Made by a program: the position numbers and the translations under genes. Shown in pieces: positions 1-64,000 of a stretch of DNA of 64,000 nt; position 1 is the first letter of the stretch; each line of letters starts with the position of its first letter. The notes beneath the pieces are model-generated. The model saw nothing but the letters and a program-made list of their open reading frames with translations, did not search any database and was not told where the DNA came from. The stretch is from Ephemerocybe angulata (lineage: Eukaryota; Basidiomycota; Agaricomycetes; Agaricales; Psathyrellaceae), in NCBI GenBank assembly GCA_013368325.1, contig JAACJK010000012.1:124001-188000 (forward strand). Direction: 5' to 3'.

Positions 1-62
1 CTGCGAATTACATACATTCCCATGCTCCAGTCCTACGAAAGACTTCTTCAACAACTGAGAAT

Positions 63-1028
63 ATGGCGGATGAAGCTTCTCGAGGCCTTCACCGCAAGGT
101 CGTTGACATCCCAGGTAGTAACGATTGTCAGATTGCGTGCCTTGGAGTAGAGATACCTTCGAGGTAATTGCATCATTTTAAACGACCAAGAGCTCCCAGT
201 AACATCGTATGTTCCGTTTGGTAGGGTTGTCGGGACTGTACGCAGGCGCGTCGCGTCGCTGGAAGATGTGTACACAGACACAGACAGTCTGAGTGACCTG
301 TCAATGGTCAGTAAAGCGCACAAACTTGGTGTAAAACGAACCGGCTCACATACTCCCACTTCAAGGAAGGAGATATAAATCTTTCGGACTTCGACGGTAT
401 GTCCTACGTTAGCGTAAGGCTCCACTTGGAACTTACACTCCTTCAGGCATCTCCGACGACCCCCCACCTCTCAGTGACGGGAGCAGCAGTTGCAGCAGCT
501 GCAGTTGCGACGAGTCTGAGAGCTGCGCTTGTGGCGATAGTTCGAGCGAGTCAAGTAGCTCATCCTACAGTCCCAGTAACAGTTCGATGTCGGACACCCC
601 ATCAGATCGAAGTGAAGATGGTTATGAATCGGAGGCTTCGTCCATGTCGGGTGTAGAATCGGGAGATAATGACTCGAGCGCCTCTCGATCAGGAGACGAC
701 GAGCCTGTCGAGATATCGGCACCTGGTCTCCCGCCCATAGTCGCATATCCGGCTCGCATCGCAGGGGGTTTTGCCTCGTTATCCGCCGATGTACCAGACG
801 TACCGACTTATGCGGGCGCTGGTCCAGTTTATGGTAAGCATTCTTTGACTAACCGGAGAAGATGAATACTAAGACTCACCTAAACCCGTGCTCTATTCCT
901 TTTCAGCTGAGCGTTTCCTTGCTTCGGTAGCCCCTCTTCGACATGGGGTCCCATTTGTCCAGACGCGTTACTATGATTCGCGGCGCCAGTGGAAGAAGAT
1001 GGATATCTCTTCACAGCGAGCGAGGTGA
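63..1028 (+). CDS. Hypothetical acidic Ser/Asp-rich protein, 5 exons
   Basis: I do not recognise this gene. Splicing 63-114, 191-306, 366-396, 447-833 and 907-1028 gives one continuous 235-residue frame ending in TGA, and all four introns are GT-AG and 51-76 nt long. The protein opens with MADEASRGLHRK. A central stretch of about 100 residues (roughly residues 70-165) is almost entirely Ser, Asp, Glu and Gly with a small Cys cluster (CSSCSCDESESCACG), so it is probably disordered and strongly acidic. The C-terminal 60 residues are ordinary in composition and end in a basic patch (QWKKMD then SSQRAR). There is no signal peptide or membrane segment. The acidic low-complexity segment resembles the tail of the gene at 8215-9716, but the folded parts do not obviously match. 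The frame check supports the model; the function is unknown. Confidence 0.6.
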
Positions 1029-4000
1029 CGCCAAGCCTCTGAGAGACGTGAAAGGGACCTAGTGCACCATACGCCCTTCTGGTACATTGTAGTGATGAAT
1101 TGTAAACGAGATTCTGCATAGTATTTACGCACCTTCGTGAATATACAATCGATACGCAAAGTGTTGGAATTGGTTGATTTGAGGTGTAGAGGCAAACTGT
1201 TGTCCGCATAAGGTGTATGCCCAACCCTATATTAGTTCTGTTCCTGCGTCAGTGTCGAGGCCAGTCATCCTTGAAAGGAGGGATACACGCTTGCACAATT
1301 ATGGCGGGGGCAAGTGAATACGCGTTTGTCGTGATCGCTCTATGTTGAAAGCAAGAGAGAGATTGAGAGTGAGCGATGGAGGAGAATATACAGATGGAGG
1401 TGAAAGGGAACAGCAGATCGCACGCGAACTGTGGGACTCGGGCGGCCCGAACGATCACTGGCGTGTTACGGCCACCAACTCTGGGTCTCGGTCAACTCCT
1501 CCCTCACCGCTATTTCTTTTTCTACGTCGCCTTTGGAGAATGCATACATCTTTAAACGGGAGATTCGATGGACAGCCATTGTTACCCCCTAGCATCCACA
1601 TCCCGCCCCGATTTGTTACTCTCTTGCCTAGGAAACGGAAAGGGGTGCTGTTCGCTCTGGGTAAGAGAGACTTGACGAGTAACCCGTGCTCCTTTTTGAC
1701 CACTACCTGCTCGTAGTAGCGTCTCCTCGATAATCCTGCACGGACTCTACGCCTGGTTCCCATCGTTCCAAACAGGCGTTTCCTGTTGATTCGTCAGCCT
1801 CGCCTTCTTCACCTACGAGAAACCTACCTCGAAGTCTCTTCGAATCAGACGGAAGTCAAGTGGCCGTACCAAAATATGGGAGATAAGAGGGGAAAGGGGA
1901 CGAGAGTTATCTGCATGGAAAGGGCGGGACGAGTAAGGGTGCGCACGAAGTACTTGGAGGTGTTTCATCTTCAGTAGGGCAACATTGTTTCTGGAAGGGG
2001 CTCAAATCCAGCAAACTTCGCTCAAGGAAAGGTTCGGCATACCCAACTGTGCATCGGAGGGATTAACCGTAACCTTACTTGGGTCTTGCATCGTTCTCAG
2101 CAGCATAGCGATGGCTGGGACAGCCCGAAACAACCACTTCTGCAGGAACACTCCAAGCGTGAAACCACCTTGGACTATCTCACCAGTCGAGGACAATCAG
2201 GTCCCAACCCGATACACCTTTCTACCCCGCGATACTTTGCCAAGTAAGTCTGTCGAGCAGCCTTTCTTGCACGCCCTCTCCGAACTAACCGTTTATCAGG
2301 TAACTTGGAGCCTGTTCTCTCTCGTTCGTATAACCACCTGTCGTTGTGATCCTTGACCAGAGGATGCCAAGCATGAAAACGTTTCTGGATCACGTTTTGT
2401 CCCCCCTCGCCTCTTCTCGATACGATTGCCAGTCCAATAGCGTGTCCGTCCAAAGCGAAGAATTCCTTGTTGTTGCACCTCGGGTGCGCCAATGGACAAA
2501 TGCCAGGCAGTCGCAGGTTCACTGAAGAAAACCCGAAGAAGAAGAAGGCACGAAAGAGGACGAAAACGAGAGGGAATACACTCTAGCAGATAGTCAAGGA
2601 CATTCTGCTTTCCGGGCTTTGCTATTCCGTCTCAACCACTCTGAGAGCCTCAATGGGTGGGGAAGCGGTCCTGACGTCAGCCACACCGCTCTTCGACGCA
2701 CCATCGAGTACATCCCTCGATAGTCTCGGGTCCATCCCCGAATGCAGCCTGAGGTTGGCCAAGTACGGGTGGAAACGAGATGCCTTTCGTGGGTCCACCG
2801 ACCACCAAGGTCATCGGGCTTGCACGAGCTGTATGTTGAACCATGTGATAGTGGTTCGAGGCCCAGCCTAATATCCGAAGTGAGTAGGAATACTCGAGAC
2901 CACGAAGTGCGAGGAGCTGATGTCCTATTTTGCAGATCTAGAGCTGAAACAGCGTTCGTTTGCACGTCCACAATTCGTGGGCGCAATTGAGTCTAGACCA
3001 TCCGGATAGAAACCAAGGACAGGCCTGAAGCGGGCACCAGGTGGTGACGAACTTGTTTTAACGAGGATAAGGCGGCTCGTAGGTCATGATCTTGCGGACT
3101 ACGAATTACCGCGGAGCGTTGTTAAGACTAGACGATCGCGGGTGATTGGTATAGGGTGAGTCTCGAATGTTTTTCATGCAGGCGCTTATCTGACTGGTAG
3201 GGTCAAGGGAACATCACGTCAGAAATGGATGCCTGCTGGGTTCCTGTAGTCGCGAATATGAAATATGAACGGTGGGTACTTATCTGAAGCTGGTTTTCAT
3301 CATTGACCTATCAGGCATCATTCCAGAAGACGTCAGGGCACACGCGCTGCAGCAATAACCTTCTTATGGTCCCATCGCCCTCGGTGCTTTGCAGCACTGG
3401 GCCTACGTCGGAATATAGCCCCAGTCTGTGTTGAACGATATTCGTGCCCAACCGCACTAAAGAAACTTTGCCAATCTTTATCGTGGCTTTAAAGAGCTAG
3501 ATGCCCTGGGCGATAATCCAGAGAGCCCATCGTGCGTACTCTTCGAAGTAAAATCGCTATCAGCAGGGTACGTCTTCGGGCACAACATCGGATTAGAGGA
3601 CTTACGAAACTCTCAGCCAATCCAGTCGCGATCTAACCGATTGACAGCAGCCTGCTGCACGCGTCCTGACGACCGAAAGTGTTGAGTTCAACAAGAAAAC
3701 AAATGCAACGGTGCGGTGGGGATATGCCAACAGCGATAGATATTCTAACAGAGCCTCGCTTAGCAGAAAAGCATCTCATTCTTGTACCCAAAGCGTAGAC
3801 TCACCATCGCTCGAATACAATGGAAAGTGTTGACCACTGCTCATGCCTGAAGCATCCCTCGAGACGAGACCAGCACATTGAACGTAGATGAGGTCTTCGC
3901 ACACGAGATAGTTTGGCCGTTTCACGGAAGCATCTTTCTAGGGGGACAGTGGTGAGGGTCTCTCTATTAACCACTGTAACTTATCGCTTACCGAGGTTGA

Positions 4001-4689
4001 AAGGAAGATAGAACCCCAATTCTCATGACGGCCTTCGTAGGGGGATGAAAGAGAGGTCCCTAATTGTCCAAAAAGCCGTTCCATCGCTACTGCTTGAAAT
4101 TGGTTCTTCTCTTTCTCAATGACGCGCACCCATATCATCAGGAAGTCTTTGCTGATAAGTGCAATTTGAAGGCGGCCGTCAGAGAATGTGTATCCGACCA
4201 AGAAATTTGGTTTAGGGGGGACCGGCGGTATACCACAGAACCCTCATGGACAGCCGAAGAGAAGGTAGGCATAGGAACGTGTCAAGATGAAGGAATAAGA
4301 AAAGGGTAGTCCGACAGGAAAGGGAATAAGAGGGTCCAAACGTCGTTCTTTATCGGTCCGTCAGGTTAGACTCAATCCATTCGTAGTGATCCTCGAAACG
4401 GCTGCTGATCTTGGACACATACTCACCCTCTTTTTTTTTGGCTACCAATATCGATCAAATCAGGACCATCATCCCGTTTGTTTAGACTCGGTGTCAGGCA
4501 CATCTTCTTGTCTTCCTCCTCCCACCAACTACTCAGTCTCCACGCCCTCTAAACTGTTTCGTCTGTCGTCACCGAGCCTCCAGCTCTGTCATGAAATCAG
4601 ATACGAACCTCACAAGAGAAGGTGCGAGAAATAAAGACTTATATATACCCGAATACTCACTCTGGCCCCAAGCCATCGTGGCATATAGG
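1029..4689. other. Gene-poor stretch with possible exon fragments
   Basis: I could not assemble a full gene here. Short plus-strand stretches look protein-like and have splice-like ends, for example 2100-2250, 2362-2520 and 2530-2710. The last of these reads as a Glu/Lys-rich segment followed by a more normal one. They are separated by stops and do not join in phase. This may be a decayed gene or one whose exons I failed to join. From 3000 to 4560 I see no coding signal worth reporting. Confidence 0.3.
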
Positions 4690-5894
4690 CAAGCGATCCA
4701 CCATCTTCGAGAGAGGACGCGGGGAAGATGGGACCTCAAAACTCAATACCAGGCGACCATGAGGACGACCTTTGTGTGGTTCTACCTCAAGACAAAGTAT
4801 TCAACACAACAGTCGCGCAACACGATCGGCACCAGGATCTTCAGAGAGGTCCGTAAAATGCGGGAAGAGGGTCTGACAACAGGACCGTCTGACGACAAAG
4901 TCCGAACTCCTCCTCCTGTGCATTCGACCGGTTCGGTTGTGAGGAAGACCCCGATATTCGCCACAAGCTGTCACAATGTGGCCTATTGGTTGGAATACGA
5001 CCCGTTCCAGGACAGATTCAAAGTTCAAGGCGCCCCACCATCCTTTGGCACCCATCCAGGATCTGCTAGCACCCCAACATCGCCACATTACATCCCCCTA
5101 TCGCCGGCGTTCATTAATGTGAAGCTATTCGGTGACCTGTTCGGAACAGGGTTCTTCGAAATCACTGCCCCTTGGACGCATTCCCGCGAAGTTTCAATGC
5201 GGTTGCTTCACAGCGAAGGTCATACTCTGAGGAAAGGGACTGTCGATTCCTCCGTGTCCGGATCGAGATACGACAAGGTGACTGTGTGTCAATTGCCGTT
5301 GGACACGTTCACAGGTCTAGGGACATGGGACCTGCAAGGTGAGAATATATCCCATATACCGAATCATCTTGTGGAGCTGACCTTCTGGTGTTTCCCTTAC
5401 AGGCGCTATGATAACGTTGGATCTAGATTTGAATGACCATGGTACCTTCATGATGAACGCGCTCAACGTTGTTCTTCCCTACATCCAACCGGTCACCCAC
5501 TTGACCCTATCTTTCAGATTTCCCGCAAACCTTGAAAGGTTGAGACAAAGTTTCATGGCAGGTCTAGCCACTATGTCGACCGGCATCGGTTTCGCTCTCA
5601 CAGCAACCGAATCGCTAGTCGTGCCCGAGGAGATGGCGTCGAGTGCTCCTTTCATCTACGAAGGCATTATCACCTTTCCTGATACCAAGCTCATCGGGTC
5701 GTTCGATTTTCTCGACATTCCAAACACAAGCCAGAGGACGCCTTACACGATGGAAACCAATCTCTATATTACTGGAGTAGACGATCTGAACAGTCACCAC
5801 GGTACGATATCAAGTGATTTAATGAGCTGCGACTGTCAAACTTGTAGAGACCCCGATAGGAACGCTCGTTCAGAGCCTTACCTTCGAGGAGTAG
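4690..5894 (+). CDS. Hypothetical orphan protein, 5' end uncertain
   Basis: I do not recognise this gene. The well-supported part is a long open frame up to 5338, a GT-AG intron at 5339-5402, an exon 5403-5801, a second intron 5802-5847 and a short last exon ending in TAG at 5892-5894; the joins keep phase. The middle of the protein has alternating hydrophobic strands (for example LDLDLNDHGTFMMNALNVVL) and a segment reading LTLSFRFPANLERLRQ. It resembles a beta-rich or repeat-type globular domain rather than an enzyme I can name. Upstream of about 4883 two frames compete and joining them would need an intron of only 34 nt, which is short even for a fungus. The N-terminus, and possibly integrity, are therefore unresolved. 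No signal peptide or transmembrane segment is visible. Confidence 0.45.
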
Positions 5895-6739
5895 TCCAAA
5901 GTTCATATCCCATCGACTCAGCAACACGTTACGCGGCCCCCAACTGTGTTTTATAATCATCGTCGGGTAAGCCATTCCCTCGCACAACACACCACCCACG
6001 TCATACTTAAAATATGTTACAGCCAATGCGCCAAGGGTCAATGCTGGATAACGGGATGGTGCGCTTCGTGAAACATGTTCACGACGTGTGGTTACATTTC
6101 AAACCAATGTTCTTGGTGAACGAAACATCTTGGAGTCGTGCGAGTTTGTACATACCTAACGGTCTTCGATCTGTGAATTGCCCAACTCATTCGTCAGGTC
6201 GTCGTTCGTACTGGCAAACGATATGAACATAAAAGCGTGGACTCGGTGTCGGAATTCCCGGTACTCGAAGAACTACCTATCGAACACACTCTAGAGCCGA
6301 CGCAATCAAGGGAGAGCACCTATTCTCAGAGGTCACACGCGTACTAACTGCGTTTCAGAGCAAAGGTCGCATTTACCATACGCATGGCATGTCATCTAAG
6401 CCTCATGAACCAGCAAACCGCCAGATCATTTGGAGAAGGTAGGGACGCGGCAAGGATGCACTTGGTTCGCACCTCAAAATCACAAGACATCGGAGAAATC
6501 ATTGTGCCAGTACGCTAGACAGAGCGACACTAGAACCAAGGGAAATAATACCAATAATCCCATTCCTCCGGTTCAAATATACCTAGATGATGCCTCGCTT
6601 GGTCCTCAGGTTCGTCGAGGTTTTCAGCCATCCAGCTAATTTCAAACCTGATGTCTTCTGCTCTTGCTTTGGCGTATATAGCATGCTCAAGCTCCAGTTT
6701 CAAAGCTAGCGAGTCGCTGCCTTGGGTGGATACCGCTCG
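5895..6739. other. Intergenic, no gene recognised
   Basis: A GT-AG-like pair (about 5967 to 6022) suggests a possible further downstream exon of the preceding gene or an alternative 3' end. The flanking frames are short and I see no recognisable product. Confidence 0.3.
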
Positions 6740-7695
6740 TCAGCTGGGGAATTTCATTGGGTTGGGTCGATGGACATGCTCACCTCCGTGAGGAAGTACC
6801 CAGCAACACCGATCTTTAACGAAACGGCGACCAAGCACCACTGCTGGACGAAGGGACTTGATATCGAAACGAAATCCCTTAGCTTCATATTTGGCTTTCC
6901 ACGAGGGGTTCCATTCGCGTCCTAGGCCTAAGCGAGTGGACGGATACGAGACGCGCTTGACAAACGTCGATAATGGGAAGACGGAGACTGCTTCGTCATG
7001 ACTGACATAATTCATTACAGCCGCTTAGCTGTCGTCAATTCGTGGTCTGCGTAATAAGAGGAGCTAATAGCTTACTGAAATGGTAAGAGAAGAGCATGTG
7101 ATGGATCGGGTTTTGTGCCACAACTGAAATTTGTACTTTCAAACGATCAACCCCTCGTATGGCACGAAAAAGCCTCTTTTCAAAATCGAATATCTCGAGG
7201 ATGCCGTTTTTACCTCCTCCTTTACAGAATTGGGCTGTACTCGACAGAGCGAAAATGTCCGCCAGCAGTGGGTAATCCTCCTTCCTGCCGGGCTTCTTCT
7301 CCACGATACCCCTGCCCCTCCAGGTAATTGACCAAGGACAACACCCCTCCTACCCTGGTGAGGATATCCAAGTCGGACGAGGCTGCCGGCTCCATTCTGT
7401 CGAGGAAACGTATTGCTTGCGATCCCGATACAATAGCTCCGGTAAAAGCCAGCATGCATCTGAATTCCAGAGAAGTGTTGAACCACATCGAAAAGAAGTC
7501 GTCTATCTTCCAAGCCGTGTCCTTGTAGATGTCGGTGATTTCTTTCAGAAGGGATGAAGCGGATGCAAGGCTAACGAAATCCGATATCGCCATGCTATCG
7601 AATAAATGCATCCTTCGGGATGGTTTCATTCGAAGCAGAAATTTTTCGAAAGGAGAGAAGTGATTAGCACGAGGGGATATATGGAGAGACGACAT
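6740..7695 (-). pseudogene. Nucleotidyltransferase-like family protein, frameshifted (copy A)
   Basis: This is the first of three relatives in the window (others at 9979-11166 and 29965-31003). The N-terminal exon, read from ATG at 7695, carries the family core FRCMLAFTGAIVSGSQAIRF followed by SSDLDI. The Gly-Ser pair and the Asp-x-Asp pair have the spacing of the nucleotidyltransferase-fold signature hGS...DhD; assigning that fold is my inference. After LEGQG the frame must shift by one base near 7317 to continue as VEKKPGRKEDYPLLADIF, and no intron fits, so I read it as a single-base indel. A clean 48-nt GT-AG intron then joins FSYHF to TAVMNYVSHDEA, the family's conserved MN motif, and the C-terminal part follows (KYEAKGFRF). 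One indel in an otherwise intact reading frame means either a very recent pseudogene or an assembly error. Confidence 0.55.
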
Positions 7696-8148
7696 ACTGT
7701 CTTCACACAGGCGTTAAGCGCCTCTTATAAGCGCCAAACAGGTCGCAAATGGGTACTTTGATCGGATGTTTCTATCCGGAGATATGGATATATCCGGCTA
7801 AATGCCTCGCCTACTCGGGGTCGACATCGATCACACCGTCTCCATCGGTCGCTACCACGCTACTATCAATGATGGTCCATACCTCACCCTCAGGATTGCA
7901 AGTATCGCTGGCGATTGCGATATTGTTTCCCATTTCGATTCATCCTTCACCCTCAAATCGCGTCTCACCTGCGGTAGCGACACCGTTGGCATCCCCACTT
8001 CAAGACAGGCTGTGCTGAACACGGCGATGTAACCTATCTGCAGCTGAGCTCGTATTGTTGATAGGCACACTACCAGCTGGGTGGGTTGGGAGGTGGGGTG
8101 GAGTAGAAGGTGTGGGGGTTCTGTGACCTGATTGGGACGCCCCAAAAC

Positions 8149-8156
8149 CTATAAAG
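8149..8156 (+). promoter_or_regulatory. TATA-like box
   Basis: CTATAAAG lies about 60 bp upstream of the ATG at 8215 and fits a core promoter for that gene. Confidence 0.4.
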
Positions 8157-8214
8157 GTATGTTCCCAATGCCATCTCTATCGTCTCGTCAACAGTCCAAC
8201 GGACCTGCGTTCTA

Positions 8215-9716
8215 ATGGCAGCCACTATCGAAGATGTCAAGAAGCTGGCTAGAATGAAGTTTTCCTCGCAGCAGGTTACCCTTCGTGAACTACTTCTGGG
8301 TTTAGAGAAGGGCACGGAAGTCTTCTCTCTCAAAAGGTCCCAGCAGTTTCCCAGTAATTTCATTGTGAGTAAATCGATACGTATGATGAACTCAAAGTTA
8401 TGCTACGCATGTATCAAAGGTCTGGAATAACAGTCAAGACGACTACGTTGTGTGTTCACATGCATTCGTGATCAAATACGCGTCCTCTTTGGACACGGGG
8501 AACTTCTGTCCTGATAATGCCAAACCCCCGGAGTGGCTGCGAGAGCAAATGAGGTGTGTTCATCATTTGGATTGGCAGTGGCACTCATATTCCTGTTTTA
8601 ATGTCTCCCAATCAACAGGAGGCGCGAACCGGGACTCACATGCCAAGTTTCCTTGACTTTCGATGCACGAGTAGATTCGGATTTGCATAATCATCTCTCG
8701 GTGAGGTGTCTACATCGTAGGTTATCACAGACGAGATGCTCATATTACTAGATTATCGAAGAATGGGGGAAAGGACCGGCCGGGTTTCCGACAGAAGGAA
8801 AGTCTCGAAACCCATGGAACTCACCTGCGTCCGTTTCAGCCGGTCAACGCTTTGCGGTCGCTTCGAACATTTTCCAGAAGAGAACAGGGTACAACGTCAA
8901 GGACGATCGGTACGAAGTCCCATACGACGTGCATCCCTGGGTCTCCCAGGCTACTGTGCCTCACAATCCTTCATGGATCCCGAATCCAAACCTTGTCCGA
9001 GTGATGCACAAGCGCAGGAACGATATGCTAGAGCCTATCGAGAAATCATCCAATCCCAAACTAGACGCAGGAGATGTGGTTTCGATGACCTTCAAGATTG
9101 TGTTCAGTGCGACGGGATTGTTCTGGAATATGTCCTTCACGCCAATCCAAGTTATACGTATGGGACAGATAAAAAACTCGGAGATCGAAGCCAGTGGGCA
9201 TGCAGAAGATCATGCGAAGCTGTTTCTTCCTAAAGCTGGTGATAGGTTACGCGCCTTCATATGTAAGAAATATGGCAGATGAAACTGGCTACGTGCTCTA
9301 ACCACCGCTTTTTCTTTGTAGCCGACAACGACCAGAGTCCAGCGGGCAGAGGAATTTCTCCAACGTCCCAATTAACACCTCTGAGTGACCTGGAGAACGA
9401 CGAGAATGGTTCGGCCGACGACAACGCCTCCGAATCTGATATCGGCTCGGGCAGCGCAAACGGCAGTGGAAGAAGGAGCAATACTCCCTCGTCGGACGAT
9501 GGTGACTTGACACACACCGAAGAGGAGACCGACCGCACTGAGTCGACCGAGCTTTCGGAAGAGGAGAACCAGATAAGATTCAAGACGGAGGTTGTAACCG
9601 AAGGGGAAGTGCAAATGGAGGGCATGAATAGCAGCCAAAGAGGACATGTCAGAGGGACCAAACGCGCAGCAGTTAACAAGAATACGCGTTCTGTGAAGGC
9701 CAAGACCGTAGAGTAA
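8215..9716 (+). CDS. Hypothetical protein with conserved globular core and acidic tail, 5 exons
   Basis: I do not recognise the function. Exons 8215-8364, 8420-8553, 8619-8700, 8752-9262 and 9322-9716 join in phase with four GT-AG introns of 50-65 nt, giving one frame from ATG to TAA. The N-terminal 50 residues are charged (MAATIEDVKKLARMKF). The core, about residues 50-290, looks folded: it contains VVCSHAFVIKYASSLDTG, a Trp/Pro-rich segment (HPWVSQATVPHNPSWIPNP) and a beta-like block VSMTFKIVFSATGLFWNMSF followed by TPIQVIRM. The last 130 residues are acidic, Ser-rich and low in complexity, then end in a basic stretch (KRAAVNKNTRSVKAKT) that could act as a nuclear localisation signal. Proteins with this core occur, to my knowledge, as uncharacterised families in mushrooms. 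The gene sits just upstream of a nucleotidyltransferase-like gene on the same strand. Confidence 0.75.
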
Positions 9717-9922
9717 CGAGCCAGAGATCTTGTATCCCGATCTGCCAATGTATGCTGATCCATTCTGGATATACTGGCACCCATCTGAGATAGCGACACC
9801 GACGTTCATATATGGTAGTAGGGTCTGCAATTTTCATCTCGATTCCGACCTTACTAATCACATGATACTCGACAATGGTATCACCATGATGACTAGTATA
9901 GATAGACTTGCGAGACAGAACC

Positions 9923-9930
9923 TATAAATA
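9923..9930 (+). promoter_or_regulatory. TATA box
   Basis: TATAAATA lies about 50 bp upstream of the ATG at 9979, a good position for the core promoter of the next gene. Confidence 0.45.
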
Positions 9931-9978
9931 AGGGGACATTCGTAGCGTTCCGACCAGTTCCAACAAACATACCCAAGG

Positions 9979-11166
9979 ATGGATTCAGGAGTATCACTCA
10001 GTCGATTTGCAGGTGGGTATATGATACCCAATGCCTTTGGCCAAGTATACCGCTAACTCCGATCATCTAGGCACGACCGAACATCCTTTCCCTTTCGACA
10101 TTCAACATATTGTGATGTCCTATCTCACTCTCAGAGATTTGAGAGCCTTACATGAGGTGGCCTCGCTCGGCGGCGCCATTCGGGAGCACCTTCGCCTCCG
10201 CGTAACCAAGTTGCTGGTGTCGTTTGAGCTCGTAGGCCCAGACACCCTCGAGGTCATGAAATCCTCCGACACTGTGGTTTCTGGATCAGCCGCACTTGAA
10301 CTAGTCGTTCCTGGTACCTGCGTACCTAATGACTTAAACATGTATTGTCCTGCAGGGAGAAGCTCAGAGATGATCACGCATCTCCTCCTTCACCAATACG
10401 TACCAGTGGGCAATACTCCGAGTGTCCACGAACCGACTCAGGGTCAATCCGATCACCACTATCGAGTTCATAATGGAGTCCGACGTTTATTCAGGTTCTC
10501 GCACCTCAAACGTCCTCTCACCCTGACACTGATTGAGTCGGTATCCGAGTCATCTCTGCTACCCATCTTCTTTTTTCACAGCACGTATGTAATGAACTAT
10601 TGCTCATCGTCGGAAATCACTTGCCTGTATCCTGAGATGACACACAATGCTAAAGGTGCGCCTGAAGGGTTCAAAGAGTAACTCAAAGCCTAACGACAAT
10701 ATGATCTGTAGGCTTGCACAACAGATCCGAAGCATTCGAGCTACTCCACAAGAATGGGACTCTGCGTCGATGGGACGAGTGCGGGATAGATATCGTGTGG
10801 AATTGTGAGATGTGGCACAATGATCACAGCGCGAAAGGAGCCTCGGTCTATTATCCGGGCGAATGCCAGAGGGTAGTGCGAACCATCGGCGACGATCTTG
10901 CACTTCGCATGAAGTACGAAACTGAAAACTCCGAGTCAACATCGCGTGTACCCAACGTCGAATGGCGTCTGGGTTTTTTTGCCTGGCAAGTCAGAGGAGC
11001 TATGCATCATGACACACAGGTCCTGGTGGACTTACAAACTGGAACCTCTCGAAGATACAGCAACAACGAGAAAAGCCGCAAATGGCTCAGCTGGGAATCG
11101 TTTTGGGAATTGTGTACTATAAACACCAAGACCCTCCAAGAGGCAAGGAGGGAAGGATATCCTTGA
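9979..11166 (+). CDS. Nucleotidyltransferase-like family protein (copy B), 3 exons
   Basis: Exons 9979-10012, 10071-10655 and 10712-11166 join in phase into 357 residues, and both introns are GT-AG. The protein begins MDSGVSLSRFAG and then has an F-box-like helical segment (PFDIQHIVMSYLTLRDLRAL). The family core follows: VVSGSAALELVVPG, then NDLNMYC where copy A has SDLDIL. The second acidic residue expected of a nucleotidyltransferase is therefore Asn here, which would weaken or abolish metal binding. Next come the conserved FFFHSTYVMNYCSSS motif and a C-terminal Trp-rich region. No signal peptide is present. In the mushroom relatives I know, the order is the same (GS motif, DLD motif, FHST..MN motif). 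The biochemical role is unknown; fold assignment rests on motif spacing only. This is the only one of the three copies that reads through without disruption. Confidence 0.7.
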
Positions 11167-11743
11167 GCAGTAAAGGAGTTGGGCAAGGAGCGGCAATACA
11201 CAATGATGGGAGCAATATGCTAGAACAGCAGGACGTCGAACCACTATAATATAAAAAATACGATTCCGAGGCATTCATGACTCGGGTACTTTGCAGTCGG
11301 GGTGAGGTTCGATGGCGCCAATCTTTTCCCCCGCCGGTTGACGCTGTGCTCCGCTGGGGGTTGCCGTGATGATCATACGGGATATGCCGAAGTGTATCAG
11401 CCACCAACTGAGGCGCGAAGGTGTCGTTCACCACCATGCCATTTCTCTGTGCCCACTCATATTTACGCCTGTCTAATGATCTAATCTACGCTATCAAGGA
11501 ACTCCAACTGATATCAAAACAGAGCCCATGCCCAACACCTATCGGGACACCGGTCTTCAAGTTGCACGCACACCCAAAGCGCACACATCCCGCGCAGAGA
11601 TAACGACAGCCACCCTCCTCACCTTGCTCCTCTCCCTCACCCGAGCAGGTCACCTGTGGCAACTGTAGTTTCGTGCGTGCTGGTCGATGAGAATACGCGT
11701 GTTTGGAGTACCCCTTCCATCCTCGTCCTCATCCTCAAAATAA
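11167..11743. other. Intergenic region containing a dispersed repeat
   Basis: No gene is evident. The stretch carries one copy of the repeat described at 11411-11505. Confidence 0.5.
11411..11505 (-). repeat. Dispersed repeat, copy 1 (partner at 43649-43748)
   Basis: Read on the minus strand, this segment matches the plus strand at about 43649-43748 over some 95 bp with only scattered differences. Shared blocks include AATGGCATGGTGGTGAACGA, GTAAATATGAGTG and ATTAGACAG. The similarity is visible by eye. It is too long to be chance and points to a short dispersed element or two arms of a larger decayed one. Confidence 0.7.
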
Positions 11744-13612
11744 ATGACGGACCCCGTCATCCCCAAGTCATACCGCGAGAAAATGACACAGGACGAGCGC
11801 GAGAGCACGGGTCAGCCGTGGATGCTCACCGGCACGGAGGCCAATCTGCTCGGGATCGCAGGAATTGGGTTCTTCCTCGATGGTACGTCCCCTCTCCCTC
11901 TCCAATCCATGTTCTGATTCCGATTTTGATCATCACCCGCGCAGCCTACGACCTCTTCATCATAAACGTACGCCCACTACATCACCACACCCTGCCATTC
12001 GATCGACTGACTTTGGATGTGTAGCCGGTGACGACGATGTTACAGGACAGGCTGTACGACGGGGGCCACCTCCCTGAGAACTCGGAAGGTTTCGTCAAGG
12101 CCCAGACAAACATCGGGAGTGTGATTGGGCAGTTCGGTTTCGGTGCGTTTCTCTCATCCCCATCTCCCTTCATTGTCCTAATGTTGACTCTATCTTTTTC
12201 TCTTTCCCTGCAGGCTACGCCGCCGACGCCCTGGACCGCAAGAAGGTGTACTGCAAAGAGTTCATGCTCATCATCTTCGTGACGATCATGACCCTCACGA
12301 CGACCACGGGCCAGCTGACGCCCGACCAGGCGCTTATCTACCTTGGCATCTGGCATATCGTCCTCGGTATCGGTGTGGGTGGGGACTCTGCGTCTGGTAC
12401 GTAGCCACGTACTTGGAAGGAGAGCAGTATGGCTGACGCCTTGTGCAGTTACGTCGGACCGCGCAAACATCCGCAAGCGCAGGACGATGCTCACGTACAT
12501 CTTCAGTATGCAGGGGTGGGGCAGCTTCATGGGCAGCCTCATGATCATCATCGTCCTCGCCTTCTACAGACACACCATCGAGACCGACGGCCACATCAGC
12601 AAAGTCGACGGAGGTGAGTGCACACCCCTTCAACATTCATTCATCCAGGACGCCCGCTAACCATTGCGAGCGTAGTTTGGCGCATCGTCCTCGGCCTCTC
12701 GCTCATCCCGGCCTTCGGCACGCTCTACCAACGCCTCACCCTCGGCGAGTCCAAGCGCTATGAGGCCTCGAAGAAACTCGTCGACCACGAGCACGCGATC
12801 TCAAGCTCAAGGACCTCCAGAAGGTCACCGAGACGAAGATGGCAAGGGCACCGGCGACTCCGACGTGGGTGAGATGAGGGAGGATGGAGATGAGGAGAAT
12901 GTGGTGCCCGGATTGTTGGTGAAGAAGCCTGCGCATTTCAAGGATTTCTATCGCCATTTTAGGCAGTGGAGGAATGCGAAGATGTTGGTTGGGACGAGTT
13001 TGAGTTGGTTTGGTTGGATATTGCGTGCGTCACTTCTTCTTCTTCTCTATGTTCGACGATGCTGATAACTTGTGCGTTTGTAGGTTCTATGGTATCAACT
13101 TGAACCAGAACGTTGTGATGCAGCTTGCAGCAGATCGGGTTCGATGGGAAGACGGGCACGGAGTGGAATAGGCTGTTCAAGGTCTCTACCGATAACATAA
13201 TCCTCACGGCCCTCGGCTTCGCCCCTGGTACGTCCCTTCTTTCTCATCCCCACCCCCTCTCCTCGTCCCAGTTTGTTAACCACCCACCCACAGGATACTA
13301 CGCGACACTCTTCACGATCGAGATCCTCGGCCGGAAGAAGATCCAGTTCATGGGCTTCCTCATGTCCTCTCTCTTCCGTACGTCTTCCTTATCATCCTGG
13401 CAGTGCGATAGATACTGATGTGGAGATTGCAGTGGGCATACTGGCGGGGATGTTCCACAGGCTGAGCAGAGCAGAGTTCATCGTCTGCTTCACTTTATTG
13501 CAGTTCTTCTTTAACTTTGACGCCAATACGACCACTTACGTGAGTACCCTCATCGAATACTTATCATGTCGTATTGACGTCTAATCAATGTATCGCTCCA
13601 GTGTTACCCTGC
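11744..13612 (+). pseudogene. Inorganic phosphate transporter relic (PHO84-type MFS)
   Basis: The exons encode a clear phosphate:H+ symporter of the major facilitator superfamily. The first helix is FFLDAYDLFIIN; then come IGQFGFGYAADALDRKK (the loop-2 DRKK motif) and LGIGVGGDSAS (the GIGIGGDYP site), followed by TSDRANIRKRRTML, FSMQGWGSFMGSL, VWRIVLGLSLIPAFGTLYQR and, later, LDIAFYGINLNQN and FFFNFDANTTTYCYPA. Introns at the 5' end splice in phase. From about 12800 the frame breaks: two shifts in the central loop, a one-base deficit near 13012 in the SWF-LDIA segment, and a 7-bp insertion (CTTGCAG) near 13118 before QIGFDG. The transporter stops at CYPA and the last third of the protein (helices 9-12) is missing, replaced by histidine-kinase sequence. 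It cannot make a functional transporter. Confidence 0.85.
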
Positions 13613-14230
13613 GTGGGAGGTAGGGACGGAGGGGGAAGCTTGGGTGCAGGCGGAGGTTGGGAACATGCAGGGGATTTGGCAGGAGATTACGTGCATGTTC
13701 ACGTAGGCTAACGTATCTCACCCATACGCCCACTCGCACGTTCCCTCGCACAGACTTCCTGTGAACACGATGGCGGGCAACTTGACGACGTAGGTGTGCG
13801 GGTTCGCGCAGATCTCGGCGGCAGCGACGGACGGGGACTTTACGCGGTTTATCACGGTGGAGGCGTCGGGCGAGATGGACTCGTGCGTCGTCTTTCTTTC
13901 CCTCTTACCTTCGAAATGGACTTACCCTCTCGCCTCGTAGTCGAAGCCGGCCGCATGACGATAGAGGCCGTAACCTACTCGCTCCGCCAGACCGTCTTCG
14001 GCAACCTCAAGACCCTCGTCGTGCGTGCGTCTCAGAATCACCTCGACCTCACCTACGATATCGAGCCCGACATCCCCGACCAGCTCATCGGCGACTCGCT
14101 CCGTCTGAGCCAGGTCATCACCAACCTCATTGGTAGTGAATTAGCTACCTTTTGATATCACCCGGCGAGGAGTCGAGGATCAGTAAACCACGTCTTACAG
14201 ATGCAATTGCAACAACATGGTGCGTTACCG
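13613..14230 (+). pseudogene. Hybrid histidine kinase fragment (group III, HAMP repeats plus start of ATPase domain)
   Basis: The frame that leaves the phosphate transporter relic reads EVGTEGEAWVQAEVGNMQG, IWQEIT, then across an intron NTMAGNLTT, a TAG stop (13791-13793) where the family has Gln, and [20 protein letters not shown] with EASGEMDS. This is the HAMP-repeat linker of Nik1/Os-1-type osmosensing kinases. After another intron it jumps to EAGRMTIEAVTYSLRQTV, LKTLVV and PDQLIGDSLRLSQVITNLIG, the end of the dimerisation domain and the N-box of the ATPase domain. The segment holding the phosphoacceptor His (the H-box) is absent, as are the rest of the ATPase domain and the receiver. A fragment of the next exon may follow at about 14200. 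It is a relic, not a working kinase. Confidence 0.85.
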
Positions 14231-14773
14231 TCTGAACGTCGCCACTGGTATCTCTCCTAACGCCGGATCCCCAGGTTGGGCTCACGCCGTACGGCGATCA
14301 ATCTGAACGCCAACGTCGCCTAGTGCAGAAGGCATGGCCTTCCCCGAATTCCAGACGACTATCCTCTCATGAAGGACGCGACAACCACATTCCTGAGTCA
14401 CATCATCTCCCACCCATCTGACTATCTGGTACACGTACGGAGATATGGGGGTTCATTGACGTTGGACGTCGTCTATGGTTACTACCAGGTGCTTTGTGCA
14501 ATATATGTTAGTCGCTGCCTTGGGCCTTTGATGTAGTATGTACATGTCAATACAATTTATTTAGCATCATGAATTGCTGTGGGCAGCATCGGCCGCTTTA
14601 CCACAGGTATGTTGTTCCACTTCACCATCTCTTCATTCTTCACGCCACGATAATATATCCAGGACAAAAAGCAGTCCGATAACTGCCCCACTAAAAAGGT
14701 TTAATGAAGTTAGTTACTTTTCGACGAGTATCTTCGGAGGGTGGGGGTTTTGGGAGTAACCAACACTCACCTT
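14231..14773. other. Intergenic, no gene recognised
   Basis: Short frames only. It may hold further decayed sequence from the chimeric relic, but I could not identify any. Confidence 0.4.
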
Positions 14774-16375
14774 CTATGAAACGGAAGAAGGATAGAGACT
14801 GACGAATAGACAACCAGATTTCGCGTGTGTCGCGCGCGCTGTCAGCTCCGCTTGCGAGAACCGAGGGGCGTCATGGAATTTTACCGAGATAACACAAGGA
14901 ACATCGCTCAATCGGCGATTCGCTAGAAAGTCCAGTTCCGATACGAGAGTATCTTCACTTCGACAAAGGTTCATCAACCTCAGGTCAACAAGGGAAGGAT
15001 GTCTGAAACACCATTGCCCATCCACCGATGTCACAACCGGTTCTCCTAAGTGATATGAAGATACATGGGGACTGTCCAGCACGAGGATTTTGAGTGATCC
15101 CAACACAGGAAGGGAAAGGTCAACCACGCCTGCATTTCCCATCAGACCTCGGATAGTGAGGTTGCGGAGACTCATCGTCAAGGATGACGTCCTCATGAAT
15201 CGCCTAAGCTTCTCGATATCGTCCTGGGATCCCTCTGAAGCAGCGTTCACCTCCAGATCCAGAATTTCAAGAGCCGGTGCCCTAATAAGATCAAGGATGG
15301 CGAAGTCTCCGTTGGAAAGGACGAATTCCCGAAGTTTTGGAAGAGTTATCGATGACTGGGCTGATGTATAAGGTGGGATGAGGGTTTGGCGACGGCCGAA
15401 TGGATTACTACGTTTGGTCAAATCAACCGAGAGCCTCGTCAAAGAAGTGCAACGCGGCAGGATACGGGATAGCTGGTCTCCATCCCAATCCCAGACGATT
15501 GAGAAGGTCTTGATTGAGGCTAGGACACGATCTGGTATGTTGATCCCTTCGGTCAGGGAATCCACCTCCTCGTCAAACGCAAAAGCTCGTCTCGGAAGAC
15601 TAAGCTCGAACGAAGAACAATCTGGAAATAAATTGAAGATTGACTTCTTGCCGTCCTCGTCGTCCCATAGGTGATCATCACTATCGCAGAATATGATCGA
15701 AAATGAGCGAAGAGCACTCCACCCAGGCAGCGCAACGGCGCTGGTGGAAGGTGTCCTCGTAAGGATAGGCCATTTTCGGAGACATCCGACACTTGATACT
15801 TGGAGCAAAAACCGATCCAAGGACGGGCCTTCCCTGATCAGCCTTTCGACCGTTGGGTTGGAGATTGTGCACCTGCTCCCCGCGAAACAGCGGCAGGAGC
15901 TTTGAGATAGCCTGTATTCCAATGTTTTCGGTGCACCTCCGGAACGTTGGAACCATGCCAAAACTTTCTCGTACTCCTCGTCATGCATATAGGTTATTTC
16001 GGCGAATCCGTAGTCGAAACACTTGCAGGACTCCAGTGTCACCCCGCTCCACAACGATCGGGCCTCCAGAGCGGCTGAGCGCCACGCTTGACAAGTGAGG
16101 GATATTGCTACCAAATCACGTCGTCCAAGATGGTCGAGGGGCATTGACAAAGACAATTCGAATATCAATCCGAGAACTTCTGCTGGAATTCTCCTGATCG
16201 GGGAACATACAGCCCGATAACAGGACCGTTTATGTTCCAGCTGCTTGATTTCTTCGTTTCTATCGTCGATCTGATGCGTTAGAGATGCGATGGCTTCGTT
16301 CAACTCGAAGGACTCTTGCGGTCCAGGGGCCTTGTTGCACAAGAAGAGTCGATCAAGGGCATTGATATGCGCCAT
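14774..16375 (-). CDS. F-box-like protein (copy 1)
   Basis: This is a single-exon 533-residue protein starting MAHINALDRL. Residues 20-50 form a predicted coiled-coil helix (IASLTHQIDDRNEEIKQLEH). An F-box-like motif follows at about 57-105 (SPIRRIPAEVLGLIFELSLS, then LVAISLTCQAWRSAALEARS and LWSGV), and the rest is a long Leu-rich-repeat-like region with strand motifs such as LRNLTIRGL and LKILVLDSPHVSS. Known F-box proteins bind Skp1 and use the C-terminal repeats to present substrates to an SCF ubiquitin ligase; that role is inferred here. The same architecture recurs at 26341-27963, 39317-40906 and 41632-43263. Its C-terminus (CLFVSLYPSSVS) is shorter than in the three paralogues, which end in an aromatic-rich tail. 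A GTGAGT lies just past the stop, so a small last exon could exist. Confidence 0.85.
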   Translation of the reverse strand: MAHINALDRLFLCNKAPGPQESFELNEAIASLTHQIDDRNEEIKQLEHKRSCYRAVCSPIRRIPAEVLGLIFELSLSMPLDHLGRRDLVAISLTCQAWRSAALEARSLWSGVTLESCKCFDYGFAEITYMHDEEYEKVLAWFQRSGGAPKTLEYRLSQSSCRCFAGSRCTISNPTVERLIREGPSLDRFLLQVSSVGCLRKWPILTRTPSTSAVALPGWSALRSFSIIFCDSDDHLWDDEDGKKSIFNLFPDCSSFELSLPRRAFAFDEEVDSLTEGINIPDRVLASIKTFSIVWDWDGDQLSRILPRCTSLTRLSVDLTKRSNPFGRRQTLIPPYTSAQSSITLPKLREFVLSNGDFAILDLIRAPALEILDLEVNAASEGSQDDIEKLRRFMRTSSLTMSLRNLTIRGLMGNAGVVDLSLPVLGSLKILVLDSPHVSSYHLGEPVVTSVDGQWCFRHPSLVDLRLMNLCRSEDTLVSELDFLANRRLSDVPCVISVKFHDAPRFSQAELTARATHAKSGCLFVSLYPSSVS

Positions 16376-16939
16376 GATCTTCCGAGTCAGCGAGTGTTCG
16401 GCCGAATATTCGGAGGATTGGTGAATACGAATGGCAGTGGAGCAGAAGAGAGATTATTTCGAGGTGAAGGCCAGTGTCAGGGAGAGGCTCATCGATTAGG
16501 GATCAGTGTGACCTCCATGTTTGTCACTCGATCTGTTCTCACGCGTCGTCATATCATTTCGGCATGAGCCTGAGTGAGCCATTTGGCGCCAACCGATGTA
16601 TTGAGGCAGGTTAGACGGCCTGAGCTTATTGAGACTTGATAATCTTGGGCTATGACGATGTAGCACAAATAGGCGTTCAACGACTATCATTGAAGAGGGA
16701 TATTCACATACTGGTGAAGGGAAATCTAGGGCCTCTACGTATTAAGCGCTGAAGCGCTGAACGGGACGCCAAGTGGCCGATATTTGTTTGACATTATTAG
16801 GATCTAATGGGCACGTGCAGTCGTAGGAATTAGACCCAGGAGTCTGGGCTAGGGCCTGAACGTTGGCTTGCCATTGGACAACCGAGTTTGAAGATACCCT
16901 ACGCTCAATTATGATATCTTCCTTGAAATCGACCACCCT
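16376..16939. other. Intergenic, no gene recognised
   Basis: The upstream region of the minus-strand F-box gene. I see no further coding signal. Confidence 0.4.
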
Positions 16940-18011
16940 CTCACCATGCGAACCCATCGACGTACCTTCCCCTGGAAATTAGAGAAGGCCATCCAACAAA
17001 CGATGCACGCACCTCAGAACTCCTCAGCACACCTCGAATTCTCGAACAATTCGAAAACCAAGAGAAGTCGAAGGAAATGCCTCTCCAACATAATGACCTT
17101 CCAGAAGACCTAAAGGCCCGACTCACAGCGATTTGGGAACCAGTTTTGCACGTCGGCCTCGTTGGGGGGACTTGGGGGCCGGACGGAGCTTGAGAGAATC
17201 TGCGCTCCCCAAAGACGACCCCACGCCCAAACCGCGAAGATCCTACCGAAGCTCTTCTCATTGTCTTCTCAGGTCCGGATCCCAGCCCCCAAAAATACCA
17301 CAACTCTGCGCTGACTGATACTCTTGTCTCAGATCGAACCACAACTGCTGCGGCCATTTCAGGCGCGAATTCTCTCCAGCCTCGTGCTGCCGCCGCCAAG
17401 CCGCCGACACCACCAACAAGCGCAGGGGTGTCCGCGCACCTGAAAAGACCGATGTCCTCGCATCGTCGGACGCTCACATCAGAGAGCAATAATGACCCTC
17501 CTTCCCTCACCCCTATGCGACGGCAACATCATCGCGCATCCTGAACGGAAAGGCCGCTCACGCCCCTGTACCACCTGCACCCCAGACTCCTCCGACATCC
17601 TTCCAAAGCTCACTACAACGCCTACTACGCGACTGCGAGAATCCCATCAACACCATGCGGCCAAGAACGCTTCTATGGATGCTGGGAGGCGGCACCATGA
17701 GTGTTGTGACAGAGGAAAGCAGAACCAGCACAACGTCTCTGAAGGGGAAGGCAAGGGAGACTACGGAGACGCCGCAATCACACCTGAGGGCTCTGGGCGG
17801 TGCGAATATGAGTGCTGTGACGAGGGGGACTAGTGGATATCTTCTGGAGAGGGAAAAAAAGACCGGCATTCGACGATGCAGAGTACTATCCCCCACGCTC
17901 TGGCAAGGTTTAACAGCCGCCGGAGCCGCTGCTTTCAAGCGATTCTGGGAAACGGACGAGTCGATACGTCGTTCTGCGTTGACAACCATGACCGATCGTC
18001 AGAAACGCTAG
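16940..18011 (+). pseudogene. Relic of an unidentified gene, frameshifted
   Basis: Plus-strand fragments look like one former protein. They include ELLSTPRILEQFENQEKSKE and LPEDLKARLTAIWEPVLHVG at about 17010-17175, a Pro/Ser/Arg-rich linker (SAHLKRPMSSHRRT) in a second frame, and APQTPPTSFQSSLQRLLRDC followed by ENPINTM in a third frame near 17580-17660. The changes of frame between about 17490 and 17540 have no plausible intron, so I call it broken. I cannot name the family. A long minus-strand open frame over 16941-17510 looks like its shadow. Confidence 0.35.
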
Positions 18012-18643
18012 GTGACTAGAATGGTAATCTTTCCCTCAAGCGCTTCTGGGAAAGATAACATTCAGAAGCTACTCCGTATAGACAACCACGATTTACCGAC
18101 AGAAGTTCCGACATCCACATGCATAACACTTTCGATAGCATCAGCACACGGCGAACAGCATCTAGGCCAGTTCCAACAGGATGGGCAGACGTCTAAAGGG
18201 TCGGGAAGGACCTCCATATCATTCGGAAGATGCTAATTCTACTCGATGAATAGATGCCTTATTATTCAGAATATCTCCCGACTGACATCAGTAAGGATCC
18301 CGTTGGGATGCGTAACAGTGGTTTAGTTACAGTCCTACGACGAAATTCCACGAGTTCCAGTTCGAGTCTTCTAGTTACCCACAGGAACGTCATCTCCCGA
18401 CTGCTTACGCCAGCTGCAATTGAGCTTGTGGGTGGCTCTGGAACATCGACTGAACGGCTGCAACGCATACGGCGCATATTCGATTGCGATGCTCATACCT
18501 TTGCGAAGCAAAAACGAGCCGACGGAAGATATTAAGTATCGAGAGAAATATCTATTGAATACGAGGCTGAGCACAACTTCAAGCACACGTCCATGAAACA
18601 TCCCGTCCACATTATACACGAGACGAAAGCAAGAAGGTTTTGT
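18012..18643. other. Intergenic, no gene recognised
   Basis: Short frames only; nothing recognisable on either strand. Confidence 0.4.
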
Positions 18644-19183
18644 TTAGACCAGTTTCGAACTGGAATATCGGTAGCCTGTGATGGGAGGGGGTGCTTCAGT
18701 ATAGTGAATATACAAAGACAATTCTAACGCACCGCGTGCCAGCTTACGAATGAGACGCTCCCTGGTGGTAGGGTGCTCGTACATATTGAGCACCACGTTG
18801 GATATATCTTCGAATTGTCTGTCGAGCCTCAGCAATGTCGCTATGTAGTCGTTTGTCCTTTTGACGGACTCGTTGTATAGGGATCTAGCCTGGAGCAAGG
18901 TGACCAAGTCCTTCGATTTGATGCCGATTTTCCAGTCATAGGTCAAGGCCTTAATGGAAGCGATGTAGAGATCGAGCACCTCTTGTTCGGCCCCTAGGGA
19001 CTCCACAAGCAGATCCGTCGAAGCGATGCGGATAGAGACAGCGTCGTCTAGGACGGATTCGATGCCTTCCCAGGTACATAACCGCCCTGCCGAGGTGCTC
19101 TGAAGGAGAAAATATCTGAGTGAAGTCGGCCATGCGAGGTGCATGAACTGGTCTACCTTATTCAAGTCCAACATAGGATACAT
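18644..19183 (-). CDS. Small helical orphan protein (array member 1)
   Basis: I do not recognise this gene. ATG at 19183 opens a short exon (MYPMLDLNK), a GT-AG intron follows, and the main exon runs from 19099 to the stop at 18644. The main exon is almost wholly helical by composition and carries LYIASIKALTYDW, then LLQARSLYNESVKRTNDYIATL, LDRQFEDISNVVLNMYEHP and RERLIRKLARG. These blocks align in order with the protein at 20832-21233 (YKNALNPAW, LDKSARYEESIRVVVDM, LIDTFSDP, FRMVRKMSTG), so the two are diverged paralogues. No signal peptide or catalytic motif is visible. Function unknown; the short first exon is the weakest part of the model. Confidence 0.45.
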   Translation of the reverse strand: MYPMLDLNKVDQFMHLAWPTSLRYFLLQSTSAGRLCTWEGIESVLDDAVSIRIASTDLLVESLGAEQEVLDLYIASIKALTYDWKIGIKSKDLVTLLQARSLYNESVKRTNDYIATLLRLDRQFEDISNVVLNMYEHPTTRERLIRKLARGALELSLYIHYTEAPPPITGYRYSSSKLV

Positions 19184-19657
19184 GAAGTAGTGCGGGCAGT
19201 GAAGACTGAAAAAGGGTGATACCAGCGACGATGGCAATGGAGGAAGGGGAGATGTACGGCTGAAAACAGTGTCTTTATATGTGTACCATGGTCTATGGAG
19301 GCAAATGAGCCACCTTACGTAGTCACCACCCTCTTTCTTACTGGGCATATGCAACATGCCTCAAAACGCCCCAGAGCATAATACTATTCCAGGATGAACT
19401 GTGCACGCACTCTATCATCCTGGAATGGCCGTTCGTTAGACCATATGACCCAGGAGATCACAAATATGTGTAAAATGAAAGGGTACAATTCAAGGCAAAA
19501 CAACGTGCCACCAGCTTGAAAGATCTCGTGCGGGACTGTAAGGACTTTTTATGGACTCAAACCGTCCGGTGGTGGAAGACGTACGTCCTAAATACAAGTT
19601 GAACAGTGAATTAGGCATAACCAACCTCGGGAATTGATATCGCACTCACACACTAGT

Positions 19658-20034
19658 TTAAAGGCTCAAGACCAAGTCAAGATGACCTGCAAGATCGGGA
19701 AGACCTGCTACTTGAAGTTCGAGCACCAGAAGTTCAATGAACTTTAGCAGAACCCTCCATGCCGCCTTTATCTCGGTTCGCGCACCCTTGGCTAAAGCGC
19801 ACTGTCTAACGAGAGTGGAGGCATATGGATCTCGGAGAAGCACATCCTGGACTGCTCGACGCGTCAGAGGGCCATGCCTGAGGTTCGGGTAGGCACACAG
19901 AGCCTCGTATAAAGAAGCAACGGTATCGTCGTAGAATTGCGATGTCCGTCTGTATTTCCCGATTATAGATCTGTAGTCCCTTATAACCGATCGAACCAGT
20001 GCTTCAGGCTCCACAGCCCACAAGAGGCAATGAG
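19658..20034 (-). CDS. Small helical orphan protein, 5' partial (array member 2?)
   Basis: An open exon begins after a possible acceptor near 20035 and ends in a stop at 19658. It reads THCLLWAVEPEALVRSVIRD and continues as a helical protein with YDDTVASLYEALCAY and VLLRDPYASTLVRQC. It lies between two related minus-strand genes and has similar size and helical character. The resemblance in sequence (SxxYxxTVxxL, then a DP motif) is weak, so membership of the same array is inference. I could not place the first exon. Confidence 0.3.
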
Positions 20035-20831
20035 TCTGCTGTCCAACGTGAGCAAGAGGGACTCATAGAACGACGATAGCTTGACTCACAATAACGCTGC
20101 GATAAAGCTGAGCTGTGCCGGACATGGGATGGACGCGCGCTAGCTCGAAGATGAAGGACGTGTCCAACAGACAGAAGGTGCGGAAGCGTCCCGGAAAGGC
20201 AACACAACACAGGTAAGGCTTCTGTAGACAACAAAGAGAAGAGACAAGGCGAATGCACGCACAGCAGACCCGATTATGATTCCGCCAATTCTCATGGAGA
20301 GGGATCTCTGAGACACGACTTCACTAATCCTTCCAAATTACAGGGCTATCTCAAGTAGTCAGGACTGAAGATCGAGTTCGAGGCCTTGACGCTACATGCA
20401 CGCATCTTCCCGAAGAACCTGAAGACGACAAAAAAGGCAAAGATTGTGGAAGTAGTAGATCCAAAAGCGCAATTGACGCACCATCAGTGGCACATCACAG
20501 ATGTCGGCCTTTGAACTTACCCGGAATTAATCGTACTGTTTTTCAAAACCAAACAGTTCACGAAGTTCAGGAAGGCTTGCACGCACTGCCAAGCGAGCGG
20601 AAAATCGCAACAGTAACGGTGAGATCCGAGTTCGCTAGGTGATATGAAAAAAGGAAAAGTAGGTACAGTGATATCAGCGACGGAGAGGCTAATCAACGGA
20701 GACGGGGACTTGAATCTAGTGTGTACCCGCCTGCTTAGAATTTCACTATTCTGTGTCTGGTGGCGACAATGCGGGATTAAAAACCCAACTCTGAAATTTC
20801 TGGGCAGACTGAAAAAAGAAGAGGTATCACA

Positions 20832-21233
20832 TCAGACCCCCATATTCATGCTATTTAGGCGAGGCGACCAACCGGTTGACATCTTTCTGACCATGCGAAA
20901 GACATACACAGGATCGCTGAAGGTATCGATGAGCACGTATTTCAAACGATGCAAACGATCCTTGGATGATTGCAGCGACGCATCCATATCTACCACTACC
21001 CTGATAGACTCTTCATATCGAGCCGATTTATCGAGGAAGAGAGAGACATTTCCCTGGTCCTCTACAGGAAGAGTCGCAACCCAGGCTGGGTTTAGGGCAT
21101 TCTTGTACTCAATCAAAGCATTCTCCCGAGCTTTGACCCCACGGTCGCGAGTGGTCGCCGCGTCAATGTAGTCCTCGACAGCCGTTTCGATCATATTCTC
21201 CATGTTGAACATGTCGAGAAGGTCATTAAGAGC
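20832..21233 (-). CDS. Small helical orphan protein, 5' partial (array member 3)
   Basis: The exon opens after a likely acceptor at 21234 (CACAACAG), reads ALNDLLDMFNMENMIETAVE and continues to a stop at 20832. It is a charged, helical protein that aligns with array member 1 (18644-19183) along its length: an N-terminal D/E-rich helix, the Y..A..W block, R..Y.ESI, and the closing RMVRK..G block. The upstream exon was not found with confidence. Function unknown. Confidence 0.4.
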   Translation of the reverse strand, partial: ALNDLLDMFNMENMIETAVEDYIDAATTRDRGVKARENALIEYKNALNPAWVATLPVEDQGNVSLFLDKSARYEESIRVVVDMDASLQSSKDRLHRLKYVLIDTFSDPVYVFRMVRKMSTGWSPRLNSMNMGV

Positions 21234-21239
21234 CTGTTG

Positions 21240-22465
21240 TGTGATGACGAGGGGTTAAGGTTAGAATCGCCGAAAACTCCTACGAAAAGTGATAGCACCT
21301 GGGAGCGGGATGGAATCAACCACAGGACCATGTCTAGAAGCTAGAGGAATCTCTGGGGAGAGAAGGATAGTGGAGCAGGTAGAGGAACGTGTTCCAACGT
21401 TATTATATTCAAGGTTCGAAAGAGTACGCTTCATCATCACAATAAACAGCCACAATTAGTCCCCTGGAGTCTGCCGTGGAGGCACGAGACACCCTATCCG
21501 ACATCCCGACAGGACGAAATACGATTAGCCCCAATCTGAGAAGAGGAAAAGGGAAAATTAGCTAAAATAGTGCAAGCTTAGACTCTATTCGCCGGCTGTT
21601 TGTCACGAACCTTACCTGTAGGATTGATGTAAACTAGAGACGGGTCGACTGTACGATAAAGAATGCATAACAAGTCCAATCATGCGACGTGATCGGCAGA
21701 TCAACTCAACGAACGTCGGACATGTCTGCCGAAGGATTCAAAGCAGAATATCCCGGACGCTTGTGGGAAGTGGACTGAGGCTATTCCTGCTACCTTTAGG
21801 TAGTGGGGCTTAGGTCGCCCTAGTCCAGATATCGACGTGCATGTGGGATTTTGTTGGTCGGAGTTAAATTATTCAATCTCCGATAAGCGCCTCGAGTCAA
21901 GTCGAGTCTCGCTTTTACGGAGCATCTTCATGGCATTTAGACAGGATTTTCGAGGCTCCACAGCTTCAGTAGCTATACTATACCCCAGTATTAACTAATC
22001 CCAAACAAAAAATACAGTGGTAATGAGAAACAGGCGATCCGAAGGCCAGAATTGCACTCCTTTAATGACCGTACAATATTGCCCATACTGTGCATGGACG
22101 CAAACGAACCTGGGGTAGCAGGTTGCGTCGCTAGCCGGTCTTACAGATGTTAATTTTTCTTAGGCCTAATTGCCCCCAAAATAACTCGGCGTGAAGTGTT
22201 GCTCAAATAGGCGCCTATTAAGCGCCGGCAGATTGACCTTTCTCAGGTATATACCCGTTCCCGAAACCTCTGTTATATTGATACAACGTGCGGTCAAACT
22301 TTTTCGCTTTCAGTGTCCAGGAACTAATGCACTCGGGTCAGTTTATATGAAGAAATAAGGACCACCTCACCCCAGAATTCATCAGGACAATCACCTAGGT
22401 TTGTTGAGAAAAATAACATTCAATAGGTAGGTACATTGCTCACTGTATTACGTGGCATCTACTGA
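21240..22465. other. Intergenic, no gene recognised
   Basis: AT-rich sequence with short frames only. It contains one copy of the 20-bp sequence also found downstream of the Helitron (see 22308-22327). Confidence 0.4.
22308..22327 (+). repeat. Exact 20-bp repeat, copy 1 (partner at 54041-54060)
   Basis: TTTCAGTGTCCAGGAACTAA occurs here and again about 450 bp downstream of the Helitron coding region. The flanking 20 bp upstream are also similar (GCGGTCAAACTTTTTCGC here, GTGGTAAACCTTTCCAC there). It ends in CTAA, which fits the CTRR rule for Helitron 3' ends, and here the next base is T as expected at a Helitron target. Confidence 0.55.
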
Positions 22466-22740
22466 CTACAGTTTACATATTACCAGTGAAACATACTTCC
22501 TTTCATTGAGTACCAGTACCTTAGTAGTGAAGTGCGATACCTTGTAGTCGAAGCGGTATAACTCGTTTGTTTGAGGCCAAATCACGAAGGCAATGTAGCG
22601 CCCGTGGTCAAGCGCACCGGTGCGACTTATGACTGCGAAGAGGTCGTAGTTGTAGAAATTGCGGCCTTGTGGGTAAAGAGGGGTCACTGGTGCCAGTTGT
22701 GTTCAGTATCAAGACGGTACTACCGGCGGACATACTTCAC
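22466..22740 (-). pseudogene. Deubiquitinase C-terminal relic (Ubp8/USP22-like)
   Basis: The minus strand reads YPQGRNFYNYDLFAVISRTG, ALDHGRYIAFV, then LYRFDYKVSHFTTK and VLNERKYVSLVIC. This is the C-terminal block of ubiquitin-specific peptidases: the His box (normally GHY, here GRY), the YRFDD.KV strand and the final YMCFYVK strand. The change of catalytic His to Arg and the loss of frame at the end mark it as non-functional. The spacing is closest to the SAGA-complex enzyme Ubp8/USP22. The upstream Cys box and most of the domain are not present in readable form. Confidence 0.6.
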
Positions 22741-23189
22741 CTCCAAACTCGATAGAACCAGGACTGTTGCACCCGCCCCTGATTCATGCTTGGCCTTCAA
22801 CCCTGGCATTCGTCCTTTCGACGCTTGTTCCTTGATGCATGTATTTGGCAGTGCTGTGTAGGAGGAAGTCTAGCGCCATCGGTCTGACGGGTCGGTCTTA
22901 AACACATGGCAAGGATGGTCATTGGTGTGAGATCGTGTCGGGTTTGGAGCGGCGGTGTTGGTGGCCGACGGCACCGTCGACCTTCGATGCGGGGACAGTG
23001 CTGGTGCGGCGCGGCAGCAGTGCCTGGAAGGGGAGGTAAGTGAATGGGCAACGCAAAGAGAAGGGAGGGCTTATTTGACCGCGTTGACAAGATTGAGATC
23101 GTTGGGATCAACGGGAAGGTTGTGGAGGCGCATTTTTATTGGATATGTTAGCAATTATCGGCGCAGCATGGGAGGGGGAACTCACACTA

Positions 23190-23815
23190 CCGAGGGAGGC
23201 ACGAACTCGTCGTCGCATTGAATGACAAGCGCCCTAGTATGGACCTGCACGGATGTCTGCGTATCAGCCGGTGTAAAGCACGTCGAAGGATGTTGGTCAG
23301 GGCTACGAGCCCGCTCCAACTCGAATTCGGCGCCAAACGACTGTACTCGACCGCTGCCCCCTCTGTGTAACTTTCAATGCGCCAGCACGCTCCCAGATAG
23401 ATGGCGGAAGCGTGTTCAATCCAAGTCATTCACACTTCTGCGACGACGTCGATGTACCACTTTCGCAGAACCTCGTCGTCTGGAGCGCCAACTCGTTCAG
23501 AAGCTCGATGCAGATGACGTTGTTGAGCAGAGGTTCTGGGACGCGAAATAAAGTCGACAGAAGGTGGGTAAGAGAGGATATGGCGTACAGACCGCGACGT
23601 AAGTTGTGCGGGTCATTGAAGAAGTTGGTGTGGTTGGAGGTGCCGGAGTGAGAGTCGGCGTTCTGCTTCCCTGGTGCAGCGTGAAGATCAATGAACAACG
23701 TGACCACGACAGCCGGGGAGAGCAACGGAGACAACGGTGGTAGTGGGAGGAGTATGGAGATCATAGTGGTGGTGGTGGGCACTGAGTAGTGAGGATGGAC
23801 CAAGCTGGGCGTCAT
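23190..23815 (-). pseudogene. GH5 glucanase relic (exo-beta-1,3-glucanase-like)
   Basis: Read on the minus strand, the frame gives TLFIDLHAAPGKQNADSHSG, FFNDPHNLRRGLYAISSL and LNNVICIELLNELA, then in shifted frames ASAIYLGACWRIESYTE and CFTPADTQTSVQVHTRAL followed by DDEFVPPSV. These are the landmarks of GH5 exo-beta-1,3-glucanases in the right order: the IDLHAAPG.QN strand, the acid/base motif (normally LNEP, here LNEL) and the later LYRCFT segment. At least two frame changes and the damaged NEP motif make this a pseudogene. Intact enzymes of this family remodel cell-wall beta-glucan. Confidence 0.65.
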
Positions 23816-24102
23816 TGGGCGTCATCGATTTGAACACAGTGAACTGTGGCCGGGATGAGACCAGCCGTGCATCGTCTGGGGCGGCTGATGAGGTGCGTCG
23901 AAGACGATAGGGGACGGTAGTGAAGAATGATCCCGAATGCCGTCGGATGCGAGAAGATGACGGTGGTCGCAATTCTGAGAATTTGAGCGGCGTTGGACGC
24001 AAGGGGGAGGTGGTGGGCAGAGGATTGAGCAAGTATTGAGCTCCCATGGTAAATTAGATCTTGGTGAATAAACCGACATTGGCCGAACCGGTACTTGAAC
24101 CT

Positions 24103-24465
24103 TCAAGGCCTCAAGGATTCCAACAGCTCATCAACCTTGCCCGGCTCGACGTATTTCCCCATCGTATACTCCACCTTGAGCTGCTCCTCCTTCTGGTCGA
24201 GCTTCCTGCGGAAGAGATCCTGATAGATGGCATCTATGATGAGGACTTCGATTTGGGCATAACAAGCGAGGCGAGGAGGACAAATTTGTGAGTTCCGCAC
24301 GTCTATGCCGAGTGGACATGCCGCATTTATAGCAATTTTCCGGGGTGAGTGGAAGATTGGATACGATGGGAATGGGATTTGACTGGATCCGTATGCTTTT
24401 GCGACTACGACTTCACCCATGAGTGTGTTATGAGCACGGCGTTCGGAAATGTCGCTTACCTTCAT
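24103..24465 (-). pseudogene. COP9 signalosome subunit 7 relic (PCI domain fragment)
   Basis: The last 70 residues of this minus-strand frame read CYAQIEVLIIDAIYQDLFRR, KLDQKEEQLKVEYTMGKY and VEPGKVDELLESL. This matches the end of the PCI winged-helix domain of CSN7, where the family has an LIIDAIY..L.RGKLDQ block followed by V.YT.GRD..PG. Upstream residues are unlike CSN7 and I found no other exons, so only about a quarter of the gene survives. It lies on the same strand as the two neighbouring relics. Confidence 0.55.
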
Positions 24466-26340
24466 CGGTCGGCTTCATGTGCATATACCAGACTCACGGG
24501 CACGTTTAGATGCCGTGAGTCTCACCCCAAGGCCATCGCTGCAGCTCGTGCCTTCCCAGACCAAACTCAGTTCGCGGTGGTCTGTGGGACAACGTCAGCG
24601 GGTATTTGCGCCCTGCGCGCACTCCTTGCACTCAGGAATCTCTTCTATGGGATGTCTGGGTGCAATATACGAGTGAGTAAATCGATTTCAAAGGCCAGTT
24701 GCCAGTGCTCACATCAATACTCGTCCACAGTGCAGTTGCTTGGAGGGACTTTGACTATGATCGAGTTTTTTGCTGTTGCGCGACCTGCTGAACATTCGAT
24801 CAGTGCCCTGAATCACAAAAAAGGCTGAATTGGTGTACTAACTGTTGGACTTGCAGCTTGCAGGAGTTCTATGTAATGTTGACACTCCTGAGACCTTGAG
24901 AGCTGCTTGAGAGCGGCGATTGTGTCACGTTTGCAGGCAGAGTTTGGTCGTCAGTTTATGGGCGGGGATTGGAGAGAAGGTACACTCTAAGGGTGGAATG
25001 GAAGGTGGTGGAGATGCATGGGAGGTCATTCTGAGAGAGAGAGACACCGTCCGATACAAGAGCAGCGAAGGGACGATGGGCGTCAAATGAAAGATGAAGC
25101 GTGGGACACGACTGCCCATTTAGCATAGAACATGAGCAGGACGTCATCAAAAGATGCTATTCGGATTCAGCCTTGCCTTCCGAGTCACCCTCGTCACCAT
25201 GGCCCATAGACCATCGTCGTCGAGTCTAGAGAATGGTTATCGATTTGACGGTTTGATGGCGATAATTGGGTGCGGAAAGGATGATTGGCAATGGGATGCA
25301 ATCCCCAGGGACTCTGGACGTAAGGGACGGCTGGTGAGCAATGGGATCCGACTCTCAGCGACCGTGACCGCAACAGTCAGCATATCCAAATACCCAAGCG
25401 CCAGAAGACGAAGAAGGCAGGGAGGAAGAGCCTCCTTGGAAGCGAGACGACCTGGTGAACCCTGATGCTTATGAGACGGCAAGCGCGTTGGGCAATGGAG
25501 AAGCTGGGGACTGTGAGTACGGCAAAAAGAGTCGAACTACATAATGCACTATATAATTTTGAATATACCTTATTTACTTCCGTACCCAAAGTTTAGATGC
25601 TGCGGTATCGAATCTCTTGCAAACCATGAAAATCAGGATCTTTCGGCTAAGTACACGAGTATACAAATAGCCTAAGAATCGCGACCAACTGAGAGTCAAT
25701 GGCCAGTCAGAAGGTTAAACGCGCTGTATAAGTACATTGGCTTAGCATATTTCCCCAAGACCTGGCCGCGCACTAGCCCAGAAGAGTGTAAAGCGAATTT
25801 ATCGCGTTTTTAGCATGATTTAATGAGATAAGCGCCCGTCAGTAAGCGGGCGGCAGCCATTCTAACGAATACCGTTGCGGTTCTCAAAGCCACCCTGTAT
25901 GGCTGTGGTATTGAGTCTAACGTCAAATCCAGCTCTAGAACTCTGTGCCGTGCACAATTATCTGCGACGAGAGCCTGAAGGTGTTTCTGGAAAGATGAGA
26001 AAGATAGGTGAGGAGCGGAATCGAAGAAATAGGCAAACTCCGTGTACCTTGTTACCCCAAGAAGATCTTTCGACCAGGGAGCTCTTCCCGATGTAACATA
26101 GTGATATGTCAACCCAGACATACTACACATGATAATCGTAAAATAGGAAGGCCGTAATCCAAAGGGAAGTTATATCTGTCAGTTGTACAACTCGATAATT
26201 GAAATTGAATAGATTCATAACATACGACTCTCACTACACATCAAGACTAACACGAGAGACAGTCATTAACCATACACAGATGCGCGATATTATACACTGG
26301 AAGGACTTCTTTCTCTGAATTTGACTAAATCCAAATGCAC
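24466..26340. other. No intact gene; possible scraps
   Basis: Around 24930-25150 (minus) the frame HLSFDAHRPFAALVSDGVSL looks protein-like, and at 25380-25500 (plus) an acidic stretch EDEEGREEEPPWKRDDLVNP with NPDAYETASALG looks coding. Neither extends. They may be more debris of the kind seen at 22.4-24.5 kb. From 25500 to 26340 I see nothing. Confidence 0.3.
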
Positions 26341-27963
26341 CTATACATACCAACTTCGGGAATCGTCGTAGTTCTGGTTCGGAACCACTCGAAGGTAGAC
26401 ATCTTTTCCCGATAGCAAACGGGTCTGCAAGGTCCCCTCGGAATATACGGCGTCATCCCTATACGATGCCGTTATCAGGCAAGGTGCTCCAACAGCCCTT
26501 CGTTGCAGAAACGAAACTTCCTCCTGGAGGGTTCGACTCGAGCGCCGGAGATTCAAGGCTTCGAAGTGGACAAGGGAGGGAAACTGCGGATGCTTCTTCG
26601 AACCGTCATCGAAGAATCCATCTACGGCCAGGTTATAGCTTGATACTCCCGTGCTATCGAGCACGAGATGCTGAAGTGCAGGTAAGACGGGTAATGGGAG
26701 GTAAATGGTGCTCTGGGTGGTCAACAACTCGCATATGCGCAGGCGTGTAAGGGTGGACTCTATCTTAGACTCCGTAATGAACGTGCCAATCCTCTTGACC
26801 GCGTCCCAAGTCTGCGTCACGGGAACAGAGAACTCAATGTCCAAGGTCCTAAGACGTGGTGCTCTGAGAATCTCCAGGATATGGACGTGACCTCGTCGAA
26901 GGCAAAGCTCATGGAGCCTACCCAACACCAACGGCGTATCCCGCAAAACTTCTGTCACAGGGTCCGTGAGTTCGGTGAAGGCATCAGATTCGTCCAGATC
27001 GAGGGTGAAGCTCTCTAGATTGATGCAATGCGCCAACAGTTCAGCGAGCTTGCTTCCACCCCAATCCCAACGAATGACGAAGACCTTGAGGCCATGGAGG
27101 ATTGGCACTGGGATATGCAACGAGCAAGCCAACGCAACTTCGTCGGATTCGAACGCCTTCTCTCGCGAAGGAAGGTTGAGGTGAAGTTCGGTGATGGGCG
27201 GTAAAAGGGTAAATATAGAGAAGTTGGGATCGTCCGAATCGTCCCACATATGGTGATCGTTGTCGACAAAGACCAGGGCAAAGCAGCGAAGTTTCATCCA
27301 GGATGTGCAAGATAGTGGTTGGCCTGCATCTTCTATTGCTGCAGCCCACTTCCTAAAGCACCCCGTGCTAGATACGTGTAGGGCGAATTCCTCGATTTGA
27401 AGGGGTAGTTGGGCCAATAGCTTCACGACCGTGGGTTGCGTCGATTCACATTGCTTACGAGGGTCATCGCAACCACATCGCGAGTCGTCTAGTGGCCGTT
27501 CAAGACGGACTGTCTTTGGAAGAGAGCCCGACCGAGAAAGCCAAACACGGGCCCTTTCGTATTCTGAATGATGGAGGTGGGGGTTGGTAGCCTTTAGAGT
27601 GCGGGCGCAGCCGCAAGGGTTGAAGACGAGTCCTTGCCACAAAGAATGTGTGTTGAGGGCCGCCCCCCGCCAGTCGCGAGAGACGAGGCTGACGGCCGCC
27701 ACGTCCGCCGGGGCATCTGGGTCACTTGGGAATAACGGTATCAGCGAGAATATCTCGCTAAGGATCTCCTGAGGAAGTCTCCGAGCAGGTGAGAGGACGA
27801 TACGACATTTCTTGAGCTCTGCTTCGAGCTGCTTCACCTTCCCAACGGCCTCTCCGATGGCGGTTAAGAGCGCATCGGCAACTTCACCCACATGGGCAAC
27901 GTCCAACTGACTGGGTACTTCGTTCGAACACAGAAGTTGCGATAGATTCCGAGGGAAGGCCAT
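26341..27963 (-). CDS. F-box-like protein (copy 2)
   Basis: A single-exon protein of 540 residues. I start it at ATG 27963 (MAFPRNLSQLL) because this matches the N-terminus of copy 1; the frame is open for five more codons upstream but without an ATG. An N-terminal coiled-coil helix (VGKVKQLEAELKKCRIV) precedes the F-box (SPARRLPQEILSEIFSLIPL, then VAAVSLVSRDWRGAALNTHS). The remainder is Leu-rich-repeat-like (LSYNLAV-type and LRTLDIEFSV-type strands) and contains a Cys-rich insertion (RCGCDDPRKQCE). The C-terminus is YLRVVPNQNYDDSRSWYV, closely matching copies 3 and 4. Inferred role: SCF substrate receptor. The target is unknown. Confidence 0.85.
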   Translation of the reverse strand: MAFPRNLSQLLCSNEVPSQLDVAHVGEVADALLTAIGEAVGKVKQLEAELKKCRIVLSPARRLPQEILSEIFSLIPLFPSDPDAPADVAAVSLVSRDWRGAALNTHSLWQGLVFNPCGCARTLKATNPHLHHSEYERARVWLSRSGSLPKTVRLERPLDDSRCGCDDPRKQCESTQPTVVKLLAQLPLQIEEFALHVSSTGCFRKWAAAIEDAGQPLSCTSWMKLRCFALVFVDNDHHMWDDSDDPNFSIFTLLPPITELHLNLPSREKAFESDEVALACSLHIPVPILHGLKVFVIRWDWGGSKLAELLAHCINLESFTLDLDESDAFTELTDPVTEVLRDTPLVLGRLHELCLRRGHVHILEILRAPRLRTLDIEFSVPVTQTWDAVKRIGTFITESKIESTLTRLRICELLTTQSTIYLPLPVLPALQHLVLDSTGVSSYNLAVDGFFDDGSKKHPQFPSLVHFEALNLRRSSRTLQEEVSFLQRRAVGAPCLITASYRDDAVYSEGTLQTRLLSGKDVYLRVVPNQNYDDSRSWYV

Positions 27964-28799
27964 TGTGAACGTTTTCAAAGCACAAAAACAGGGGAGAGGG
28001 TAGGACGATAAGGAGCAAACGACCGGGCAAAGGTGAAAAAGCTAGACAGTAGTTAGGATTAAACTGCAGTGTGAGGATAATGGAGAAACGAACCAAGGCA
28101 GGGGTAATCAGCGATAAGTTAACACAGACGTTCAATGTTGCATTAATATACCCTGCTCAAAGGAACACCCGCTTCGGCCGGTCTGTGCAACATGACATGT
28201 CGATTCACAGACGGAAAAGTTTACTGCAAAGATCCATTTTGCAGCCTCAAGGCCTAGAAGAGAAGCGGTAGGGCATATCTCCGAACGTGGCGTTTCGTAT
28301 CACAGATCTTAACGCCTCGAGGTCAACAATAGCGGTAGAGAGAGCAAACGGCGAGTCATCGCCCTCGACCTCGATATCATTGGCCTAATTTGGTACCGGT
28401 GAATTGCCGGCATATCAAAATTACTGTGATGGTAATTGGGTCAGGCACAGATCCTCAGAGCCTGGATGGCGGTCGAAGCCAGTCGATACAAGCTGCAGCG
28501 ACGAAACAGTCATGAACATAGGCAACATCTATAGATTTGCTGCAGATTATTGTAGGGCACTTAATAGGGGATTCAGATTTTTAAGGCGGGCACCTCATGT
28601 GAAGGGCGGCGTCTGGGCATGAATATGGGATACCCGTATGCCATGCTCAGAACATAGTGAGAACTAATAAAGAGATATGATTACAGGTAATAGCCTACAA
28701 AACAGTGCAGTGAACCTCATGTTACTCCATAATTGAGGGGAAACCGAATATTCATGAAATCCGGTGAGTACATATCTCCCCGTCCAACATGATGCTTGG
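27964..28799. other. Intergenic, no gene recognised
   Basis: Upstream region of F-box copy 2 and downstream region of the next minus-strand gene. No coding signal. Confidence 0.4.
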
Positions 28800-29380
28800 T
28801 TAAAACACGACTTGCCCAAACGCCTTCCTCCAGACTTCGTCCAGCCACCTAAAATGAACGAATAGTCAGCTCGCCGAGTATGGACGATAATAATCGAGAT
28901 TGAAGATGCTCACTCTCCCAACAAAGCAATCATGACTTCGCATTCATGCTTCTGAACGTTGCTGAAACACTTGCGATCGAGAGAATAAGTCCTCGCGTAT
29001 CGAACTACGACTATGTTTCCCATCCAAGGCTTCCCGAAAATCTTCTCGATGCATTGATTGTGGGGCGGCACAACATAGCATGGATCCATGTAGACGCGAT
29101 ACGCATAAGGAAGCGACGCCTCAGAGCTCGGATTGGTGCAAATCATCATGCTGACAGAGCCGTTGGGGAAAAAGGGGACTCGGAGGTCGACATCTTCAGA
29201 AATGCTTACACCATCTACGCTGGTGCTAGTCGGAGTATGCCAGATGGTCGGAACGACGCAATCATGGAGCAAAGCCAAGACTTCAATGTCCTTAACCTAT
29301 AATAGCAAATAAGCTGCAAGTAAACGGGAGAGAGCCGTCTTCCCTACCCTAATGGAGCCCTCAGGCATCTTTTCGTCCAT
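28800..29380 (-). CDS. Hypothetical 154-aa orphan protein, 3 exons
   Basis: I do not recognise this gene. The exons are 29380-29348, 29296-28914 and 28848-28800, with two GT-AG introns; the joins keep frame and the total is exactly 155 codons including the stop. The protein starts MDEKMPEGSIRVKDIEVLAL and contains LRVPFFPNGSVSMMICTNP, YAYRVYMDP and KPWMGNIVVVRYARTYS, suggesting a small mixed alpha/beta fold. It ends LLGEWLDEVWRKAFGQVVF. There is no signal peptide or membrane helix. I know this kind of sequence only as an uncharacterised mushroom family. It sits downstream of a nucleotidyltransferase-like copy on the same strand. Confidence 0.65.
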
Positions 29381-29964
29381 TGGGTGCTAAAGTTGAGAAA
29401 AGTGAGAAACCCAGGATGCACGATGTATATTGACACGAAGACCTACGTGTCGAAAGAGGGGAATCTGTGTCAAGATAGAGGATTGCATGTCGGTGGGAAC
29501 TTAGTATCGGTCGAGCCCACCTTTAAATGGTTACTTGATGACGACCGGGGCTAAAGCCATCCACGTAATGAGGTCACAACATATCCGATGGCATTTCGAA
29601 GGATAATAAAACATCGTGCGCCATAGGCGGATCGACTCAATCGAAAGACCGCGAGGCGTCGTTACGATTGAACCTGTTTGCAAGAAGATACCTCGCACTG
29701 ATTCGATGAGGATTAGCAGTGCAATCTATGGTCAGCAACGAGAGGAACACACCTCCACACGAAAGGTTCCCCAATGGTCAAGTACGACGCTTGCTCGTCC
29801 CTTACCATCGTCCAATCAACGGCTTCAAAGCTGGGACCCTTGGCAACGTGGAGTTCGACCATGGGATCTAGGGTAAAGATCGAATTTAACATTTCAATGA
29901 GAGTTGGTATGGAGAGTCATGTCCCTGCGCCATCAAAAGGTGCGACTCTTGTGGATTAATGGAG

Positions 29965-31003
29965 TCAAGCGATAAGCGCACCTTTCCTGTCCCTAGGCAA
30001 CACCCAACAGCCTCTGTCACCGAAAAATCTTGGGCCTAGCTCCGCCGATGGATATATCGTGTACTCCAAAGGTGGTCCTAATACAATTTCGAATGTACAA
30101 ACCCTAGATCCACGTTTGATCGAAATGGGTCGGTCGCAACTACGCGTGCCGCGTTTTCGCGCAGCAAACGCTGAAAGCGCGATCCTGGCAATGAATGTCG
30201 ATCGGGCGAAAGGCGAGAAAGCGTATTTGTCTGTCATGCAACACATGTAAGGCGCTTCATAGAGAAGTGTAATGCAATTGATAAGCAACCGAGAATATCA
30301 CATCCGCTTCAGCACGTCGCTCAACCAGGACATAACGGTACTCACTCAAAGACGAGGCAAGAACATGTCTGTAAGGTTCGCATCGAATCAAGTGGAGGTT
30401 GATCGTGACCCGTCTACCGCTTCGAAGTCGACTAAACTGAAATCGGAATCCTTGATGGTCCGTCGTCCTGCAGCTCCGGTCCGCGTCGAGGTTCCATGAA
30501 GACCGTGTAATGCCTGTGGCCCTGATTAACCTGCCCACCATCTGGTGCATGGTATGAACTCCGTAAGGGCTGGGGTTAACCATGTAGAATCCGTCTCCGA
30601 AGAGTAAATTCTGTATACGGTAGAACGAAGGAAGGGTGGAGCAAATGTCTAGGGGACAACAGGGAATAGGTGACCTAAGAAAGAATCTGAAAACCGATCT
30701 CCCGTATATCATAGAGTCGACACCATCGGCATAAGATAAAAGAGTCGAAGGGTGATTTGTGTAGAGGCTGAGAAAGCGTTCAAAATTCCATGTTCGTCGT
30801 GAATAGGCATGGACCCAATAAAGCAGCTTGGACCCCAGCACCGATAAGCGAAAGATATCAGCTTCGTCCATCCAATTGAGAAGACAGTCGACCGCCTGGT
30901 CAGGAGCCCTGAAGAGAAATAACTCGAGGGAACTGAGAGAAGCAAAGGAGGGGGGAGAGTTTGGGTATTGAGGTGTAAAGTCGGAGTTCGAGGATCCAGG
31001 CAT
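29965..31003 (-). pseudogene. Nucleotidyltransferase-like family protein, disrupted (copy C)
   Basis: This is the third family member. ATG 31003 opens MPGSSNSDFTPQYPNS, followed by the helical region DCLLNWMDEADIFRLSVLGS and the core DSMIYGRSVFRFFLRS then CCPLDICS. Here the Gly-Ser pair is separated by an Arg and the first Asp of DLD is Pro, so the catalytic signature is gone. The frame stops at YQLHYTSL (30257), but the expected continuation (CCMTDKYAFSPFARSTFIAR, the counterpart of the MN motif and what follows) is present in another frame from about 30245 down to 29965. No intron joins them, so one small indel separates the halves. It is a recent pseudogene or a non-enzymatic relative with an assembly error. 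Confidence 0.5.
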
Positions 31004-31676
31004 CGTGGTGGACAAGTTCGTGAGGCCAACCCGCCTCCGCCCTGATATATATGTGCACGCCCCGAAAGAACCGGGGGCAGCGATCAGAATCACGGACACG
31101 TGGCTGGGCGACAAAGCGGACTCGAGACGTTACTGGGGTTGACCGTCATCATGCATGTGCCGACTATGGCCAATCGTCCTCCCCTCGGCGTCCTGTTCAG
31201 GCCCATGTTAACAACCAAATACCGAGATTGCACAAACGACCGAAAGCATCATGCATCAATGCACCCGACGCCAGCACTAGATTACGCCGTGACCACGTTT
31301 TCGGAGGCAAGCAGGGCAATCGACATCTAGGCCTGCGACCTAGAGATCGCACGCGCCAATCCAAACCAACGAACTTATCCAGAGAGGCTTTGCACACTGT
31401 GAAGGCACGGGCTCACTTATGGTGCAAATACAGGACCGCAGATCTAGAATATCGATTGGCGAGCTGCATTGGCTTCGCCACACTTCGAAAGATACTTTTT
31501 TGGGGAGATGCAAGCGATGCCGATCGCCAAGAAAGGCGACTTCCAGTCCAACGACCGGCTCGGTTCAAGCCATGAATATCGAACATGACCGTTCTCCATC
31601 GACATAGGAAGCCTGACCTCGACCTTTTTGATAAGATCAAGGAAGGGGCTAACTTTGGGAACCACCACGAGTCGAA
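31004..31676. other. Intergenic, no gene recognised
   Basis: This region separates the minus-strand copy C from the plus-strand reductase-like gene, so it should hold both promoters. I see no strong TATA element. Confidence 0.35.
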
Positions 31677-34600
31677 ATGTTCTTCAGCCAGTGAGTATAA
31701 AGAACCTCTAATATCAGTGACAATGACGCTCACCAACCCCCGATTAGCTATGAACTCGGAGGAAGACGAATTCAACTGCTTCATTCACAAACGAGGTAAG
31801 AGCAATTCATGACCATGTAATTGAACGATGGCTTAACCGACTTTCTCGAATGATAGACGGGTGAGCTTGACAGTCTCTGACGAGACAACGCTACAAGCAT
31901 TAGATGCTGACCATGCTACTCCAAGATCTATCGAAGAGTTCAGCCATGATAAAGTCGGTATTGATCTAATATGCGAGAGGTAGAATAGAGATACTAACCA
32001 ATAACATCTCGACCAAAGCTTGAGTCGAGATTATTGAAGGTACGATCCTCAGGAATCATCTTCGACGTAGAACCTTTGAACTGAAACATGCTTTACAGGC
32101 CATAGTTGGTCACAGGGCACAGGGACGAGAAGATGTAATGATTCGAGAGTAAGTCATAAAGATTACCAGACGAATACATAGTGCTTACTATAACCAACCC
32201 TCAGGATGGTTCGGGCAACGAAAGAGCGCATCGGCGATGCTATAGACAGCAAGGACATAGACGTAAGCTTCATCATAGGACACTACGACAAGAAAGCTCA
32301 CCGCAGACGCAGCCCTTAATGGCGATGCTGGCCGACTCAATGGATCATCTCGACTCGGCTTACGGTAACTTGGCGACCCATCTGGAACTTGCGTCTATGT
32401 ACAGAGAAGCCGAGCCAGATTTCAGCTCAGCTATGGAAGCTGCTAAGGGGACAGGACAAATATCAGCCCGCTTCCTAGACCTGGTCAACAGAAACAGGAA
32501 GGAACTGAACTCGATAATCGAATCCAACAGAGACGGTTATTTCACCTAGTAGGTCGGAATTCTTAAGGATCGATGCAATATGACTAACCATTCCCCCATG
32601 CAATAGCTCAGCCCTCAGATCGTTGCGAAAAAGGTATCTAAAGCAAAAAGGATGCACTCTAATTGAGAGGCCTCAACACCTATGGCTTCGAACGGCGTTG
32701 CAGATTTACCTATCGGACACGGAGGGTGTGAGAACGGCATACGATCTAATGTCGTCTTTCAAGTTTATTCCAGACTCTGCCATTCTTCTCTCCAGTGGCA
32801 CGTCCACTCCCGGGATGATAACCTCCTACCTGACCTCGTCTTATGGGGATCAAGAAGGGCTTTTCGCCTCCTTAGAGAGAGTGGCTAGATGCTCCTCAAC
32901 TGGGGGCAGCATCGGGATAGGGTTGCAAGCCACCCCTTTTAAAAGGTCAGTGCATGCATGCTATCAGGGTATGAGGTCTGACACGGTCGATGTCAGGTAT
33001 TCTGAACAGCAAGCACTCGCACCTGTTCTCGACCTATTCGAAGCCACTAGAAACGTTCTCGACCGAAGCCCCTATCCGAGTTCTGGGACCATGGCACTGT
33101 ATCTAGAGCCTTGGCACGCTGGCATCCAACTGTTTATACGCAAATGTCGAATGCATACCCGCAGCGAGGACGGTCCGCCAAGACCTGATTACGGATTAAT
33201 GATCAACGATCTATTGTATGTCGCATTAATACGCATGGTAAACCGGCTTGTTCACGATTACTAGCATGAAGAAAGTCGAAAGCAACAGCTCTTGGACCAC
33301 ATTCTGTCCTTCAGACGCATCCCGACTCACCGTATCGTACGGTCCTCAGTTCGAACGGGAATATCTCCGATTGGAACGCTCTGGCGTCGGAAAGTACACT
33401 GTTAGAGCTCGCGATCTCTGGAACGAAATCATGGATGCCCAGATCAAAACTGGAAGGCCTATTATACTCTTCAAGGACGCCTCCAACAGTAGGTGCCCCA
33501 GATAGTCGCCTTAAATGACCGGCTTACGAATGTGACCTTCAAGGGAAAAGCAACCACCGGCATTTGGGTGTCCTCACGCAATCCAATTCACTAGGAGGAA
33601 TGCTCCAATTTGCGGATCAGCAGGAAACGGCCACCTATCTCTCGGCGTCTGTGGTGTTATCAACGTTCGTAGACACTGATGGCCGCTTCGAATTCAGCGA
33701 GCTCGACAGGACGGTAAGAAACACTGTTGTTTCTTTGAACCACGTCCTCGCGCAATCCTACTACCCAGATAACTCAGCGAAGGCCTCAGCATACAGACAC
33801 AGGGCTATAACGGTTGCAGTACAAGGGTTAGCGGACGCCTTGGTGATGATGGGACTCCCGTACGAATCGGACGAGGCTCAGACGCTCAACGCCGCGATCG
33901 CCGAAACTGTATATCATTCAGCCACTGACGAAAGCTGCAACCTGATACGTTTCCATGGATCGCATCCCAATTTCGAAAGAAGCCCAGCCGCATCTGGGTG
34001 GCTTCAGATAGACTATTGGGATAATCCGCGCATCTCCGGACGCTACGATTTCAACCTTTTGCGGGAGAAAGTCACCAAAGGAATTTGCAATAGCTTAGTC
34101 ACAGGATATGCGCCCTCAAATAGCTCGATCGAACTAGCCAGTTGCTCAGAGGGATGCGAGCCGTTATCATAGTAAATTCCTCTTTCACTGTCAACGGTGC
34201 GCTGGCTGACAACCCGCTTTACCGCACTAGCCTTCTTTCCACACAGAAAACCGGCAGCAACGATCGATTCCTTGTGTCCAAACACCTAGTGAAAACTTTG
34301 GAGAACATAGGAATATGGTCTGAAGATATGCTAAACCAAATAGCTTGCAACGAAGGTGAATACGTGCAGTGTCTACGCTGAGTACTTTATTAACCTCGCC
34401 CCTTGCAGGATCTCTTCAACGAATCGATGGCATACCCGACAAAGTACGAGAAATATACAAAACGGCCTGGGAGATCAGCCCCAATAGGCTCGTCAGACTG
34501 GCGATTGACAGAGGCCCCTTTATCTGCCAAAGCCAAAGCTTGAACATGTACATGAATGTCCCTTCCATTTCAAAACTGGTACGATCTTGGATCATCTACA

Positions 34601-34845
34601 ACAATTAACAAACGCGCTAACTAGGACACACACACCTCAATCCCGTTCAGTCCACCCTAATCTTCGATGCTTGGAAGGCGGGATTGAAAACCGGACTTTG
34701 CAGCTTACGATCTAGAATTGTCTCGCTCAAAGTAGCTGGCAAGAAGGTTCGAGAAGTGAAGAAGTTCGATCAAGAGGATGTCGAGCTGGACGGGACTGGG
34801 TCTACAAACGACCCATACATAATACGCAACATAATCGTCACTTGA
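31677..34845 (+). CDS. Ribonucleotide reductase large-subunit paralogue lacking catalytic residues, 13 exons
   Basis: Thirteen exons (31677-31690, 31748-31795, 31857-31953, 32019-32039, 32099-32148, 32205-32262, 32307-32548, 32607-33215, 33265-33488, 33544-34171, 34231-34355, 34409-34578, 34651-34845) join through twelve GT-AG introns into exactly 827 codons. Class I R1 landmarks align in order: ATP-cone remnant (FSHDKLESRL), IERPQHLWLRTAL, GGSIGIGL, ALYLEPWH, MKKVESNSSWTTFCPSDA, FKDASNRKSN, AVQGLADAL, QSQSLNMYMN, AWKAGLKTGL. The chemistry is gone: the disulfide Cys of SSCF is Tyr (ITSYL, about residue 249), the NLCTE loop is NSLGG (467, losing thiyl Cys and Glu), the Cys of AVCNLAS is Tyr (ATYLSAS, 483), the radical-transfer YY is CS (GLCSL, 779-780), and the tail lacks the CxxxxC pair. 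Intact frame and splicing argue for a retained non-catalytic protein; its role is unknown. Known R1 makes dNDPs in the cytosol with R2. Confidence 0.85.
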
Positions 34846-36780
34846 TATGCAAATATACACCAATTGCCAATTGATAACGAGACTTGCGATTCCTATTCCC
34901 GAATAGTCTGTGTTTGACCTTCGCAGACCGCCATATCCGAAGCCTGCCATGAGGAACGATGAGCGAGTTTTGTCACGAAACCGGTGGCACTAGCACAACG
35001 TCCAAAAACCGCTACCAAATCTTTGCAGACCATCGATTACCTCCCCATTCACGAGCCGGCGCTTCCACGACTGAAAGGATGGTTCCAACCACAGACTCAA
35101 GAGTATGGTCGTCGAAAGTAGGGAAAGGGACGTCGTCCTCGGGGCAAGTGGCCCATTCAGGTGCAAATAGAATGAAATAGATCGTATGCGTGCATTCCAA
35201 GGTATCTCGTGACTTCTAATACACGTGAAGTACCAAGATCCAAGTACCAAGAGCTCAAGGGTTCAAGTCCCGATGCGGCCATCCCTTTTCTTCTTTTCTG
35301 CCTTGGGTGTAAAGAGGGATTTTCGGCCAGCTGAAAATCCCCATCTATGTTGCACAGTAGACAGTGAATGCGATACACATATATTAGCCTATCCATCATG
35401 TATTCAAGTGTTCAAAAGTATGCTACCAGAAAAGAGGATGGCGGCCTGACCGCGGCGGCAGGGCCCTCTAACCTCAACCATCACCAGTAGACACTCCATA
35501 CATGATCCACCTCCTCAAACTTCCGCACTTTACCCTCGCACCCCGAACCTTGCAAACCAACGACGGCTGCAATCGCACCCCCGATGTACACCTTTGCTCG
35601 CCCCTCCCAGCACTCACAAAGCACCCGCAAGCCGTGCCCACTCCCACACGCACTCGCCGAGCAACGAGCCGGCAAATCGGCAAAGATGACCTCGACACTC
35701 ACTCCCGAACCGTTCTCATTTCCTTCACTCGCACACCGGCATCCAATGCGTCGCCGAATCGAGTTTGAACATGCGCCGGCCATCGCTTCGATCCCCGATG
35801 GATGGTAAGCTGACAACGGTCGGCGATTATGCTGGCTGTGGGGTGCTGATGCGGTCAGTGCCCATTTTCCTGCATAACTGCGCAGCGCACTCACCCCTCA
35901 ACAGTACACCAGAACCCTGCAGGCATCGAGAACCACAGAAAACGAAGACTACAAGGTCAGTCAACTCCAAATTCGAGGGAATGGCGTGCATGGCTTACCT
36001 TCGAATAGATTCTGCTTGGGATGAGCGCCAAGCGAGCTAACCGCCCGAAGAATGTGTAGCACACGTCCGGAGTGTGCAACAGTTGTCGGAGATGGAGATG
36101 TGAGGAGGCTAGTTGGGGTGCGACGGTAAATACCCGGCGCGGTTCGACATGGCGCACGACGACAAGAGCTGTCGTTGATTCGACTGCATGGGATGGCATT
36201 GCACTGGCGGGATGGCAGTCACTGCGTGAATGTGAGTGTCCCATCTACATGCTACGCTCGTACAACCGACTTACCTTGCCCAGCTCGGCCTGCCTCGGGA
36301 CGGCGCGCATGCCAGAATCTCTCGTGGCAAGGAAAGACATTCCCAGAGTTCGATGGGATGGCGGTTGGATGAACAAGCTGGGTACATACAATGGTGAATA
36401 TGTGATTGGATTCTATCCGAGGCTCAAAGTGAACTGATAGTTTCCGTCAGCACGCGATTCCGACACAACACAGGCGCACACTCACCTCGCGGCCACCTGA
36501 GATCGACGAAAGCGGCCAGATGAAGCTCGACGACGCTGACGGCGCAACACTCCAGCCAACGTGGCCCCCGGACACGACCTCAAAGCATCCAAAACTGGGA
36601 ACATACGCGCCTGGCGTCGACGACGAATCCAGAGAATGACGGCGGTGGAGACGAATGAAAGAGGGTGCTGGTGTACGAGAAGACTGCCGAGGCGTCAAGG
36701 ATCTCGGACCCCCCGAATATCAAAAACGCCGGCCCAAGCTCTGCCATGTGAGCTCGACACCATCTCTCGACGCCCTCAGT
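34846..36780. other. Intergenic and low-complexity DNA, no gene recognised
   Basis: There are no convincing exons. A minus-strand frame at 35481-35894 ends plausibly (FEEVDHVWSVYW), but it is Gly/Cys/Ala-rich and matches nothing I know. Confidence 0.3.
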
Positions 36781-36782
36781 AC

Positions 36783-37060
36783 CGTCACAGCAGCCAAAGT
36801 GATCCCCCTCGCGTCCAACGACGCTGGGAATCGTATTCCCTTAGCTCACCGCCTTCCGCTGTGGACCTTAATCCACCGCCCTCCCCTCGCGACCCGCGTC
36901 CAACGACGCCACGTCCGCCAAGGGTCATTTACTCTCACCCACCAGCTTCCCCTCGCGTCCAACGGTGTTGGGGATTGTATCCCTTACCCCAACGCCCTCT
37001 CCTCGCCTGCGACGATGCTGCGGTTATTCCTCCACCCACCGCTCTCCCCTAGCGTCCACC
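36783..37060 (+). repeat. Degenerate tandem repeat around CCCTCGCGTCCAACG
   Basis: The block C(C)CCTCGCGTCCAACG recurs at about 36806, 36890 (as CCTCGCGACCCGCGTCCAACG), 36950 and, further diverged, 37045, with intervening text rich in CACCGCCTTCC/CACCAGCTTCC. Spacing is about 60-90 bp. Translated, it gives Pro/Arg/His-rich low-complexity peptide and I do not treat it as coding. Confidence 0.4.
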
Positions 37061-37099
37061 AACTTGTACGTTCGCCTCCTACAATACTAGCCCCAACTA

Positions 37100-37800
37100 A
37101 CAGATATGTAGATCATCGCACTGACGCGCCCGGACGCGGCGACTTCCCGACCGAGCGTCTTGACCGAAATGCCGACGAGCTCGACAAAGCTCCTGCCAAT
37201 CCTGAACGGACTACCACCACGACCCAATGCCTTTCCCAATGCCCGAGCCAATGCAAATGCAAATGCCGATCGACGACCCGTCCGTCGTTTCCATCATGGC
37301 GGCGCAGGTACACAAACACCAGCAGTACGAGATACCGCCCATGCTCAACTCCCGCCTTACTCAAAGTCAAAATCAAAGCCACGCCCACGCGCAGACGCAA
37401 GGGCAGACGCATACTCATGAGCTGCATATGCGTAACGCAAATGCAAACGCACCAGCTTTCACAACACCAGCCGCAATACCAAGTCCGCTGGACCTCTCCG
37501 TCTCATCCTCCCTTCCTCTCAGCCGATCGCACCAATCACAACCACAACCACCTGTACAATCACCTCAACAAGATTCGACAGTCGCTAAGCGCACAGTATA
37601 AGGGATCGTATACGATTATGATTGTCACGGTTGGACGGGTATGTTTTCTTTCGGTTTGTACACGGGATTGTTGCTGCTGATTGGTTTTGTAGGAGGAGCG
37701 ACTTGGGCACTTTAGTAGAATGTAATCATGCATTTTGAACATAGAGCGAATGTCTAGTACCAGCCAAACCCGGACGTCGGCTACACGTCGTGGTGCTCGC
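37100..37800 (+). other. Gln/Asn/His/Pro-rich low-complexity frame
   Basis: Plus-strand frames at 37227-37601 and 37400-37600 are rich in Gln, His, Asn and Pro (for example MQMQMPIDDP, QSQNQSHAHAQTQGQTHTHE). Such runs are typical of fungal transcription-factor linkers, so this could be a remnant of a regulator. I see no DNA-binding domain and cannot define exons. Confidence 0.25.
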
Positions 37801-37806
37801 GCTTTC

Positions 37807-38420
37807 GGCGACCGCGTATTCATGCAGGCTTGAAAAAAATGTGAGAATCTCGTACGCCGTGTACTTGTATCAAAACTCACCTAGTTTCGCTGTCCACAGC
37901 ACTCGACCTCTCGCCAATCCCAATGTGGTCTTGATGTTCAAGGTCGTCGTCGGTGCCGTAACGCGCGGGGCACGCGCTGCTATGGTGGTTATTCGGCGAC
38001 CGTGTGGTCAGGAGGGTTGGAATCGAAAGGTATGCCTCTCGTCCATACTATTACTGTTAAGTAACTCACCAATTATTTTTCAATTTCCCTCGTACCCCAC
38101 ATTCTCCACTCGCGCCGATCCCAGAGTTGACGCGAGCTCGTCGTCGCCACTGTCTCCTGGCCTCACCGTCCTACACGCGAGGCTTGTTCTGCTACTCTGC
38201 TTGTGCGACGACTGCGATGATCGTGTAGTCAAGTCTTGGAAAAAGAGGTTGAGTCTGCCATTCGCTCTGCGATTGTGTCACAACTTACCTGGGATCGCGT
38301 CGCGTTACTTTTAGCCATGCTGCACTCTCGTGCCAGCGTGTTCAAGGTCCGTCATCCTTGTCTCTGCGTCGTATTCCACTTTGTTTACCATTCTCTCAGA
38401 CCGTCGTCATCGTCGTCTAG
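37807..38420 (+). repeat. Probable degenerate tandem array, about 200-bp units
   Basis: Three blocks spaced about 190-215 bp apart begin with similar text: TTCGGCGACCGCGTATTCATG near 37805 (only partly conserved), TTCGGCGACCGTGTGGTCAGG near 37993 and GATGATCGTGTAGTCAAG near 38213. Each is followed some 60 bp later by an (A)ACTCAC or ACTTACC motif and then a C/T-rich stretch. Divergence is high and the array is a visual call. Confidence 0.35.
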
Positions 38421-38682
38421 GCTTCCGTGGTCGTGCTGGTTGCGGTGAGAGAGCTATGCATGGCTTTTTGTAGTCGGATGCGGGTATATGGTGGACGTCG
38501 TCTGGACTGTGTGGGGTTCTGTACTACGTAACAAATTTCGTCTCCACCCACCATCCCTTACTTTGTTCCTCATACACGTTTACCTCTCCCAAAATTCTCT
38601 ATCTGTTTACATTTGTTCCGTTTCTCTATTTTCTTTAGTTACTAGCTTGGTTACACTTTCCATAGTAGTTGGCTTGAGTTTT

Positions 38683-38724
38683 GGATCCCCGTCTCCGATG
38701 AGCGGAGACGGAGAACGGGGATCC
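38683..38724. repeat. Large inverted repeat (palindrome) with short insertion
   Basis: GGATCCCCGTCTCCG at 38683-38697 is followed 5 bases later by its reverse complement, CGGAGACG...GGGATCC, with 7 extra bases (GAGAACG) inserted in the right arm. The DNA or RNA could fold into a strong hairpin with a bulge. It lies in a C/T-rich non-coding stretch. Confidence 0.75.
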
Positions 38725-38729
38725 GCGCT

Positions 38730-39316
38730 CGAGAACTTTGGACCCGAATTCCATTTCGTTCCCAAAATCACGCTATCGGACCCCACATCTCCCTATGACC
38801 TCTTTCCTCGTTCCTTTCTCTTTCTCTCTTCCGACGCTCGTCGTTCATTCTCCCTTCTTTATGGTCGCAACGAAAATTAACTCAGAATAATTGACGGACC
38901 TCAGCTGCACCTTCCCTTATAGGACTCCCTTGCCTTGCGTATCAGATTGGGCCGCGAGTCTTGGGTGAAATCTGCATGTAAAACTGTGCGCTCTACATCG
39001 TCAGTGAGTCCTGTTAATTCTCTGAGAGTCAGAAACTCACCTACAACCAACAGCAGCACCGACAATAGGACGACCGAACTCGGTCTCATCCGAGCTTCTC
39101 AATGCTGACGCTGGGCCACAGTGGTATGTCCGCGGTGCATGGCTGCATGTGCGTAACGCGTCAATGGGACCAGAGGGCTTTTCCGTGACAACTCCGTATT
39201 ATTCAACTCGACGTACCCGAATCATTTATGGTCATATATACAAGTGGGTAGCAAATACATGGTTCGGCGTATCACAAACATGCTATGTTTTACAAGGCGA
39301 ACTAACTAAATAGGCT
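38730..39316. other. Intergenic, no gene recognised
   Basis: C/T-rich sequence and short frames only; downstream of F-box copy 3. Confidence 0.4.
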
Positions 39317-40906
39317 TCAATAATCCCATATCTTGTGTCTTTCGTACTCTTGGAAAGGAATGCACCGTAAATAGTAACCTAAGCCTCGGTTCGGTATACG
39401 CAGACGATTTTGGAGATCTGATTCAACAACTACGGGGTCATCAACCCGAGATACGGTGATCAGACATGGAACACCGCCAAACTTCGCATCCAAGAAGGCC
39501 AGCTCCGCGTCCAAGTTAAAACCGCGTTCGAGGTTGTGCAACTCCAGATGCTCAAGCTTCGGGAGAAACGGAGGTAACGCTTCGTCGTCACGGTTCCGCT
39601 CCAAGGACTTGATAATGTATCCAAATGTGTTGCAATCCAAAACGAGATGGCGGAGCGAAGTGAGGTTAGGGAGGGTGATGTGTGTATACGCGCTGGTTCG
39701 CACTAGATCACATATGCGAAGGGTTTGGAGAGTATTGACGATATTCGACCGATGTAGGAAGTCCCTTATCTTCCTGGAGACACCATCCGACTCTGTACCA
39801 TCTACGTTGAACTCCATATCGAGGTGCTCCAGCAAGGGTGTCTGGAGTAAATTGAGGATGTCGGCTCCTGCGCGTCGCAACGCAAAGCGTCGCAAGTTAG
39901 GCAACTCGAGCGGCATCATACCGTCAAGCAAAATTGCATTCCAACGAAGTTCCCCGTAGTTGAGATCTATGGTGAGTGTCACCAAGGAAGCGCAATCGCG
40001 AAGAGCGTGAAAAAGACTGGGGCCACCCCAATCCCAACGGATGGAGAATTCGGTGAGACGACGCATGAATCCAGACTGCAAGTGAAGGGAGGTTTCTTCT
40101 GCCGTCACCTGGCTCAAAAATGCGTCTTCATGATCAGGGAGGTAGAGGCGGAAGACTTGCACCGCTGGCAATAAGGCGAACATGGACCTGTGTCCCTCGA
40201 AATCGTCCCAGGGAAAGGCGCTGTTCTCGATAAAGGATAGGGAGAAGGATTTTAGGGTGATCCAGGGAGAAGAGGCGGGCGCATCAGCCATTGAGTTCAT
40301 CCACGTCCTACAACACCTCGTGCTTGATATGCATAACGTGAAATGGGCAATGGGAGGACCCTCATTCATGAGCTGAATCAAAGCCGGATGGGTGGTGTGA
40401 CAACGATGATCTCCGTCTCCACACGGGCAATAGAGCTCGGTCGCGATATAGCGTACTACCTTCGGTATGGTCCCGCTCCGCCCTAGCCATGCCACCATCT
40501 TCTTGTAGCTGATCTCCTCGTGCTTGTGCACCCATGTGATAGATGCGCTGTCCCTGCCCTGACACCAGCAGGCTTTGATCGTGATGCTGCTCCACAACCG
40601 TTTAGTGAGAAGGCATGCTTCCCGCCACCGTTTGCACACGAGTACAAGATTTAGCAACTCGTTTCGCGCCTCGTGATTCAGTACGAATGGAAGGACCTCC
40701 GTGAATATATCCCCCAAGATTTCCAACGGGATCCTTCTAACCGCAGAAAGAACGCCTTGAACCGTGAGCCGCTTGTCATCTAGCCTCGCAAGTTGGTCGA
40801 GAAGGAGGTTTCGACGCTGTTCGATATCCTTCAGTACTCCCTGGGCCAAAAGAATCTCGTGGTCCAGAGGATCGGCAGTACTTGAACGAAACCGGTCGAA
40901 GTTCAT
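39317..40906 (-). CDS. F-box-like protein (copy 3)
   Basis: A single-exon protein of 529 residues from ATG 40906 (MNFDRFRSS), chosen because it matches the N-termini of the paralogues; an in-frame ATG also exists at 40927. It has a coiled-coil helix (VLKDIEQRRNLLLDQLARLD), then the F-box (LSAVRRIPLEILGDIFTEVL, LLNLVLVCKRWREACLLTKR, LWSSI), a Cys/His-containing insert (YCPCGDGDHRCHTTHP) and a Leu-rich-repeat-like C-terminal two thirds (LQTLRICDL, LRHLVLDCN). The tail YYLRCIPFQEYERHKIWDY matches copies 2 and 4. It is transcribed divergently from copy 4. Inferred role: SCF substrate receptor with unknown target. Confidence 0.85.
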   Translation of the reverse strand: MNFDRFRSSTADPLDHEILLAQGVLKDIEQRRNLLLDQLARLDDKRLTVQGVLSAVRRIPLEILGDIFTEVLPFVLNHEARNELLNLVLVCKRWREACLLTKRLWSSITIKACWCQGRDSASITWVHKHEEISYKKMVAWLGRSGTIPKVVRYIATELYCPCGDGDHRCHTTHPALIQLMNEGPPIAHFTLCISSTRCCRTWMNSMADAPASSPWITLKSFSLSFIENSAFPWDDFEGHRSMFALLPAVQVFRLYLPDHEDAFLSQVTAEETSLHLQSGFMRRLTEFSIRWDWGGPSLFHALRDCASLVTLTIDLNYGELRWNAILLDGMMPLELPNLRRFALRRAGADILNLLQTPLLEHLDMEFNVDGTESDGVSRKIRDFLHRSNIVNTLQTLRICDLVRTSAYTHITLPNLTSLRHLVLDCNTFGYIIKSLERNRDDEALPPFLPKLEHLELHNLERGFNLDAELAFLDAKFGGVPCLITVSRVDDPVVVESDLQNRLRIPNRGLGYYLRCIPFQEYERHKIWDY

Positions 40907-41631
40907 GATTTGAGGAGGGGAGATCATCAAGATTTGGAGTTTGGAGAAGAGATAAAAAAAGATAGTCCAGAGAGTTCAGAAAAAGGGGAGAAAGATGAAG
41001 ATAGTTATGATATGGGGAAATGCACAGTGAAGAGTGGAGAGAAAGCTGCGAGATGAGATGGATAGCTCGATAATGACCTTATAGACTCGATGCCTGGCGT
41101 ATTTGATGGAACGAGTCAATATCGAGTGTAAATGGGTAAAAAAGTGTTATTTGACTTACCGATCCTTGGGTCCTGAGGGTTCATCCAATTGGATATGGAT
41201 TCTCCACCTCGGGTATCGATCTGCCTTGAGATTAACTGAATCAGTCGTATATAGGCAAAAAAAAAAGGGAAAGGGAACGCTTACGACCAAATGGCTCGGG
41301 AGAACACTATCTAGGGAACACGTGAATTGGCGCTACTGGCATCCATTTGCGTACGTTCCTCCATTCGAGTTTCCAAGATCCCAGATGCGCAAATGAATTG
41401 TGGAGAGCGAGCCTTGAGCAGATGAGGCGCCGCTAAGACATCGCTAGATGATACAGAGCGCATGACGGCTATAAGAAGAAGACAAGGTGGTTAGGTAGTT
41501 AACCGGAATAGACAGAGCCAAGCGCCACCACCGGTAACTCAAGGAACTCCCACGCTTCGCCCACCCACTTCCACTGGCACAAAGTTCTCACTCCTATATT
41601 GTCACGTCGCGCACCATTACACGTTGCTCAT
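40907..41631. promoter_or_regulatory. Shared upstream region of two divergent F-box genes
   Basis: The 725 bp between the start codons of copies 3 and 4 must contain both promoters. The side next to copy 3 is purine-rich on the plus strand (GAGAAGATAAAAAAAGATAG), and there is a poly-A run near 41259. No clear TATA box can be assigned to either gene. Confidence 0.4.
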
Positions 41632-43263
41632 ATGGCGTCCTCGAAGACCCTTTCTGACTACATCAACTCGAATAACCCTCCTCACCCAGAGGCAATAAAG
41701 TTTGCTCGTTCCGCTATCGACGACATATCAACTCAAATCGGCGTTTTGATGAACGAAGTGGAGTTCCTGGAATCCGAGAGGAAAAAAATTCGCGCAGTGG
41801 TATCCCCCATCCGAGTGATGCCTTCGGAGCTGCTGAGCGAATTCTTTTTGCTGGCCGCTTTCGCCGAGAAAAACGCGGCTCGGAGAAGAACTGTCGGTGC
41901 TTTGCAAAGGGTATGTCGTCGGTGGCGCGACGTTGCCCTTGAAACGCACGGGTTATGGACTGAAGCCGTTGTATCATCTGTATCGCACAGCCAGTCTGGA
42001 TACACAAGTCCTTCTTCCCTCAGCGATCAGCGACCTTCAGACGAAGAGCCTTCCCATGAAGAGGAATTCAAAATGATCACTTCATGGTTGAGCCGAGCGG
42101 CGTTACTACCGAAGTCGATTGGATACAGCGTTACGAGAACCTGTCTTTGCGTTGAAGGAAATGAATGTATCGCTCTCTCACCAACGCTGGACAAACTAAT
42201 AAAACATGGTCCCTTACTCGATCACATATCCCTCACAATGCCCACCGCTGCATGCTTTCGGTCATGGGTTCAATCCCTTGTCAAGGAAGAAGAATCCCCA
42301 CCCTCATCCTGGCACTCCCTTCGTTCCCTAAAGTTGGCCCTTATGGACGGAGACTTACAATTCTGGAACGATGCGAGCGACCCTACCCGAAGCATTTTCG
42401 CTCTACTTCCTACAGTAAAATCCCTGGGGCTCTGCCTCCCAACAAGTGCACACGATCTCCCGGCTCTCCTCGTCCGCCCTATTCACATTCCTGACCCCAT
42501 ACTCGCCGGTTTGACCGTCTTGAGCGTCAAGTGGGATTGGGCAGGAAGTTCTCTATTCAAGTTACTCTCATCTTGCGCACGTTTGGAAATACTCGCCGTC
42601 GATCTCGGAAACGGCGAACCATTCGACACAGACGACTCCACGCACACGCTATCTAGGCTTAGAGTGGCGCCTCTTGTTCTTTCGTCACTACAGGAGTTTT
42701 ATCTCAGAGATGGAAGCTTCAGAATTTTGGAGTTCGTCCGGTTCCCCGCGCTCTCCGTACTCGATATGGAATTGGACGTCGACAGAGAGGAAACGATTAC
42801 AGCATCAAGTGCGCTCGGCTCCTTCCTCACCTCGTCCAACTTAGTGGGAATGATCAAGAATATCCGCCTGTGTGGTTTGATCGGTACAGAAGGCATTGTA
42901 ACCCTTTCACTCCCGGTACTCACATCTTTGCGCGTCCTAGAGCTGGACAGTTCGTGGGTCAGCACATATCGTTTCATGAACAGTCAGGATGAACGTAAAT
43001 CCCAGCAAAATATCTTCCCTTCGCTCCTGCGTCTGAATCTACTTAACCTTCATTATTATTTCGAATCCCTTTCCTGCGAAATGGCGTTCCTTCGCGCTCG
43101 TCAAAATTCCTCCCCATGTCTAATCACCGTTTCTTATGCCGAGGAGCTTCGTCTCACCGAGGCAAGGCTGGCACGTCGCCTTCGTTCAGTAGGAAACCAA
43201 AGCCTTTCGCTGCGAATGATACCTCCTTCCGATTACGAATCGGAGAGATCCTGGATTCAATAG
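41632..43263 (+). CDS. F-box-like protein (copy 4)
   Basis: A single-exon protein of 543 residues from ATG 41632 (MASSKTLSDY); upstream in-frame codons lack an ATG. A coiled-coil helix (IDDISTQIGVLMNEVEFLES) precedes the F-box (SPIRVMPSELLSEFFLLAAF, then ALQRVCRRWRDVALETHGLW). The insert RTCLCVEGNECIALSPTLDK corresponds to the Cys-bearing insert of the paralogues, and Leu-rich-repeat-like strands follow (LRVLELDSSWVS). It ends LSLRMIPPSDYESERSWIQ. It is head to head with copy 3, but the two are no more alike than any other pair by eye, so a recent inverted duplication is not supported. Inferred role: SCF substrate receptor. Confidence 0.85.
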   Translation: MASSKTLSDYINSNNPPHPEAIKFARSAIDDISTQIGVLMNEVEFLESERKKIRAVVSPIRVMPSELLSEFFLLAAFAEKNAARRRTVGALQRVCRRWRDVALETHGLWTEAVVSSVSHSQSGYTSPSSLSDQRPSDEEPSHEEEFKMITSWLSRAALLPKSIGYSVTRTCLCVEGNECIALSPTLDKLIKHGPLLDHISLTMPTAACFRSWVQSLVKEEESPPSSWHSLRSLKLALMDGDLQFWNDASDPTRSIFALLPTVKSLGLCLPTSAHDLPALLVRPIHIPDPILAGLTVLSVKWDWAGSSLFKLLSSCARLEILAVDLGNGEPFDTDDSTHTLSRLRVAPLVLSSLQEFYLRDGSFRILEFVRFPALSVLDMELDVDREETITASSALGSFLTSSNLVGMIKNIRLCGLIGTEGIVTLSLPVLTSLRVLELDSSWVSTYRFMNSQDERKSQQNIFPSLLRLNLLNLHYYFESLSCEMAFLRARQNSSPCLITVSYAEELRLTEARLARRLRSVGNQSLSLRMIPPSDYESERSWIQ

Positions 43264-43648
43264 AAAACTTCAATGTAAATTTCCTTAGCAATGATTGACA
43301 ATACTTTCTTGATGATTGAACAGGAATGCCCATAGGGCCATAGATGTGAAAATGACCAAGAGGTAGATGACCTTACAGAGTTTGGCCCTTTCCACCTGTG
43401 GCAAAGCGGCCAATGCTGCGCACGGCAATTACATCCTCGGCATTTTTGACAACCCGTTGACAAACGAATCATATTGTCATTCAGGTGCACTTCCCAAGGG
43501 GACAGTGTCACAGTCAAGTCACAGTGTCTCGGCGTCCTAGTGCATCAAGGCAGCAGTGAATAATCAGGTCAATAATTCAGAATGATCGTCCGAATGGTAT
43601 CTCATAGTGGCCAATCCAATCCCAGCTATGAGTCGTGACCAATCGCGC

Positions 43649-43748
43649 GAGTTCCATGTGGCATAGCGTAGAATATATGATTAGACAGATGTAAATATGA
43701 GTGTACACAGTGAAATGGCATGGTGGTGAACGACACCTGCGCACCTCC
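43649..43748 (+). repeat. Dispersed repeat, copy 2 (partner at 11411-11505)
   Basis: Matches the reverse strand of 11411-11505, including GAGTTCC, TAGCGTAGA, ATTAGACAG, GTAAATATGAGTG and AATGGCATGGTGGTGAACGA. The two copies are in opposite orientation and 32 kb apart. Confidence 0.7.
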
Positions 43749-44263
43749 GTGACAGACACACCTGTTCCTACATCTCGCCTCACGTTTCTGCTTCCTCGCA
43801 CTCCCTCCAAGTCCCACTACCCCGTATCTCTCCTCCTACCGAAACGTGACAATCTCGCCCCCGATCGCGGAGCCAAACCAGCACCCGCAGTTGATGCAGA
43901 ATACCATATGCACCACCCCTCGCATCATACTGCTCATACTCCCACTCCCCAATCCTGCTTTTCCCCTCCCCCCTGTACCCCATGCCCACTCCCCGGGCAG
44001 TCAAATTGAACTCGAGCCCAAATTTGGTGGTGGGCGTCGTTTGAAGCGAGCACTGGTGGGCGTCGTTGGGCGCGAGCGTCAAGTGGTGGTGGTGGTGGCC
44101 CTGGTGGTGCTGGTTAAGTGGTGGTGAACCGGAGTGGATGCGTGCTTGGACTCACGGCACGTTTCGCTGAGCCTCTAAGAAGCCGTATCCTAACCCTCGC
44201 ATGGCTTCTGACGGCCATCTCATCCTCCCAGCGCACAAGCCGTGCGACGCAGCGACTACGAAT

Positions 44264-44740
44264 GCGGTGAGTGAGAGTCCGGTTCAAAGGAGATTATGAA
44301 TAGAACTCACATTTTCGTCGACCTCGAAGCATGGGACGATCGAGTACAGGGCTTCGAGTGCACCACTCTGCACACAGCCAGACGACGACGGAATGCACCA
44401 GCCGCGAGGGCTGGATCGCAGGGACTATGCAACTTACAGCAGTGAGCGCGACTGCGAGTGTTCTAGTAAGTCCAGATCCTTTCAAAGGTGTATGGGGTTA
44501 CTCACATTTTCGAAGACCTCAAAGCATACCGGCGCAGCCCACAATCAACGCCAGCCACAGGACCCCACCATCCTCTCACACAGCCTGACAGGTTACAACG
44601 TCGACGACGGGGTACATGAGCCGCAAAGGTGCGACATCAGATATCCACCGACGCGCACGCTGTAACCAGACTGTGTGTTGGAGTAAGTAAAAGGGTCTTT
44701 CGAGCCGTGTGGAACACTTACATTTCTCTAGGCTTATTTA
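44264..44740 (+). repeat. Tandem triplication, about 200-bp units with intron-like cores
   Basis: Three cores share the layout GT(A/G)AG...TTCAAAGG...ACTCACATTTTCG...CTC(A/G)AAGCAT, at about 44264-44335, 44466-44528 and, more diverged, 44682-44733 (GTAAGTAAAAG...ACTTACATTTCTCTAG). Each looks like a fungal intron: donor, CTCAC/CTTAC branch site and AG acceptor. Spacing is about 195-215 bp. This suggests a repeated exon-intron unit in a former or unrecognised gene. Confidence 0.45.
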
Positions 44741-45884
44741 CGCCACGGATAATCGCTGTCACCGACGGGAAACGACTCGCATTCCACAACGACGAGCGCA
44801 GTTAGATGGCGACAGGGAGCACACCTCTACTCGTCGGTGCAGGGTGGGTTGGAGCCGTGGTGATGGGGTAGAAGGAGAGCCGGAAGGAGCCGCTTATGGC
44901 AAAAATGTAGATGTTTGGGCTGTCGCCTACGGTGTAGAGGCTACAATGGCAATGTTAATAGTCGTCAAGGAAAGCAAGTGGCAAACTGCATAATCGTACA
45001 TTTCAAACGTCCGGTCATATCCCGACCCTTGCCTCAACGGCACTCGCATTTCCGCTCGCCAGAAGCAAACTATTATTCAGCGTGCCATGCAGCTTGGCCT
45101 CGCGCTGCCACATCTCCCATTCGGTTGGGAGAGGTTGGTGTTAAGTCCGCGGTGCCTTCGTCGTTCGGCCCGAGTGCGAGCGGCAGTGGGAGGATGGTGT
45201 GAAGGAGAGCGCAGCGTGTGTGTGCGTTTGCTCTTGGGTAGAACGGATAGATTAGCTTCTGTGTCCTTTAAGAAGATACCGACGCCGGAGACTGAGGACC
45301 TACGCGCATCTAGCCCCACTCGCGTACACGGCCAGAAATCCAATCCTCCTCCATCGTTATGTTAGTGATCCTTAGCTGGCAGTCGATGTTGGATGCAAGT
45401 GTAGTACTGGGCTTTCCAGCGTCGTTGCACGCTCGGTGTAGTGAAGGAGGCGGATGTACCGGAGATGGTTGTAGGAGTTGAATCTTGATGGAGCACCGAA
45501 CCAGGATGTAAAATGGTGACCAGGCTGCGGGGTCGCCTGGCAGGAAGAAGTTGGAATGGGTACTTGATGGCGGTTGGTGAGCAGGCGGTGAGCCTGCGCG
45601 ACTGCTGATGGGCGCACGGCAAATGCCATCGTAATCACGGAAACGCACGATCGGGAAACGCCGTTCGCGATTACGGCAAAACGCGGCCGAGCACAGCGTC
45701 AACCAGCGAAGATTTTCCCTTGGCGCCATCGAAACGGGACTGTAAAGTACCCGAATGCCTCGGAACTGTCCTATATTTATATTTATAATGTATTTATATA
45801 GCGTGTTGGCATGTACTGACAAGACAATCTGGGAGATATCTAGGCTCAACTTCGAAAAGGACTTCTATATTTGAGCGCAAGTTC

Positions 45885-46768
45885 CTAATACTGAGACCCT
45901 GTGGAAAACGCGTAACATTGCGACTTCAGCCTCCTGGGAAAAGGTAACACCGTGTCCGAAAGGCAAAGAGAAGTGGACAAGGGGGCTAGGTCAACGGAAC
46001 TGCCCGCCGTACTCTCCTCGGAAACGGAAGACTCGTCTGATCCAAGAGGATGACATGCGCTTCCCTCCTCCGAAAGCTTCTTCCAATACATTTCGAGTGG
46101 ATACGATGGATATTCTGCCCGGTCTTGCGAGAAATCGGTTGATACAGCCTGACTGAACCGCTCCAGAGAATCTCCGTCCACAGAGATGTCCCAATCCAAC
46201 CGCCCCAACATCTCCCGCACCATGGTATTCAAGGCTTCAACACTGAACAGACCTCCTGACATATCCCGCCACGACCTGGACCGATACGTATTGTCGCAGA
46301 GGTAACCGGACGCAATGATAAGGGCGGTAGTGAACAGCCTATGACCGGATACCATCATCGGGGATGCTTGATGCTTGAGTCTTGTGAGCAACATGAGCGC
46401 CATGATGATCACGGCCGAGTTGAATCTAGAAAGGTAGAGGATTTGGGCTATGTAGTGCAAGAGCCCCGTCCGTGATCGCTTTCGGTCGGGTGATGAATCG
46501 GGACAGTTGAAGAGATGTTTAAGGTATCTGTAGCACAAACGCGACAATCCCTCAAGCCCATAGAAAGGAGGCGGTTGCGAAGGAGCTGGAACCAACTACC
46601 AAACGAAAGATTAGATTAGATTATCCGGTCTATAAAGCAACGCCGGAAATCAAAAGGCTGACTCACTCCCTGACGGGGCGGCTTGGGAGCCTTGTTCCTG
46701 CCTCGAACAAGATGCTTCTTTTCGTCCGCCTTAGAGTCTGCATTCTTCTGAACCGACCCTTGTCTCAT
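45885..46768 (-). CDS. Cyclin, Pho80/Pcl-type
   Basis: Exon 1 (46768-46667, MRQGSVQKNADSKADEKK) and exon 2 (46595-45885) join in phase through a GT-AG intron to give 270 residues. The cyclin-box fold lies at about residues 60-170: IAQILYLSRFNSAVIIMALM, LTRLKHQ, HRLFTTALIIASGYLCDNTY and SWRDMSGGLFSVEALNTMVR with LDWDISV. The DNTY..RSW..MSG..L..LN motif is typical of the Pho80/Pcl cyclin family (PF08613), which activates the Pho85-type kinase in phosphate, glycogen and cell-cycle control. The C-terminal 70 residues are Ser-rich and probably disordered. The first exon is basic and Pro-rich. The phosphate-transporter relic at 11.7 kb is too far away to imply a link. I am confident of the cyclin fold and less so of the exact subfamily. 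Confidence 0.8.
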
Positions 46769-47445
46769 GGTGGGTCCAGAATATGAAAAGGGTATTTGGA
46801 GGGTTATCGAACAGTAATCATACCCAAGAAAGTGACCCTAGATATACCTTTGAGGCCGACCGCTAAGCGCTGCGGTGGTGACATCTTTGATGGCCTATCA
46901 AAAGGCTCGATATCAAGGCCTATAAGTAGATATATTACAATGACGCGCATCGAGGACAGAGGCAGCAACTAAAGACACTACTACCGACAGCGCGAATGAA
47001 TCACCGGCTTTGCATTGGCAGAAGGATACCTAATAAGGTATGGCATTGTACTGCTCTCAGCACCGCATGCATCCGCACATGCGCTCAAGGTCAGAAAACC
47101 AGATCTATGATCCTTCATCTTGCCAATAGGGAACATTCAGATCGCATCAAGATTCGCAGGACCCTTGGGAGCATATTCGCAAATTAGCGAGAGTTCTGGC
47201 AAAGCACGCGATTCCCGAGGTATTATACATCCTACTAGTCGTGGCGCGATCTCCACGAAAAGGGTCGGGTTCGTACACCAAGTCCAATACTGGTGGCACA
47301 TGTGCATCCTCACGAGCGATTCACTCAATTACCACCTCTAGACTGAAGGAGTATAAATACGAGATGCCCTAAGGCCCACGAAATGACAACAGTTTCTTTT
47401 TAGAACCAGATCAATTTGTTGACGCGCCAACTACAGATCGACATC
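46769..47445. other. Intergenic; left flank of the Helitron
   Basis: No gene is evident. TATAAATA at 47352-47359 is a likely core promoter for the Helitron (ATG at 47446). The Helitron 5' end (TC after an A) must lie here or further left; I could not fix it. Confidence 0.4.
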
Positions 47446-49400
47446 ATGATAGAGGAAGGTAAGTCTAATTGCCTCATCTTCCCTCAGCCACTCTAACTTC
47501 CACAGAAATATTGGCCCGACAGGCTGTTCTAAGTCCGGACGGAAAGTCAATCGTTATGATGCCATTAAAGCTCAACTCGGAAGCGCTACGAAGAAGCTAT
47601 GATTTTAATGGCATCGTTCAACGCTTGGTGGCTGGGGACGATAGGATCGCGAACTCAGCATACTTGCTCCTCAGCATGCCCCTTAAAACCATGGCAACCA
47701 AATACCCACATCTAACGGTCGACGATGCCAGGATGCTTGCCCGGTTTCACTCGGTAAACATCCTCTCTAGGACCAGGTCCCAAGAGGTACTAGCGGCGAT
47801 GAAGGAGCATACCTGCACCCCCATATGTGCGGGATTTTTAGTGGCATTCAAGGAGAGAAGTAGCCAACGTCCCCAGACGGACCCTTGGAGAAACTCGGCC
47901 GTACAACCTCAATGGAGCATGGGGAGCCAGAGCACGCATACCGACCTCGAGGATCCTACAGTGTCGACATTTACCCAGCTAGGCGCCAATCGTCACCAAT
48001 TCTGTGTGGATCGAGCATTGAGAGCTGGAAATACGAGCACGGAGATGAGTCACCAAGAGGATGAAGCCACGGCTATGCGGGCTAGATGCAATCTCGCTCA
48101 CCCCAATAGAGAGAGCTATAGAGGGCATATACCGACGCCAACCAGTAGACCAGTTCAGCCGGCAGTACCGACACCCGGATCAAACACGGATCATCTCAAG
48201 CCTATTTCGGCAGCGCACACCCTGAGCATAATCAAAGAATGGCAAAAAGCTATGGACCCGACGATGTTCATCAGACAACCATGCGCGTCCTGCAGCAGCT
48301 TGTTGAACCCAAAAGAACTGACCCACGTAGAATCGACCACGCTCGACCTATCCCTCCTCAGAAATGACTGCCTGCCTGCTTCAGTGCACCCCACATCGTA
48401 CAATTTTCTAGCCTACGACCGGGCAATATTGGATCCCAAAGGCCTTGAAAACACGAACGAACTTGGTCGCATACGCCTCTGCAATGTCTGCCTCACAGAC
48501 TTGCGCAAAAGGAAAATGCCGAAACTGGCACTGGCGAATTGGCTATACTACGCGCGGGATCGTCTTCCAGCCGAGGTTAAGCGTTCATTCGAGTCCATGT
48601 CGGTATTCGAAAAGGCTTTGATATGCAGGGTACGCACCAACAGCCTTCTATGCAGGTTCACTGGAGTAGACGACGACACCACGGATGCTCAGAACCTCTT
48701 TATCCGTGGTAAGAGACACATACGAGGTAACATCATGTCCACTCCGCTGGACGCCCACAAGCTTCACACTATCCTCCCACCATCTCCATCCGAGGTAGCC
48801 GACACCATCTGCGCATTGATAGTATCGGCAACTCCACCCACGAAACGCACAATAGCTTCTCTCAAACCGATATTGGTCAGGAAGTCTAAGATCAAGCTAC
48901 TGCTGGAATTCCTTATCGACAACAATCCCAATTATCGCCGATGCGAATCGTTCAGGGGTTTTAGCGCTGTATTCTTGAACAATCTCTTCCAGGGCCCTGA
49001 AGACGTAGGCGTTCCTGCATCTGTCAACATCGGGCACGTACCGATCAACCACGCAGTCGATTCGCTGACAGAAGACTATGTCGGGAGGCTAGATGGACTT
49101 GACGGACTATTCATGGAGAACGTTTCATACACGGAAGGCGATCACTCTCCGGAGAGCTACAGAAATATGTCGCTCTTAGCGATTCAGAGATGCAAAGAAG
49201 GAAGGCCGTTTCTGCAGGCGAAAGCTGGATCTACTCCTGTACCCGATATCAACAATCCAGCTTGGCTCAGTTGGGCACACCCCAATGCGGACCCCTTCGG
49301 AATAGGAGGTTTTCACGAACCCCGAAGAAGTAGGCCGATAGGGATGCTCCAGCAGCTCAGGCATCTACTCACCGTTCGCGACCCCTTTTTTCGAAAATGA
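47446..49400 (+). CDS. Helitron protein, N-terminal part (DUF6570-like)
   Basis: A 13-nt first exon (MIEE) joins through a GT-AG intron (47459-47505) to a long exon reading EILARQAVLSPDGKSIVMM. The middle part holds a Cys pair (PCASCSSLLNPKELTH) and a second one about 90 residues later (LCNVCLTDLRKRKMPKLALA, then NWLYYARD). This is the layout of the DUF6570-like region found at the N-terminus of fungal Helitron proteins, probably a zinc-binding module. The frame ends at TGA 49398-49400 just after a run of six T (GACCCCTTTTTTCGAAAATGA). With five T the frame would continue as RDPFFENDPELAFDVYNVV and run straight into the Rep domain. The two parts are therefore one gene broken by a one-base expansion. 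Confidence 0.85.
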
Positions 49401-49401
49401 C

Positions 49402-52400
49402 CCAGAGCTGGCGTTCGACGTATACAACGTCGTGCGCAAAGGGTCTGTCAACACCTCCATGCGATTCACTGTGCCTTTTACAACATACGACAAAGTGTCA
49501 AAAGATATAGCGTCACTAGACAAGGTGCAGATAACGGCTCTCAGAGAACGCTTCCAACGAGATCCGACATACGTGCCCTCGACCGAGGGCGAACTCGCGA
49601 TAACCCGAGTTCTGGCTTCTATATCGCCTATCGCGCGAGATATCCCAGGGACCGTTTCCCAGAAAATCAAAATGAGGAACGAAATACGAGCCATTATCAG
49701 TCAACGTGGATCTCCTACCCTTTTCGTAACTATCAACCCTTCCGACTATCATCATCCCATTGTCACCGTTCTCGCCAAACGCCCATTGACCAAAGACCAT
49801 CTTGACGATCTCGACAATCTTACGTCTTCGGACAGAGCCAGAACAGCACTCAAGCATCCGGTAGCATGCGCCCAATTCTTCGATGTCATAATGCGAAACT
49901 TCATATCCATCGTTCTCCGATGCGACAAGAAAAAAAAGTCCCCAGGAATCTTCGGCCAGTGCGAATGCTACTACGGAACGGTGGAGACTCAGGGCCGAGG
50001 CAGTCTCCACTGCCACATGCTCATATGGCTGAAAAACCATCTTCCACCAGAGAAGCTCGCCAGCACACTAAAGGAATCCCCAGAATACCGTGCGGCCTTG
50101 ATCAAATGGCTGGACTCTATCATGGACTCTGGCTTCCTCGGAACACGTAGCAACGGGCTCGAAGATGAAGCTGCAAATGATGCACCTCACCCTCGAGGCT
50201 CTTCCGATCCCCATCCTGCCTGTGTACGCGAGCCGAAGATAGCAGAGATGCCTCTGGACAAGTTCCAGCCTGAGATGCTTGAACATGTGGACGCGCTCCT
50301 CCGGCGATTCAACTGGCACCATCACACCGGAACCTGCTGGAAGTACTTAAAACCAAGAGAGCCCAGGACTCCAGAGAACTGTCGATTCGGAATGGATGGT
50401 ACCACTACCTCTCTCACGTCTGTAGACGAGAGAGAGGGCTCGATCAGCATTCGTCGACGGCACCCTAGGATGACAACTTACAACCCGGTCGTTACTTTCC
50501 TTCTCAAGTGCAACACTGACATCAAATTCATCGGCTCTGGGACGGACGCAAAAGCCTTCATGTACTACGTAACGGATTATATCACGAAGGCCCCACTGTC
50601 GATGCATGCCGGTCTTACGGCTCTATGTTATGCCATCCAGCAAGCCGAAGCCAGAAAAGCGCTCAGTCTCAATCAAGTCAATGACCCCCGGAGAACCATG
50701 ACGATAGCGATAAACAGCATGCTCGGACGTCAAGAGATATCTCATCCCCAAGTGATGAGCTACATCCTCGGAGGAGGTGAGAACTACAGTAGCGAAATCT
50801 TCCAAACTATAAACTGGGGTGAAGTCCAACGGTACGTATCCAAAGCATCCGATTTCGTGGGGGAACCGACCACACCAGGCCCGCCTACACCGCCATGGTC
50901 GAGAAGAACGGACCCCAATAGCGACATACGGGTGGCCATAAGTACTGACGGAACCCGACTAAGCGCTTCTAACCAGCTGCTCGACTACATATATCGTCCC
51001 AATGAAGAACCGTTCGACTCCATGAATCTCTACTCCTTCGTCGCGTCTACTAGAAAAATGCTTCGCCCGAAAACTCGAGCTCCCGAATCAACTACACGTT
51101 TTCCACCTGGCACATTCTCCTCAGAAGACCATCCCCAATTCTACAGTCACACGGTAGGACTCAGGAGAGTCCGCGCGGTACCGGTACTACTAGGCCCCAA
51201 GATAGCAAGGAAAGACGGTTGCGCGCAAGAGCAAGACTCTTGGGGAAAGGATATGTGCATCCTCTTCTGCCCGTGGCGAAGTCCCATGGCTCTACGAGAT
51301 CCACAATGCGGTTGGTATGAAAGTGCCTTACAGGTTATTCAGAACCTGTCCCATGAAGACAAGATCATAGCTTCCAATATGACGCTGATTTCGGAGGGGA
51401 GGCAAGCCCGTGACGAACGCCCAAGACATAAACAGAAAGGACCTTCCGCGGGGGCCATGATGGAAATGGAATCCATCCCCGACCTAGCGACACACATTAT
51501 TCCGGGTGTTACTAACGTATACGCCCTCTCTCCACTCGAAGAGCCAGAGGATACGGCTATCGCCTCCGCTTTTCGAGTGGACCCTTACCTCGACAACCTT
51601 CTAGGGGACGACAGGGTGGACGCAGTCCAAATGTGCTACCACGCGCCCCCGGCGACGCCCACGGAGGTTAACAGCACCCCCGAGGAAATGGACCCTGAAG
51701 CACTGGACAACCAGAGGAAATTCATGTCGAATGCGAGGTTCGCATCAAAGAAGGCCCCAAGTACCGACAAGAAAGGATCGCGACGAGCTAAGAAGAAATC
51801 AAGAGCACTAGACAGCGAATCCGCTCAGCCTCAAACGGAAATCACCTCACTCACGATAGCTTCCCAGACTCGCACAAACTCACGCAGACAAGAAAAAGGC
51901 ACGGATTTTGCTCAAGCGCTGGCATACCAACGAGGGCTTAGAGGCAACCCAGAACAGCTTCGAGCCTTCCTGAGCATAGCCGAACATGTCCTGAATGGTG
52001 GACCCCAGCTACTGATGTACGTAGGCGGATCAGGGGGAACGGGAAAGTCCTATTTGATTGAAACAATTGTCGATTTCTTTGAAGGCTTGGGTAGGATGGA
52101 TGAGATAAAATTGGGGGCCTTCACCGGTATCGCCGCTTCCCTCATAGGAGGACACACCCTGCATTCTTTGCTCGGAATGGGGGTGAACTCGAAAAAACCT
52201 GGGACGGCGGCTAAAAGACTGTTCGACGAATGGAGGAAAGTGACATATTTCGTTATCGACGAAGTCTCGATGATAAGCGCCCAATTCCTGGCGGCCGCGT
52301 CCAGCAAGTTGCGCACTGCTAAAGGCGACGATGCCCGGGCTAGTCAGAAGCCGTTTGGAGGAATCAACATGATATTCTTAGGCGATTTCTTTCAGCTATC

Positions 52401-53586
52401 ACCACCTACACAACCCAGCCTATTCTCCTACAAGCTCGTCAGAAAACCATCCTTCCTGGAAGCTAGAAACAACGGTGGGATAGACGCCATTGCTGGTGCC
52501 TATCTGTGGAGACAGGTCTCGACAGTCGTTATCCTCAAGCAGTCTAAAAGGCACGCCGACGACCATATCATGGCCGAAATCCTCCACAGGATCAGGGGGC
52601 GAACCTGTATCGACCAACACAATCAACCTGTCATGATATCAGGAAGATCAGTCCTCGACCACATCAGAAGCCGAGACATTGCCTATGTAGCGTCCACCGA
52701 CCCTAATTCGCTAAAGGACTTCCAGGACGCCCCGATCATAGTGGGAAACAAGGACATTCGAGACTCTTTTAATTCCGCCCTTCTGAAGGCTCACGCGCAT
52801 CGAACCTCCGTAGTGCCCAGCATTTACTACTCCATAGACTCCATCAAGGGCCAACGGATAACCGGAATAGCTGCTCTCAGCCTTTGGAACCTTCCGTCAA
52901 GGCCGACGAAGGATAGCCTGGGTCAGCTTCCCATGTTTATAGGGATGAAAGTGATGGTAACCGAGAACATCTCGGTAACATACAAGATCGTGAATGGGTC
53001 GGAAGGCGTAATCACTAACATCGTCCACTCAACCGACGATTCCGGACGGCGATATGCAGAAGCAGTATATATCAAACTGGCCGGTGCCAAGAGGAACGCT
53101 ATCATCGCGCCAGGCGTGCAGCCAGGAATCGTCCCAATATTTCCCACAAACACCTACATCCCTTACACAGTGCGACTAGGACGAACCGTTGCCAAATCCT
53201 TCTCTCGCAGACAAATCCCCCTCATACCAGCCTACTCTTACACTGACTACAAAAGTCAAGGTCGAACGTTGCAGCGAGTCGTAGTAGATCTGACCTCATC
53301 CCAGGGACAAGGAGTATATGTCATGCTTTCGCGAGTGACAAGTCTGAAAGGACTTCTGGTGCTAAGATGGTTCCCTCAAACAAAAATCTTGCAAGACATG
53401 TCGGGCGAGCTCAGAGAGGAGACGGAAAGGCTGGATACCCTAGACGACGAGAGCGCCATAAACTTCTACGAAGAACATCTACTAGAAGCCAAAGAAGCGG
53501 ATGATATATACATCGAACGCACCGGGGCACTCGCCAACGAAGAGACACCCTTAGTGAACGAAGACGTCGAGATGGAAATAGTCTAA
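49402..53586 (+). CDS. Helitron Rep/helicase, C-terminal part
   Basis: About 1,390 residues after the frameshift. The Rep nuclease carries its three motifs: TLFVTINPSDYHHP (about residue 100 counting from 49432), the metal-binding GRGSLHCHMLIWL (188, two His) and the two-tyrosine YYVTDYITK (about 377, YxxxYxxK). The Pif1-type helicase follows: Walker A GGSGGTGKS (864), Walker B VIDEVSMIS (941), FLGDFFQLSPP, and the late motifs YKSQGRTLQRVVVDL (about 1271) and VYVMLSRVTSLKGL. All catalytic residues are present, so the protein would be active but for the frameshift upstream. It moves DNA by rolling-circle-type transposition in the nucleus. The lack of other damage means the copy is young, or that the T-run difference is a sequencing error. 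Confidence 0.9.
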   Translation, partial: PELAFDVYNVVRKGSVNTSMRFTVPFTTYDKVSKDIASLDKVQITALRERFQRDPTYVPSTEGELAITRVLASISPIARDIPGTVSQKIKMRNEIRAIISQRGSPTLFVTINPSDYHHPIVTVLAKRPLTKDHLDDLDNLTSSDRARTALKHPVACAQFFDVIMRNFISIVLRCDKKKKSPGIFGQCECYYGTVETQGRGSLHCHMLIWLKNHLPPEKLASTLKESPEYRAALIKWLDSIMDSGFLGTRSNGLEDEAANDAPHPRGSSDPHPACVREPKIAEMPLDKFQPEMLEHVDALLRRFNWHHHTGTCWKYLKPREPRTPENCRFGMDGTTTSLTSVDEREGSISIRRRHPRMTTYNPVVTFLLKCNTDIKFIGSGTDAKAFMYYVTDYITKAPLSMHAGLTALCYAIQQAEARKALSLNQVNDPRRTMTIAINSMLGRQEISHPQVMSYILGGGENYSSEIFQTINWGEVQRYVSKASDFVGEPTTPGPPTPPWSRRTDPNSDIRVAISTDGTRLSASNQLLDYIYRPNEEPFDSMNLYSFVASTRKMLRPKTRAPESTTRFPPGTFSSEDHPQFYSHTVGLRRVRAVPVLLGPKIARKDGCAQEQDSWGKDMCILFCPWRSPMALRDPQCGWYESALQVIQNLSHEDKIIASNMTLISEGRQARDERPRHKQKGPSAGAMMEMESIPDLATHIIPGVTNVYALSPLEEPEDTAIASAFRVDPYLDNLLGDDRVDAVQMCYHAPPATPTEVNSTPEEMDPEALDNQRKFMSNARFASKKAPSTDKKGSRRAKKKSRALDSESAQPQTEITSLTIASQTRTNSRRQEKGTDFAQALAYQRGLRGNPEQLRAFLSIAEHVLNGGPQLLMYVGGSGGTGKSYLIETIVDFFEGLGRMDEIKLGAFTGIAASLIGGHTLHSLLGMGVNSKKPGTAAKRLFDEWRKVTYFVIDEVSMISAQFLAAASSKLRTAKGDDARASQKPFGGINMIFLGDFFQLSPPTQPSLFSYKLVRKPSFLEARNNGGIDAIAGAYLWRQVSTVVILKQSKRHADDHIMAEILHRIRGRTCIDQHNQPVMISGRSVLDHIRSRDIAYVASTDPNSLKDFQDAPIIVGNKDIRDSFNSALLKAHAHRTSVVPSIYYSIDSIKGQRITGIAALSLWNLPSRPTKDSLGQLPMFIGMKVMVTENISVTYKIVNGSEGVITNIVHSTDDSGRRYAEAVYIKLAGAKRNAIIAPGVQPGIVPIFPTNTYIPYTVRLGRTVAKSFSRRQIPLIPAYSYTDYKSQGRTLQRVVVDLTSSQGQGVYVMLSRVTSLKGLLVLRWFPQTKILQDMSGELREETERLDTLDDESAINFYEEHLLEAKEADDIYIERTGALANEETPLVNEDVEMEIV

Positions 53587-53910
53587 GCAAGAACACTCAC
53601 CCAAGGTGCGCCCCTTCCTCTATCGAGCGCATTCATTCTAAAAGTCGCTTTTTTATCGCCCGCCGACTAACCTAACGCCTACGAAGCGCATATCGACTAC
53701 CGAACCGCAAGTTTTCTGCTATTCCTTCTCATATCACACACCCCATTGCCCACCGGCTTACAATACCTTGCCAGTCACAGATGGCCCCTGAAGACCCAGA
53801 CTCTTATCGACCAACTTATTCCTGTATGCATACACCGAAGCCACCGAGTGTAGAGATTTCCTAGTCCAATTCAAACGAGCACTTTCACGTCCCCTATCTG
53901 AACAGCGAAG

Positions 53911-53984
53911 CGCGGGCCGATATCCGGACCGCGACTACTATTTATAAACTTAACTCCATATAGTAGAATTCACCATATATGGTG
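53911..53984. repeat. Two palindromes downstream of the Helitron gene
   Basis: CGCGG-GCCG-ATAT-CCGGA-CCGCG at 53911-53933 folds into a GC-rich hairpin with one mismatch, and CACCATATATGGTG at 53971-53984 is a perfect 14-bp palindrome. The first resembles a Helitron 3' hairpin, but no CTRR follows within 12 bp, so its role as the terminus is unproven. Confidence 0.55.
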
Positions 53985-54040
53985 CGATCTGCATTCTCCC
54001 CCAAATCGAAAGTGGCCCAATGTGTGGTAAACCTTTCCAC

Positions 54041-54060
54041 TTTCAGTGTCCAGGAACTAA
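54041..54060 (+). repeat. Exact 20-bp repeat, copy 2 (partner at 22308-22327)
   Basis: Same 20 bases as at 22308, preceded by similar sequence. It ends in CTAA and is followed by G here. Confidence 0.55.
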
Positions 54061-54164
54061 GTAAATGTGTCCAAAGAGTGTGTAGTCTACAATGATTAAC
54101 GAAACCGGTTCTATGTACCTAATTTCAACACAAGATATTCCCTCATACCCACCTACCCCCAGGT

Positions 54165-57100
54165 TCATCCCCGCATAAGCATAGGAGGAGGCCTCTCCCC
54201 CCTCCTCCTTCCCTCAGCCCCGTTCTGCAAGAACTTCTCGCTCTCCGGATCATGGTTCCTCAGCCGGAGCTCGACCAAGAACTCTTTGTCTCGTATCGAT
54301 TGCGACCACAGCGCTAGCAGTTTGTACGTCAAGACGCAGACCCGGATTGAGGCTGCCACTATGAAGATAATAGGGTGTAGGTTCTGGACTAGAGGGAAGA
54401 AACAAAGTAAGCCTCGGACAAATATTCAAGGAGTCTGGATGAGACATACGTAGGAACCGAATCGCGCGGCTCGCAATGGTGGGGAGGAAGTACTTCACGA
54501 CTTGTAAGCAGATACTAGGAGCGAGCGTCATAGCCAAGAGACCGCCAACAAGAGGCGCAATAACCTCCTTAGTCGCCTTGATGGGCTCCACTCGCACCCA
54601 GCCATTTGCAACGACCTAAAACGCACATTCATAATCAGCTCAGTGATAACCTTGAAATTTGAGATCCAACGTACGTGGTGAAGTCCCCTAGTCACATGGT
54701 TTGGCGGGTGCAGCTGAGTGACGTGAAGGGCGATTTTCCCATACACGAGTCCAATAGCCCAAGCATCCAAAAGCCTGACGGTGGGAACGATTCCGCGGGG
54801 TAACAGTATGGCTCGCAGCGGAAGAACAACATACAGATCCACGACAAGAGCCAGCAGGATAGGAACCACGACTCCGAGCGAAATACCCATGTACAGCGAT
54901 TTGGCGATCCACAACAACCCGCGCTTCACCACCAACAGCCGCAGATCCGCATGCGGCCCATCGTCCACCCGAACACGCTGCCGCCGTTTATCCAGACGGT
55001 CCACGGACTTGCCGACGAGGTAGCACGCCCAGAGCAGGTAGAACCCAACCATGAGCGAATACCCATCATGAACCTCGCGAGATGTGAAGATCAGGAACAC
55101 ACTTCGCCCGAGCTGGATAGGAAGGGCGACAGCGAGCCCAACGAGGACAGCACATATCGACCACATCGAGAACATGAACGCAAAGAGCCTGTACCTGAAG
55201 TGTGGCGGCACGTATACGATCATGTAGTCCTTGCTCGGGTCGTGGCCGGCCTTTTCCGCCTCCTGGTTCTGTCGTTCGATGAGCTTGCCAGCTTCTTCGT
55301 CAAAAGGCACGCCATTTTCGTACACCTGAGCTGTCGCCCTTGCGTCTCGAGGTAAGGCAAGCTGATCCGTCGCTGGTACACGTCTGAAGGTACCTTCAAA
55401 CACGCCGGCCTTGGGCACCTTGCTATCGTGACCGAAAGTGCTTTGGCTCGGGGTGATTTCTTCCTTGATATGCCGGCCTCCAAAGAAGTAGGACGTGAGG
55501 CGGAACCGTGCTGCCAAAGTCTTCCACAATCTCGTCGAAAACTGCCTGACGAAACGTTTGGGGCGGAAATGGTGCATAGATTGCGGGAGAACCAGATGCA
55601 GGAACAGTAGGTCGACGGGGACGTTTGACAAGGGTTCGCTACAAGCCATGGTAAACGATTGAGTTTCAATTCAGCCAACGATACTCCAACACTCTACTCA
55701 CCGATGCTTCCACCGGAACGGCAAGATCGATTTGTTTCCGAGCACCATCAACCCAGCGATACTCCCGACAAGACAAAGGACGACGAAGGAGTACATCAAT
55801 CCGCTGACGAAAATCTTCCTCAGCTGCGTGAACGTATTGCGTTCAAGAATATCCCTGATAGGGTGTGCATTCCTGTCTTCTGGGTCCTTGACAAACCACA
55901 TTGCGCCTGGTCGCATGATGCTTCGGCATCCAGACAGGAGAACAGCGAAGGAGTACCTGCACAGATAATGTCAGTCGATCAGTCGTATACTTCCATTATC
56001 CAAGCTCACATGAATAATGTCCCAGCGATCCAGTGGTAGAACAAGGCCGTGAGCGGAGCTTGAGAGAAGAAATATAGGCGCGTCTGGACGTTTGCTGCTG
56101 GGAATAGCCAAACGGTACAGATATCAAGGACGATGCCGCACCCCAGCGGGAACAGGACGAGCTCAATGAAGATGAACAGAGCCACCTGGATAACGACGAT
56201 GTCAGCATTTCGTACAAAAGAAAGAAGAGAGGATGTGCCTACCTTGACCACAAGGAGCTGCTGCCGGATAGCATTCCTGATCGCTCGGCCAGCCGTTCGA
56301 GCGTTTCCGACGGTCAAGATGTTGAGATAGAGTGCAAGGAGGCATGCGAAAACGAGGTATCCCAGCGCCACAGCGAAAAGACGGTCCGATGGACTGTTTC
56401 CAACTGCCCGTTCCGTCCAAGCAGCCTTAAAAAGCGACGAAAATACTCGAACCTCCTTGCCGAGGTGCGCAAACGCAGGTTCCAAGAAACGAAGGTGCTC
56501 GGGGAACAGATATTCGGGATCCGGAGAAGCAACTTCAACAAACTGGCGTTGTGACCCAGACCAGAATGGAAGGCGCGAAAGACGGTTGTCGATGAGGATG
56601 ATGGACTGTTCATACTATTAAACTTGTTAGAAAAATTCCGCTGACTCTCAAGTTTATGCTTACCAGTTTATGAGAGTACCCTGTAACGTGGTTGGCCGCC
56701 TTCTTTCCAAGCAATGTTGCCACCAAAGTAGACACAAGAGATCCAGCCCCAGACACGGTGTTTCGAAGCAGCTTGATCCAAGGCGGAAGGAAGAAGCGTG
56801 TAATGACATAAGCCGCAGAATCAACGATGGGGTCGGTGACCAGCCTCATGGCTTTTATCGGCAAGTGAAGAATCTGCAAAAACCGCTTGGGGTCCAGCTA
56901 GCGGACATACATGCGTTAGAACGAGGAGGGCACAGCAGTATCAATACCCTACTCACTGCTAAGAGTGCAGTCGTCTTTCCAATCGTGTATGGGATCCAGA
57001 TGCACAAGCCAATGGCAGTATCGAGGACGAACACCATCAATGCCGCCTAGATAGATAAATCAGTACATTGGACGCGTAAATCCAAGAGGTCTACTCACAT

Positions 57101-59331
57101 TCTGGAAGACTCCGAAGATAGGACCTTGGATACCAACAGCCTCGAGTGCACCTTCCATATCGTCCTCAACATTGCCGTCGAGGTCATCACCATCAAAGTC
57201 GCCGTCGTCCATATCTCCTTGTACACCATTCGGCATGTTATCATTCGGAGGCTGCATATCAGGACCTTCTGCCAAAGGAACCGGGGGTGGTGCCTGACGC
57301 ATCTGCGCGGCCTCTTCCTCGTCCATAAAGAACATCTCAGCATCATCATCCTCGTCATCTTCATCCCCAAACTGATCCCCCTGCCAAAGAAAACAGGCTC
57401 TTCTTCATCTCGTTGTGCAGGCTCAGGGTTCTCGAACTCCACTTGATCGGTGCTTTCCTCCTCCTCCTCCTCCTCCTCCGTCTCTTCTTCACTGTTAGTC
57501 GTCTCTGCTGCTTGTAACGAGGCCATCAGAGCAAGAGCGTCTCGCGCATCACGGTCCCGCTGCGCCTGGCGCATAGCCGAGTTCCGTCGAGTAAGCTCTG
57601 CAAAGTCGATTTCATCCTCCTCTGATCTCCCCCGCCTCAAGTCGTCCTGCCTCTCGAGTTCTTGCACGGCGTCAAAGTAGCTAGACGTAGATGCATTGTT
57701 CGCAGACGATGAGCCCGCTTCCACCGCATTGAACTCCTCTGGGGGATGATATGTGGCGAGTCCAGGAGACGTCATCGGCGAACGACCAGGAGAAATCGTA
57801 AACCTGTTGTCCGAATTCGCCATGGCAAGCGTCGAGGCAGGCAACATAGGCCGGCGGAACGAATTCGAAGTCGAAGGCCCAGCCTCAGCGTTCTGGTCCG
57901 CAGCAGGCGTGGCTGGAGGCGTGCTGCGAATCGCGTAAGGAATGTCTTCCTTCGGAGGCTGCAGTCTGACCGGGGGAAAGAACGGTTCTCGTGCTGGCGG
58001 AGAGGTCGCGGCATCGCTACCACCAAAGGTGGAAGCAGTCGGGCTCAGCCATTCAGGCGTACTGTTGCCGTTGGCACCGTTAGCCCTGTCAAACCTGAAA
58101 TCGAACGTCCGGTCCGCAGCAGCGAGTGGTGAAGTTGGCGCCTTTTTGATAGCCATCGCGCGACGCTGGGCGGCCAAAACCCTTGCATGTTTGACTCTCC
58201 TGTTGTATTCTGGCCTCTGCATGCGTTCCAGGAATCGTTGCTCTTCCAGTGGGGGCAGGCCCCGATTCTGGCGCTTAATCCTCTCTTCATTGGGGAATGG
58301 TGGTGCCTCGCGGCGTGTCCCAGCTGGCTGACCGTTAGCGCGCAAAGCAGCCAGTGCACGCTCCGCTTCTCGTTGTTGTCGTGCAAAGGCGTCGGCGTCG
58401 GGGAAGCCTTGGAAACGGGGGACGCGAGGGGGTGGGGGTTCCGGAGCGGCAGGTGGAGGCTGTTCTTCGGGTATGAAGTCCTCTTCTTCGAACAGGCCTG
58501 GCCTGGCGTTCTGGGATATCCATTCTCGGAGGAGGAATATAGCGACGAATGTGAGGACAATGAGAGCAGCGATGATCTGGCCAGTAAATATGTCCTTCGA
58601 TAGAGAGCACCACGCAGGATGGGTAGTGATGTTGGCCATGATTGTCTTGGTGTCCGGGTATCCCCCTTCATATCTAGGAACCTTCGGGAAAAGAGATAGA
58701 GTTTCGTTGTGATGTTCCCGTGGCCTATTGCTAATCCACCACGCACTGGAAAGAAGGTTAATAGCCAAACGGGACACAACAGAGAGTCCGACGTACGTAG
58801 TCTCCCCCATCGAAAAGTACATTCTCCATGTCCAGACTGTTATCCAAGGCAATACTGCCAGCCAGATAATAGCTACTCCAATCACTCTTATCAGGAACAG
58901 GAGCCCAAATATGCCATGTTGGATGAACCGTCGGGCAAGAAGGAAAGGCGGTAGATGTGAGGGCATATTAGGCGCATAAACTGGACGGAGGGTTAGAGCG
59001 TGAATCGACCTCAATGGTATTGCTCACCTTTCGTAAAGGAGTAGGGATGTTTGCAGACATCGCAGGTCTTCTTCCTGCTGTGTGCTAGCCATGTCGTGAG
59101 ACTGAAGCGCTGGTGTCAGAAGATATGAATCATTTGGGGTAGGTACTCGGCGTACCAGTCTTGGTGGATATACCGGATGGTACCAGAGCATTTGCACGGA
59201 TGAAAGAGCGGCTGATCGGGTTCAGCAGGGGCGCTGCATATTCTGCACGTATCTGCAAAGGCAAAGTAGTTAGATAACGAGTTCAAAACTGTTTCTTTCG
59301 CCAACTCGCCTTGCTCTTCAGCTTCCTGCAT
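54165..59331 (-). CDS. SSM4: ER membrane RING-CH E3 ubiquitin ligase Doa10/Ssm4 (MARCH6)
   Basis: A multi-exon gene of roughly 1,500 residues. The N-terminal RING-CH (C4HC3) is complete after splicing exons 59331-59310, 59252-59156 and 59101-59028: DTCRICSAPAEP, HPCKCSGTIRYIHQD, a Cys rebuilt across an intron (QD-C-LTTW) and KKTCDVCKHPYSFTK. The first intron appears to be GC-AG. Exon 4 (from 58980) has two membrane segments (GIFGLLFLIRVIGVAIIWLA and IIAALIVLTFVAIFLL), then a long cytosolic acidic Ser/Glu-rich loop with a poly-Glu run. Many further membrane helices follow through about ten more exons. The C-terminus RDKEFLVELRLRNH matches the conserved C-terminal element needed for Doa10 activity. 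Known role: ER-associated degradation of proteins with cytosolic or membrane degrons, with Ubc6/Ubc7. Nothing suggests loss of function. Confidence 0.9.
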
Positions 59332-60132
59332 GGCTTTTACAAGCGCAGCAGTTCAATTAAGAACTGCTCTTTGATCTATGTATCACCCGGTGCGTCTTCA
59401 AGTAGTCGTAGGAAGGTCGTGTGCGTTGCTGGTAGAAGAACAATTGTGAGGCACAGCAGTGACTCTGTCAAAGTTTGTTGTTGCCTTTGCGCCCAGCGGG
59501 CTTGCATCACTGGCACGTGTACAGCGGGGCTGATTCAGATTGATCCGGGCTCCCCGGCATCGGTCAATTTGAGGTTAGGGTTCGCAGTAGCGCCCGCCGC
59601 CACACTTCGAGTTTGTCGGCTCCCTCGAAACTAGAATGATATAGAATAATATAGAGCTAATAATGTGAACATGTACCGCCTCATTCCTTCTTCAGGTAAG
59701 AAACATCTCCGGACATACCCTTGATTACCAGCGCGACGTTATTGATAAAGAAAGGATTTAAGCGCCAGCCTGACTAGACCTACCCACCCCAACGTCCAGG
59801 CGTAGAATACTATTTAGCTGCTAATAGCTCTTATTCCATGTTCCATATAGGGTGTGCTTTATAACTAAGAACAACCAGAATTTTTTCTTGAATCGCGACA
59901 CCTTGTATTGGCGGCGAAAGCAAACAAAGACAACGCATCTGACTGCCGACATCATTGTGATCAGGCGAGCTTTGAACCCGCACAACGACATGATGTTGGC
60001 TAACAATCCTTCGTTCGAAGAGTCCAGGACTTTGCGCAATTCTCACCACATTTCCAGCCAGCCAATGGGTCCGGTTAAATGCCCTGATAAGCCTGAGCGC
60101 GACCTGACTCTGTCGCCAAGTTCAGCCTCAAA
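59332..60132. promoter_or_regulatory. Divergent intergenic region between Doa10 and sedolisin genes
   Basis: 800 bp with no coding signal. It must contain the promoters of both flanking genes, which are transcribed away from each other. Confidence 0.4.
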
Positions 60133-62751
60133 ATGCGGTTGACCATTCTTCCGGTACTGGTGTTCAATGGGGTCATGAGCTTCGCCGTAGCGACGCCTCT
60201 ACAGAATACTACTTTGAAGCACTCATGGGACAATATTCCTCGAGGATGGAGCTTCGAGGCTACGCCTGACCCGGACCACACGTTCGATCTCCACATCGGC
60301 CTCACCCAAAATCGCGTTCAGGACCTCATCCATCACCTCATGGAAGTCAGCGATCCCACTCATCCGAGGTACGACTGCTCCCCAGCCACTGGAAACCTCC
60401 ATCTGATGAAAACTTCAGGTACGGCGAACACCTCTCGAAGGACGAAGCAGAAGCGCTCGCCGAGGCAGACCCAGCATCACTCAACCACACCACATCCTGG
60501 CTCGAATCGCACGGAATATCTGCCTCCCGAATCACCCACCGCAAATCAGGCGGCGACTGGCTCACCCTCCGCGTATCCGTCTCCGAAGCCGAACAGATCC
60601 TAAACACGCAATACAGCATCTACCGCCGCGCCGCCTCCGAGGAGCGCGTCCTCCGTTCCCTGTCCTACTCCGTCCCAGTCTCTCTCGAGCCACATATCGA
60701 CGTTATCACGCCGACGACGTATTTCAGCACGCTGCAGTCGATGCGCGCGACTAGCTTTCTACAGCCCGAGTCAGATCCGGCGGAGGACATTGACGCGCTT
60801 GTGGGCCCGATCTTCGAGAATGTGCCAATCCCCATGGGCTGTTCGACGACGATAACACCGGCATGCCTTCGCGCGTTGTACAACACTTCGAGTTATGTTC
60901 CCGTTTCGATGGGCCAGAATCAGCTCGGAGTAGCAGGGTACCTCGAAGAATACGCAAACAGAGCCGATCTACAGGTGTGTTTTCCCTCTGGCACGTCATG
61001 GCCCACTTTCAACTGATTTATTGGAAGACTTTCCTAAAGAAGTTCAGGAGCGATGCCACAAATGCGAGTTTCCCAACAGTTACGATCAACGGAGGACAGG
61101 ACGACCAAACGAAGCCGGGCATCGAGGTATTTGGACCTTGAGACCATACCAAATCCATTTACTAACTCTGCGGTTTAAGGCAAATCTAGATATCCAATAT
61201 ACCATCGGAATGTCTTATCCAACTCCGAACATCTACTATAGGTGCGGACCTTTAGATCCCTAGGCCTCGAACTTGAACTGACTCGCCCCATCGTTCTCAG
61301 CACGGGGGGTTCCCCGCCTTTCACTCAGGACTCTGAGACACCCACGAACACTAACGAACCTTACCTCGAGTGGATCACTGGTATCCTCAGCCGAGATACG
61401 ATCCCCCAAGTTATCACCACATCCTATGGCGATGACGAGCAGACAGTATGTACATGTATACGGCCTCCAGTCAAACGACCACAGTTCACTCAGACTTATG
61501 GCATAGGTTCCTGTCGAATACGCAACGCGCATCTGCAACATGTTTGCCCAACTCGGCGTCCGGGGAATAACCCTCTTCTTCTCCAGCGGAGATTCCGGGT
61601 ACTTGCACCCTCTCTCTCCAGCGATTCTAACTAACACCGTACCATCTAGTGTCGGCGGAGGCGATTGCCGTACAAACGATGGTACCGACAGAATTCTCTT
61701 CCAACCAGCTTTTCCAGCCTCGTAAGTTCCTTCAGCCTTCGACAGCCATCACCTCTGCATGGCACACATCCTTCGAAAGCCGCTAAAATTATCACACTAG
61801 GTGCCCATATGTCACGGCTGTCGGGGGTACGACCAGAATAAACCCTGAAGTGGGCGTAAGCTTCTCAGGCGGCGGCTTTTCGCGTTACTTCTCCCAGCCT
61901 ACATACCAGAACACAGCTGTATCGGGCTACCTCGCACATCTAGGATCTCAGCATTCCGACTTCTACAAGTGAGTAGGCCAATTCAAATCGATCAATCTCT
62001 GCCTTTCTGCTATGTAGACTCTGGGCAATCTTACGCCGTCTGAGATCTCGTTCACAAATCCACGTTGCTGATTGACTGTTTTATTCACATAATACATTTC
62101 GAAACCGTGACTTCCATCTTTCCTTCCGCAATGGGATGAACGAGTAGCCCGACTGGACGAGCGTACCCGGACCTCTCTGCACAGGCGAACAGATTCCAGG
62201 TCGTCGTCGGTGGCCGACTCGTGTCCGTCGGAGGCACCAGCGCCAGTTCACCTGTACGTCCAGCTCCATTCCGCTAGATGCACCTCCCCGACGTATCCTT
62301 ATTGACTGTACTTAACATCTTGTCGCTCCTTTCCACTATTTATAGACTGTAGCCGGCATCTTCTCGCTCCTGAACGACTACCGCCTCGCACAGAGCCTTC
62401 CCCCTCTGGGATTTCTCAACCCGCTGATCTACTCCTTGAGCAACCATACAAGAACCACCTCAGGTAACGACACACCCAGCCCAGGGTTTAACGATATCGT
62501 CTCTGGATCTAATCCCGGGTGCGGAACGAATGGTACGGGCCTTTCAATTGTTGTCTGTGCGATAATAAGCTCTAATGACATTGTGCGTATCGCCAGGCTT
62601 TGCGGCGGTCGAGGGGTGGGATCCTGTAAGTGGCTTTGTCTTGTTTAGCGACGAGCGCTTAGCGCTTACTCCTTGTGTGGCTCACTGGCTTGTGTAGGTT
62701 ACCGGCCTTGGGACACCAGATTTCGGGAAATTGCAAGACCTTGTTTCGTAG
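60133..62751 (+). CDS. Secreted sedolisin (S53) tripeptidyl peptidase
   Basis: MRLTILPVLVFNGVMSFAVA is a signal peptide. The pro-domain (pro-kumamolisin, S53 activation domain) follows across an intron: WSFEATPDPDHTFDLHIGLT, HPRYGEHLSKDEAEALAEAD, and HGISASRITHRKSGGDWLTL. The catalytic domain starts at about ITPACLRALYN and contains all sedolisin residues: Glu and Asp in KPGIEANLDIQYT (ExxxD, rebuilt across an intron), the oxyanion Asp region SYGDDEQ, and the Ser in VGGTSASSP. Later landmarks are GITLFFSSGDSG, AVGGTT, GGGFSRYF, AYPDLSAQ, and GFAAVEGWDPVTGLGTPDF near the C-terminus with its calcium-site residues. All introns splice in phase with GT-AG, and the stop is at 62749-62751. Inferred role: extracellular acid peptidase for protein nutrition. 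Nothing is missing. Confidence 0.85.
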
Positions 62752-63255
62752 AGCTGAATCAGACATTGTTCAGAGGAGATCATGCATCATGGTGCATTGT
62801 ACTTATCTTGTGTACTTATCAGCACTTTGTACGCGCTTGTTAGCCAATTGTGAAGTAGACCGTACCGCAGGGCCATTGACCGAATAGAAACCAAACATAG
62901 ACGATGGACTCATAGAGCTCCCATAACTCTCCACCGGTTCACGAACCCCTGTCAGCTGTAGATCCTCCGCTGACTTTAGTAGACTTCACTGTTGGCTTTG
63001 ACTTCAGTAAATGAGGTGCACCTAGCTGCATCTGCACAACAACTTACAGACATGGCTTTAAACTCAAGAATGGGACGGGACGAAAATGAGTTTCCGAAAA
63101 CGCATCATTTGCTGGGCAGAGAGCGTACATGCGGGGGCATAAATCCTAGAGCGCTATGGGGCATACAATATAGAAGTACAGTATCAATAATAATAGACAA
63201 AGCTAAATGAAAAGAGCAAGGGACATGAAGAGAAAGCGAAGAAGACGACGACCAC
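62752..63255. other. Convergent intergenic region
   Basis: Lies between the 3' ends of the peptidase and histone H3 genes. No gene is seen. Confidence 0.5.
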
Positions 63256-63913
<658 letters not shown>

Positions 63914-63957
63914 TCAACGATCAACAACGGCGAAAAGCAGCACAGCCACCGTCGCGA

Positions 63958-63965
63958 GTATATAA
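63958..63965 (+). promoter_or_regulatory. TATA box for a divergent gene beyond the window (probably H4)
   Basis: GTATATAA on the plus strand lies about 185 bp from the H3 start codon and faces out of the window. H3 and H4 are divergently paired in most fungi, so H4 is the likely partner; this is inference. Confidence 0.35.
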
Positions 63966-64000
63966 CCGGCGCGGCTCAGAGTCGGCATCTCCACTTCGCT

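Follow-up and report, generated by a model that had tools for sequence, protein, structure and literature searches.

A catalytically inactive ribonucleotide reductase large subunit conserved in a lineage of RepHel-encoding elements of Ephemerocybe angulata

One gene of the agaric mushroom Ephemerocybe angulata (Psathyrellaceae) is, judged by its sequence, a catalytically inactive homologue of the large subunit (R1) of class I ribonucleotide reductase (RNR), the enzyme that makes the building blocks of DNA, and its reading frame is intact. We lean towards assigning it to one lineage of giant rolling-circle elements that encode a RepHel and carry a kit for DNA synthesis, in which the inactive R1 would still be a useful subunit. 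The window, i.e. the whole stretch of 64,000 nucleotides that was analysed, corresponds to C154:124001-188000 of an assembly of 58.7 Mb in 232 contigs. It contains the following features.

22296..22323, + strand: second copy of the element terminus, on the same strand as the one at 54029..54056
26344..28041, − strand: F-box-like gene (Pfam PF12937, 36 bits), common to the C133 sister element
28904..31129, − strand: gene A, divergent from the R1-like gene, with tblastn matches elsewhere
31750..34845, + strand: R1-like gene (spliced alignment; Pfam PF00317, PF02867)
31796-31856, 31861-31925, 31954-32018, 32040-32098, 32149-32204, 32263-32306, 32549-32606, + strand: introns 1-7 of the R1-like gene (spliced alignment)
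32946-32996, 33216-33264, 33489-33543, 34172-34230, 34356-34408, 34579-34650, + strand: introns 8-13 of the R1-like gene (spliced alignment)
39320..40975, − strand: F-box-like gene between the R1-like gene and RepHel (PF12937, 28.8 bits, cut-off 24.3)
41512..43260, + strand: open frame whose F-box-like match is sub-threshold (PF12937, 22.3 bits, cut-off 24.3)
45888..46595, − strand: cyclin gene between the R1-like gene and RepHel (PF00134, 35 bits, cut-off 23)
47469..53583, + strand: RepHel (DUF6570, Helitron_like_N, PIF1 helicase; Pfam), in two frames (643 and 1414 aa) that overlap
54029..54056, + strand: element terminus on the RepHel side, AAACCTTTCCACTTTCAGTGTCCAGGAA, with a short hairpin; end of homology of the C50 and C130 copies

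The R1-like gene was modelled with a custom-written spliced aligner, and its intron calls are alignment-based predictions. The resulting model of 14 exons and 13 introns encodes about 782 aa without a frameshift or stop, in accordance with the intact frame described in the first-pass annotation, whose 13 exons, 826 residues and start at 31677 are replaced by this model with its start at 31750. In total, 776 aa were aligned up to position 34824, followed by six more residues until the TGA; the small 5' exons were placed solely by similarity to the relative P0002. The public model of the gene (D9611_012771, P0003) is a fragment of 465 aa. Pfam analysis of single exons gave 46.8 bits for the all-alpha domain and 137.5 bits for the barrel domain. 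The remnant of an ATP cone that had been proposed is indeed readable in the protein. In P0002 this cone scores 19.1 bits, below the cut-off of 25.8, compared to 53 bits in an ordinary fungal R1. Among the eight paralogue proteins scanned, certain of which have truncated annotated N-termini, the cone was sub-threshold in three (17-20 bits) and without match in five.

In its domain order, in the introns shared with the host R1 and in its predicted fold, the protein is similar to class I R1 such as yeast Rnr1 and human RRM1. The barrel and all-alpha domains are present according to Pfam, and the fold was seen in the prediction for P0001, a relative 64% identical to the window protein (mean pLDDT 82, pTM 0.85; TM 0.87-0.89 against human and yeast R1), which is taken as supporting evidence only because the input alignment contained functional R1s. 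The differences lie in the degenerate ATP cone and in the absence of the thiyl Cys, the catalytic Glu, the redox Cys pair, the relay Tyr pair and the C-terminal CxxC. With column names after yeast numbering, the residues of the host R1 are C218, N, C428, E, C443, Y and Y. In the window gene Cys218 is replaced by Ser, the thiyl Cys by Leu, the Glu by Gly and the redox Cys443 by Tyr, and the relay pair YY of the host appears as CS (GLCSLRSR). The earlier statement that every aligned catalytic residue is replaced therefore applies with one exception, the retained Asn of NLCTE. Likewise, the C-terminus of the window protein was searched for a Cys pair and has none, as had been reported, while the eukaryotic motif is CxxC (CLMC in the host tail) and not the CxxxxC named there. 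Since the catalytic columns read S, L, G and Y, the protein is an R1 homologue and not a functional R1.

Genome-wide, PF02867 gave 66 exon matches; grouping yields 24 loci, of which one is the host R1 (on C65) and 23 are R1-like. The host R1 is complete, as expected by the first-pass annotation for an active R1 elsewhere in the genome, and no RepHel is among the matches listed for C65. Full models were obtained for 18 of the 23 R1-like loci, the remaining five being 98.6-100% copies of the C76 gene; leaving out near-identical copies, 16 lineages result. Fifteen models contain neither frameshift nor stop across 7-8 introns, while a single frameshift occurs in L010 and in L016, and three together with one stop in L018. 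Catalytic residues are lost in 15 of the 16 lineages, and the thiyl Cys is missing from 12 of the 18 models. All checked residues are kept in only one lineage, C117b (L013), which retains a complete R1, its public protein P0050 ending in CLAC, and a complete R2, the small subunit. NSLG, Ser218 and the lost Cys443 are common to the window clade (window, C133, C11 and the proteins P0001 and P0002, which probably come from another assembly), and the loss therefore preceded the split of its members. The R1s of C76 and C18 show identical residue replacements. Sequence searches with inactive R1s, with about 8000 candidates scored each, ranked E. angulata proteins first and then distant R1s, and the search with the complete C117b R1 returned paralogues in Coprinellus aureogranulatus, Candolleomyces aberdarensis and Coprinopsis marcescibilis (best 120 of 7998).

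Introns at host column and phase were found at 396 (phase 2) and 701 (phase 2) in all 18 R1-like models, at 471 (phase 1) in 16 and at 284 (phase 2) in 15. The intron at column 83 (phase 0) matches the host in nine models, and the other nine begin downstream of it. Three additional introns that are not in the host model are common to 18, 17 and 18 of the 18. This pattern fits the capture, on a single occasion, of an R1 from a fungal genome. A class I R1 whose introns are of fungal type entered the element lineage before its members diverged. The host-shared fungal intron positions, together with the RepHel partner, would speak against a putative giant-virus or other viral origin.

With 104.5 bits for Helitron_like_N and 84.5 bits for PIF1, the window RepHel combines the HUH Rep and PIF1-type helicase by which the Helitron superfamily is recognised; it is 49-58% identical to L040. 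Helitron_like_N matched 106 times genome-wide, and 41 Rep domains were compared in a tree. The HxH pair is present in 40 of 40 aligned domains, the 229-aa row of C17 being left out. Twenty-one RepHels from RNR loci fall within one clade of 22 rows (support 99/99), with L091 as its sister. Beside the 22nd member, L093, neither R1 nor R2 gave a match, which counts against our preferred assignment. Two more RepHels with R2 nearby (C98, C223) belong to a different clade. Including the host, 17 of 24 R1 loci are situated less than 55 kb from an RNR-clade RepHel (no more than 0.95 expected by chance), and the distance from R1-like gene to RepHel is 10-54 kb at 17 of the 23 R1-like loci. Those away from such a RepHel are near-identical copies: five of the C76 gene, located on short contigs or at the ends of contigs, and one of the C16b R1, whose contig ends about 15 kb away. 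According to match strands, R1 is oriented towards RepHel in the window, C133, C11, C117b, C216, C153 and C16a, and away from it in ten other elements which, except for C117a, form one clade. Further genes are shared as well. Matches to gene A (tblastn) adjoin R1-like genes in L041, L012, L017, L009, L029 and L014, with no Pfam family match for three gene A ORFs, and window positions 26338-27828 show 69% DNA identity to C133:305196-306683. Rfam gave no matches in the window.

An R2 match occurs 3.2-4.0 kb from RepHel in 14 of the 21 RNR-clade RepHels. In three elements it lies farther away on the same contig, at 42 kb in C17, at 23 kb in C216 and, as a fragment, at 8.8 kb in C16a; four (C133, C11, C68 and the window) have no match on their contig. 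Within the window, tblastn with 17 R2 models found none (best E 0.13). Residues are named according to mouse numbering. All seven metal and radical residues are present in six of 14 clade models (C117b, C130, C189, C76, C114, C16b), the R2 of C189 being a frameshifted near-copy of that of C130. Tyr177 is replaced by Phe in C220, C140 and C18, and heavy residue loss is seen in C153 and C117a. In C76, C114, C130 and C16b the R2 is complete in all seven residues although the partner R1 is dead. Such an R2 looks as if it could still carry the radical, and its presence beside a dead R1 would fit service to another R1. Cyclin_N scores above the cut-off of 23 in the window (35 bits) and in C50 (32.1 bits), whereas a PDB sequence search with the cyclin revealed no relative at a useful E-value. 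Of 30 Cyclin_N matches genome-wide, 18 are located within 25 kb of RNR-clade RepHels (expectation 0.54) and 15 at no more than 6 kb (expectation 0.13). A cyclin is found within 24 kb in 16 of the 21 elements; the other five have no match within 25 kb.

Given the apparent frameshift near 49383 in RepHel and the lack of a detectable R2, the window copy may be immobile. A stranded relic, whose R1 is still intact since it broke free only recently, would be compatible with our assignment of the lineage and is possible, if rather unlikely. Both features point in this direction; an assembly error could, however, explain the frameshift, and the sisters C133 and C11 are also without R2 match, yet have RepHel frames of 2038 aa. 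Loss of R2 alone is thus no mark of a relic.

The genes of these elements share their history. For 16 elements the R1 and RepHel trees have 11 of 13 splits in common, pointing to genes that travelled together; four conflicting splits are supported at 67-82. For 12 elements, R2 and RepHel agree in 7 of 9 splits and R2 and R1 in 8 of 9. In 10000 label permutations the maxima were 4 (R1-RepHel), 3 (R2-RepHel) and 4 (R2-R1), and none reached the observed values. Agreement is looser for the distance matrices (r 0.47, 0.73 and 0.54; p 0.0002, 0.0004 and 0.0001), as expected with unequal rates. R1 was accordingly passed on together with RepHel, and in most members also with an R2-like gene and a cyclin. 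The first-pass annotation had proposed a retained non-catalytic R1 paralogue that might serve as regulator, decoy or partner. The gene is non-catalytic and exists beside a complete host R1, but it is one of 16 RepHel-linked lineages; a single retained host paralogue is ruled out by the 23 R1-like loci and the RepHel-congruent tree.

Transposons are usually thought to borrow nucleotides and cell-cycle state from their host. The gene content described here suggests elements that may instead push cells towards a DNA-making state. In the ancestral kit, R1 and R2 would make dNTPs and thus increase their supply, and the cyclin would favour cell-cycle entry, leading to an S-phase-like state while rolling-circle replication runs. 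The dead R1 would most likely be a structural or regulatory subunit that joins R1 oligomers or holds R2. The active R1 of the host could thereby escape its normal control, perhaps aided by the degenerate ATP cone. We put forward tentatively, as a possibility short of a probable account, that giant rolling-circle transposons carry their own S-phase kit of cyclin, R1 and R2, with R1 as a conserved pseudoenzyme that deregulates host ribonucleotide reductase to feed element replication. Yeast Rnr4, an R2 without iron ligands, is a similar case of a non-catalytic RNR subunit, kept for assembly; in contrast to the window R1, a large subunit on mobile DNA, it is a small subunit and a host gene.

The main rival of the subunit reading is an anti-defence decoy. 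By analogy, the dead R1 would bind and neutralise a putative host factor directed against the element, for example against its single-stranded DNA intermediate. Precedent for an inactive or secondary R1 is provided by herpesviruses: in the accessible part of one account, the betaherpesvirus R1 is inactive yet kept and blocks host signalling, and alpha- and gammaherpesvirus R1 inhibit APOBEC3 (PMC11772975). The betaherpesvirus homologues UL45, M45 and U28 are likewise inactive R1s kept by selfish DNA, as far as that part extends (PMC11772975). These are, however, viral and without R2, whereas the R1s of E. angulata occur in a lineage of transposable elements and are in most cases accompanied by R2-like genes and cyclins. 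A preserved scaffold with substrate and radical sites gone is in line with a decoy, which would also fit an element without R2, as in the window, better. For a pure decoy, though, R2-like genes that co-evolve with R1, several with the full cofactor set, would be needless, and we consider this explanation clearly unlikely.

The inactive R1s are under purifying selection, which continued after the repeated loss of their catalytic residues. For inactive sister pairs, pairwise ML dN/dS values of R1 were 0.218 (C76-C18), 0.173 (C140-C220), 0.215 (C114-C130) and 0.119 (window-C133), perhaps somewhat lowered by an aligner that favours the conserved reading, with likelihood-ratio statistics of 198-375 against dN/dS = 1. 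The value of 375 belongs to the window and C133, so that the earlier view that this is no ordinary pseudogene is borne out; a pseudogene under relaxed selection is ruled out by the 0.119. Similar results were obtained by NG86 (0.15-0.18 for the three unsaturated pairs; dS infinite for 8 of 13 pairs) and by codon models (omega 0.161 for nine R1s, 0.110 for three). The pairs C16a-C117b (t 28) and C117a-C153 (t 7.7) were saturated and not used. In comparison, dN/dS was 0.056-0.160 for R2 (three pairs) and 0.044-0.068 for RepHel (four pairs). The R1 omega (0.12-0.22) is thus 2-5 times that of RepHel (0.04-0.07), indicating weaker constraint on R1. This higher omega, two near-identical R1 pairs at 0.44 and 0.61 with very few changes, the absence of catalytic residues in nearly all lineages and the frameshifts in three models would be expected of a decaying passenger, captured once and drifting without function, with open frames as a residue. 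The rejection of neutrality in all four inactive pairs, the 15 undisturbed models and the retained intron positions and phases make such a passenger very unlikely.

The elements also share an end. The near-identical copies C50 and C130 (99.9%) cease to match at one point, after ...CAAGTGTCCAGGAA. The corresponding terminus of the window, at 54056, lies 473 bases past the RepHel frame. The exact 16-mer TTTCAGTGTCCAGGAA is listed at 30 places genome-wide (chance about 0.03); with two mismatches it occurs at 108 places, compared to 54 for a reversed control, a noisier set. At least 15 of the 21 elements carry the terminus on the same strand at 3.7-8.5 kb beyond the Rep domain, and 14 aligned termini have their end in common while the sequence beyond it differs (unrelated flanks). 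The terminal 29 bases form a weak hairpin (-4.3 kcal/mol) of the kind by which Helitron ends are recognised. Canonical Helitron1 elements have the 3' end CTRR. The termini found here end in GGAA, not CTRR, and the class is therefore a RepHel-encoding Helitron-superfamily element rather than canonical Helitron1. The window element measures at least 27.7 kb (26344-54056). Members of the Helitron superfamily are further characterised by a defined 5' end and by inserting without duplicating their target. On the R1 side, the homology of C73 and C23 ran on to the edge of the DNA compared, and repeats within the window gave no candidate for the 5' element end; neither this end nor an empty insertion site was found. 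Segmental duplication of a gene family that belongs to the host, with RepHel genes as incidental neighbours, would suit fungal-type intron-bearing genes in large blocks whose far end is unproven, but it is extremely unlikely in view of the agreement of R1 and RepHel trees, the constant distance between RepHel and R2 in 14 of 21 elements and the common RepHel-side terminus with unrelated flanks.

Regarding the assignment to RepHel-encoding elements, the accessible portion of the Pleurotus account describes HELPO1 Helitrons that likewise have extra genes beside a RepHel in which Helitron N and PIF1 domains are combined, and this portion makes no mention of RNR (PMC4289320). HELPO elements carry genes of unknown function, in contrast to the full-length R1, R2 and cyclin genes that E. 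angulata elements have inherited jointly across at least 20-50 kb. According to the available part of a review, fungal Helitrons measure 6-14 kb and maize Helitrons up to 39 kb, and capture of full-length genes is exceptionally rare (PMC6431247). A plant Helitron near or inside a probable R1 gene appears in the accessible part of a third (PMC8495827). In the literature searched, which covers few subscription journals and was partly accessible, no description of RNR-carrying Helitrons was found. The whole-gene carriage in the E. angulata elements runs counter to the idea that such capture is rare among Helitrons. A transposon lineage with both reductase subunits and a cyclin throughout its diversification would be an element equipped like a large DNA virus. 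Further, the repeated loss of catalysis under purifying selection offers, within a single genome, about 15 natural lineages in which to study an R1 that does not catalyse.

The public model of the R1-like gene in the window (31750-34845, + strand), D9611_012771 (P0003), comprises 465 amino acids and covers only part of that gene. Because this model is partial, the intact R1-like frame could be overlooked in database surveys. R1 paralogues from related genera were inspected for their catalytic residues:

P0051 and P0055, Coprinellus aureogranulatus
P0054, Candolleomyces aberdarensis
P0064, Coprinopsis marcescibilis

All residues checked are present in three of these four proteins (P0051, P0055 and P0064). 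In P0054 the catalytic Asn position differs and the C-terminal part is absent.

Compared to the RepHel of C117b, the lineage keeping complete R1 and R2, the window RepHel exhibits an apparent frameshift near 49383, either a true break or an assembly error. The element terminus, the end shared on the RepHel side, occurs a second time in the window:

22296-22323, same strand as the terminus at 54029-54056, second terminus copy upstream of the element

The additional copy may be a sign of a tandem or nested element. On contig C130, a terminus variant at 518897 has a comparable placement beyond the R1 of that contig. Among the matches listed, some exact termini, including C23:71629 and C86:885064, have no RNR-clade RepHel within 12 kb, and such termini are probably non-autonomous or partial copies. 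At the C23:71629 terminus the final 46 bases are common to the C18 element, whereas the flanking DNA is different.

Two further frames lie in or beside the elements. Between cyclin and terminus of the C50 element, an open frame with a DSGAT motif (L094:3312-4316) appears, as judged by eye, retropepsin-like. A frame with a MARCHF6_C domain (61.6 bits) at window 54531-55670, lying 475 bases past the element terminus, is probably a flanking host gene.

Ordinary host R2 genes form a head-to-head pair at C146:36605-39148 (L032, L033). Two contigs carry another kind of RepHel element, in which R2 is the only RNR gene:

C98:169755-170576, R2-only RepHel locus (L035)
C223:567001-567822, R2-only RepHel locus (L034)

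Their R2 shows 67% identity to host R2, and the C98 model retains all seven metal and radical residues. R2 and RepHel lie about 7 kb apart, and the RepHel falls in a clade other than the RNR-clade. The arrangement looks like an independent R2 acquisition.
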